From Opitutales bacterium (GTDB lineage Bacteria > Verrucomicrobiota > Verrucomicrobiia > Opitutales > Oceanipulchritudinaceae), in NCBI GenBank assembly GCA_020831525.1, contig JAFIGH010000040.1:1-41139 (forward strand): 41,139 nucleotides of DNA, in the 5' to 3' direction. Position 1 is the stretch's first letter; every line of letters begins with the position of its first letter. Positions 1-41,139 of the stretch are shown here, one piece after another. Below the pieces are notes generated by a model that did not search any database, was not told the DNA's origin, and saw only the letters and a list, made by a program, of their open reading frames with translations. A program made the position numbers and the translations under genes.

Positions 1-58
1 CAAGTTTTTTCACCCGCACGGTGAACCTTTTCCTGCGTCGCTAATGATTAGGGCGATT

Positions 59-859
59 TCACGGAACTTTCTCGTCCGCTCTGACGTCCGCGCCCATGCG
101 TCCAGACCGGGGTTCCTTTGCCGCGTAGACGAGCACGGCGAGTCCGGCGGCAAGGCCACCGGCGGCGGCCCACTGCCAGAAGGCGAAGCTCATCCAAAGG
201 GGAACCCCCTGCGCGCGCCAGTCGGTGTTGACCCAACCGAGATCGCGTTGGTCGATGTACAAGCCGAACTGCGCAAAACCGACGCCGAGGACCGGCAGAA
301 TCACAAGCGCGGCGGGGAGCCGGAACCTGCGGCTCGCACGCCCACGGAGGACCAGATGCCCCAGCACGCCCCCGTAGAACGCGAAGAAGGTGAGCAAAGC
401 GATGGCTTCGTGCGCTTTGTGCAAGTATTCCGAGAAGCGCAGGCCGGTGATCCCCTCCATACCCAGCAGCGCTCCGCCGAGGAGCCCGGCGCGCAGGGCG
501 AACGTGGCCGCGCGATGCGCGCGATGAGCACCCCCGCCCTCTGCTTCCTCCCTCCTACGCCCGAGCCGCGTGACCACCGGCCAGAGCAAGACAACGGCGA
601 CGATGAACGCCCCGGAGAGCCAGCGCCCGCCCTCGGGATTGCGGCGGTTGGAGGCAAGGTGCGAAAGGACGGTGTACATCCAGTCGAAATCCCCCGGATA
701 CCCTCGAACGGCCATGGCCACACCACACGCCGCCGCTGCGAGCGCAGCGGCATAGAAGGCCAGTGCCGCACCCCGGCCCGGACGCCGCCATGCTGCCGCC
801 CACCGTTCCGAGCAGCAGCGTAGACCGGTCGAACCGGCTGTGACGGGCTTCCGCTTCAT
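59..859 (-). CDS. six-helix integral membrane protein, possibly DUF998-like
   Basis: A 266-residue protein with six clear hydrophobic segments: one near residue 20 after a basic, Trp/Arg-rich start, then others spread to the C-terminus. A loop after the first helix reads DFDWMYTVLSHLASN, which resembles the conserved loop of DUF998-type membrane proteins; that assignment is from memory and tentative. The start is placed at the ATG beginning MKRKPV, because the open frame extends about 190 codons further upstream through Arg/Gly-rich sequence that overlaps the TauE/SafE gene. It lies downstream of that gene on the same strand, separated by about 120 bases, and may be the last gene of the sulfur-related cluster. 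Substrate and function are unknown. Confidence 0.6.
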   Translation of the reverse strand: MKRKPVTAGSTGLRCCSERWAAAWRRPGRGAALAFYAAALAAAACGVAMAVRGYPGDFDWMYTVLSHLASNRRNPEGGRWLSGAFIVAVVLLWPVVTRLGRRREEAEGGGAHRAHRAATFALRAGLLGGALLGMEGITGLRFSEYLHKAHEAIALLTFFAFYGGVLGHLVLRGRASRRFRLPAALVILPVLGVGFAQFGLYIDQRDLGWVNTDWRAQGVPLWMSFAFWQWAAAGGLAAGLAVLVYAAKEPRSGRMGADVRADEKVP

Positions 860-981
860 GCCGCGAACGGTAGTGAATCCGTTCTCCGCGCGCAAGCCGC
901 TCCGCCCTACGGCAACAACCGCATGGTGCAAACGGCGTGTCGGATGGCTTCCATACCGGGGGCAAATGACGGCCCGGGCCT

Positions 982-1707
982 TCAGGTGAAGGCGATTTTC
1001 AATGTGGCCACCACGAGCACGACGGCGAGCGCGCGGCGGATCTGATGCGGGTGCGCCAAACCGCTGCCCCAGCGCGCCCCAATATACCCGCCGAGAAGCA
1101 CGGCCGGAGCAAGGACCATCCAGAGCATAGGCAAGGATTCCACAGCCCCGGAATGGCCGAGTAACCCGGCGGCGGAGTTGACGAAGATAAAGGGAGCGGA
1201 GACCGCCGCGGCCACCTTGGGACGGGCCCAGCCGAAAAAGAGCAGCAAGGGCGTGAGGAAGATTCCGCCGCCGACTCCGATCAACCCGGAGACAAACCCC
1301 ATCAGCGAACCGGTGACCGCGATTATCCAGAACGACGGTTTCTTTTCCCCGCCCGGCGCAGCCGCGGGCATGCACAGGCGAACGGCTGAAAAAGCCAGCA
1401 CCACGGCAACAAGGGCGTGAAACCAACCGGGATCGACGTTTAGCCGCCCGCCCGCAAAGGCAAACGGGATCGAGACAAGCGCGAAGGGCCAGAAGAGACC
1501 GGGACGAAAGTAGCCCGCCCTCCCGAAAGCCACCAAGGCCAGCATAGATACAACCATGTTAAGGCATAGCGCGGTGGGCTTCATCACTTCCGGAGCCATG
1601 CCCGCCAAAGTCATCACGGCGAGGTAGCCTGAGGCACCGCCATGCCCGACCGATGCATACAGGGCGGCGATGAGTGCCATGGGCAAGAGGATCCAGTAGA
1701 TTTCCAT
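982..1707 (-). CDS. TauE/SafE-family sulfite exporter-like permease
   Basis: A 241-residue, almost wholly hydrophobic protein with the duplicated architecture of the TauE/SafE family, whose characterised members export sulfite, sulfoacetate or other small organic anions across the inner membrane. Family-like glycine-rich stretches are visible: SVGHGGASGYLAV in the first half and SGLIGVGGGIFLTPLLL in the second, followed by a short C-terminal hydrophobic segment. A good ribosome binding site (AGGAG, about five bases before the ATG) supports the start. The gene follows the molybdopterin oxidoreductase on the same strand after a 336-base gap, so it could remove a sulfur oxyanion made by that complex. 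That link is inference; no substrate can be read from the sequence. Confidence 0.85.
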   Translation of the reverse strand: MEIYWILLPMALIAALYASVGHGGASGYLAVMTLAGMAPEVMKPTALCLNMVVSMLALVAFGRAGYFRPGLFWPFALVSIPFAFAGGRLNVDPGWFHALVAVVLAFSAVRLCMPAAAPGGEKKPSFWIIAVTGSLMGFVSGLIGVGGGIFLTPLLLFFGWARPKVAAAVSAPFIFVNSAAGLLGHSGAVESLPMLWMVLAPAVLLGGYIGARWGSGLAHPHQIRRALAVVLVVATLKIAFT

Positions 1708-2043
1708 TGTCTCCTATACGGTAGGAACCCGCCCGGGGTGACGAGCCTCAGGATACGGCCATTACCCGCGCGGTTGTGAAACCCACGGGAACCGAAGAAT
1801 CCCGCGCCACGGTTTCCGGACACCTCAACTCCGTCGCCTTCGGCAATCATACCGCCTTCTACGGCGACGGCAAAGAGCCCGCGTTTCCTTGCGCACCCTG
1901 TCGGCCTTCGGATCGTGGGGCTTTCGCCGCCCGGTAGATCGGTGGGCTCGAAGACGGAGGGATTATGCCATCAGGCAATGAGCCCTCCTCTCTCTGCGCG
2001 GGTTTCGATCTTCCGGTTTCTGTACATCCGCTTCCCCTCACGC
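1708..2043. other. 336-base gap with no confident gene
   Basis: The gap separates the catalytic oxidoreductase gene from the TauE/SafE gene, both on the minus strand. On the minus strand just after the oxidoreductase stop, a GGAGGG/CCCTCC pair could form a weak stem, but no T-run follows. On the plus strand about 70 codons stay open after a TAG near 1724, without a convincing start or ribosome binding site, so it is not called. The TauE/SafE ribosome binding site lies at the left edge. Confidence 0.5.
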
Positions 2044-5000
2044 TCAGCCCACCCGCTCCAACCGCACACGTGTGTCGTAGAAGACCACGCTCGCGCCGAT
2101 GGGATCGGAGAGCGCGGTGTTCTTGAGGAAGGGGTCGACGCGCATGACCGCATTGGCATTGATGCCGCGCCCGCGGCGGCGGTCGCCCCGGAGGGTGTCG
2201 CCGTCGACCCGCATGTCGACAGCGCCGTTGCCCCATTGACCAAAACCGAGCGAGAAGGTCACGACACCGGGGCGCATGCCCTCGACGACCTTGATCCTGC
2301 CGCTCACCGGACGTTTGCCGAGTCCGCCGAGGTCCCAGACCCCGTCCGGATTCGTAGCGCTCTTGATAATGACCTCGTCGCCGGTCTTGAACCCCGAATC
2401 CTGCGCCGTGATCCGGTTCATGAGAATCGCATTCTCCGGCACAACGGCGAGGAGCCAGTAAGCCGAATTGGTGCGGGTTTTTGTCTGCACGCTCTGCCGA
2501 TAGGTGCTGAGGAACAGCGGATACTCGCTTTCGGTATCGGGAAGCTCGCGTCCGAGGCAATCGAGGACCGGATAGTGGCGCGGGATGCCGTCGTATCGTT
2601 TTCCGGTCATGCTGTTGCGGGAGCGCGCGGTCTTTTCGCAGTAGAGGTTGATGAGCCGGGCGTAGGCGTTGGTGAGCTGCTCCCCCCGGTAGGTGTCGGG
2701 GTAGTCCTGGAAACGCCCTCCGCGGTTGAGCACATAGACTACCTTTTTCCACCAGTCTTCCCCCACCGCTTTCCGCCAACGGGATTCCTCGAACGTGTGC
2801 GCCGCGATGTGGCGGCGGGAACGGTTGAGGAGATCTACCTCGCGGGCGTCGGCGTCGGGCACGGGCGCGCCATCGGCGGCCACGTTGGCAACCATTTTCA
2901 AATAGAAGTGATCGGGATGCGTGAAGGGCATGCCGTTGCCGAAACCGTCGGGGCCGAATCCGCTCAGTTCCATCTTCTCCGCCATGGCCATCATCATCGA
3001 CTCAAGACTCATGGACATCTCCTCGCCGAAGACTGTGCAGGTATCGACCAGCGGAGTGACGACCGGAGTGCGCACCGGCTGGACCTTCTGCGAGACCGAT
3101 CCGTGCGAGCCATGAAATTCCCAGCGCTCGTAAAAGGTGCCGTCGGGAAAGATGTAGTCGGCGTAGGCCGAAGTCGCTCCGATGGTGATGTCGTTGGCGA
3201 TGAAAAGCGGAATCTTTGCCGTATCGGTGAGGATGTCGTTGAGTTCGTTGCCCGACGGCAGGGAGTAGTTGGGAGCGCCCATGTAGAGAATGAGCGCCTT
3301 GATGGAATACGGATACGCGTCACCCGCCGAGGGAATCACTTCCTGGAAAATACTGTCGGCGATGGGATACCACGGCCGCTTCGAGGGATAGCCGTCGAAA
3401 AGCGTTGATTTCTCGTAGTCGGCCCGGTCGCGGATGATCGACACGCCAAAGGGACCGAGCCTGCCCGGATGCATATCGTTCACCGGAAACGGCTGGCCGC
3501 GGCCCGTACCGGTGGCGTTGTAGGTGGAAGACTCGATCATGCCTCCCTTCCAGCCGATGTTACCGATGAGCAGGTTCAGGCTCATCCACGCCGCCACAGC
3601 GAGGTATCCGTTGGTGTGCTGGGAGACGCCCCGGTGGATGTCCGCCGCGGCTTTCTTTCCGTGGCTGGTGAACTCGCGCGCAAGATCGGTGATGTCGCGC
3701 ACGCGGATGCCGCAGATCTCCGCCCATCCGGAGAGGCTGTGCTCGCAGGCGGACTCGTAGAGCAGTTGCATACTGCTCTTCACGGGGATGCCGCCGATTG
3801 TTGTGTCGACGAGAAGATCGCCCACGACCGGCTCAGCGGTGTCATTGGGATCGACGGCGCCGATCCGGCCGTCGCGGAGGACGACAAAGCGGTCCGTGTC
3901 ACCTTCGGGGCGGTCCGCTTCCGGAAGATCGGCCACGCGCAGGAAATCACCCGGCCCGTCTTCGCCGATCTTCACCAGCCAGCTCGAACCGCTCCAGTTG
4001 GGCTCGCCGATGGCATCGGCAGCGGCCTTGTTGGCGGCGGAGAGGTAGGCCTTGTCATAGCGTTCGTTTTCAATGATCCACCGGATCATGGCGAGGGCGA
4101 GGCCGGTTTCGCTGCCGGGCGTAGCCGGCACCCATCTCCAGGCCATGCCGCCGAGCTTGCCCATACGCGGATCAACCACAGCAAACTTAAAGCGGCGCTC
4201 CGTCAGTCCGTTGGTGATTTTCGGTGTGCGCAGGGGCGGGCCATAGCCGCCCTCAAACGCGTTCGAACCCGCGAAGATCACGAAGTCGGTGTTCCTCAGG
4301 TCGGCCTGCCAGTAGAACTTGCGCCCGCCCGTCCATTGTCCGTTCACGTATTGCTCGCTCATCGCGCGGCAGGCGAAATACAGGGAGCCCTGGCACACCG
4401 TGGTGTGGCCGATACGGTTGACCGTGCCGAAGGCATTGCTGATGAAGCGCTGCACAAACTGGCTGCGGCCCGCTTTCATGCGGCCCCAGTTGAAGACCAG
4501 TTGGTTGTTCTTCGGCCCGAGGTCGGGATGGTCGGGATCGATAAGCTTGTCGAGGTGCGCCCGGTGCGCGCGTTTGAACTCCGCCACGGTCATCTCTCCG
4601 TTCGCCACCATGGCGGCGTCGGCCCGCAGGCGCGCCATGACCGCCGGATCGCGCAGAGCGCAGATGTCCGACAAACCCTCCACCTCGCGCGACTCCTCGC
4701 CGGGAACGTCGGCGAAAAGCCGTCCGCCCTCGACCACCTCGGAGATCGCCTGCTCAAAGGAAATGCTCTCCCACTTACCCTCCCCGCGCTTGCCGACGCG
4801 CTTGAGAACCTTGCGGATACGGTAGGGATCATACAAGGTCTGGATACCCGCCTGGCCCTTTGGACAAATGGCGCCGTCCAGTTTGGCAATTTCCGCTTCC
4901 GCCGGGCTGTGCGCGTAACGGATGTGCGGAGTCATCGTCCACGGGCTGTAGGGATTGCCGTCCACCTTGATCATCACACCGTCCACGATCTTCGCCTTGA

Positions 5001-5226
5001 TTCCGCAACCCGTGTTGCAGTTCATGCAGGTCGTATAGACGATATTCTCCGCTTTCGACAGCTCGTAGAACTCCTCGGGGGACAACGCGCCGGATTCCGC
5101 GCGGGCGGAGAGATCTTCCGCCCTCCGGCAAGCCGTGGCGAGCGCAGCGCAGCCACCGACAAGTGCGCTGGTCTTGAGAAATTGTCTGCGGGAAAGGCCG
5201 GAAGGCTTCGCGTGCGTATCGTTCAT
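2044..5226 (-). CDS. Tat-exported molybdopterin oxidoreductase catalytic subunit (TtrA/PsrA-like)
   Basis: A 1060-residue member of the DMSO-reductase superfamily. It begins with a twin-arginine signal (SRRQFLK, residues 12-18) followed by a hydrophobic stretch, so it is exported folded to the periplasm. A [4Fe-4S] site follows: C67, C70, C74 and C121 (CMNCNTGC and CPKGQAG). The likely molybdenum ligand is C278, in HTTVCQGS. The C-terminal third has the molybdopterin-dinucleotide-binding fold, including the motif TGDEVIIK. A ribosome binding site (GAGGAAA) about five to seven bases before the ATG supports the start. Length, exported location and partner genes match the tetrathionate/polysulfide/thiosulfate reductase branch. 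TtrA is the closest by size and by the glycine-rich C-terminal stretch, but thiosulfate, polysulfide or arsenate as substrate cannot be excluded. Confidence 0.88.
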
Positions 5227-5284
5227 GATGTTTCCTCGATTGCGGTTGGGATGGGATGGGATAGGCAGGGTTTCGCAAGACCTC

Positions 5285-6487
5285 TCAGTGGTGCTCCCTC
5301 AGGTAGGGTTCCACGATGTAGCGGTAGCCCACGGTAAAGACGAGGAGCGAGATGCCGACGGCGAAGACAACGACCTGCCACTCCATGAACATGGGGGTGT
5401 AGTCAAAGGTCAGCTTTGAGTGATAGAATGCATCCTTGATGCCCTCCATCGTCGGCATAGGATAGGCGAGGCCCGGAATGATTATATTTACCGGCACCAT
5501 GGTGAAACCGACCAGGTAGCATACCGACGCCGTGCCGATAGCCCAGAGCCGGGTGCGCCAGATCGAGAGGAGTACCAGCGGCACGAGCACGCCAATGCCA
5601 AGGTGGACGATCCAGATGGTCCACCAGTAGGGACCGAAGAGCACGAGCTTGAGGCCTTCCGCATAAGCCGGCACATTGGGGTAAGCGATGACGAGTCCGT
5701 TCGCCAGCGAGGCGATCATACCGATGACAATCGCACCGAGAAAGACACGGGCCATCTGGATTGCGGTCGTCTCATACTGCGGCGTGCCCCGCGTGGGCGA
5801 GAAAAGCAGATGCAAAAGCGTGAGGAGCCCGAGACCCGCCACAAGGGAAGCGATAAAGAACATCAAGGGCAGGACAGACGCGTTCCAGAAAGGCCGGGCC
5901 GCCACCACCCCGAAGAGACCGCCGATCACCGCGATGAGGAGCACACCGATAGGAATGCTGATGTAAGTGAGAAAATTGAGGTAGATCTTCCAGCGGTCGA
6001 CATACACCTTGCCGCGGAAATAGGCGAACAGTTCTGCCGTGAGAATACCGAGGTAGAGCGTGTGCAACCATATCATCCACGACATGAGCGAACCGAAGTT
6101 GGGTTGCAAATACGCCTTCCAGAACCGGAAGGGATGCCCGAGATCCATCCCGATGACAAAGAGCGCGCCGAGCAGAGCGCTGATCGCCGCGAGCATAGCC
6201 ACCGGAGCGAGGAGCCGCAGTCCCTCGATGCGCAGGAAACGGCGCAGGAGAAAGTAGGTCAGGATCATGCCCACCTCCAGCCAGACGAGAAACACATACA
6301 CCCCCACCCAAAGCCCCCACGGGACATAGCTGGTGAGGGCACCGTGCTCTTTGAAGACGAGCACCCGAAAGACACCGTAGGCCCCGAAGATCAGGGCGAT
6401 GACGGCAAGGGTTAAAGAAACCCGGTAATCGAGTGTGCGGTTCAGCCGGGGCGCGGGAACGGCGGTTGCGGTTGCGGTGGATGCCAT
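5285..6487 (-). CDS. NrfD/PsrC-family quinone-interacting membrane subunit
   Basis: A 400-residue polytopic protein with around nine or ten hydrophobic helices. It has the features of NrfD/PsrC/TtrC subunits, which exchange electrons between the quinone pool and a periplasmic Fe-S/molybdopterin enzyme. Early helices include SLTLAVIALIFGAYGVF and WLEVGMILTYFLL. A DLGHPFRFW motif follows (residues 116-124); it is conserved in this family near the quinone site. The gene sits between the Fe-S and catalytic subunits with 58-base gaps on each side, in the order regulator, Fe-S, membrane, catalytic. No convincing ribosome binding site is seen. It should anchor the complex and couple it to menaquinol oxidation. 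Confidence 0.9.
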   Translation of the reverse strand: MASTATATAVPAPRLNRTLDYRVSLTLAVIALIFGAYGVFRVLVFKEHGALTSYVPWGLWVGVYVFLVWLEVGMILTYFLLRRFLRIEGLRLLAPVAMLAAISALLGALFVIGMDLGHPFRFWKAYLQPNFGSLMSWMIWLHTLYLGILTAELFAYFRGKVYVDRWKIYLNFLTYISIPIGVLLIAVIGGLFGVVAARPFWNASVLPLMFFIASLVAGLGLLTLLHLLFSPTRGTPQYETTAIQMARVFLGAIVIGMIASLANGLVIAYPNVPAYAEGLKLVLFGPYWWTIWIVHLGIGVLVPLVLLSIWRTRLWAIGTASVCYLVGFTMVPVNIIIPGLAYPMPTMEGIKDAFYHSKLTFDYTPMFMEWQVVVFAVGISLLVFTVGYRYIVEPYLREHH

Positions 6488-6545
6488 GGTTCTAGCGGGT
6501 GAAAAATTTGGTTTCGGGGTGGAGCGGATCGAAAGTCTGCCGGTC

Positions 6546-7544
6546 TCAGATCAGGTAAAAGACCCGCGGGCGGGTGCCCATCTCCTCCTTGAGGCGGATC
6601 TTGTTCCCTCGGCTGATCAATTCGGCGACGAGGCTGTCCGGGTCGTTGGCGTCGCCGAAATAGGTGGCGTAGCCAATGCAGCTCGTCACACACGACGGCA
6701 GCATGCCCGCGTCGAGCTTGTGCGTACAGAAATGGCACTTGCGCACGTTGCCGGTCGGCGATCTGCCCTTCTGTTGTTTCCAGCGTTTGCCGTATTCGAA
6801 ACTCGGCACCTTCTCGTAGGGTTGATCCGGCTCGGGCGTGCCTTCCGTGTAGCTGTACCCAAAATCGAAAGTGCGCGCATGGTAGGGGCATGCCGTCATG
6901 CAATAGCGGCAGCCGATACACTGGTCGTAGTCCATGTCGATGATGCCGTCCGGGCGGATCCATGTCGCATGCACCGGACAAACCGGAACGCAGGGCGCCG
7001 TCTCGCACTGCATGCAGGGCCGCGGCGTGGAGCGCAAGGACACATTGGGATAGGTGCCGATCTCCTCCTCCATCACGGGACGGTACACGACACCACCCGG
7101 CAGGTGGTTCTCCGCGATACACGAGATCGTGCAGGCATTGCAACCCGTGCATTTGCGCAGATCGATCACCATCACCCATTTGCGCTGCTCGATCGGTTTG
7201 CGCATGGCCTTGCGAAGCTCCCGCTGCATGCGGATGATTATGTTCGCCGCTTCGTCCTCCTCGAACTCCGGGCCGTCTTTCAGGAAGCCCGCTCCGGATT
7301 CTTCCGTGCGCCCGTCCGCCACCGCCTCCAATCCGGCCCGCACAAGCGAAGGCAGCGCCACCGCGCTCAACCCCACCATCGACGCCACCTGAGCGAGAAA
7401 GCGTTTTCGCCCCATCGGCTTTTCACCCGCCGCGCAACCGCGTTCCGTGCAGGAGGCAGGGGCTTGTTCCGGTTCCGGTGGTGCCTCTTCGACCGGAGTT
7501 CTTCCAGTGGCTTCGACGGGGTCGGGGGTCGCAGTGGTTTTCAT
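6546..7544 (-). CDS. four-cluster ferredoxin subunit (TtrB/PsrB-like) with internal Tat-like segment
   Basis: A 332-residue electron-transfer subunit. Four cysteine groups of the DMSO-reductase Fe-S subunit type are visible: [35 protein letters not shown] and the split group CHFC...CVTSC. They predict four [4Fe-4S] clusters. Residues 44-70 look like a Tat signal, but with RKRFLA (Lys-Arg) rather than Arg-Arg. Salmonella TtrB is a known natural example of a Lys-Arg Tat signal. Residues 1-43 form a Pro/Glu-rich extension. An ATG at 7415 would remove it and leave a normal signal peptide, and neither start has a clear ribosome binding site. It lies 14 bases after the Rrf2 gene, so the two are almost certainly co-transcribed. 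Confidence 0.88.
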
Positions 7545-7558
7545 GATAACAGTCCAGC

Positions 7559-8035
7559 TTATGGGTTGGAAATTGTCTTCGCGTTCGCTTCGCGGCAGGT
7601 TCCGGTGCTCTCGCTACCGCCTTGGTCTCCACGTTCCGCCGCGATTAAACCGGCCAACGAGATTCGCTTCAGTTCGCTCCGGATACGCTCGCGCTCCGCT
7701 TGCCAGAAGGAACGGCACGGACATTGCCGGCTGCCGTCACAAAACCCGTCGCCCAGAAGGCAATCGGGCAAAAAATCCTTTCCCTCAACCGCCTCGGCGA
7801 TGTCCAGCAACGAGACGGCTTCCGCGGGACGCGAAAGTCGGGTGCCGCCCGTCCGCCCCCGCTTCGCTTCCAGCACGCCGCCGTCGGCCAGCTTCTTGAA
7901 GACTTTCGGCAGGTAGGCCGCCGGAACCCCGCTGCATGCCGCGATGTCCCGCGTGTAGTGCGTCCGGCAATCCTGTCCCTCCATGCAGACCAGTGCCCGC
8001 AAGGCATACCCCACACTCTGGGACAAGGAGAACAT
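7559..8035 (-). CDS. Rrf2-family Fe-S transcriptional regulator
   Basis: A 158-residue protein with an N-terminal winged helix ([17 protein letters not shown], then [26 protein letters not shown]) and the Rrf2 glycine-rich wing [11 protein letters not shown]92, C99 and C105 (spacing 6 and 5) match the cluster-ligating cysteines of IscR, NsrR and RsrR, with C107 extra. This predicts an Fe-S-sensing repressor or activator responding to oxygen, NO or redox state. The start is set at the ATG at 8035, because GAGGTG at 8044-8049 lies eight bases upstream. An in-frame GTG at 8044 would fall inside that ribosome binding site. It is the first gene of the oxidoreductase operon and probably controls it through the dyad at 8057-8100. 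Confidence 0.9.
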
Positions 8036-8056
8036 TGCGCCCACACCTCAATCCAA

Positions 8057-8100
8057 ATAGGATCGGTATGTCCACTATAAATTCGACCTATCTGTCCTAT
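8057..8100 (-). promoter_or_regulatory. 44-bp dyad, candidate Rrf2 operator and operon promoter
   Basis: An imperfect palindrome directly upstream of the Rrf2 ribosome binding site. Outer arms ATAGGA (8057-8062) and TCCTAT (8095-8100), and inner arms TATGTC (8067-8072) and GACCTA (8085-8090), share the same centre at 8078.5. Comparing half-sites base by base gives 15 matches of 22. The inner part on the minus strand (ATAGGTC, AT-rich centre, GACATAC) has the layout of IscR type 1 sites. A TATAGT near the centre could serve as the -10 element, so protein binding would block or position RNA polymerase. Binding is inference. Confidence 0.55.
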
Positions 8101-8190
8101 TTAATGCCACCTAATGCCCGCTATAAGAGAACGGAACCGCTTCACCATCTACCGGTACTGAGTTTTTCGTGCGCGGAGCGGGAAGGCGCT

Positions 8191-8865
8191 CTACTGCATG
8201 GAGCGCTTAGTGCGGTCGGTGTGGCGGATGTCTTCGCCCTCGACAAGGTAGATGGTCTCGACGGCGATATTGGTGGCGTGGTCGCCGATGCGCTCGATGG
8301 ACTTGGAGATGAAGATGAGTTCGATGTAGGCGGGTGCTTTGGCGGGCTCGGCACCGATGCGTGCGATGTAGTCGGCGTAGTTGGCGCGGTGGATTTCGTC
8401 GACCTCTTTGTCGCCGCGCGGGATGGCGGACGCCCGCGCGGAATCGCCCTGCACGAGGCAGTCAATGGACTCGCGGATGAGGGCGAGGGCCGGTTCGCCG
8501 ATCCGGCGGATGCCGCCCAGGTCGACGTCCGCCTCCTGGCGGCACAGGCGGAGCACCCGCTTGGCGATGCTCGACGCCTCGTCGCCGATGCGCTCCAACT
8601 CGTGGCTCGCTTTGAGAGCGACGGTCACCAGACGCATGTCGCCGGCAACCGGCGCGCGCAGACTGATGTAGCGGTTGGCGGCGGCGTCGATCTCGACCTC
8701 AAGCTTGTCGAGGACGTCATCGTCCTCGCGCACGCGTCGTGCGGCATCGGCATCGCGGTCGTAGAGCGAGCGGAGAACGTTCTCCACGGAGACGGCGGCA
8801 AGTTCGGCCATTTGCACGATCTTTGTGCGCAGTTCGTCGAGTTCGGATTGGAAAAAGCGGGCCAT
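8191..8865 (-). CDS. phoU: phosphate signalling protein PhoU
   Basis: A 224-residue, all-helical protein with the duplicated PhoU fold. Family-like residues are seen in both halves: ASHELERIGDEASSIAKRVL and SKSIERIGDHATNIAVETIY, each with the E-x-x-R-x-x-D-x-x-x-N/S pattern that binds metal clusters. PhoU sits in the cytoplasm and links the occupancy of the Pst transporter to the sensor kinase PhoR, so that the Pho regulon is silenced when phosphate is plentiful. It is the last gene of the pst cluster, 135 bases after pstB on the same strand, which is its usual place. No phoR/phoB pair is present in the window. Confidence 0.95.
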   Translation of the reverse strand: MARFFQSELDELRTKIVQMAELAAVSVENVLRSLYDRDADAARRVREDDDVLDKLEVEIDAAANRYISLRAPVAGDMRLVTVALKASHELERIGDEASSIAKRVLRLCRQEADVDLGGIRRIGEPALALIRESIDCLVQGDSARASAIPRGDKEVDEIHRANYADYIARIGAEPAKAPAYIELIFISKSIERIGDHATNIAVETIYLVEGEDIRHTDRTKRSMQ

Positions 8866-9000
8866 GATATGGATAGTTGGTGGTGAATTGGTGGGAGCGG
8901 CGGAGCGTAGGCCGAAGCTTTAGCGAGGCATGGATGCGGTTGGTTGGTGGAGTGGTTTTCCGTTCCCTGTTCTCCGGCCTCCGATTTCTGACCTCCAGCC

Positions 9001-9834
9001 TCAGCCGAAGCGGCCGGAGACATACGCCTCGGTCTGCGGGTTTTGGGGTTTCATAAAGACGTCCTCGGTGCCGTTGTATTCGATGAGCTTGCCGAGGTAG
9101 AAGAAGGCGGTGCGGTCGGAGACGCGGGCGGCCTGCTGCATGTTGTGCGTGACGATGACGATGGTGTATTCCTTCTTCAGCTCGTGGATGAGGTCCTCGA
9201 TCTTGCCGGTGGCGATGGGATCGAGGGCGGAGCAGGGCTCGTCCATTAGAAGGATCTCGGGGCGGTTGGCGATGGCGCGGGCGATACACAGGCGCTGCAT
9301 TTGACCCCCGGAAAGCCCGAAAGCGCTCTCTTTCAGCCGGTCCTTCACTTCGTCCCATAGGGCCGCGCCGCGCAGGCTGCGCTCCACCACTTCATCGAGT
9401 TCGGAGCGCTTGCTGCGGCCTGCCACGCGCAGGCTGTAGACGATGTTCTCGTAGATCGACTTGGGGAAGGGGTTGGACTTCTGGAAGACCATGCCGATGC
9501 GCTTGCGCAGCGAGATGACTTCGAGGTGCGGGTCGTAGATGGAGTGCCCGTCGATGGTGATATCGCCCTCATGGCGAATGCCGTCGATGAGGTCGTTCAT
9601 CCGGTTGATGTTGCGCAGGAGCGTCGACTTACCGCACCCGGACGGCCCGATGAAGGCGGTGACCTTTTGCTTCGGGATGTCGAGGTTGAGGTCGAAAAGC
9701 ACCTGGACTGTATTGTCGTAAAAGAAGTTGAAGTCCTTCACCCGGATGAAGTCGGGCTGAGGGCTCTCCGTTTCCGGTTCAGCGCCGGCGTCGCCGCCGG
9801 GTTTGAAGGCTTTCTGCTGGAAGGTATGGGCCAT
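9001..9834 (-). CDS. pstB: phosphate ABC transporter ATPase PstB
   Basis: A 277-residue ABC ATPase that powers high-affinity phosphate import at the cytoplasmic face of PstCA. Walker A is GPSGCGKST (63-71), the signature LSGGQ (174-178), Walker B ILLMDEP (194-200) and the switch histidine H230. The PstB-specific stretches RNINRMNDL and [16 protein letters not shown] are present. The first 28 residues are an acidic, low-complexity extension not needed for the fold, so the true start could be internal, but no other Met precedes the ATPase domain. It lies 32 bases after pstA and is probably co-transcribed with it. Confidence 0.96.
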
Positions 9835-9866
9835 GATCGGTTCAGTCGGCGGGTTCTACGAATTCC

Positions 9867-11588
9867 TCAAAACGCCGAGGACATGAGTTTTTTGCGAAGG
9901 TGGTTGCGGATCATGATGGCGCCGAGGTTAAGGACGACGACCAACATGATGAGAACAAGGGTGGAGGCGAAGACAAGCGGCTTGGTCGCCTCGGTGTCGG
10001 GCGACTGCAGGGCCACGATGTAGATGTGGAAACCAAGGTGCATGAACTTGCGGTCGAGGTGGACGAAGGGAAACATGCCGTCGATAGGCAGGCTTGGCGC
10101 CAGCGCCATTACGCCGACGAGCAGAAGCGGGGCGACCTCTCCCGCGCCGCGCGCCATGGCGAGGATCAACCCCGTGAGGATGCCCGGACTCGAAGCCGGA
10201 AGGACAAGGCGCTGGATCGTCTGCCACTTGGAGGCACCGCAGGCGAGCGAGCCCTCGCGCACACCGCGCGAGACGGCGGCGAGCGCTTCTTCGGTCGCCA
10301 CAATGACGACCGGCACCGTCATGAGCGCGAGCGTGAGCGACGCCCAGAGAATGCCGCCGGTACCGAAGACGGGCGTGTTGATCGCCACCATGCGCGGGTA
10401 GAAGACTTGGTCGATAACGGCACCGACTTCGTGGATGAAGAAGCCCAGCCCGAAGACGCCGAAGACAATCGAGGGTACCCCCGCAAGGTTGTTGATGGAG
10501 ATGCGCACCGCGCTCACGAGCGGTCCCTGCTTCGCGTATTCGCGCAGGTAGACGGCGGCGAGGACGCCGAAGGGAGTCACCGCGAGGCTCATGAGGATAG
10601 TCATGACAAACGTGCCGAAGAGCGCGGGAAAGATACCGCCCTCCGTATTGGCCTCGCGCGGATAGTCGGTGAGAAATTCCCAAATCTTGAAAAAGAACCA
10701 CCCTACACGCTGGAAAAGGCCCATTTGATTGGGCAGATAGAAGTTGATGATCTCGCCGAGCGGCTGCACACGCTCGATGCCGCCCACCAGTTCGAAGACG
10801 ATGCTGTGCTCGCTCTGCTGCTGCCGGAGGATCTGACTGCGCAGCTCCAGCGGCTGGAGTTCTTCGCGCAAAGATTCGACGGTGGCGAGGCGGCGCTCCA
10901 GCTCCGCCTCCTGCGCGGGCGTGCGTTCGTCGAGCGATCGCAGGTAGCGGATCTCGAGGCTCTCCCGGTTGAAGCGCGTGTTGATGCGCCCCATCTCGCG
11001 GCGCTCGATACGGTGGATTTCCGACCTCCGTTCGCGGACTTCGTCCACCTTGCGGCGAAGCGTCTCGTCGAACCGCGGATCGTCCGCCGGGACAACCTCG
11101 CCCGTACCGAGGCGCAGTTCAAGCGGGCGCGCGATGGCGTCGCCCCACTCTGTCCGCTCAAGGACCATCAATTCCTCCGGATGGGTGATCCGCTCGATAT
11201 CGCCCATATTGAGAAAGGCGAAGTTCTGCGTCGCAAAGACATCGCGGTTGCCCGTGTAGACCATCATCTCCCGCATGTAGTCGGGATCCTGCCGGGCGAG
11301 GTCGACGAGGTCGGCGTCATCGGGACTTAGGTTCTCGACCGTCAGCGCACGGCGCATGGTGATGACGCCGAACAGCTCATGATCGCCGCGGAAGTCGGTG
11401 CGCCCCGTCTCGGTCAGCTCGATCTGCGCGATGCGTTTGGGCCAGAAGTAGTTGAGCCCGTTCCAGACGATGACCCCGAGCAGAAAGAGGATCATGAAGA
11501 GCCCCATGGCGAGACCCACGCCCGTGACCCAAACCCAGATTTCGCCGACGGGTTTGATGTTTTTTCCAAAAGCCGTTTTCGCTTTCAT
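9867..11588 (-). CDS. pstA: phosphate ABC permease PstA with long periplasmic coiled-coil insert
   Basis: A 573-residue permease, about twice the length of E. coli PstA. The first helix (residues about 17-42) is followed by a periplasmic insert to about residue 290. Residues 172-255 of this insert are rich in Glu, Arg and Leu and likely form a coiled coil. The remaining 280 residues are the normal transmembrane domain, with the ATPase-contacting EAA loop REGSLACGASKWQTIQRLVLP and a final helix near residue 550. Enlarged PstA and PstC occur together in several proteobacteria such as Pseudomonas, so this is a known large form rather than a local fusion. The gene lies 42 bases after pstC. Confidence 0.93.
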   Translation of the reverse strand: MKAKTAFGKNIKPVGEIWVWVTGVGLAMGLFMILFLLGVIVWNGLNYFWPKRIAQIELTETGRTDFRGDHELFGVITMRRALTVENLSPDDADLVDLARQDPDYMREMMVYTGNRDVFATQNFAFLNMGDIERITHPEELMVLERTEWGDAIARPLELRLGTGEVVPADDPRFDETLRRKVDEVRERRSEIHRIERREMGRINTRFNRESLEIRYLRSLDERTPAQEAELERRLATVESLREELQPLELRSQILRQQQSEHSIVFELVGGIERVQPLGEIINFYLPNQMGLFQRVGWFFFKIWEFLTDYPREANTEGGIFPALFGTFVMTILMSLAVTPFGVLAAVYLREYAKQGPLVSAVRISINNLAGVPSIVFGVFGLGFFIHEVGAVIDQVFYPRMVAINTPVFGTGGILWASLTLALMTVPVVIVATEEALAAVSRGVREGSLACGASKWQTIQRLVLPASSPGILTGLILAMARGAGEVAPLLLVGVMALAPSLPIDGMFPFVHLDRKFMHLGFHIYIVALQSPDTEATKPLVFASTLVLIMLVVVLNLGAIMIRNHLRKKLMSSAF

Positions 11589-11630
11589 TGCCGTATTTGC
11601 GGTGGTGATTCTGCGGTGCGGGCGCGTCCC

Positions 11631-13946
11631 TTACTCGACGGCGCGGTAGCGCTTTCGCAGCCACTGCCGTAGGATTTCCGCAAAGGTGTTGAGCGTGAAG
11701 GTGAAGACGAAGAGGATGAAGGCACACAGAAAGAGCGTACGGTAGAGCGTGCCGTCCTGCTCCGCCTCCGAGATTTCCACCGCGATATTGGCGGAGAGCG
11801 TGCGCATGCCGGTGAAAGGATTGAAGTCCTGCACGACGGAATTGCCCGTCGCCATGACCATGATCATCGTCTCGCCGATGGCGCGCCCGAACCCGATCAT
11901 AAGCGCGGAAAAGATACCCGCCGCCGCCGTGGGGAGGACGATACGGATGGCGGTCTGCCAGCGGCTCGCGCCGAGGGCGAGCGAGCCCGAGCGGAAGGAG
12001 TTGGGTACGTTGCTCAGCGAATCCTCGGAAATTGTGAAGATGATGGGGATGACCGCGAAGCCCATGGCAAAGCCGACGACAAGCGCGTTGCGTGTCTCAA
12101 AATCCCAACCGAGCGCCTGCACCACCCACATGCGGAACGATCCCACGTCCCGCGCAAGGACTTCGTCGTACTGCACAAAGAGCCAGCCTTCCACGACCTG
12201 CCCGAACTGCCAACCCAACCATGCGACCAGCATGGCGGGGAAGAAGACGACGACAAATTCCATCCCCGACGGCACGGTAAGGCGGATCGAGTTGGGCAGG
12301 TTGCTCCACACGTATCCCATGAGGACCGCGCCGACGAAGACACCCATACACGCCAGCATGACCGACGGCACGGCATTGCTTATCAGCGGCGAAAGCCACA
12401 TTCCCGCGAAAAACCCGAGAATAACCGACGGCAACGACGCCATGATCTCCATCGTCGGCTTGACCACTTTCTTCAAAGACGGGCGTAGAAACTGCGATAC
12501 GTAGAGGGCGGAGAGCAGGGCAATGGGTACGGCGACGAACATCGCGTAGACCGTGCCCTTCAACGTGCCGATGATGAGCGGTACCATCGACAGCTTTCGC
12601 TCGAAATCGGCTCCGCCGTCGGACTGCCAGTCGTAGATGCGCCCGGGCCGGCCCTCGTACTGAATGCGGGCGAAATAGGCCGTCATCCCGGCGATAGGGT
12701 GTTCGTCGAGCATGTCCTGCACATGGAGATTGTTCGTCTCGTCAAGGAAAAGGAGGGCGTTGTAGCGCGGGGCGATAAGGGCCTGCCGCGGGAGGAAGCC
12801 GAGGTTATCTTCCCACCGGTGTGCCGTCGTGGTCATGAGCGTGAGCCGGGCGTAGTCGCCCGTGGTCGTAAGGAAGGTCTTGTTGCGGCGGCTGGCGGAA
12901 TAGCCTTCGACGCCGCCCGGCAGCGGATCAAACACCTTGCTCGGGATGAATCGGCGTCCGGAAATTTCTTCGAGAAACGCAAGATTCCACGCCACATGGT
13001 CGCCCGCTTGGTTGAAAAAGAGAATCGTCTGGTCACCCAGCACATACTCCATGCGCGCGAAGAGCGGACCGGAAGGATGGTCTTCCATCGGCGTAAATGT
13101 CTGAATGTGCTCCGCCCGCCCTTCCGCACGCACGCGGAAGTAGTCCACCCGTCCGTCGTCGTAGGCCACAACGATGGCATCAGCCGTGTCGGGGATGAGC
13201 AGTTGCACGGGATGTCCGTTTAGTTTCGGCGTAAGGTCCAGCTGCGCGCCGACTTCGAGCGGCCCCACCCCGAAAGGTGTGCGGCGCTGCGTGAGGATGG
13301 CGAGGTTCACATTGCGGGTGCCGTCGACATCCTGATATCCTGCGATCATCCGCACACGTTCTCCCGCCGCGTAGACCGCGCCCTCCACGGGGCGGCCCGA
13401 CGCACCGAGCTGTATGACCGGCAGCGTCTCGATAGACGGCGCGATCATACGCATGTCCCGCCCGAGCGAATAGTCGGGGGCGTAGTCGATACGCTTTACC
13501 AGCACACGACCGTCCGCGGATGTCAGCACCACGCGGTCGCGGAGGATGTCATGCGTCACCTCGTGGACCGCGAAGTCGCCCGGCACGCCGTTGTCGAGCG
13601 TGAATAGACCGCGGTTGTCGTGCCGCTTCGACGGATCATCGAGATCGACGAAGAATACGTCTCCCTCCTCAGTGACAAAGTACGGGACCTCCAGCCACTC
13701 GTCGATCCCAAAGGAAACGACGGGGCGGTCGGGAAGGGGCAGCGTCCGCTTGTCCGCGATCTCGGCGCCGCGGAAAAGCGGGGCCACCTTGAAGGCAATA
13801 AATACAAAAATGAAGAACACCGCCACAATGATGAGGATGCCCCCGACCATGATGAGGCCGGTCATGAATTTGTCGGCCACCAGCGTGGCGGGCGACACCC
13901 GGAATCGCTCCGGGATTTGCGGCAGATTCGGCTTGTTCGCTTTCAT
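11631..13946 (-). CDS. pstC: phosphate ABC permease PstC with large periplasmic domain
   Basis: A 771-residue permease. A first helix near residues 25-50 is followed by a periplasmic region of roughly 400 residues. This region is made of short beta-rich blocks with repeated FF/VDYFRV-like strands and could be a propeller-like domain. The last 310 residues form the transmembrane domain, with the EAA loop SGSLALGASRWQTAIRIVLP and the following GFGRAIGETMIMV. The ATG at 13946 (MKANKPN) is chosen over a TTG 18 bases upstream; neither has a strong ribosome binding site. It follows pstS after an intrinsic terminator, so expression may come partly from read-through. Confidence 0.93.
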   Translation of the reverse strand: MKANKPNLPQIPERFRVSPATLVADKFMTGLIMVGGILIIVAVFFIFVFIAFKVAPLFRGAEIADKRTLPLPDRPVVSFGIDEWLEVPYFVTEEGDVFFVDLDDPSKRHDNRGLFTLDNGVPGDFAVHEVTHDILRDRVVLTSADGRVLVKRIDYAPDYSLGRDMRMIAPSIETLPVIQLGASGRPVEGAVYAAGERVRMIAGYQDVDGTRNVNLAILTQRRTPFGVGPLEVGAQLDLTPKLNGHPVQLLIPDTADAIVVAYDDGRVDYFRVRAEGRAEHIQTFTPMEDHPSGPLFARMEYVLGDQTILFFNQAGDHVAWNLAFLEEISGRRFIPSKVFDPLPGGVEGYSASRRNKTFLTTTGDYARLTLMTTTAHRWEDNLGFLPRQALIAPRYNALLFLDETNNLHVQDMLDEHPIAGMTAYFARIQYEGRPGRIYDWQSDGGADFERKLSMVPLIIGTLKGTVYAMFVAVPIALLSALYVSQFLRPSLKKVVKPTMEIMASLPSVILGFFAGMWLSPLISNAVPSVMLACMGVFVGAVLMGYVWSNLPNSIRLTVPSGMEFVVVFFPAMLVAWLGWQFGQVVEGWLFVQYDEVLARDVGSFRMWVVQALGWDFETRNALVVGFAMGFAVIPIIFTISEDSLSNVPNSFRSGSLALGASRWQTAIRIVLPTAAAGIFSALMIGFGRAIGETMIMVMATGNSVVQDFNPFTGMRTLSANIAVEISEAEQDGTLYRTLFLCAFILFVFTFTLNTFAEILRQWLRKRYRAVE

Positions 13947-13971
13947 CGAAGAGACGGAATACAATCTTTAA

Positions 13972-14020
13972 GAGAAAAAGAGGGATGCCGGCGCGGCACC
14001 GTGACACACACCGGCATCCC
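13972..14020 (-). terminator. intrinsic terminator/attenuator between pstS and pstC
   Basis: Perfect 10-bp inverted arms GGGATGCCGG (13982-13991) and CCGGCATCCC (14011-14020) enclose a 19-base loop. On the minus-strand transcript they are followed directly by CTTTTTCTCT (13980 down to 13971). It lies 40 bases after the pstS stop and 26 bases before the pstC start. Partial termination here would give more binding protein than permease, as is usual for pst operons. Confidence 0.85.
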
Positions 14021-14060
14021 ATGAGAAAGCAACCTATATTTCCGACTGAGTCGGCAATGC

Positions 14061-15014
14061 TTACAGCTTGTTGCGCTGCTGGACGGCGAATTCACCCGGC
14101 AGCGAGAAGAAGCCCGCGCGCTCCACGGCAGCCTGGCCTTCCGCCGAGAGAGCGTAGCGGAGGAACTCCGCTGTTAGGGTGTCGAGATCCTCACCCGGCG
14201 CCTTGTTGATGTAAAGGAAGAGCAGGCGCGAGATCGGATAGTCGCCGGTCGCGGCATTCGCCGGCGAGGGCTCATAGAGGGTGCCGCCTTTTTCCGAGCC
14301 CACCTTGATGGCCCGCGTGCCGGGCGTGAGGTAGCCCACACCCGAGTAGCCGATGCCGAAGCGGTCTTCGCCGACGGCCTGGACGACCGCCGAAGAGCCG
14401 GGCATTTCCTGGTAGCGCTGGCCGTCGAAGTCACCGCCGCCGAGAGCGATGTTGCGGAAAACACCGTACGTGCCGCTCACGGAGTTACGCCCGTAAACGG
14501 AGACGCGGCGACTGTTCCACTCGCCCGAAAGACCGGCGTCGCCCCACGTGCGGATGGGCGAATGCCCGAGGCGGTTGGTGCTCGAGAAGATCGCGTCGAT
14601 CTCGGGCAGGCTCAGACCTTCGACGGGATTGTCGCGGTGCACAAAGACGGCGAGCGCGTCGATACCGATGGCGACCTCCGTCGGCTTGTAGCCATAACGC
14701 GCTTCGAAAGCGTCAATCTCCGCCGGACGAAGGGGACGGCTGGACGGGCCGATCTGCGCGGTGCCGTCGATGAGCGCCGCGGGGGCCGTGCCCGAGCCCG
14801 CGCCCTGGATCTGGATGTTCACGTTCGGGTATTCATTCTGGAACCCTTCGGCGAGGAGCTGAAGCACCACTGTGAGGGTGTTCGAACCGATCGAGTTGAG
14901 GTTTCCGGAGACGCCGGAAACGCGTTCGTAAGACGGGTAGTCGGCGTGCAGGCCGGTGACGGCGGTGGCGCCGAAAGCGGTGGCCACCGCGAGAGTCTTT
15001 ATCGTATTTTTCAT
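14061..15014 (-). CDS. pstS: phosphate-binding protein PstS
   Basis: A 317-residue periplasmic binding protein with a signal peptide (MKNTIKTLAVATAFGATAVTG, cleaved around LHA). Phosphate-contact segments of the PstS family are visible: SIGSNTLTV near residue 41, QIGPSSRPL near 90, and NSVSGTYGVF near residue 175, where the SGT turn binds phosphate. It delivers phosphate to PstCA. It is the second gene after the O/P porin, with 59 bases between them. That gap contains a single GGTTGTGTG half-match to the Pho box (15039-15047) but no complete repeat. Downstream lies a strong terminator. Confidence 0.94.
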   Translation of the reverse strand: MKNTIKTLAVATAFGATAVTGLHADYPSYERVSGVSGNLNSIGSNTLTVVLQLLAEGFQNEYPNVNIQIQGAGSGTAPAALIDGTAQIGPSSRPLRPAEIDAFEARYGYKPTEVAIGIDALAVFVHRDNPVEGLSLPEIDAIFSSTNRLGHSPIRTWGDAGLSGEWNSRRVSVYGRNSVSGTYGVFRNIALGGGDFDGQRYQEMPGSSAVVQAVGEDRFGIGYSGVGYLTPGTRAIKVGSEKGGTLYEPSPANAATGDYPISRLLFLYINKAPGEDLDTLTAEFLRYALSAEGQAAVERAGFFSLPGEFAVQQRNKL

Positions 15015-15073
15015 AGTATTCAGGTGTTGGATATGTGCGGTTGTGTGCTGTGTGAGGATTCGGCGCGCCGCTG

Positions 15074-16276
15074 CTAGAACTGCATGCGCACGCCGGAGAT
15101 GAAGGTCGTGGAGCGGCCGCGGGCGTCCGTGGCATCGCTGTCGTCCTTGCTCCGGGCGCGCTCGATACCGCCCATGAGCTTCAGGTTGTCGCCGTAGATG
15201 TAGTAGTTGAGACCGAGGTAGAAGGCATCGTATTTGTTGCCCGCGCGGTAGAGGCCCGGCACGCGGTCGGCGTAGCGGTTGGAGCCGAGGTTCACGCCGT
15301 CGTCGCCCTTGATGTTTTCGTAGCGGAAGACCGCCTGGAACTGGCCGGGAATGAAGTAGTAGGACGGCATGATGTAGAAGCCGCGGATCTTGTCGCGGTC
15401 GCCCGTTGTCTTGCCCGTCATGTATTCCGCGCGCACATCAAACTCCTGCGCAACAAAGTGGGTACTGAAGGCCCAGGCGTCCTTGAAGCGGTAGTAGCCG
15501 CGGTCCTTGTCGTTGTGCAGGTAATCGAGGCGGAAGCGCAGACGCATGCCGTCGGCCATCATCTCGTCGAGGTTCAGCCCGGCGCTGGCGTTGAGGAGCA
15601 TGCTGTCGACGTTGGACGCCATGCGACCCGTCGAGACCGATGTGGCGTTGAAGACGCCCACATGGTAGGAAAACATGTCCATCGCACCGTTCACGCGCAG
15701 ACCCAGCGGCTTGCCGCCGTTGAAGAGACCTGTCAGGCGCGAGCGCTCCATCGTAATGATGCTTGCCGAAGAGGTGTTTTCCTCGTGGCCGAAACGCGGC
15801 TTGCCCTTGCCGAAGGCGATGTTCGCCTCGGGGTGGGCGGCGTAGGTGAGCATCGCCGAGTCGAGATCCGTGTCGGAGAGGACGTTGGCCTCCACAAGAA
15901 AGCGCCAGTCTTCGTAGATCTTGCCCTGCACGCCGAGGCGCACGCGCCGCAGCTCGAAAGAGCTGTAGTCGCCCGCGCCGCCGCCGACACCACTGTTGCT
16001 GCCGTCCGCGTAGGCGTACTGCCCCTGGATGCGGCCGCGGATTTTCAACTCGCTGATCGTTCCGCGGTTGGGCGTCACGACGACGCGGTCCGGCGCCGGA
16101 GGGCCGGCGTCGCGAGCCATCTGGGTGCGGACCTCGTCGGCCTGCGCCCGCGTGATCGTGCCGTTGGACACAAGAATATCGAGCAGGGCGTCGTTCTGGG
16201 CGTAGGCCCCGGCCCCGAAGAAGAGCGATCCGGCGAGGACCGCGAATTTGCAGAGAGCACGAAGGTTCGTTCTCAT
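15074..16276 (-). CDS. phosphate-selective O/P-type outer-membrane porin
   Basis: A 400-residue porin with a signal peptide ending near AYAQ. A short helical N-terminal segment follows (LLDILVSNGTITRAQADEVRTQM), of the type that often forms a trimeric coiled coil in OprO/OprP relatives. The rest alternates short polar turns and amphipathic strands rich in Tyr, Phe and Arg (for example YSSFELRRVRLGVQGKIYEDW) and ends in an aromatic residue (VRMQF), the outer-membrane insertion signal. Being the first gene of the pst cluster behind a Pho box, it very likely admits phosphate or polyphosphate under starvation. Exact selectivity cannot be read from the sequence. Confidence 0.9.
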   Translation of the reverse strand: MRTNLRALCKFAVLAGSLFFGAGAYAQNDALLDILVSNGTITRAQADEVRTQMARDAGPPAPDRVVVTPNRGTISELKIRGRIQGQYAYADGSNSGVGGGAGDYSSFELRRVRLGVQGKIYEDWRFLVEANVLSDTDLDSAMLTYAAHPEANIAFGKGKPRFGHEENTSSASIITMERSRLTGLFNGGKPLGLRVNGAMDMFSYHVGVFNATSVSTGRMASNVDSMLLNASAGLNLDEMMADGMRLRFRLDYLHNDKDRGYYRFKDAWAFSTHFVAQEFDVRAEYMTGKTTGDRDKIRGFYIMPSYYFIPGQFQAVFRYENIKGDDGVNLGSNRYADRVPGLYRAGNKYDAFYLGLNYYIYGDNLKLMGGIERARSKDDSDATDARGRSTTFISGVRMQF

Positions 16277-16411
16277 AGTCTGGTTTTTCGGTGTTTGTTT
16301 GGTTTGGTTGAGTCGGAGCGGCCGCGGGCCGCCCGTCCCCGGTCGGCGAGATTCGGGTGCCGGTCAGGAACGGCGGCGATTTATACGGCCGTTCCTTGGC
16401 GTTCTCGCGTC

Positions 16412-16433
16412 GGTTGTGTGACGGTTGTGTGAC
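16412..16433 (-). promoter_or_regulatory. Pho box: two perfect tandem 11-bp repeats
   Basis: GGTTGTGTGAC occurs twice without a gap (16412-16422 and 16423-16433). On the minus strand this reads GTCACACAACC twice. The 11-bp period and GTCA core match the PhoB-binding arrangement known from E. coli (TGTCA-type repeats every 11 bp). A TATAAA at 16380-16385 on the same strand could be the -10 element, 26 bases downstream, giving a leader of about 100 bases before the porin start. This is the likely phosphate-starvation promoter of the porin-pst-phoU cluster. Confidence 0.75.
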
Positions 16434-16498
16434 ATTCACTCCGGCGCGCCTGCGCATGCGCCCGCCAAACTCCCTCTAGCCGCTGCAGCGGCAGGATC

Positions 16499-17017
16499 TC
16501 AGGAACCTTTCCGGTTCTCCGGAAAAAGACCGTCCAACTCGCCGAACGGGTTCTCCGCCAGCGGCTCCTTGCTCGGCGGCAACGAGCGCAGCACCGCCTG
16601 CTCGCAGCGCTCCACCTCTTCACGCAGCACGCGCGGGGAGAGCACCTCCGCACCCATGGCAAACACAGCATTGGCAAGTGCCCGGTCGCCTGTCGCCACG
16701 ACAAAGGCCGCGGGCTCGCCCGCCTCACCGACCCGTCGCTCCATGTAGGCATCGGCCGAAACACCCGCTTCCGTGTAGACAACGCAAACTCCGTCCCCCG
16801 TGCCGACAGCGGGGGGCGCCCCGCCCTCCGCCGGCCCCCGCCCGTCGAAGACAAGCGTGACCTCGCGGCCCGCGCGGTTGTAGAGAACGCGCAGACGCGC
16901 TTCGAGCGCCGCCGCCACCGCCGCCGGCCCCTCCCGCCAATGAATGCTGACATCGCTCCACGCGTGGGCGATGTTCCACCCGTCGACGAGGAGATGAGGT
17001 TGGCCGCGCCTTTCCAT
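16499..17017 (-). CDS. NYN-domain (YacP-like) putative RNase
   Basis: A 172-residue protein starting MERRGQPHLLVDGWNIAHAW. The DGWN near the N-terminus, VTLVFDGRG, then YTEAGVSADAYMERRV and VVATGDRAL give the spaced acidic residues of a PIN-like NYN domain, as in B. subtilis YacP/Rae1, a ribosome-associated mRNA endonuclease. The open frame continues 29 codons further upstream, but the ATG at 17017 precedes the first beta strand and is the natural start. It diverges from the pyrophosphatase gene across 98 bases. RNase activity is inferred from fold; no partner gene is visible. Confidence 0.78.
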   Translation of the reverse strand: MERRGQPHLLVDGWNIAHAWSDVSIHWREGPAAVAAALEARLRVLYNRAGREVTLVFDGRGPAEGGAPPAVGTGDGVCVVYTEAGVSADAYMERRVGEAGEPAAFVVATGDRALANAVFAMGAEVLSPRVLREEVERCEQAVLRSLPPSKEPLAENPFGELDGLFPENRKGS

Positions 17018-17115
17018 TGGACACGGGAGACCGTTGCCGCATCGTGGAATTTGGCAAGCGCCGGACCGGAACGCTTCAATCCGGCGCACCGCCGCTAACG
17101 CCAAGGCCTTCCATC

Positions 17116-18801
17116 ATGCCCAACCACAAACCTGTCTACGTCATCGGTCACCGCAATCCCGACGCCGACGCCATCTGCTCGGCCATCGGATACGCCGCCT
17201 TCAAAAAAGCCTGCGGCGACGAACGCTGCCGCGCCGCGCGCTGCGGCAACTCCAACGAACGCATCGACGCCATCCTCAAGCGCTTCAACCATCCGCTTCC
17301 CCGCTTTCTCGGAGACGTCACTCCGCGTGTGCGCGACGTCATGATCACCGACGTCATCAAGGTCCACCGCGAGGCCATCTGCACCGAAGCCCTCGAACTG
17401 ATCGACCGGCACGACATCCGCGTCCTCCCCGTCGTCGAAGAGGACAACCGCCTCCTCGGTTCCATCTCCGTTTTCGACCTCGGCGACTACTTCATCCCCA
17501 AGCCGAGGCAAGAGCGCGAAATGCGCCGCGTCTCCACCAGCATCGCGAATATCGTGCGCGCCCTCAAAGCCAAGGCGGTGCATATCGTCGAACCGGACCG
17601 CGTGGAAGACCTCTACGTGCGCATCGGCGCCATGGACATACGCTCCTTCGGTAAGTTCTACGGCGACGACATCGAATTGGCGAAGTCGAGCGTCATTGTC
17701 GTGGGCGACCGCTACGACATCCAGCAGAAATCCATCCAGACAGGTGTGCGCCTCATCGTTATCACCGGCGACCTGCCCATCGAAGACGACGTCGTGGCCA
17801 TGGCAAAGGAGCGTGGCGTGAGCATTATCGTCAGCCCCAATGACTCCGCCACCACCTCGTGGATCGTGCGCAGCGCCGGTCGCGTCGAGCGACTCGTGCG
17901 GCGCGAGGTCGTCACCTTCGCGCCCGACGAAAAACTCTCCGTCGTACGCCGCCGTATCGCCGCACGCAAGGACGCCCCCGCCTACATGGTCGTCGACGAA
18001 GAAGAAAAGCTCCTCGGCATCTTCACCAAGACCGACCTTTTCAAACCTTCACCTGTCAGCCTCATCCTCGTCGACCACAACGAGCTGAGCCAGGCCGTGC
18101 CCGGTGCCGACAAAGTCAACATCCTCGAAATCATCGACCACCACCGTCTCGGCAATCCGCCCACACAGCAGCCCATCCTCTTCATCAACAGCCCCGTCGG
18201 CTCCACCTCAACCATCGTCGCCGAGCGTTTCCGCCGCGAGAACCTCACCCCAGATCCCGCCGTCGCCGGCGTCCTCATGGGCGGCATCATCTCCGACACC
18301 CTCAACCTCCGCGGCCCCACCACCACAGAAACCGACGAATCCATGCTCGCATGGCTCTCCGATATCGCCGGATGCCCGCCCGGCGAACTCGCCGAAGTCA
18401 TTTTCTCCTCCGGCTCCGTCGTCCTCAGCAAAAAACCCGCTGACGTCATCCGCGCCGACATGAAGACCTACGAAGAGGGCGACCTGCGCTTCTCCGTCTC
18501 GCAAATCGAGGAACTCGGCTTCGACAACTTCCGCGACCACCGCGAAAAACTCGACGAGGCCCTCGAGGAGATCCGCCGCAACGACAACCTCTTCTTCGCC
18601 GCCCTCCTCGTCACCGATATCAATACCCAAAACTCCCTCCTCCTCATCAAAGGCGACGCCGACCTCATCAACAGCATCCCCTACCCCCGCCGCGACTCAA
18701 GCGACCTCTTCGAACTCAACGGCGTCGTCAGCCGCAAAAAACAAGTCCTCCCCCTCATCGGCACCATCCTCCGCTCCATGGGCGTCGCCGCCGCCACCTG
18801 A
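17116..18801 (+). CDS. ppaC: CBS/DRTGG/DHH-family Mn-dependent inorganic pyrophosphatase
   Basis: A 561-residue family II pyrophosphatase that hydrolyses pyrophosphate to phosphate in the cytoplasm. The N-terminal metal motif is GHRNPDADAICSAIGYA (11-27). A CBS domain follows (about 73-128), then a DRTGG-like domain (about 160-255), a second CBS domain (about 265-310), VDHNE (319-323) and the DHH motif EIIDHHRLGN (338-347). A DHHA2 domain closes the protein, with IRADMKTY at 445-452. The inserted CBS-DRTGG-CBS unit is the form known to be inhibited by AMP/ADP and activated by ATP or diadenosine polyphosphates. The start ATG at 17116 is set by the conserved first strand; the frame is open 33 codons upstream. 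The symbol follows the family name. Confidence 0.93.
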   Translation: MPNHKPVYVIGHRNPDADAICSAIGYAAFKKACGDERCRAARCGNSNERIDAILKRFNHPLPRFLGDVTPRVRDVMITDVIKVHREAICTEALELIDRHDIRVLPVVEEDNRLLGSISVFDLGDYFIPKPRQEREMRRVSTSIANIVRALKAKAVHIVEPDRVEDLYVRIGAMDIRSFGKFYGDDIELAKSSVIVVGDRYDIQQKSIQTGVRLIVITGDLPIEDDVVAMAKERGVSIIVSPNDSATTSWIVRSAGRVERLVRREVVTFAPDEKLSVVRRRIAARKDAPAYMVVDEEEKLLGIFTKTDLFKPSPVSLILVDHNELSQAVPGADKVNILEIIDHHRLGNPPTQQPILFINSPVGSTSTIVAERFRRENLTPDPAVAGVLMGGIISDTLNLRGPTTTETDESMLAWLSDIAGCPPGELAEVIFSSGSVVLSKKPADVIRADMKTYEEGDLRFSVSQIEELGFDNFRDHREKLDEALEEIRRNDNLFFAALLVTDINTQNSLLLIKGDADLINSIPYPRRDSSDLFELNGVVSRKKQVLPLIGTILRSMGVAAAT

Positions 18802-19189
18802 GCCCGGGCCCCCTCCCTCCGCGCCTCCGAATCTCCGAAGGCGTCAATTGATTTTTCTTCGAGAAATTCAGACACGCCATACACCTGCCTCGCAGGCATC
18901 AGAAGAATAGTGCACAAGTCGCTTTCTACGAGAAACTTGCCTCATAAAATGATAGAAAGAAATACATTCGGAAATCTCTGTAAATTCTCTCAAAGATCGC
19001 ATCTCGACGACTAGCAGTTTAGCTATCTCTGAGTTTAGTTTTTTTGTCTCTGAGAAATTTACAATAGTGATAACTCGTAGAACATATTAATTTAATCGTA
19101 TTTTCTCTTATTCTTTCATTCTGAAAGTTTATTAACTCTGAGAAATTAGGAAATCTGTGCGGGCGGGGTGCAGAGGGGTGCGGCGCGAT
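18802..19189. other. AT-rich island between pyrophosphatase and PNP genes
   Basis: Composition switches sharply from GC-rich coding sequence to AT-rich DNA between about 18840 and 19150. The motif TTTCTCAGAG (or its complement CTGAGAAA) appears at 19048-19059 and 19136-19147, with degenerate copies (GAGAAATTC, GAGAAACTT) near 18861 and 18930. Another copy is found at about 34213 in the other AT-rich patch. A hairpin CCTGC/GCAGG lies near 18883-18895. No confident gene is present; a short open frame is listed separately. Confidence 0.6.
18868..19002 (-). CDS. possible 44-residue AT-rich open frame
   Basis: On the minus strand an ATG at 19002 opens a 44-codon frame (MRSLREFTEISECISFYHFM onwards) that ends at TGA 18868. 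The same frame stays open upstream for another 28 codons to about 19086, giving about 72 codons without a stop in AT-rich DNA, where stops should be frequent. The translation looks protein-like (helical, charged), but no ribosome binding site, family match or neighbour supports it. It may be a small gene, a decayed fragment or chance. Confidence 0.22.
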   Translation of the reverse strand: MRSLREFTEISECISFYHFMRQVSRRKRLVHYSSDACEAGVWRV

Positions 19190-20002
19190 CTATGGCTGGC
19201 GGGCGAGCAGGCCCTCGATGAGGTCGGCGAAGGGTCGGCGCACGCGGGCGGCTGTTTCGGCGACTTCTTTGTGGGTGAGGGCATCGCCGCTGAGGCCGGA
19301 GGCGAGGTTGGTGATGCAGGAGACGGCGCACACGCGCATGCCGGCGTGCCGGGCGACGATGCATTCGGGTACCGTAGACATTCCGACGGCGTCGGCCCCG
19401 AGGGCGCGGAAAGCGCGGATTTCGGCGGGTGTCTCGAAACTGGGACCGGAAACGGCGAGGTAAACTCCCTCAGCGAGGGCAAGGCCAAGGTCGGCGGCGG
19501 TGGCGCGGGCGAGCGCGCGCAGATCCGCATCGTAGGGCACCGACATGTCCGGAAAGCGCGTCCCGAAGGCGTCCGCGTTGGCACCGCGCAACGGGTTTGC
19601 GCCCATGAAGTTGATATGGTCAGAGAGGAGCATGAAATCGCCGGGCCGCATGCCATCGCGCACGCCGCCCGCCGCGTTGGTGAGGAGGAAGATTTCCACG
19701 CCCAGTTCGCGCATGACGCGGACAGGCAGGGCGAGCTGCTCCATGCCGTAGCCCTCATAGAAATGAAAACGCCCTTGCATACAAAGAACTGACTGGCCGG
19801 CGACGGTGCCCGCGACCCACCGTCCCGCGTGGCCCTCGACGGTGGACCGCGGAAAGTCGGGAATGTCGGCGTAGGGAACCGACCCAACCGCGTCGATACG
19901 CTCATCGGCGAAGAACCCGAGGCCGGAGCCAAGGACGAGCCCGACACGTGGACGGAAGGTCCCGAGGCGGTCGGCGAGGAAGCGGGAAGCGGGCAGGTGC
20001 AT
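19190..20002 (-). CDS. purine-nucleoside phosphorylase, trimeric class
   Basis: A 270-residue class I (PunA-type) phosphorylase that splits purine nucleosides with phosphate to free base plus (deoxy)ribose 1-phosphate. The phosphate loop is GLVLGSGLG (21-29), with the conserved EGHAG at 56-60, then GRFHFYEGY (77-85) and TNAAGG (108-113). VSGPSFETPAE and VGMSTVPE carry the purine-site residues, and CITNLASG near residue 238 holds the Asn that recognises the 6-oxo base. It lies four bases after the first thymidine phosphorylase gene on the same strand, forming a two-gene purine/pyrimidine salvage operon. Confidence 0.94.
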   Translation of the reverse strand: MHLPASRFLADRLGTFRPRVGLVLGSGLGFFADERIDAVGSVPYADIPDFPRSTVEGHAGRWVAGTVAGQSVLCMQGRFHFYEGYGMEQLALPVRVMRELGVEIFLLTNAAGGVRDGMRPGDFMLLSDHINFMGANPLRGANADAFGTRFPDMSVPYDADLRALARATAADLGLALAEGVYLAVSGPSFETPAEIRAFRALGADAVGMSTVPECIVARHAGMRVCAVSCITNLASGLSGDALTHKEVAETAARVRRPFADLIEGLLARQP

Positions 20003-20006
20003 GGAA

Positions 20007-21335
20007 CTACAGGGCGGTTACGGGTTGGAGGCGTTCGAGGACCATGGAGCGGGACTCGGGCTTGTCGGACACAAACCGGAAGGCCGCGCGGCATAGGCGT
20101 ACCGCCTCTTCCCGCCCGTGGTCATCGTTTATGTGGAGGTGACAGAGAACATCGCGGGCACCAACCGGCTCGCCGCGCTTGCGCAGGTCGGAGACGCCCA
20201 CGGCCGGGTCGATGGTATCGCCGTCGCGCTTACGCCCGGCACCGAGGATCATCGCCGCCCGCCCGATCTTGCGCGCATCGACATCCTTTATGTAGCCCGC
20301 GGCGTCTGCCGGGGCGTGCACAGGCAGGACCGTGTGGGCATGCGGGAGGCCCCGCGCACCGTCCCGCAGCGCTTCAGGCTTTCCCCCCTGCGCGGCAATG
20401 AAGCGGTCGAACCGTTCGCGCGCACGCCCGGAGTCGAGCGCTTCCCGCAGCCGCCCGCGCCGGTCCTCTTCAGATTCACCCATCCCGGCGGCGGCGAGCA
20501 TCTCAACGCCGAGCGCCATCGTCACCTCCATGAGGTCGGACGGGCCCTCACCCTCAAGGCAGTCGACTGTTTCCACCACTTCAAGGGCATTGCCCACGGC
20601 GCGGCCGAGAGGGTCGTTCATATCGGTGAGCAGGGCCGTCGCAGGCACCCCCATGCCCGCACTGATGTCGACGAGCGCCTGCCCGAGTTCACGCGCATCG
20701 TCCACCGCCTCCATAAAAGCCCCGCGCCCGAATTTCACGTCGAGGACGAGTGCGTCGATGCCCTCCGCGAGCTTCTTCGAGAGAATACTCGCGCAAATGA
20801 GTGGAAGGCACTCCACCGTGGCGGTGGCATCGCGCAGGGCGTAGAGGATTTTGTCGGCGGGGGCAATGGCCCGGCTCTGCCCGATGATGGCGAGGCCCTC
20901 CCGCTCCACTTGGCGCGCGAACGCATCCGCGGCCAAATCCACGGAGAACCCGGGCACCGCCTCCAGCTTATCAAGCGTGCCGCCCGTATGGCCGAGGCCC
21001 CGCCCGCTGATCATCGGAACGGGCACCCCCGCCGCCGCCACGAGCGGAGCGAGCACAAGCGACACTTTATCGCCCACCCCACCCGTCGAGTGCTTGTCCA
21101 CCTTGCACCCGGGAACGCCGCTCAGATCCAGCACTTCACCCGAACGCAACATCGCCTTGGTCAGCGCAACCGTCTCGGCGCGGTTCATGCCGCGGATAAA
21201 CATCGCCATGAGCATCGCCGCCGCCTGCGCATCGGAGACTCCGCCCTCCACAACGGCGGCGACAAAATCCTTGATCTCATCTGGCGAAAGCTCTCCGCCG
21301 TCCCGCTTTTTGCGTATCCAGTCCTGCGCCGTCAT
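20007..21335 (-). CDS. deoA: thymidine/pyrimidine-nucleoside phosphorylase
   Basis: A 442-residue phosphorylase converting thymidine or other pyrimidine deoxynucleosides and phosphate to base plus deoxyribose 1-phosphate. Canonical motifs are intact: KVDKHSTGGVGDKVSL (K81, H82, S83), PMISGRGLGHTGGTLDKLE (S110, T120), and the base-binding R168, S183 and K187. The C-terminal alpha/beta domain ends near VLERLQPVTAL. The ATG at 21335 (MTAQDWIRKKRDGG) is chosen because the conserved first helix starts there; an in-frame start 12 codons upstream is less likely. It is translationally close to the PNP gene (four-base gap), which supports joint expression. It may accept uridine as well, as in Gram-positive Pdp enzymes. 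Confidence 0.92.
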   Translation of the reverse strand: MTAQDWIRKKRDGGELSPDEIKDFVAAVVEGGVSDAQAAAMLMAMFIRGMNRAETVALTKAMLRSGEVLDLSGVPGCKVDKHSTGGVGDKVSLVLAPLVAAAGVPVPMISGRGLGHTGGTLDKLEAVPGFSVDLAADAFARQVEREGLAIIGQSRAIAPADKILYALRDATATVECLPLICASILSKKLAEGIDALVLDVKFGRGAFMEAVDDARELGQALVDISAGMGVPATALLTDMNDPLGRAVGNALEVVETVDCLEGEGPSDLMEVTMALGVEMLAAAGMGESEEDRRGRLREALDSGRARERFDRFIAAQGGKPEALRDGARGLPHAHTVLPVHAPADAAGYIKDVDARKIGRAAMILGAGRKRDGDTIDPAVGVSDLRKRGEPVGARDVLCHLHINDDHGREEAVRLCRAAFRFVSDKPESRSMVLERLQPVTAL

Positions 21336-21451
21336 GCGCTGAAGATGGACTACCGGGACCCGTCTAAACAAGTGCGAAAGTTACACAGTGAAGGCCGTGC
21401 CCGGTTCGTCCACTGGAGCACGAGTTTCCTTACCCATGTCCCCATCCGCCT

Positions 21452-21606
21452 CGGACAAGAATGTCCGTACTCTGACCGCCCAATTACGATCGGTTGGACC
21501 TACGAAACGTGCGGGCGGAGCCCGCCGGGGACTGCGGTGATGATTTACCGCCTTCGCCGCCGTCACGTAACCGAAACGCGCGCCGGACGAACCCGGCGCG
21601 CTTTTT
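21452..21606 (+). ncRNA. candidate structured small RNA of unknown class
   Basis: Three hairpins in succession on the plus strand: CGGAC/GTCCG (21452-21456 with 21463-21467), GCGGGC/GCCCGC around a GGA loop (21511-21516 with 21520-21525), and GCGGT/ACCGC (21534-21538 with 21547-21551). The terminator at 21578-21606 closes the unit. No open frame or known family signature (6S, SRP, RNase P, tmRNA or a common riboswitch) is recognised. The 5' end is unknown. Minus-strand readings, such as a leader of deoA, remain possible. Confidence 0.35.
21578..21606 (+). terminator. strong rho-independent terminator
   Basis: GCGCGCCGG (21578-21586) pairs perfectly with CCGGCGCGC (21593-21601) around a six-base loop and is followed by TTTTT (21602-21606). 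On the minus strand the stem is followed only by GTTTCGG. It therefore reads best as a plus-strand terminator and only weakly as the end of the minus-strand thioredoxin gene at 21637. Confidence 0.8.
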
Positions 21607-21636
21607 CGCAATAAATTTAGTGCCTCTCCTCCCGCC

Positions 21637-22113
21637 TCAGTTGGAAGCGAGGAGGTCTTCGAGATGCTTCACGTAGGCTTCAGCCCCGCCGCGGCGGTAG
21701 CCGGTGCGGGCAACTTCTTCGCCCTCGGGGTCGAGAAGAACAATGGTTGGAAACCCGCGCACCCCGTACTTCTGCGCCAGCTCGCGGTTGCGCTCCATGA
21801 CCTCAGCGGGCACCTCCTTACCGCGCGGAAAGTCAACTTTCACGAGGATGAGCTTGTCTTTCGCAAATTCTTTAAACGCGCTTTTCGAGAAAACCTCGTC
21901 CGTTAGACGAATGCACCAGCCGCACCAGTCCGAACCGGTAAAGTCGACGAGGACATGTTTACCCGATTCCTTGGCCTCCTTTACGGCGGCGTCGAAATCA
22001 TCTTTCCAACCGTCCGGCGCAGCATACGCTACGGAGGCAAAAGCGACGACCAAAATGGCAACGAGCGCGGTGAAACAAATCGGAAGGGAGACTCTCATCG
22101 TATGTTTTTCCAT
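21637..22113 (-). CDS. exported thioredoxin-fold protein (WCGWC)
   Basis: A 158-residue protein with a signal peptide (hydrophobic residues 8-32, AYA near the cleavage site). A thioredoxin fold follows, with the redox motif DWCGWC (C64, C67), preceded by VLVDFTGS and followed by the cis-Pro loop RGFPTIVLL. The WCGWC centre resembles DUF255/thioredoxin-7-like periplasmic reductases rather than DsbA. It probably maintains or reduces disulfides in the periplasm. A second ATG five codons in (22098) is equally possible. It lies between two thymidine phosphorylase genes on the same strand but has no obvious metabolic link to them. Confidence 0.85.
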   Translation of the reverse strand: MEKHTMRVSLPICFTALVAILVVAFASVAYAAPDGWKDDFDAAVKEAKESGKHVLVDFTGSDWCGWCIRLTDEVFSKSAFKEFAKDKLILVKVDFPRGKEVPAEVMERNRELAQKYGVRGFPTIVLLDPEGEEVARTGYRRGGAEAYVKHLEDLLASN

Positions 22114-22203
22114 GGGTAAACGGAGTCGCTGGCAACGGTAAAAATTCCCGGCGGCACCCGCAAAAAATCCATCCGCCCGGCGACAGAACTTCCAGAAAGC
22201 GGC

Positions 22204-22230
22204 GCGCGGCAGGATTCCAGCCCGCCGCGC
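22204..22230 (-). terminator. possible terminator after the second thymidine phosphorylase
   Basis: Arms GCGCGGCAGG (22204-22213) and CCCGCCGCGC (22221-22230) pair at nine of ten positions around a seven-base loop, about 20 bases after the stop at 22249. The following minus-strand sequence is GCCGCTTTCTGG, so the T-run is weak. Confidence 0.35.
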
Positions 22231-22248
22231 ACCTCCCGGAAAAGCGGT

Positions 22249-23583
22249 TTACGCCACGCGCTCGACGATGAGTTCGGGCGGATTGGGACGCTTGGGCGCG
22301 AGCCGGTAGGCGCTGCGCAGATAGTCGAGCGCGCCCTCGAGCTTGGCCTCATCGTTGTAATGGATCATCATGAGGGGTTCACCCTGCTTCACCTGCGTGC
22401 CGACCTTCTGGATCTCGGAAACGCCCACGGCGGGATCGAGTTTGCCCTTCTTGTTCTGACCGAGGAGTTGCACGCCGCGCGCGATCATACCTGCGTTGAT
22501 GGTGTGCACGTAGCCGCGCTTGGGCGCGGGGAGCTTGCGCACATACTTGGCCTTGGGAAACTTCTCGGGATCGTCGAGAACGTCGGTCTTCGCCCCTTGG
22601 GCGGCGACCATCTCCTTGAACTTCTCGAAGGCCGTCCCCTCCTTGAGCGCGCGCTGCACGGTCTGTTTGGCGGAAAGCGTCGAACCCGCCACCCCGGCGA
22701 GACGCACAATCTCCATGCCGAGTTTAAGGACGAGTTCCTGCAAATCCTCCGTGCCCTCGCCCTTGAGGAGCTTGACGGCCTCCTGGATTTCAAGGCCGGT
22801 GCCCACGGAGTCGCCGAGCGGTTGGTTGATATCCGTCACGAGGGCCACGCAGCGGCGCTTCATGGAGCGGCCCACGCGAGTGATGGAGCGGGCAAGTTGC
22901 TTGGCCTGCTCGACATCCTTGATGAACGAGCCGTTGCCCCACTTCACGTCAACAACAAGCCCCTCGGCACCCTGCGCCAGCTTGCGACTGAGGACCGAGG
23001 CCGTGATCAGCGGCAGGCTCGGAATTGTCGCGGTGAGCTGCCGCATCTGGTAAAACACCTCGTCGACAGGCGCGATTTCCTTGCGCTGCTCCGCGATGGT
23101 GCAGCCCACCGTGCTGAGCTGATCGACGAACTTGTCGAGCGTGAGCGACGGGTTGAAACCCGGAATGGAGCCGAGCTTGTCAAGATTGCTGATGACAAAC
23201 TCCTCGTCCACCCCGTTCATGTTGGGCATCACGACGCCGCAGGCAGCAGCGAGCGGCACAAGGACGAGCGATGTTTTGTCGCCCACCCCGCCGGTCGAGT
23301 ATTTGTCGATCTTCGGCTTGGTGATTTTGGAGAGATCGACGACCTCGCCGGAGAGCATCATCTCCTCGGCAAGGGTCGCGGTCTCCTGCGCGCTCATGTT
23401 CTGGAAATAGATCGCCATACAGAGGGCCGCGAGCTGGTGCTGCGGCAACTCCTTGTCCACGATGGAATCAACGATAAAGCGGATTTCATCATGGTTGAAC
23501 TCACCCCCGTCGCGCTTCTTTTCGATCAGGTAGGCGAAGGACGGTTTGACGAACTTTCGTGCGGATACAATGCGTTTTCTCAT
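22249..23583 (-). CDS. divergent thymidine-phosphorylase paralogue with altered substrate site
   Basis: A 444-residue homologue of DeoA with the same fold and length. Several active-site positions differ from the E. coli enzyme (E. coli numbers from memory). His85 is Tyr95 (KIDKYSTGG). Ser113 and Thr123 of the phosphate site are Asn123 and Asn133. Lys190 of the base site is Arg200. The whole SGRGLGHTGGT loop is replaced, without length change, by NGVDEEFVISN. Arg181 and Ser196 are kept, as are the glycine-rich STGGVGDKTSL and the C-terminal domain. It may act on another nucleoside or on a nucleotide, or be regulatory. The ATG at 23583 (MRKRIVSARK) is chosen; the frame runs 74 codons further upstream through basic low-complexity sequence. 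Confidence 0.82.
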   Translation of the reverse strand: MRKRIVSARKFVKPSFAYLIEKKRDGGEFNHDEIRFIVDSIVDKELPQHQLAALCMAIYFQNMSAQETATLAEEMMLSGEVVDLSKITKPKIDKYSTGGVGDKTSLVLVPLAAACGVVMPNMNGVDEEFVISNLDKLGSIPGFNPSLTLDKFVDQLSTVGCTIAEQRKEIAPVDEVFYQMRQLTATIPSLPLITASVLSRKLAQGAEGLVVDVKWGNGSFIKDVEQAKQLARSITRVGRSMKRRCVALVTDINQPLGDSVGTGLEIQEAVKLLKGEGTEDLQELVLKLGMEIVRLAGVAGSTLSAKQTVQRALKEGTAFEKFKEMVAAQGAKTDVLDDPEKFPKAKYVRKLPAPKRGYVHTINAGMIARGVQLLGQNKKGKLDPAVGVSEIQKVGTQVKQGEPLMMIHYNDEAKLEGALDYLRSAYRLAPKRPNPPELIVERVA

Positions 23584-24062
23584 CACTAAAAATGTGGTGC
23601 GGGAGCCTTTCCGACTCCGTAAGCCGCTAAGTCCTAGACGATTACAAACCGATTTGTCGAGCGTTTTTTTCTTGCGCCGCCTCCCCATCACCGTATGGAG
23701 CGCGGGCCCGCCCCGAACGGCCCCCGCGCAGGCGCGGAAAACCGGCGTCTCCGGCGTCTCCGGCAGTAGGATTCGCCGGGGCGGACGGGAGAGAGGGCAT
23801 GGCAAAAAAGGGAGCCGGGCCGAGAGGCGGAGCGGGTGCGCAGTCGGGAAATCCGATCACGAAGAACGGCGCGCCCGGGTGCGTCTTCGAAGATGCAACT
23901 CTCCCCATCGTGTCTGCCAAAGGACGACGCACGGAGGCACCCGCGCAATTTGACCACAGAAAGCCTTGACGCGCGAATGGATACTCCCTTTCATTATTCA
24001 CACCAAACGGTGCTGTAGCTGCAGCGCTTTCTCCATTCACATCTCTCCATAAAGGTGATTCC
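23584..24062. other. 479-base divergent gap without a confident gene
   Basis: This region separates the minus-strand phosphorylase paralogue from the plus-strand secreted-protein genes and must hold both promoters. TTGACC (23950-23955) and TTGACG (23966-23971) are possible -35 elements for the plus strand, but no good -10 is paired with them. A T7 run lies near 23665, and a tandem GGCGTCTCC pair at about 23743-23760. The ribosome binding site of the next gene, AAGGTGA, is at 24052-24058. Open frames here are compositional shadows. Confidence 0.5.
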
Positions 24063-25412
24063 ATGAACCGTCTTCTCGTTTCGGCCGGCTCGTCTGTGCG
24101 CTGTTCCGGCATTTTCTTCGGCCTTGCCGTGTTCGCGGTGGCGCTGCCCGCTGCGCTCGTTATTCCCTCGGACGGTTCCGATGGTGCTTTTGAGCCCACC
24201 GGGAACGTTGTTATCGACCTCTCCGAGGCGGTCACCGGGAGCTGGGATACGCCCGGCACCGGCACCGGTGTCTACGATCCGGAGCAGTGGGCGGTGGTCT
24301 TCAAGTTCACCTCCGTCAACATCCCGTCGGGGGTGACGGTCACGTTCCTCAACCACCCTTCGCGCGCCCCGGTCATCTGGCTGGCCGAGGGCGATGTTGT
24401 CATTGAGGGGACAGTGGCGCTCGATGGCGCGGCCGGGCACGGGGGCAACAGCCTGCGCTCCTTTGCCGAACCCGGCCCCGGCGGTTTCCGGGGCGGGCGC
24501 GGTTCGGACGCGCAAACGGTCGGAGCCGGGGGCATGGGGCCAGGCGGTTCGTCCTACGGACCGAACAATAGTCATGCCAGCAGCGGAGGTAGTTATGGAA
24601 CCGTCGGCGGCACCGCCACGACCAGCTGGGGCGGGAACACGCCGGGTGAGCCGGGTCAGACCTACGGCAATGCCGGTGTTTTTCCGCTCATCGGCGGATC
24701 GGGCGCGGCGGGCAGTGCAAACGGTGAATTCGGAAAAGGCGGCGGCGCGGGCGGTGGGGCCATCCTCATCGCCACTCCGGGTTCCCTGCTTTTGAATGGC
24801 CAAATTCGTGCGAACGGGGGATCGGGCAGTAGTTTTGGCGGGCCGGGGGGCGCAACCCGGGCTTCCGGCGGCGGCAGCGGGGGAGGGATTCGCGTGATCG
24901 CCGATTCCATAAGTGGGAGCGGGCTCCTGCGGGCGCTTGGCGGGGCGAATCCCGTCGCCGGCGCGGGGACGCAAGGGGGGCAAGGTGGCGTTGGCCGCAT
25001 TCGCGTGGAGGCTTTCACCAACGAACTCATCGATACGGGCAATCCGGCTTTTTCCCTCGGTGTCCCCGAGGATCCGCCGCGAATCTTTCGCGATCCTTCG
25101 ACGCCGGCGATCCGCTCGGTCAGTCTTGCCGGCGCATCCGTTTCGGAAGACCCACGCTCGGAGCTGAGCTTTCCCAACACCGACCTGACCCTGCCGGAGG
25201 CGGGCCCGGTAACGCTCCTCATCGAGGCTGAGCACGTGCCCCTCGACAGCGAGGTGCGCGTCCGCGTGGTGCGACGAACAGGGGCGGACACGGACTTTCT
25301 TGCTGTGCATACCGGCGGCACCTTCGAAGCGTCCACTTGGTCGGCGGAAGTCGATGTGGCGGGCGGATTTTCCACCATCCAAGTACGGGCCGGATTCGCA
25401 GGCGGTGAGTAA
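24063..25412 (+). CDS. secreted glycine-rich protein of unknown function
   Basis: A 449-residue exported protein. The signal peptide covers about residues 1-32 (hydrophobic GIFFGLAVFAVALPAALV). A beta-rich region follows, with the phrases VNIPSGVTVTFLN, PVIWLAEGDVVIEGTVALDG and later GGAILIATPGSLLLNGQIRANGG. Between them lie long Gly/Ser runs. This looks like a parallel-beta or pectate-lyase-like scaffold with glycine-rich loops, a style common in Verrucomicrobiota and Planctomycetes surface proteins. The ribosome binding site AAGGTGA four bases upstream supports the start. It ends at a TAA that lies in frame with the following giant gene (see findings). Catalytic residues are not evident, and a role in adhesion or the cell envelope is inference. 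Confidence 0.75.
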   Translation: MNRLLVSAGSSVRCSGIFFGLAVFAVALPAALVIPSDGSDGAFEPTGNVVIDLSEAVTGSWDTPGTGTGVYDPEQWAVVFKFTSVNIPSGVTVTFLNHPSRAPVIWLAEGDVVIEGTVALDGAAGHGGNSLRSFAEPGPGGFRGGRGSDAQTVGAGGMGPGGSSYGPNNSHASSGGSYGTVGGTATTSWGGNTPGEPGQTYGNAGVFPLIGGSGAAGSANGEFGKGGGAGGGAILIATPGSLLLNGQIRANGGSGSSFGGPGGATRASGGGSGGGIRVIADSISGSGLLRALGGANPVAGAGTQGGQGGVGRIRVEAFTNELIDTGNPAFSLGVPEDPPRIFRDPSTPAIRSVSLAGASVSEDPRSELSFPNTDLTLPEAGPVTLLIEAEHVPLDSEVRVRVVRRTGADTDFLAVHTGGTFEASTWSAEVDVAGGFSTIQVRAGFAGGE

Positions 25413-25428
25413 GCGGGAATTCCCGCTT
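25411..25428 (+). terminator. 18-bp perfect palindrome overlapping the stop codon
   Basis: AAGCGGGAATTCCCGCTT is perfectly self-complementary. It includes two bases of the TAA stop and is followed by TCCCC. It could form a short hairpin that attenuates transcription or shields the start region of the next gene. With no long T-run and no free loop bases, termination would be weak. Confidence 0.35.
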
Positions 25429-25463
25429 TCCCCGACTACGTTGAAACGCCCGATGCCGAGGTG

Positions 25464-28400
25464 ATGATCCCGCGCACTCCTGAAACCTGCCGATTCCGCC
25501 GCTTTGCCGCTGCCGTCGGCCTCGTCCTCCTGCTCCTGCCCATGGCGGTACGGGCCGGGACCCTTGATGATGCCGTTGCCCGTGAGTTTTCCCTTTTTGC
25601 GGGATCGCCCGGTCCGGTCGCCGTGGGCGATGCGGTCACACGCGAGTTTTCGCTCTTTGCCGGATCACCCGGCCCCATCGCCGTGGGCGATGCCGTAACG
25701 CGCGAGTTTTCCCTCTTTGTCGGAAATGTGGAAGTGCCCATTTTGGCCGACGCGGTTACGCGGGAGTTTTCCCTCCTTGTGCCGCGACCGGATTTGCAGG
25801 CGGTGAGTTTTTCGGCCCCTCCCGACAGCTTTTCGCTGACGACCGAAACGGTTTCCTGGACGGTCGAAAACACCGGCCCGGCAACCGCTTCGGGCACGTG
25901 GACGGACCAGATTTTCCTCTCGCCGAACGACACCTTCAGCGCGGGCGACCCCATCCTCGTCTCCCTGCCCTTCACGGGCACGCTCGAACCCGGCCAATCC
26001 TATACGCGCACAACTTCCCTTCCGCTGCCCCTGGTGGAGGGCAGCTACACGCTCTTCCTGCTCGTCAACGCCGGTCAGGGCCTCGACGAGGGTGGCGAGT
26101 GGAACAACAACCTCTTGCAAAGCCCCCTCGAAATCGAATACGGGCCGCTCCCCGACCTCGTCCCCGGCACCATCTCCGGCCCCCCCAACGCCCTTCCGGG
26201 CGAGACCGTGGAGGTCTCCTGGACAACGACAAACACCGGCGACGCCCCGGCCGCCGGACCCTGGACCGAGCAGGTCTTCCTTTCGACGGACAGCACCATC
26301 GGCAATGACCGCTTTCTCGCCTCCTTCTCTTACGAAGGATCGCTTGCGCCTGACGAGAGTGCCGTGCGCACGGAGACCGTGACCATCCCACTCTTCGGTT
26401 TGGCCTCGGACGGGTCGTTGGGCGTTGTTGTGAAAGTGGATACGGGCAATGCCGTGGTGGAATCGAACACGGCCAACAACGCCGCCATTGCCGTCGAGGC
26501 CATCGAAGTGCCGCGCGTGCTGCGGCTTACCCTGCCGGTCGCCAGCATTCCGGAAAGCGCCGCTGACCCGGTCGTGCGGGCCACGCTCACGCGCAGCGGT
26601 TCGACCGCTTCCCCCCTTACCGTCGCCCTAGCCGGAACCGCGCCCGACCGCCTCGATGTTCCGGCGAGCGTTGTCATGGAGGCGGGTGCATCGACCGTGG
26701 TCGTGCCCCTGACCGTCCTGCCCGACGGCGTGACCGCCGGGGATGCCCTTGTCGACATCACCGCCTCGGCGGCGGGCTTTGTCAGCGCGGGCGCTTCGCT
26801 TCTCATTATCGATACGGACACGCCCGTGCTCGAAATGGCTATCGATCCGCCGACCCTCTCCAAGGGCAGCGTCGGCAACGGCGTCGTTTCCCGCCTCGGA
26901 GCCCCCACCGGCGAAACCCTCATCGTGGCCCTTGCCTCGACCAATCCAGCCCGCCTCTCCGTTCCCTCTTCCGTCACCATTCCCTCCGGAGAGAGCAGTG
27001 CCGCCTTCACCGTCACGGCGGTCGAGAACTTCCTCTACCTTCAGCCCCGCGTGTACAGCGTGACCGCCTCGGCCTCCGGTTTTTCGTCGGTGACGCAGGC
27101 CGTCAACGTCGTCGAGCCCCTTCCGCCCCCGGCCTTTGAGGTCGCCGTGACGCCGGACCGGATCGACGAAGATGCCGCCAACCCGGCCGCCACCGGCACG
27201 CTCACCCTCGACGCCCCCCGCCCGCACGACCTGCGCTTCAACCTGCACACAAGCCACCCCGACCGCGCGCAGGTGCCGACGACCGTGACCGTGTTCCGCG
27301 AAACCACGCAGGCAACCTTTCCCGTAAACGCCATCGACAACGACCTCCTCGATGGCGACGCGCTTGTCACCCTCACCGCGACGCTCGCCGACGGGTCCGG
27401 CGGAGCGCCCTTTTCCGGTTCCACGGCGACGGCTTTCTTTGAGGTTATCGATGACGACGGTCCGCGCCTCCGCATCGCCCTCGAAAGCGGCGTTGCCCCG
27501 GAGGGCGTCACCTTGACGGCCACCCTCACGCGCAACGCGGATTTCGCCGAGCCCCTCACCGTTTTCCTCGAAACAAGCGACGTCTCCATCGCCACCGTGC
27601 CCGCGAGTGTGAGCTTTCCGGCGGGTGCGGACACCGTTGAGTTCTTCGTCACGACCATCGACGACGGCATGCCCGACGGCAGCCGCGCGGTCGACATTCT
27701 TGCCTCGGCCGACGGGTTTGCCACCGGCAGCGCCCACCTCGTCGTGACCGACATCCATCTGCCCGATCTCGTTGTTTCGACTGTGAGCGCACCGGCCTCG
27801 GTTCTCACCGGAGAGAACTTCCAGGTCACCTACCGCATCAAAAACCAGGGAATCGCGGCGGCCACGGGCTCCTGGGAGCAACAGGTTCTTCGGTCCGATA
27901 ATCCCCTGCCCGGCGGGGACCTTCCGCTGGGGGCCTTCCGCTTCACCGGAACGCTTGAACCAGGGCAATCCTTTGAGCGCACGGTCACCTTCATCGCCCC
28001 GTCGCAGGCGGGCGAGTATTGGATCGTCGTCCGCACCGATGCGGGCAACGAAATCGAAGAGCTTTTCGAAGACAACAACACCCGCGTATCCGCACAGCCG
28101 ATACTTGTGGCGGATGCCTACACCGCTGTCGTCTCGGCCAACATCGACACAGCCCCGGCGGGCACACCGGTGGTCCTGTCCGGTCAGGCCGTGCGTGCGG
28201 CGGGGGGACCGGCGGGCAACGTCATCGTCAGTATCCACATTTCCGTACGCGACACGCAGCGCACCATCGCCGCTCTCACCGATGCCAACGGGAATTTCTC
28301 CGTCGTCTGGACACCGCTCCCCGGCGAGGCCGGCTTCTACTCCGTCGCGGCCACTCATCCGGGACGCTTGAAGGCGGATCCCCAGGATAGCTTTACCCTT

Positions 28401-31400
28401 CTCGGATTCTCCACCGAGCCGTCGAGGGTCGCGCTCGATCTGATCGAGGGCGCCGATCCGAAGGCGGGCCTCATCCTTGTCCGCAACCTCGCCAATGTCC
28501 CCCTTACGGGCCTTTCCGCAACCATCCTCGACGAGCCGGAGAACCTTGCCCTTGATCTGACCATCGGCGACGGCTCTCCCGACCCCTCCGTCGGCCCGCT
28601 CGGTGTATGGGTTCTTCACTACACTGCGACCGCGCTTGACGCCTCGATTACCGAAGGCACGGCCACCCTGCGCCTGAGCAGTGCCGAAGGGGCCGTTTTG
28701 GATCTGCCCGTTGATGTGCGTGTGCGCTCGCTCCGCAGCCGCCTCGTGGCCGACCCGCAGCCGCTCCTCGCGGGCGTTCTTCGCGGTGACCAGCGGGTTG
28801 TCGCGTTTTCCCTGTCAAATGAGGGCGGGGCACCCACCGGTCCCGTGCGCCTAGTCCTGCCAGGCCTTCCCTGGCTCTCCGCCGCGACCCCGATTCTGCC
28901 TTCCATCGCCCCCGGAGCGACCGTGCCCGTCAACCTCATCCTGAGCCCGCCGGACGACACCGTCCTCGGTCCCTTCACGGGGACGATCAGCGTGCGGGCG
29001 GATGATTCCAGCCTCAACCTGCCCTTCGAGTTCCGCGTGATTTCCGACGGGGTGGGGGACCTCCGCGTCGAGGCGGTCAACGAACTCACCTACTACGCCA
29101 CGGGTTCCCCGCGCGTCGAGGATGCGACCGTGCGCGTGACCAATGCTTACGACGACTCCATTGTTTTCACCGCCGCCACCGATGCGGACGGGTTCGCCGA
29201 GTTCACCGGTTTGCCGGAGGGGTATTATCACCTGCACGTTTCCGCGCCCGACCACCACAGCCACCGTGCGACCGTTTTCATCGGGGCCGGGGCCGTGCGC
29301 AATCACCTCGCCTTCCTTTCCTGGCAAACTGTGCGCTACACCTGGACCGTCGTTCCGACCGAGATCGAGGACCGCACCCGCATCATCGTCGAAAGTGTCT
29401 TTGAGACCAATGTCCCGGTCCCGGTCATCACGGTGGAGCCCTCGTATATCGATCTCGATGCGCTTACGGACGATGTCACCCAGATCGATATCACGATCAC
29501 CAATCACGGTTGGATCGCGGCCAGTAACATGCGGCTGTTTTTCAACGACCACGCGCGCTGGAGCTTTGAGCCGATCACCGATGATATCGGCACCCTTCCC
29601 GCCCTTAGTTCGGTGCGCATCCCCGTGGTCTTCCGCAAGATTCCGGAAGTCTCCGGCAGCAGCAGCGACGGCATGTTTCAGGTGCTCGGGGGCGGCGGCT
29701 GCGGGGGTGGGGGCGTTCTCTGGAACTTGCTCTGCGGAACAGAGGAAAACAGCTATAGCGCCGGTATCGGTATGGGGAGTGGCGGTTGTGGCGGCGGTGC
29801 CGGTGGCGGCGGCGGCGGTGGCGGCGGCGGCTACGGTGCCCCCGTGGGATTTTCCGGAGGCGATTCCAATTGCGATCCCTGCCTGCCCATTGCCATTGCC
29901 AAATGCCTCATCGGTTACACGCCGATCGGCTGCCCCTTTGGGCTGATCGATGCCGCCATTTCCGGTGACGTTATCGACGCTATCATCGCCATTTTGGGGT
30001 GTGCAACCGGCGGAGCCGCTAGCGCGGCGTTCAATACCGTTGGTTGCGCCAAGGGAATCTCAAGCTGTCAGGCGGGCGGAGCCGGCGGCGGACCGGGCGG
30101 CGGCAGCGGAGGTCCCGGAACCTTGGCTTCGACCGGCTTTACGACCCTTTCCGACGACGGCTGGCTGCACGTGCACAGCTCCCCGGGGGCCACTCTCGAC
30201 GAGGCCATCGCTCGCATGGAGACGATCACCGATCTCTATGCCTACATCCTCGGCGATCCGGTCTGGATGGAGGACCCCGACGGCGATCTTCTCTCCGCCT
30301 GGTTGGAACTCTTTTTCACCTTCGCGCAGGAGGGGACGGAGGACGGGCGTTCGATCTCCGCGAATGAGCGTATCGCTCTGCTCAATACGGATCTGCCCGT
30401 CGGGGTGACAATCATTGAGGCCGACCGCTTTATCGAACGCTGGCACCGCACCCTCGATTACAACGCCTCCGACATTTATGACCTCGCCGATGTGCCGGCG
30501 GGCTGGAGCACCGATTTTATCGCCGCCGATGTTCTGGCCGCCTACGCCACGACCATGGAGTCCGCCTACCTGGCCGCCGCCGCCGATGGCTTCGCCGATC
30601 CGCTCGAAGGCTTTATTTCCGCCAAAGACGCCTATTTCCAATCCATCGACGGAGCCGGCATCTGCGCCCGCGTGCGCATTCAAATCGAGCAGGAGGCGGT
30701 CATCACCCGCGACGGCTTTAAAGCCACCCTCGAAATCGCCAACGAAAGCGCCGCCCTCATGGACGAGGTCCTTGTCAGCCTCTACGTTCTCGACGACCAG
30801 GGCCAGGACCGCACCTCCCTTTTCGGCATCCGCCCCCCGGAACTCTCCGGCCTCACCGGTGTAGACGGCGAGGGCATGCTCCCGATGGAATCGACCGGAC
30901 GCGGCACCTGGACTATCATCCCGACGAGCGAAGCCGCTCCCGACGAGCCTCTCGAATACTTTGTCGGCGGCACCCTCCATTACCGCCAGGCCGGCTTGCT
31001 CGTCACCGTGCCGCTCGTTCCCGCGCCCATCACGGTTTATCCCAGCGCCGCCTTGCAGGTGCGTTACTTCCACCAGCGCGATGTTTTTGCAAACGATCCC
31101 TGGACCGACGTGATCGAGCCGAGCATTCCCTTTTCCCTCGGTGTCATGGTCTCCAACTCGGGCAATGGAGTCGCCCGGAACGTCCGCATCAATTCTTCCC
31201 AACCGAAAATTGTGGAGAATGAAAAAGGGCTCTTCATCGACTTTCAGATCATCGCCACGGAAGTCGCTGGGCAACCCCTCTCGCCCGGCCTCACGGCTAA
31301 CTTCGGCGACATCCTTCCCGGCCAGCGCGCCATCGGCCGCTGGCTCCTCACCTCCACCCTTCAGGGGCTCTTCATCTCCTACGACGCCACCTTCGAGCAC

Positions 31401-33746
31401 CTTGATGGTCTCGGCGATCCCCGCCTCTCCCTCATCGAGAGCGTCAGTATCCACGAAATGATACGCGCTGTCCGCGCCCCCGGAGCGCAGAACGACGGCC
31501 TCCCCGACTTTCTCGTCAATGACATCCCCGACTCCCTCGACCTGCCCGACACCCTCTACCTGAGCGACGGTCGCATCGAGCCGGTCGGGATCGGCTCCGG
31601 CTTCTCCTTCGGCGCGGCCCCCACGGCTGCGGAACCGGTCGTCACCCTCACCGCCTCCGTGCCCGTCGGCTTTGTTTATTTCGCCGCCCCCGATCCGGGC
31701 AATGGATTCCGCCTCGTCCGCGTGGTCCGCTCCGACGGCACCGACCTTCTCACGGAAAATTTCTGGCAGACCGACCGCACCTTCCTCGGACTCGGGCAGC
31801 GCCCCGTGCGGGAAGACCGTATCCACATTTTCGATTTCGAGAGCACGGGCAGCTATGAGCTTCATTACGAACCGCCCCAGCCAACGGATCTCACGCCCCC
31901 GGTCAGCTCCGTTGATCCGCTCCCGGCGGAAAGCTTTGATCACTTCATCGTCTCCTGGGAGGGCACCGACGACCTCAGCGGTGTGGCCCTCTTTGATATC
32001 TTTGTCTCGGAGGACGGCGGCCCCTTCCTCCCCTGGATCGTTGGCACAACGGGGCGCGAGGCGATTTTCGAAGGGGAGTTGGGCAAGGCCTACGCCTTCT
32101 ACAGTGTCGCCACCGACGCCGCCGGAAATCGCGAAGCAACACCGTCGGCGGCCCAGGCGGAGACGCTCGTCACGCTCACAAACTCACCGCCCGTCCTTGG
32201 TCCGCTTCCCGACCGCGTCGTCGATGAGCGCCAGACTCTGACCTTTATCATCGCCGCGACCGATCCCGACGCCGACGATGCGCTCACCTTCACGCTCGAA
32301 CCCGGGGCGCCCGCCGGCGTGACCCTTCACCCCTCGACCGGACGCCTCACCTGGGCCACCGGCGAGACCCACGGCGGCCAGACCTACACCATCGGCGTGC
32401 GCGTCACCGACAGCGGCCTGCCCGCGCTGAGTGACATCGGCACCTTCGACATCACGGTGAACGAGGTGAACCATGCGCCCGTCCTCAACCCCATCGCTGA
32501 CCGCGTGACCTTTATCGGGCAACCTGTGACCTTCACGGCCATTGCCTCTGACTCGGATTTGCCCGCGCAAACGCTCACCTTCTCGCTCGGCCCCGATGCG
32601 CCCGCCGATGCCCACATCGATCCTGAATCAGGTGCCTTCGCGTGGACGCCGCTCTCGCCCGGGGCCTTTGGTTTCACGGTAACCGTGACTGACGACGGAG
32701 CCCCGCCACTGAGCGCAAGCCGCGATTTTCTCATCACCGTGAATGCGGAGAACACGCCCCCCGTCATCACCCTCCAGCCCTTCGCGCTCGCTTATTCGGA
32801 GGGCGACGGCGTCGTCAGGATCGATCCCTTCGCCAGCCTCACCGATCCCGACTCGATCGCATTCGGCGGCGGTGAACTTCTCATTGATTTTGCCATCGGC
32901 CCGCAGGACGGCGATGCCCTCGGGGTGCGCGACGAAGGCCTCGGCGCGGGGCGCATTTCGCTCGACGGCGAAAACACGATTCGCTTCGGCAGTGCTGTCA
33001 TCGGCACCTTCCTCGGGGGCGGGGAAGGCGGCGGCCCCCTGACCGCCTTCCTCACCGAAAACGCCACCCTCACCGCGACCCGCGCGCTCATTCGCAACAT
33101 CACCTTTGTTAACAACGAGCGCTTTCCCGACGCCACCCCGCGCTTTGTGCGCTTTGTCCTCGCCGAGAGCGATGGCACGACGAGCGAACCGGCCGTGCGC
33201 GAACTCCGCGTGACGCCCGTGAACGAAGACCCCGTCGCCGGTCCCGACATGATCGGTGTGGCCATGGATACGCCCGTGGAGATCCCCCTTGCCCGCCTCC
33301 TGCGCAACGACTTTGACCCCGACGAAGATCCTATCGAAATCGAACTGCCCGCCACCATCACCGCGCGCGGCGGAGCCGTCACCTTGGGCGAAAGCAGCGT
33401 CACCTACACGCCCCCGCCCGCTTTCACCGGACGCGATACATTTCACTACACCCTCAGCGATCCTTACGGCGGCGAAGCCACCGGAATCGTTACCGCCATC
33501 GTGCGCGCGCCCGACGACGGCGACCTCACCCTCGTGACCCTCTCCTTCGAAGCCCCGGTTGGTGAAGCCAGCCCGGTCCTCATCGGCCTGCCCGACCGCA
33601 CCTACTCCGCTATCTGGTCAAGCGACCTTCTCGACTGGGATCCAGTCGGCACCTTCACCTCCGACAGTCTGGGCGAACTCTCCTTCACCCACCATCCCGG
33701 CCCCTCCGGCGACCGCCGCTTCTACCGCTTCTCCCTCCAACCGTAG
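25464..33746 (+). CDS. giant secreted multidomain CARDB/Calx-beta/Ig-cadherin-like surface protein
   Basis: About 2760 residues, exported by a signal peptide (RFRRFAAAVGLVLLLLPMAVRAG). Domain order by rough residue: four 20-residue repeats DAVxREFSLF (37-109); two CARDB-type beta domains (109-350); Calx-beta-like repeats (350-768); a third CARDB (768-890); carboxypeptidase-regulatory-like folds (about 884-970 and 1198-1280); and a Gly-rich, Cys-bearing hinge with a hydrophobic segment (1410-1555). Then come a helical region, fibronectin/Ig-like domains, two putative-Ig (NSPPVLGPLPDRVV, NHAPVLNPIADRV) and two cadherin-like domains (2240-2690). A terminal domain ends GPSGDRRFYRFSLQP. Many DxD and DPDxD motifs suggest calcium binding. 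No sortase, PEP-CTERM or T9SS signal is clear. It is probably a cell-surface adhesin. The ATG at 25464 is preceded by a GTG one codon earlier, and its ribosome binding site is poor. Confidence 0.85.
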   Translation: MIPRTPETCRFRRFAAAVGLVLLLLPMAVRAGTLDDAVAREFSLFAGSPGPVAVGDAVTREFSLFAGSPGPIAVGDAVTREFSLFVGNVEVPILADAVTREFSLLVPRPDLQAVSFSAPPDSFSLTTETVSWTVENTGPATASGTWTDQIFLSPNDTFSAGDPILVSLPFTGTLEPGQSYTRTTSLPLPLVEGSYTLFLLVNAGQGLDEGGEWNNNLLQSPLEIEYGPLPDLVPGTISGPPNALPGETVEVSWTTTNTGDAPAAGPWTEQVFLSTDSTIGNDRFLASFSYEGSLAPDESAVRTETVTIPLFGLASDGSLGVVVKVDTGNAVVESNTANNAAIAVEAIEVPRVLRLTLPVASIPESAADPVVRATLTRSGSTASPLTVALAGTAPDRLDVPASVVMEAGASTVVVPLTVLPDGVTAGDALVDITASAAGFVSAGASLLIIDTDTPVLEMAIDPPTLSKGSVGNGVVSRLGAPTGETLIVALASTNPARLSVPSSVTIPSGESSAAFTVTAVENFLYLQPRVYSVTASASGFSSVTQAVNVVEPLPPPAFEVAVTPDRIDEDAANPAATGTLTLDAPRPHDLRFNLHTSHPDRAQVPTTVTVFRETTQATFPVNAIDNDLLDGDALVTLTATLADGSGGAPFSGSTATAFFEVIDDDGPRLRIALESGVAPEGVTLTATLTRNADFAEPLTVFLETSDVSIATVPASVSFPAGADTVEFFVTTIDDGMPDGSRAVDILASADGFATGSAHLVVTDIHLPDLVVSTVSAPASVLTGENFQVTYRIKNQGIAAATGSWEQQVLRSDNPLPGGDLPLGAFRFTGTLEPGQSFERTVTFIAPSQAGEYWIVVRTDAGNEIEELFEDNNTRVSAQPILVADAYTAVVSANIDTAPAGTPVVLSGQAVRAAGGPAGNVIVSIHISVRDTQRTIAALTDANGNFSVVWTPLPGEAGFYSVAATHPGRLKADPQDSFTLLGFSTEPSRVALDLIEGADPKAGLILVRNLANVPLTGLSATILDEPENLALDLTIGDGSPDPSVGPLGVWVLHYTATALDASITEGTATLRLSSAEGAVLDLPVDVRVRSLRSRLVADPQPLLAGVLRGDQRVVAFSLSNEGGAPTGPVRLVLPGLPWLSAATPILPSIAPGATVPVNLILSPPDDTVLGPFTGTISVRADDSSLNLPFEFRVISDGVGDLRVEAVNELTYYATGSPRVEDATVRVTNAYDDSIVFTAATDADGFAEFTGLPEGYYHLHVSAPDHHSHRATVFIGAGAVRNHLAFLSWQTVRYTWTVVPTEIEDRTRIIVESVFETNVPVPVITVEPSYIDLDALTDDVTQIDITITNHGWIAASNMRLFFNDHARWSFEPITDDIGTLPALSSVRIPVVFRKIPEVSGSSSDGMFQVLGGGGCGGGGVLWNLLCGTEENSYSAGIGMGSGGCGGGAGGGGGGGGGGYGAPVGFSGGDSNCDPCLPIAIAKCLIGYTPIGCPFGLIDAAISGDVIDAIIAILGCATGGAASAAFNTVGCAKGISSCQAGGAGGGPGGGSGGPGTLASTGFTTLSDDGWLHVHSSPGATLDEAIARMETITDLYAYILGDPVWMEDPDGDLLSAWLELFFTFAQEGTEDGRSISANERIALLNTDLPVGVTIIEADRFIERWHRTLDYNASDIYDLADVPAGWSTDFIAADVLAAYATTMESAYLAAAADGFADPLEGFISAKDAYFQSIDGAGICARVRIQIEQEAVITRDGFKATLEIANESAALMDEVLVSLYVLDDQGQDRTSLFGIRPPELSGLTGVDGEGMLPMESTGRGTWTIIPTSEAAPDEPLEYFVGGTLHYRQAGLLVTVPLVPAPITVYPSAALQVRYFHQRDVFANDPWTDVIEPSIPFSLGVMVSNSGNGVARNVRINSSQPKIVENEKGLFIDFQIIATEVAGQPLSPGLTANFGDILPGQRAIGRWLLTSTLQGLFISYDATFEHLDGLGDPRLSLIESVSIHEMIRAVRAPGAQNDGLPDFLVNDIPDSLDLPDTLYLSDGRIEPVGIGSGFSFGAAPTAAEPVVTLTASVPVGFVYFAAPDPGNGFRLVRVVRSDGTDLLTENFWQTDRTFLGLGQRPVREDRIHIFDFESTGSYELHYEPPQPTDLTPPVSSVDPLPAESFDHFIVSWEGTDDLSGVALFDIFVSEDGGPFLPWIVGTTGREAIFEGELGKAYAFYSVATDAAGNREATPSAAQAETLVTLTNSPPVLGPLPDRVVDERQTLTFIIAATDPDADDALTFTLEPGAPAGVTLHPSTGRLTWATGETHGGQTYTIGVRVTDSGLPALSDIGTFDITVNEVNHAPVLNPIADRVTFIGQPVTFTAIASDSDLPAQTLTFSLGPDAPADAHIDPESGAFAWTPLSPGAFGFTVTVTDDGAPPLSASRDFLITVNAENTPPVITLQPFALAYSEGDGVVRIDPFASLTDPDSIAFGGGELLIDFAIGPQDGDALGVRDEGLGAGRISLDGENTIRFGSAVIGTFLGGGEGGGPLTAFLTENATLTATRALIRNITFVNNERFPDATPRFVRFVLAESDGTTSEPAVRELRVTPVNEDPVAGPDMIGVAMDTPVEIPLARLLRNDFDPDEDPIEIELPATITARGGAVTLGESSVTYTPPPAFTGRDTFHYTLSDPYGGEATGIVTAIVRAPDDGDLTLVTLSFEAPVGEASPVLIGLPDRTYSAIWSSDLLDWDPVGTFTSDSLGELSFTHHPGPSGDRRFYRFSLQP
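25569..25788 (+). repeat. four in-frame 60-bp tandem repeats encoding DAVxREFSLF
   Basis: Copies start at 25569, 25629, 25689 and 25749, with the last one partial. Each encodes DAVxREFSL(F/L), followed by a variable linker such as AGSPGPVAVG. The first two copies are nearly identical as protein but differ at several third codon positions, so they are older than a recent slippage event. Similar phrases (SREFSVF) occur in other surface proteins of planctomycetes and verrucomicrobia, from memory. Confidence 0.8.
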
Positions 33747-34275
33747 CCACCGCCCTCACCGATTGACCAACCGCACCACGCCAGAGGTACACACCGGGCC
33801 GGTTCATGAAACTCGAAGCATTTACCTTCACCGAGACACACCCGGCGCCGGATAGTGCTCAACGAGGCGCACCACTCACACGAGCGCGGCGCTTGAAATC
33901 CTGCGTGTAACAGACCACCACACGGTCCGGCCCTTCAACCGGGCGGTAGGGCACAAGCCGCGGCCCGCACGATTCGCCAAAATCCCGACAACAAGCGATT
34001 CCGATTCGGCACCCTTCCTGTTTCTGGACAAACACCCCAACAGGCCGGTGACGACCTGCCGAGCATTACCCACTTCACCGCGCCAACACATCCGGTGCCC
34101 AACCACCGTCATAGCCCCATCCAAAAACCACGGCAGCATCCGAAGAATGATCTCTAGCCATTGATATAAAAATTTCCTTCAAGTCGCTCATGCATATTTT
34201 CTTGGAAATGTGTCGACTTCAGTAGTATCTCTGAGAAACAAGAGATGGGGGATTTAGTCGAGTGCTGCCGCTGTT
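33747..34275. other. 529-base gap with possible gene remnants and an AT-rich patch
   Basis: The gap lies between the convergent giant gene and metW. The left part is GC-rich and holds a short minus-strand open frame (listed separately) and a plus-strand frame from ATG 33806 beginning MKLEAFTFTETHPAP, which ends at about 33910. From about 34150 to 34240 the sequence is AT-rich and contains a CTCTGAGAAAC motif like those in the island near 19050. No terminator with a clear T-run was found. Confidence 0.45.
33859..34035 (-). CDS. possible 58-residue protein or gene fragment
   Basis: A minus-strand frame from GTG 34035 to TGA 33859 translates as MFVQKQEGCRIGIACCRDFG and continues to PRLVPYRPVEGPDRVVVCYT and a basic C-terminus. 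The composition looks more protein-like than the longer overlapping frame at 33876-34139, but no family is recognised and no ribosome binding site stands out. It may be the tail of a decayed gene. Confidence 0.25.
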   Translation of the reverse strand: MFVQKQEGCRIGIACCRDFGESCGPRLVPYRPVEGPDRVVVCYTQDFKRRARVSGAPR

Positions 34276-34884
34276 TCAGCCCCGGCTTACCGAGTAGACG
34301 GCGTAGCCTGCGCGCAGGGCGGGCCACCAGCGGCAGGGTCGGCGCCAGTCGCCGCGCAGGTGGGCGACAGCGTCGATCCGGACGGAGGCACGGCGGCAAT
34401 AGGCCTCAAAGGCCGCCACCGACACGGGGTTGCTTGGCACCGCCTCCTCCCACGGCGAAGGAAACACCTCGTTGCAGGTGCGCACACCGGTGAAGAGAAG
34501 GGACCAGCGGTTGAGCCAATAGCCGTGGTTGACAAACCCCACCGCCACCCGCCGGCCCACGCGCAGGCTCTCGTCGAGGATGTCGGCGGGCCGGCCCACC
34601 TCATCAAGCGTCCGCGAAAGGATGACCCAGTCGAAGCTGTTGTCGCCGAATTCCGCGAGCAGGCGCAGCGCGTCGCCTTGGTAGACGTTGACGCCGCGCT
34701 TCACGCAGCTCGCCACCTTAGAAGCGTCAATATCCACCCCCAACCCGTAGCTCCCGCGCGTGTTCGCGAGGTGCTCGAGGAGAATACCGCGCCCGCAGCC
34801 CGCGTCGAACACGCGCGCGCCCCTCTCGATCCATTCGGAAATGATCTGCAGGTCCGTCTCGCGTTTGATGTGCTGTCGCGGCAT
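34276..34884 (-). CDS. metW: methionine biosynthesis protein MetW
   Basis: A 202-residue Rossmann-fold, SAM-methyltransferase-like protein. The glycine-rich nucleotide loop is VFDAGCGRGILLEHL (25-39), followed by GLGVDIDASK and the MetW-like phrases GVNVYQGDA and FDWVILSRTLDEV, with GFVNHGYWLNRWSLLFTG in the second half. It follows metX by 22 bases on the same strand, the standard metXW arrangement. MetW is thought to support MetX acyltransferase activity at the homoserine step of methionine synthesis. The start ATG at 34884 (MPRQHIKRETD) is the last in-frame ATG before the conserved region and does not overlap metX. Confidence 0.93.
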   Translation of the reverse strand: MPRQHIKRETDLQIISEWIERGARVFDAGCGRGILLEHLANTRGSYGLGVDIDASKVASCVKRGVNVYQGDALRLLAEFGDNSFDWVILSRTLDEVGRPADILDESLRVGRRVAVGFVNHGYWLNRWSLLFTGVRTCNEVFPSPWEEAVPSNPVSVAAFEAYCRRASVRIDAVAHLRGDWRRPCRWWPALRAGYAVYSVSRG

Positions 34885-34906
34885 GGCGTCTTCGTGCGGC
34901 GTGGCT

Positions 34907-36052
34907 TCAATTCGTGAGGAACCGGCCCACAAGTTCGTAGAGTTCCGGCGAATGAACAAGAAAGCTGTCGTGCCCGAGGGAGGTCTCGAGTTCCGCGTAA
35001 GAGGCGTTTTTGCCGCAGCGCAGGAGGGCGTGAACGATGGCACGGTTCTGCGCGGGCGGAAACAGCCAGTCGCTCGAAAAGCCCACCACGAGCACACGCG
35101 CCCGCACCGCGAGGAGCGTCTCCTCCAGCGTGCCCCCCGGCCCGTGCAGGTCGAAGCGATCGAGCGCCTTGGAAATGTACAAATACGAATTGGCGTCGAA
35201 GCGGTTGACAAAACTGCGCCCTTGGTAGCGCAGGTAGCTTTCCACCTGGAACTCCGCGTCGAAATGCGAGCGCGCGGAGTCTCCCAGCACCCGCTCGCGG
35301 CCAAACTTGTCCTCCATGCCCCGGTCGCTGAGGTAGGTGATGTGCGCCATCATGCGCGCCACCGCCAGCCCCACGTCGGGACCGCCGCCGGGACCGTAGC
35401 TGCCGCCCTTCCACTCCGGATCCTGCATGATGGCGAGCCGCCCGACCTCGTTGAAGGCGATGGCCTGCGCGCTCTGCCGCGCCGTCGTCGCCATGGGGAT
35501 GAGCCGGTCGACACGGTCGGGAAAAGCGATGCCCCACTGCAAGGCCTGCATTCCGCCCATCGAACCGCCCACCACGGCGTGCAGCCGCTCAATCCCGAGC
35601 GCCTCGCGCAACATGCGCTCCTGCGCCCGCACCATATCGCTTATCGAGACGAGCGGAAAGTCCAGATGATAGGGCTGCCCCGTGCGCGGATCCACCGAAG
35701 ACGGTCCCGTCGACCCTTGGCACCCGCCGAGAACATTTGTACAAACGACGAAGAACCGCTCCGTGTCGATCGCCTTGCCCGGGCCGATGATATTATTCCA
35801 CCAGCCCGGTTTCCGGTCGTTCAGGCTGTGGATCCCCGCGCAGTGGTGGTCGCCGCTGAGCGCGTGGCAGATCAGCACCGCGTTGTCCCGCGCCTTGTTG
35901 AGATGCCCGTACGTTTCGTAGCGCAGGGTAAACCCCGGCAGCTCCGCACCGCCCTCGCACACAAAACGCTCCGCGCAGACATAGTCCTCCCACGTCACGA
36001 GGCCCACCTCGCCCGGCATGTCCCGCGTCGACACTGTCGGAGGTTCATTCAT
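34907..36052 (-). CDS. metX: homoserine O-acyltransferase MetX
   Basis: A 381-residue alpha/beta hydrolase-fold enzyme that acylates homoserine with acetyl-CoA (or succinyl-CoA in some relatives) in the first committed step of methionine synthesis. The nucleophile is S164 in GGSMGG; D328 (SSDWLFPP) and H361 (GHDSF) complete the triad. NVLGGCQGSTGP and GHLNKARDNAVL are typical of MetX. The ATG at 36052 is preferred to a TTG one codon upstream. No Shine-Dalgarno sequence is obvious. Acetyl versus succinyl specificity is not decided here. The 529-base region upstream carries unusual tandem repeats. Confidence 0.94.
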   Translation of the reverse strand: MNEPPTVSTRDMPGEVGLVTWEDYVCAERFVCEGGAELPGFTLRYETYGHLNKARDNAVLICHALSGDHHCAGIHSLNDRKPGWWNNIIGPGKAIDTERFFVVCTNVLGGCQGSTGPSSVDPRTGQPYHLDFPLVSISDMVRAQERMLREALGIERLHAVVGGSMGGMQALQWGIAFPDRVDRLIPMATTARQSAQAIAFNEVGRLAIMQDPEWKGGSYGPGGGPDVGLAVARMMAHITYLSDRGMEDKFGRERVLGDSARSHFDAEFQVESYLRYQGRSFVNRFDANSYLYISKALDRFDLHGPGGTLEETLLAVRARVLVVGFSSDWLFPPAQNRAIVHALLRCGKNASYAELETSLGHDSFLVHSPELYELVGRFLTN

Positions 36053-36268
36053 CAAACAAAGCGCCCACTCAAACCCCCGCCGACCGCCAAAGCAACCCCC
36101 GCCTCATCCTCCACTCACTCTTCGTCTTCCTCTCCTTCTCCTGCCCGCAACCGCCCCCGGAACCGACCGGCGTCGACGAGGTTTCATACGGTCTGTAGAG
36201 CCACGCTCCCGCAAGCCAACGACCGACCCGAGCGCCGCGCCGTCCCCGCCCTCAGATTTCTTTCCCAT

Positions 36269-36296
36269 AGTTATGAAATCACAGTTATGAAATCAC
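36269..36296. repeat. perfect tandem 14-bp direct repeat
   Basis: AGTTATGAAATCAC occurs twice with no gap (36269-36282 and 36283-36296) inside the AT-rich part of the metX/ychF region, about 215 bases upstream of metX. It is a plausible operator for a dimeric or cooperative regulator. No matching regulator is known to me. Confidence 0.7.
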
Positions 36297-36306
36297 AAAT
36301 TATCAC

Positions 36307-36365
36307 CTCACGGAAAAATGATTTGACATGCGGATACACATCTCACGGTTTTATTTATTGACATG
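36307..36365. repeat. direct repeat with fixed spacing, period 35 bp
   Basis: CTCACGG, nine AT-rich bases, then TTGACATG: this unit is found at 36307-36330 and again at 36342-36365. The two blocks are identical between copies while the spacer differs, and the offset is exactly 35 bases for both blocks. Conserved blocks with a free spacer suggest a repeated protein-binding site. Confidence 0.7.
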
Positions 36366-36581
36366 GATGGCATGGGCACGAGGACGTATCTCTGCTCATG
36401 CCGTATCTTCGGGCACTGCGCGGCATGGCTCCCGCGGATAGGCAGGATGGCTGTCGGAGGGCGCAAGTCCCGTCTTCGCTTCCAGGCATCGTCTACCCCG
36501 GAAATACCCGCGCCGCCGCCCCCCGCAGCCTTGACGCCGCCGACGCCGACCCGCCATTGTGGAGGATTTGACCCATTTCCC

Positions 36582-37685
36582 ATGCAGGCAGGCATCGTAG
36601 GACTCCCGAACGTCGGCAAGAGCACGCTCTTCAACGCCGTCACCCGCTCGCGCAAGGCCGAGGCGGCCAACTATCCGTTTTGCACGATCGAGCCCAACGT
36701 GGGCATCGTGCAGGTGCCGGACGAACGGCTCGCCGCCATCGCCAAGATCGCCAAACCGCAGCAGGTCATTCCCGCCGCCATTGAATTTGTCGACATCGCC
36801 GGCCTCGTCGCGGGCGCGAGTAAGGGCGAGGGACTCGGCAACAAGTTCCTCGCCAACATCCGCGAGGTCGACGCCGTCATTCAAGTCGTCCGCTGCTTCG
36901 AGGATGACGACGTCATCCACAGCATGGGCTCCGTCGACCCCGTGCGCGACATCGACGTCATAACAACGGAGTTGGTTCTCGCCGACCTCCAGTCCGCGGA
37001 GTCCCAGCGCGAGCGCCAGATCAAAAAGGCGCGCGGCCAGGACAAAGAGGCCCAGGCCAATGTCGCCCTCCTCGACCGCCTCATTCCCCATCTCAATGAA
37101 GGCCGCCCCGCCTCCACCCTCGACATCGCCGAAGAAGAGCGCCCGCGCCTGCGCGCCTTCCACCTCCTTTCGCGCAAGCCCGTCATCTTCGCCTGCAACG
37201 TCTCCGAGGATGACATCCTCGACCCCGGCGCCAACCCGCATGTGCAGGCGGTGCGCGACCATGTGACGGACCGCCACCGCGCCTCAATCGCCGTTATCTG
37301 CTCCAAACTCGAGGAAGAAGTCAGCGAAATGGCCCCCGCCGAAGCCGCCGACTTCCTCGCCGAGATGGGCGTGACCGACTCCGGCGTCGGCCAGCTCATC
37401 CGCGCCACCTACGACCTCCTCGGCCTCGCCAGCTACTTCACCATGGGCAAGAAAGAGGTCCGCGCATGGACTTTCAGCAAGGGCATGAAAGCCCCGGAGT
37501 GCGCCGGCGTCATCCACACCGACTTCGAAAAAGGCTTCATCAAAGCCGAGGTCATGGCCTACGACGACCTCATGCAATACGGCACCAAAGCCGCCGCCCG
37601 CGACGCCGGCAAGGTCCGCATCGAAGGAAAGGAATACCTCTTCAAGGACGGCGACATCGCCGATTTCCGCTTCAGCCCCGCCTGA
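36582..37685 (+). CDS. ychF: redox-regulated ATPase YchF (OLA1 family)
   Basis: A 367-residue cytoplasmic P-loop NTPase of the Obg-related YchF/Ola1 group, which prefers ATP and binds ribosomes. G1 is GLPNVGKST (7-15), and the switch region is [18 protein letters not shown] coiled-coil insertion follows in the middle ([15 protein letters not shown]), and the C-terminal TGS domain is visible (residues about 280-367, [16 protein letters not shown]). The length is normal for the family. The ATG at 36582 is set by the conserved N-terminus [14 protein letters not shown]. It diverges from metX. Confidence 0.95.
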
Positions 37686-38000
37686 AGCAAGCAAGGGCAC
37701 ATCGAAAAGCGGCTGTCTCGCAAGAGCGCGTGCCTTCAGACCGCGGAACACCCTTGGTATTCTGATCAAGCAATTCCGTTCTTTTATGAACGCCGGATTC
37801 GCTCGATCCAAGACTCCGCTCAGCGCCGGGCCGCGAAAACTCCCGCCGCCGCGCGCCGTTCCGGACAAAAGAATCCCCGCCTGCGAAGCATTTTGTCGCG
37901 ACGGAAAACATCACAGCTGCGAAGATTTTTGTCGCGGCGGTCTTGGACGGCGGAATCCGGATGCCCGGTGCCTTGACGACGGGCGTGGCGGGCGTCGAGA
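37686..38000. other. 315-base gap with repeats upstream of the methyltransferase
   Basis: No gene is called. A near-identical 24-bp repeat pair lies at 37881-37940 (listed separately). The stretch near 37710-37725 reads GGCTGTCTCGCAAGAGC; its complement shares GCTCTTGCGA with the right end of the window (41124-41133). Both may be fragments of a dispersed element. Minus-strand frames here are shadows or repeat-derived. Confidence 0.45.
37881..37940. repeat. two 24-bp direct repeats, period 36 bp
   Basis: Both copies (37881-37904 and 37917-37940) begin CTGCGAAG, continue with TTTTGTCGCG and end CGG. They match at 21 of 24 positions and are separated by 12 bases (GAAAACATCACA-like). They sit about 60-120 bases upstream of the DNA methyltransferase start. 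The motif may be a genome-wide interspersed repeat. Confidence 0.65.
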
Positions 38001-39302
38001 ATGGATCGCATGCCAACGGTCCAGCGGGAGTTTTTCGCCTACACAGAGTCGGTCGCGCCGGAATCTCCGGAAGCGGCGTTCATCGAGAAGATCCGGCGCT
38101 TCGACGGATTCGATCAAACGAGCGCCGAAACCGTGCTCCCGTGCGAAACCCGCGCGCCGGTGCCGATTCTCACGAACGAGTTCTGGACGTCGAAGCAGCG
38201 CGCCGGACACCCGTTGCACGAGGTCTCTTACCGCGCCTGCTTCAAGCCGCAGTTGCCCCGCTTTTTCATCGCGCGGCTGACGGCACCCGGCGACCTCGTC
38301 TACGATCCCTTTATGGGGCGCGGGACGACACTGCTGGAAGCGGCTCTCCTCGACCGCGCTGTGGCCGGGTGCGACATCAGTCCTCTCGGGGCGGTCCTCA
38401 CCGGCCCGCGCCTCGCCCCGCCCACCCCGGTGGCCATCGAGCGCCGCCTCGGCGAAATCGACTGGACCACCGCCGAGCCGGAAGACCTCCGGGAGGACCT
38501 GCTCGTCTTCTACCATCCGGATACGCTCCGCGCTCTCGGGGCGCTGCGCCGCCACCTGCGCGCGCAGGGCACCCTCGACCCTGTCGACAACTGGATCCGC
38601 ATGATCGCGACCAACCGCCTCTCGGGACATTCCCCTGGATTCTTCTCGGTCTACAGCCTGCCGCCCAACCAAGCGGTGAGCATCGACCGGCAGCGTAAGA
38701 TCAACGCCAAGCGCAACCAGACCCCGCCGCCGCGCGACGTCCCCGCCATCATCCTGAAAAAGTCGCGCCAGCTGCTCAAGACCGTCTCCGCCGAGGACCG
38801 CCGCCGTCTGCACGCCGCCGCCGCGACAGCCCGCCTCCTCACCCGCTCCTGCGACGAGACGCCCGAGATCGCAAGCGGCACGGTGCAACTCGTTGTCACC
38901 TCGCCCCCGTTTCTCGGTATCGTGGATTATAAATACGACAATTGGCTCCGCTGCTGGTTCAACAACATCGACGCCAAGACGGTGCCGGTGTGGCAGTTCA
39001 ACCGCCCGAAGCAGTGGGAGGAAGCGATGAGCCGTGTCTTCACCGAGCTTTGGCGGATCCTCCGGCCCGGCGGGTGGGTGGCTTTCGAGGTGGGCGAGGT
39101 CCTCAAAGGGACGGTCAACCTCGAGGAGATTGTCGTGCCGCTCGCCGAGTCGGCGGGATTTGTCCCCGTCCTCGTCATGGTGAACCAACAGGAGTTCACC
39201 AAGACGGCGAACTGCTGGGGCGTGAACAACAACAAAGGCGGCACCAACACCAACCGCATCGCCGTCCTGCGCAAACCGGAAGGCCGCGCGAAGCGCCGCT
39301 GA
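38001..39302 (+). CDS. DNA methyltransferase, permuted N4-cytosine/N6-adenine type
   Basis: A 433-residue DNA methylase. The SAM-binding motifs X-I come first (KPQLPRFFIARL, then YDPFMGRGTT, 102-110). The catalytic motif IV, TSPPFLG, lies near residue 300, followed by RILRPGGWVAFEVG. SPPF suggests N4-cytosine or N6-adenine modification. The I-before-IV order with a long intervening segment (about residues 130-290, perhaps target recognition) differs from the common beta class. No restriction enzyme gene adjoins it, so it looks solitary. ATG 38001 and ATG 38010 are both possible. It is followed after 18 bases by a sugar kinase gene with no known link. Confidence 0.82.
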   Translation: MDRMPTVQREFFAYTESVAPESPEAAFIEKIRRFDGFDQTSAETVLPCETRAPVPILTNEFWTSKQRAGHPLHEVSYRACFKPQLPRFFIARLTAPGDLVYDPFMGRGTTLLEAALLDRAVAGCDISPLGAVLTGPRLAPPTPVAIERRLGEIDWTTAEPEDLREDLLVFYHPDTLRALGALRRHLRAQGTLDPVDNWIRMIATNRLSGHSPGFFSVYSLPPNQAVSIDRQRKINAKRNQTPPPRDVPAIILKKSRQLLKTVSAEDRRRLHAAAATARLLTRSCDETPEIASGTVQLVVTSPPFLGIVDYKYDNWLRCWFNNIDAKTVPVWQFNRPKQWEEAMSRVFTELWRILRPGGWVAFEVGEVLKGTVNLEEIVVPLAESAGFVPVLVMVNQQEFTKTANCWGVNNNKGGTNTNRIAVLRKPEGRAKRR

Positions 39303-39320
39303 TAGGAGGAGGGCACACCG

Positions 39321-40229
39321 ATGCGGCAGCTCGTCACCCTCACCGGCAACATCCTCGCCGAATTCACGGCGGAATACGCGGATGACACTCGCGGAAAGAC
39401 CCACCGCGCCCGCGCCGACAGTTTCCAGACCGGCGGCAAGGGCATCAACGTGGCGCGCATGGCGCAGCGCCTCGGACTGCCCGCCACGGCGGTCTACATC
39501 GCAGGCGGCCCCGTGGGCGGACTCTGCGAGGCATGGCTGCGCGGCCAGCCGTTCCGCTCCCGGCGCGTCGACGCCCCCGCCGACGCGCGCGCGGGCTGGG
39601 TCGTCCGCACCCCCGGCGGCGCGGAGACCACCTACCTCGGAGCGGACCGTCCCGTCGATCCGCCGGTTTGGCGCAAAGCCGTGGAAGCCGCGCGCCCCGG
39701 CGAGGACACCGCCGCCGCCCTCTGCGGAAGCGTGCCGGGCTGGACGGCGGAGCACACCGCCGCTGTATCGGAAATCTGGTTTCCCGACGGCACACCCGAC
39801 GGCACACCCGCCGGCCCCGCCTACCTCGACACCTACGGCAAACCGCTCGCGGAGCTGGCCGTCCTCCCGTGGACCGCCGTAAAGATCAACCTCGACGAAT
39901 TCGAACGCCTCGAAGGGGCGGACCCCGCCGACGGCACGATGGAAGCCCGCCTCCGCCGCATCGCCGCGACCTCCGCCGCGCAAACATGGATCGTCACCGA
40001 CGGGGGAAACCCGGTCTCCGTCCTCTCGCGGGACGAAGGGTACTTCCAACGTCAACCGCCCGATATCCAACTCGTTTCGCCCACCGGCTCCGGCGATGTG
40101 TTCCTCGCCACGCTCATTGCCGAACGCGCCCGCGGCGCCTCCCTGCGCAAAGCCTGCGCCGAAGCCCTCCGCCTCTCCGCCGCCAACGCCGCCCACCCCG
40201 GCGTGGCGGAGTTTCCGCTCGGCGGGTGA
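39321..40229 (+). CDS. PfkB/ribokinase-family sugar kinase (1-phosphofructokinase-like)
   Basis: A 302-residue PfkB kinase. The N-terminal substrate motif FQTGGKGINVARMAQRLG resembles FruK/LacC. The C-terminal signature SPTGSGDVFLATL (about 253-265) holds the catalytic Asp and anion hole. The middle is shorter than usual and carries an odd PDGTPDGTPAGP stretch near residue 155, encoded by a short DNA repeat. The ribosome binding site AGGAGGAGGG (39304-39313), seven bases before the ATG, is strong. It probably phosphorylates a sugar phosphate such as fructose 1-phosphate or tagatose 6-phosphate; which one is not decided. It closely follows the methyltransferase. Confidence 0.85.
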   Translation: MRQLVTLTGNILAEFTAEYADDTRGKTHRARADSFQTGGKGINVARMAQRLGLPATAVYIAGGPVGGLCEAWLRGQPFRSRRVDAPADARAGWVVRTPGGAETTYLGADRPVDPPVWRKAVEAARPGEDTAAALCGSVPGWTAEHTAAVSEIWFPDGTPDGTPAGPAYLDTYGKPLAELAVLPWTAVKINLDEFERLEGADPADGTMEARLRRIAATSAAQTWIVTDGGNPVSVLSRDEGYFQRQPPDIQLVSPTGSGDVFLATLIAERARGASLRKACAEALRLSAANAAHPGVAEFPLGG

Positions 40230-40357
40230 TTCGATTCGCGAACCGCCAGCAACGAAGCCCAAACTTTCTATAGACGAAATGTTTTTAACAGAGAACCGCA
40301 CCTCCCGCAAGACCGTGTTATCACCAAAACCACAAAAACCTATAAACCACCTCAAGA

Positions 40358-40927
40358 ATGAGCAATAGCGAAATTCCCGATTATCTGATCAGCTCGGCAA
40401 ACCTCAGCTACACTGATTACAAGAAACTGATAATAGAGAACTCTATCGACGGAGAATCGATAATTGCTGAGTTCGAGGAATATGTGCGCGGGTTCAATGC
40501 GAAAATTCCCTATGGGCACAAAAAGCTATCCTCGTACGAGCTACTTGAGTATATAAAATCGCGCCAGAAGACGAAACAGAATTGGCAAAGTAAAACCTCA
40601 CTACTTCGCATGCGTCTCATTGCATATATTATTGACGAATTTATAAACCGGCAAAACAAGGGGTTCGGGTTGGGAATCTTGGGCGATCATTATTTTTACT
40701 CAGCAAAAGGATGGTGTCATTACCAATTCACCAACGTAATCGAAGAATATAAACAAATCGTTATTCTTGCAACACAATACGAGGCAAAACGCACAATCAC
40801 AGGAAAGATGTGCCTGAAGGCCAAAGATGAACGGAAAACCTTTTTTCCAGGAGAGCTATCCACTCCGGAACTTCTATTCATTGCAGATGCTATTGACTCC
40901 GAGAAACAAAGGACGGAATATCATTAA
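40358..40927 (+). CDS. hypothetical protein in AT-rich, probably transferred DNA
   Basis: A 189-residue protein not recognised. It is rich in Lys, Ile, Tyr and Glu, predicted mostly helical, soluble, and has no signal peptide or membrane segment. Visible phrases include YEAKRTITGKMCLKAKDERK and a C-terminal FFPGELSTPELLFIADAID. Its base composition and codon choice (AAA, ATA, TAT, AGA) differ sharply from the GC-rich genes around it, which points to horizontal transfer. No ribosome binding site is clear. It lies next to a solitary methyltransferase and to hairpin-forming sequences at the window end, so it could be part of a mobile or defence island, but nothing shows its activity. Confidence 0.65.
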   Translation: MSNSEIPDYLISSANLSYTDYKKLIIENSIDGESIIAEFEEYVRGFNAKIPYGHKKLSSYELLEYIKSRQKTKQNWQSKTSLLRMRLIAYIIDEFINRQNKGFGLGILGDHYFYSAKGWCHYQFTNVIEEYKQIVILATQYEAKRTITGKMCLKAKDERKTFFPGELSTPELLFIADAIDSEKQRTEYH

Positions 40928-40957
40928 CAATAAAACACCCATGGGGCTCGGTTTAGA

Positions 40958-40985
40958 CGGAGGATCGCAAAATTGCGAGTCTCCG
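40958..40985. repeat. 28-bp interrupted palindrome downstream of the AT-rich gene
   Basis: CGGAG and CTCCG (40958-40962, 40981-40985) flank TCGCAA and TTGCGA (40965-40970, 40973-40978), with GA/GT mismatches between them. It could be a weak terminator stem or part of a mobile-element end; no T-run follows on either strand. Confidence 0.5.
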
Positions 40986-41086
40986 CGAACCCCTGATTTG
41001 ACTGCCAGGATTGGGCGTAGACAACTGCGGATGGGCGGGTGCGCTAAGCAATGCGGTGACCGTGTGCGGTTGAATTACCGTAGTTA

Positions 41087-41127
41087 GAGCCTGTCCCAGA
41101 GGCCGCAAGGCCTTGGGGGGCAGGCTC
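41087..41127. repeat. long hairpin at the right edge of the window
   Basis: GAGCCTG (41087-41093) pairs with CAGGCTC (41121-41127). Inside, CCCA-AGGCC pairs with GGCCT-TGGG around a GCAA tetraloop. The GAGCCTGTCCC start resembles ends of some insertion sequences, and GCTCTTGCGA just after it also occurs near 37717. The sequence stops here, so whether an element continues beyond the window cannot be seen. Confidence 0.5.
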
Positions 41128-41139
41128 TTGCGATAAAAG

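Follow-up and report, generated by a model that had tools for sequence, protein, structure and literature searches.

Gene organization of the locus

This study examined a window of 41,139 nucleotides (the whole stretch of DNA that was analyzed) from an Opitutales bacterium. Four minus-strand genes lie in the order rrf2, four-cluster ferredoxin subunit (B), NrfD subunit (C), and molybdenum catalytic subunit (A), and the open reading frames, the Pfam families, and the cysteine count confirmed this order, which a first-pass annotation of the sequence had proposed (Table 1). The Rrf2, FeS, NrfD, catalytic, and TauE/SafE proteins each scored above the cut-off of their Pfam family. The rrf2 reading frame was listed as 7559-8044 with a GTG start; the ATG at 8035 is the likelier start. 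Because the gaps between rrf2, B, C, and A measure only 14, 58, and 58 bp, the four genes are compatible with a single transcript. The FeS subunit contains 16 cluster-type cysteines, which indicate four clusters, in addition to Cys32 and Cys37.

The subunit set of a complex iron-sulfur molybdoenzyme (CISM) reductase and the ordinary RR signal of the catalytic subunit (SRRQFLK) bore out the earlier description of a periplasmic Mo-oxidoreductase. The B subunit was said to carry a Lys-Arg Tat signal resembling that of TtrB. The motif RKRFLA is indeed present, but its twin position, counted from Phe, is Arg-Lys, whereas Hafnia TtrB reads SSKRQFLQ and is thus Lys-Arg, the mirror image; the likeness to TtrB is therefore inexact.

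Whether tauE belongs to the operon is uncertain: the 336 bp ahead of it do not fit clearly with the transcript of the other four genes, although no terminator-like site was found within them. Among the loci of relatives (designated by L numbers), a TauE/SafE gene was also downstream in L022 (63%), and it was seen solely in the window, L022, and L078; it was not seen near the operon in the close relatives L020 and L021, where the DNA was covered. This restricted distribution makes the gene a weak clue to a sulfur oxyanion, as which it had initially been read.

Table 1. Features of the locus, with positions in the window
Feature	Position	Strand	Basis
TauE/SafE membrane protein, downstream neighbor	982..1707	-	PF01925, 111 bits
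Mo-bisPGD catalytic A subunit, 1060 aa, RR Tat signal	2044..5226	-	PF00384, PF04879, PF01568, PF10518
Clade signature with presumed Mo ligand Cys278	4375..4407	-	Aligned to the ArrA region bearing its Mo cysteine
NrfD-type membrane quinol-binding subunit (C subunit)	5285..6487	-	PF03916, 89.8 bits
B subunit, electron transfer, four [4Fe-4S] clusters	6546..7544	-	Fer4 families; TtrB model, 169 of 416 bits
B-subunit Tat motif R-K-R-F-L-A, Arg-Lys variant, residues 46-51	7392..7409	-	Sequence; compared with L022, L024, L101
Rrf2-family regulator, CX6CX5C cysteines	7559..8035	-	PF02082, 94.8 bits (cut-off 30)
Predicted Rrf2 operator GTCGAATTTATAGTGGAC, 18-bp palindrome, 34 bp before the likely rrf2 ATG	8070..8087	-	Pattern match
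pstS-pstC-pstA-pstB-phoU, directly upstream of the rrf2 operon	8191..15437	-	Pfam

Placement of the catalytic subunit

In the trees, the A subunit fell with a support of 100 inside a clade that we define here as Melioribacter-type and that is separate from the enterobacterial-type TtrA, the selenate reductase SrdA, and an archaeal branch. The clade comprised 51 rows (55 in a later tree), with the Hafnia plasmid locus L101 and its relative L103 outside it; six partial proteins were excluded beforehand. The A subunit carries the signature HTTVCQGS(L/I)Y(F/Y), which is diagnostic of the clade, and the aligned ArrA region suggests that Cys278 within it is presumably the Mo ligand.

TtrA (NF011567) was the best curated model for the A subunit, yet the score of 508 bits lay below the curated cut-off of 1750, whereas Hafnia TtrA scored 2075 bits. 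The ArrA model NF041714 gave 93.9 bits, below its cut-off of 1600; at E 1e-60, no ArrA was found in any of 10 genomes, whereas strain SF-1 reached 1124 bits with this model. The A subunit neither groups with SrdA, as which we inferred the L084 gene, nor shares its active-site motif. Taken together, the results support reading the enzyme as a quinol-linked CISM reductase in the periplasm, within the broad TtrA/SrdA group. The first-pass annotation had looked to the relatives of TtrA, and the trees upheld the broad family but placed the enzyme in a different clade.

The Rrf2 regulator and its predicted operator

Both the PF02082 match and the CX6CX5C cluster cysteines assign the regulator to the Rrf2 family. 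The closest solved structures by sequence were NsrR (4.3e-9) and the Rrf2 regulator 6y45 (1.9e-8), which we take to be RsrR. The scores on the NsrR (38.7 of 182 bits), IscR (50.9 of 207.6 bits), and SUF-regulator (68.7 of 110.7 bits) models were all below cut-off. The protein probably senses the redox state through an iron-sulfur cluster. An Rrf2 paralogue adjoins an apparent pyruvate:ferredoxin oxidoreductase (PFOR), recognized by eye, in the same genome and in that of L021.

The palindromic pattern GTCNNNTTTAWANNNGAC had one exact match in the window and none in 100 shuffles; it was single in the whole genome of the window, and the L020 and L022 genomes likewise carry one site each, immediately before rrf2; these are the same three sites from which the pattern was derived. 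It had no match anywhere in the L021 genome, and the 18-bp operator was likewise not matched in L018, L173, L014, L021, or four paralogue loci. L018 contains a look-alike of 17 bp, one base shorter, and L126 a palindrome of a different kind; the Rrf2 of L014 retains none of the cluster cysteines. A search of 7900-8260 gave no sigma-70 promoter. The occurrence of the operator once per genome argues for a local regulator, and local control of the operon by Rrf2 is well supported in silico. The earlier proposal that a cluster-type Rrf2 protein stands in place of a two-component system is thus supported and is strengthened by the conserved predicted operator.

Rrf2 lay beside the operon at 6 of the 9 Verrucomicrobiota loci with visible upstream DNA but at none of 32 loci outside this phylum, where sensor-kinase sets were common; the 32 include Ignavibacteriota L178 and L179 and exclude L026 and L045, in which only NrfD is visible. 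The regulator is thus missing from the homologous operons covered outside the phylum and present at most of those inside it. Within the phylum, L021 (81% identical) lacks an Rrf2 gene next to the operon, and the second operon copy in L014 has none upstream. A Pfam alignment of upstream reading frames, which covered 79 of 80 and listed 25 of 64 families, is alone no proof of Rrf2 absence. The Rrf2 protein tree neither supported nor excluded one shared recruitment of the operon-linked copies of L014 and L018 with those of Opitutia. In the Verrucomicrobiota, redox sensing appears to have taken the place of substrate sensing, which offers a testable contrast in that one enzyme would answer to its substrate in some phyla and to the redox state in another. 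Among the matches listed from the literature on Rrf2 and such molybdoenzymes, as far as their excerpts extend, no Rrf2-run enzyme of this kind appeared.

Genomic neighborhood and the likely substrate

Excerpts of one study report that the transcript of the Melioribacter roseus "TtrA" rises on arsenate, that the Psr/Phs enzyme was considered the main arsenate reductase, and that only the Psr/Phs induction was statistically clear (PMC5492636). The M. roseus enzyme lies inside our clade and adjoins arsR-arsP-arsC-acr3 and a sensor triad. Arsenic-resistance genes were near 8 of 50 clade loci, the relatives being drawn from the best 80 of 178, and the other 42 had no visible ars gene in the DNA covered. 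Acr3 was found at 6 of the 50 (0.10 expected), with the background rates of Acr3 and PstB taken from six genomes, including that of L022, at a threshold differing from that of the locus counts; the background held five Acr3 copies, one of them a weak partial match. No ars genes were found in 264 kb of control DNA. The share of loci with ars genes did not differ significantly between the clade and its sister group (8/50 vs 1/27, p 0.15).

ArsP and ArsR were left out of these counts. The Acr3 of L042 is a 115-aa piece at the locus end, and the Acr3-like match of L079 is weak. Ten candidates were checked with NCBIfam, and the remaining ars calls rest on HMMs built here. Cut-offs were exceeded by three Acr3 sequences, an ArsA, and an ArsM. 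The three ArsC candidates (115-126 of 174.3 bits) and a single ArsD (85.7 of 90) fell short, and one L022 frame had no match. None of the HMMs built for this analysis matched an ars gene in the 41-kb window; the genome carries arsR-arsD-arsA-arsC-acr3 on another contig.

The pst genes, which serve phosphate uptake, probably form an operon separate from that of the reductase, and they recur beside the enzyme in L024, L028, L080, and L172 (PstC of L028 and L172 was recognized by eye). We rejected the idea that the window pst is a second, arsenate-specific transporter, since its PstB is the sole one found in the genome. Membership in one clade with the M. roseus enzyme, together with the ars and pst neighbors, makes arsenate, rather than tetrathionate, our best guess for the substrate.

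Proposed mechanism and alternative explanations

We propose, with about even confidence, that the operon regulates itself and encodes a periplasmic quinol:oxyanion oxidoreductase, with arsenate as the likeliest substrate and Rrf2 as a repressor acting at the palindrome. Quinol would be oxidized at NrfD, and electrons would pass through the four B-subunit clusters to the [4Fe-4S] cluster of the A subunit and then to Mo-bisPGD, the path typical of the CISM family. The putative direction is the reduction of arsenate in the periplasm, to which the A and B subunits would be Tat-exported, probably as one unit guided by the A-subunit RR signal. Rrf2 is predicted to repress by binding its operator and may let go when the cluster state changes under anoxic, reducing conditions; a roughly similar release has reportedly been proposed for RsrR. 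In other phyla, a phosphonate-binding-like periplasmic protein with a kinase and a response regulator often appears to run the enzyme and would sense the substrate.

The first-pass annotation favored tetrathionate, and reduction of this compound (or of polysulfide or thiosulfate) would agree with the best curated model, the B-C-A order shared with ttrBCA, and the TauE/SafE neighbor; the sister group has a rhodanese gene near the operon at 6 of 27 loci, mostly directly downstream. However, rhodanese was found at 0 of 50 clade loci (p 0.0012), TtrA occupies a long branch of its own and reads CGLAYR where the clade has CQGSLYF, and ars and pst genes accompany the relatives. Transfer of the TtrA name was rejected on the basis of score, tree, and motif, and a tetrathionate substrate now seems quite improbable. 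Reduction of selenate or another oxyanion, or promiscuity, with the ars and pst neighbors reflecting metalloid-rich habitats, is unlikely to a lesser degree: SrdA (inferred, L084:7962-11147) is approximately 45% identical and of the same broad family, which excerpts of two papers describe as catalytically versatile (PMC10100899, PMC7331816), but it falls outside the clade together with a Campylobacteraceae enzyme and has CGQTSNK beside the Mo cysteine, and no selenium-specific neighbor was noticed in passing.

A further alternative concerns the regulator, which could sense NO or iron in the manner of NsrR, RirA, or IscR, with stress response as its chief function and the operon as one of many targets. 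The nearest structures and the PFOR-linked paralogue fit this view, but the sub-threshold equivalog scores and the single operator per genome do not, and we consider it somewhat unlikely.

Returning to arsenate respiration under a one-operon repressor, we tentatively suggest, at somewhat less than even confidence, that HTTVCQGS(L/I)Y marks a further arsenate-respiring lineage that spans many bacterial phyla, is distinct from ArrA, TtrA/SrdA, and the archaeal branch, and is switched in Verrucomicrobiota by a cluster-sensing Rrf2 repressor instead of arsenate sensing. If so, genes that models call TtrA-like in metagenome-assembled genomes of many phyla would encode an arsenic-cycling enzyme, and arrA-based surveys would undercount arsenate respiration because arrA-only searches miss this lineage.

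Comparison with known systems

The "TtrABC" of M. roseus (MROS_1074-1076) shares the clade, the signature, and the B-C-A order and is 52% identical to the window enzyme; its upstream region holds ars genes, a phosphonate-binding-like/kinase/regulator triad, and a porin-like gene, whereas the window has Rrf2 and pst. The Salmonella-type TtrBCA-TtrRS system, for which L101 served as the yardstick, has the same subunit set, gene order, RR signal on A, and Cys ligand; in contrast, its TtrA is only approximately 30% identical, lies on a separate branch with other residues beside the Mo cysteine, and is controlled by the two-component TtrRS.

The SrdBCA of Mesobacillus (Bacillus) selenatarsenatis SF-1, for which L084 is the putative locus, also has the B-C-A order but differs in its clade and active-site motif, in the kinase and response regulator upstream, and in a tandem PhsA-type operon. 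The archaeal "TtrA-type" arsenate reductase branch has a published arsenate link through Pyrobaculum PAE1265; Thermoproteus L095 and Metallosphaera L087, which we assumed to be stand-ins for it, belong to the broad family but form a separate branch with the motif CEIAHHVS or CDIAHHVS.

The window Rrf2 shares its family and three cluster-region cysteines with RsrR, NsrR, and IscR. The cysteine spacing of IscR and NsrR is CX5CX5C, whereas that of the window protein is CX6CX5C; its predicted operator is GTCN12GAC with an AT-rich center, and it scored below every equivalog cut-off tried. The enzyme itself is best filed under the known TtrA/SrdA/alternative-arsenate-reductase kind, here with an apparently swapped regulator.

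Operon structure and Tat signals

Gene calls and Pfam placed the Rrf2 regulator, FeS subunit, NrfD, catalytic subunit, and, farther on, a TauE/SafE protein in this order on the minus strand, which bore out the gene order and subunit set claimed in the first-pass annotation. The structural observation is right in all but one respect, the order within the Tat pair. The FeS subunit, whose sequence contained 16 cluster-type cysteines, did carry a variant pair (R46-K47-R48-F49-L50); however, this pair is Arg-Lys, whereas that of Salmonella-type TtrB, read in the Hafnia plasmid, is Lys-Arg. Arg-Lys was also present in the FeS subunits of the related loci L022, L024, and L036, and Arg-Met occupied this position in L021. 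The catalytic subunit retained an RR pair, and alignment identified its N-terminal cluster cysteines (C67, C70, C74, and C121) and a cysteine at the Mo-ligand place (C278).

A porin-like gene lay directly before the ferredoxin-subunit gene in L024, L032, L035, L061, L068, L080, L081, L082, L097, L178, and L179; a Pfam scan of three of these genes gave no match.

Coordinates of the features in the window and in related contigs
Location	Strand	Feature
Window 2044-8044	minus	Operon: rrf2, FeS subunit, NrfD, catalytic subunit
Window 7900-8260		Stretch around the start of rrf2, searched for a promoter
Window 9867-13964		PstA and PstC with ~340 and ~480 residues, respectively, ahead of their sole Pfam match
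L172		Similarly large PstC-like frame, 836 aa
Window 25413-33746		Single 2777-aa open frame; apparent repeated extracellular domains; near-identical DAVTREFSLF repeats at start
L020:5536-6693		FeS (ferredoxin)-subunit gene split into two adjacent open frames in the MAG; in-frame stop or sequencing error
L084:1432-11147 (selenate reducer SF-1)		Two B-C-A operons in tandem: the TtrA-type operon and another, the catalytic subunit of which matched the PhsA model best
L123:5224-5745		CLLGxxxC-type Rrf2 paralogue, genome of the window
L124:5243-5713		CLLGxxxC-type Rrf2 paralogue, L021 genome

A separate clade of catalytic subunits

The NCBIfam scores of the window catalytic subunit were 508 of 1750 bits for TtrA, 185 for PhsA, and 94 for ArrA. 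In an 85-row tree, the subunit fell inside a 51-row clade with a support of 100, outside which lay TtrA (L101, with L103), SrdA (L084), and the Thermoproteus/Metallosphaera pair; adding four rows yielded a clade of 55 rows, again with a support of 100, these trees being quick searches with SH-aLRT support only in which TtrA and a haloarchaeal row form long branches. The residues at the Mo cysteine were CQGS(L/I)YF throughout the clade with one exception, CQGSLYY in L025; the former occurred in 53 of the 91 proteins compared, namely the 50 other clade rows and three partial proteins. The corresponding residues were CEQSHHI in the sister group (three rows shown), CGQTSNK in SrdA, CGLAYR in TtrA, and CEIAHHV or CDIAHHV in the archaeal branch. 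The enzyme did not group with TtrA, and the tetrathionate reading is probably wrong, because score, tree, and motif set the enzyme apart from TtrA.

We assigned SrdA to the second catalytic gene of L084 on two grounds: the contig number of srdBCA in the SF-1 genome announcement (BSSF00031; PMC4319585) matches that of L084 (BASE01000031), and SrdA is placed in the TtrA family in PMC10100899 and PMC7331816.

Among the best 80 of 178 relatives, the closest to the window enzyme were those of the Opitutia MAGs L020, L021, and L022 (81-86% identity). The enzyme is rare within the phylum: it was detected in 7 of 387 genomes of the phylum at 1e-60 and in 5 of 384 genomes of the class at 1e-100, each count including the window genome (5.30 Mb).

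Distribution of Rrf2 and a predicted operator

Rrf2 was encoded directly upstream of the operon in six of the nine Verrucomicrobiota clade loci with visible upstream DNA (the window, L014, L018, L020, L022, and L173, but not L013, L021, and L172). Outside the phylum, it was upstream in none of 32 clade loci, comprising L178, L179, and the 30 loci with visible upstream DNA among the best 80 of 178 relatives. The idea of Rrf2 control therefore held within the phylum but not beyond it, and was confined to Verrucomicrobiota in what was searched. Phosphonate-binding, kinase, or response-regulator genes were upstream in 10 of those 30 loci from the best 80 (examples checked by Pfam), and all three kinds were present in L178 and L179. 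In L019, a Verrucomicrobiota locus whose enzyme belongs to the sister group, genes for a kinase and a regulator take the place of Rrf2.

All six operon-linked Rrf2 copies scored above the Pfam cut-off, and all except that of L014 contained CX6CX5C. L014 carries two tandem copies of the enzyme operon in one Verrucomicrobiota genome, and Rrf2, located between them at one copy only, is without any cluster cysteine. The window's own genome contained four Rrf2 genes. Both CLLGxxxC-type paralogues, which are of the same type as the operon-linked Rrf2, adjoined an apparent pyruvate:ferredoxin oxidoreductase (PFOR), identified by eye, with a DHOD-like gene between in the window's genome; such a position is consistent with an anaerobic or redox regulon. 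An RsrR-like redox switch, a putative model for the window Rrf2, would give expression under reducing conditions.

An 18-bp palindrome, GTCNNNTTTAWANNNGAC, was common to the upstream DNA of the window, L020, and L022. Its 11 identical columns together with 5 complementary pairs were matched by none of 1000 dinucleotide shuffles, and the identity alone by 2 of 1000. It occurred once per genome (5.3, 4.6, and 2.5 Mb, respectively), directly ahead of rrf2, and not in the L021 genome, which is without a linked rrf2; the pattern was drawn from those three sites, and the independent evidence is its absence elsewhere only. Because the L022 copy includes TATAAT, it is plausible that Rrf2 acts as a repressor by masking the promoter. 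The corresponding stretch of the window (7900-8260) contained no consensus promoter.

Arsenic, phosphate, and sulfur gene neighbours

Among the best 80 of 178 relatives, ars genes (Acr3, ArsA, ArsC, ArsD, or ArsM) were present in 8 of 50 clade loci (L022, L028, L042, L047, L049, L060, L089, and L096) versus 1 of 27 others (L079, a weak match), a difference that was not significant (p 0.15). In the same set, Acr3 occurred in 6 of the 50 clade loci over 488 kb of flank versus 0.10 expected from 5 copies per 23.4 Mb of genome, and twenty control stretches (264 kb, nine genomes) contained no ars genes. Of the examples tested with NCBIfam, Acr3, ArsA, and ArsM were above the cut-off and ArsC and ArsD below theirs. 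L020 carried arsD-arsA-arsC-acr3 on the same contig as the operon, ~13 kb away; the ars genes of the window's genome (arsR-arsD-arsA-arsC-acr3) and of L021 were on different contigs. ArrA was not found at 1e-60 in ten genomes with the clade enzyme, a search in which no control genome matched either; SF-1 scored 1124 bits with the same model.

A pst operon adjoined the enzyme in the window, L024, L028, and L172, and also in L080 of the sister group; in L172, it came after the catalytic gene and a porin gene, with the same orientation. PstB occurred once per genome in five of six genomes and was absent from the sixth; the four cases beside the clade enzyme, window counted, compare post hoc with ~0.11 expected.

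Among the best 80 of 178 relatives, 6 of the 27 sister loci (L071, L080-L083, and L085, with CEQSHHI in the rows viewed) had a rhodanese gene by the operon, versus 0 of 50 clade loci (p 0.0012). These neighbours, being restricted to the sister group, suggest that sulfur chemistry or a sulfur substrate belongs there.

Putative substrate and comparison with Melioribacter roseus

The new parts of this analysis are a clade with arsenic surroundings and a regulator swap. The TtrA family includes tetrathionate, selenate, and archaeal arsenate reductases (PMC10100899, PMC7331816), and arsenate is the most economical putative substrate of the window enzyme. In M. roseus (PMC5492636), the ttrA transcript was nearly negligible in the absence of arsenate and increased dramatically in its presence; induction was statistically clear for psr/phsA only, which those authors preferred as the main enzyme. 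Upstream of the M. roseus ttr operon, we found acr3, a thioredoxin-like gene, arsC, arsP, arsR, and genes for a phosphonate-binding-like protein, a kinase, a response regulator, and a porin-like protein, matching the published description. M. roseus TtrA is 52% identical to the window catalytic subunit, and both carry the clade signature HTTVCQGS(L/I)Y and fall within the same clade.
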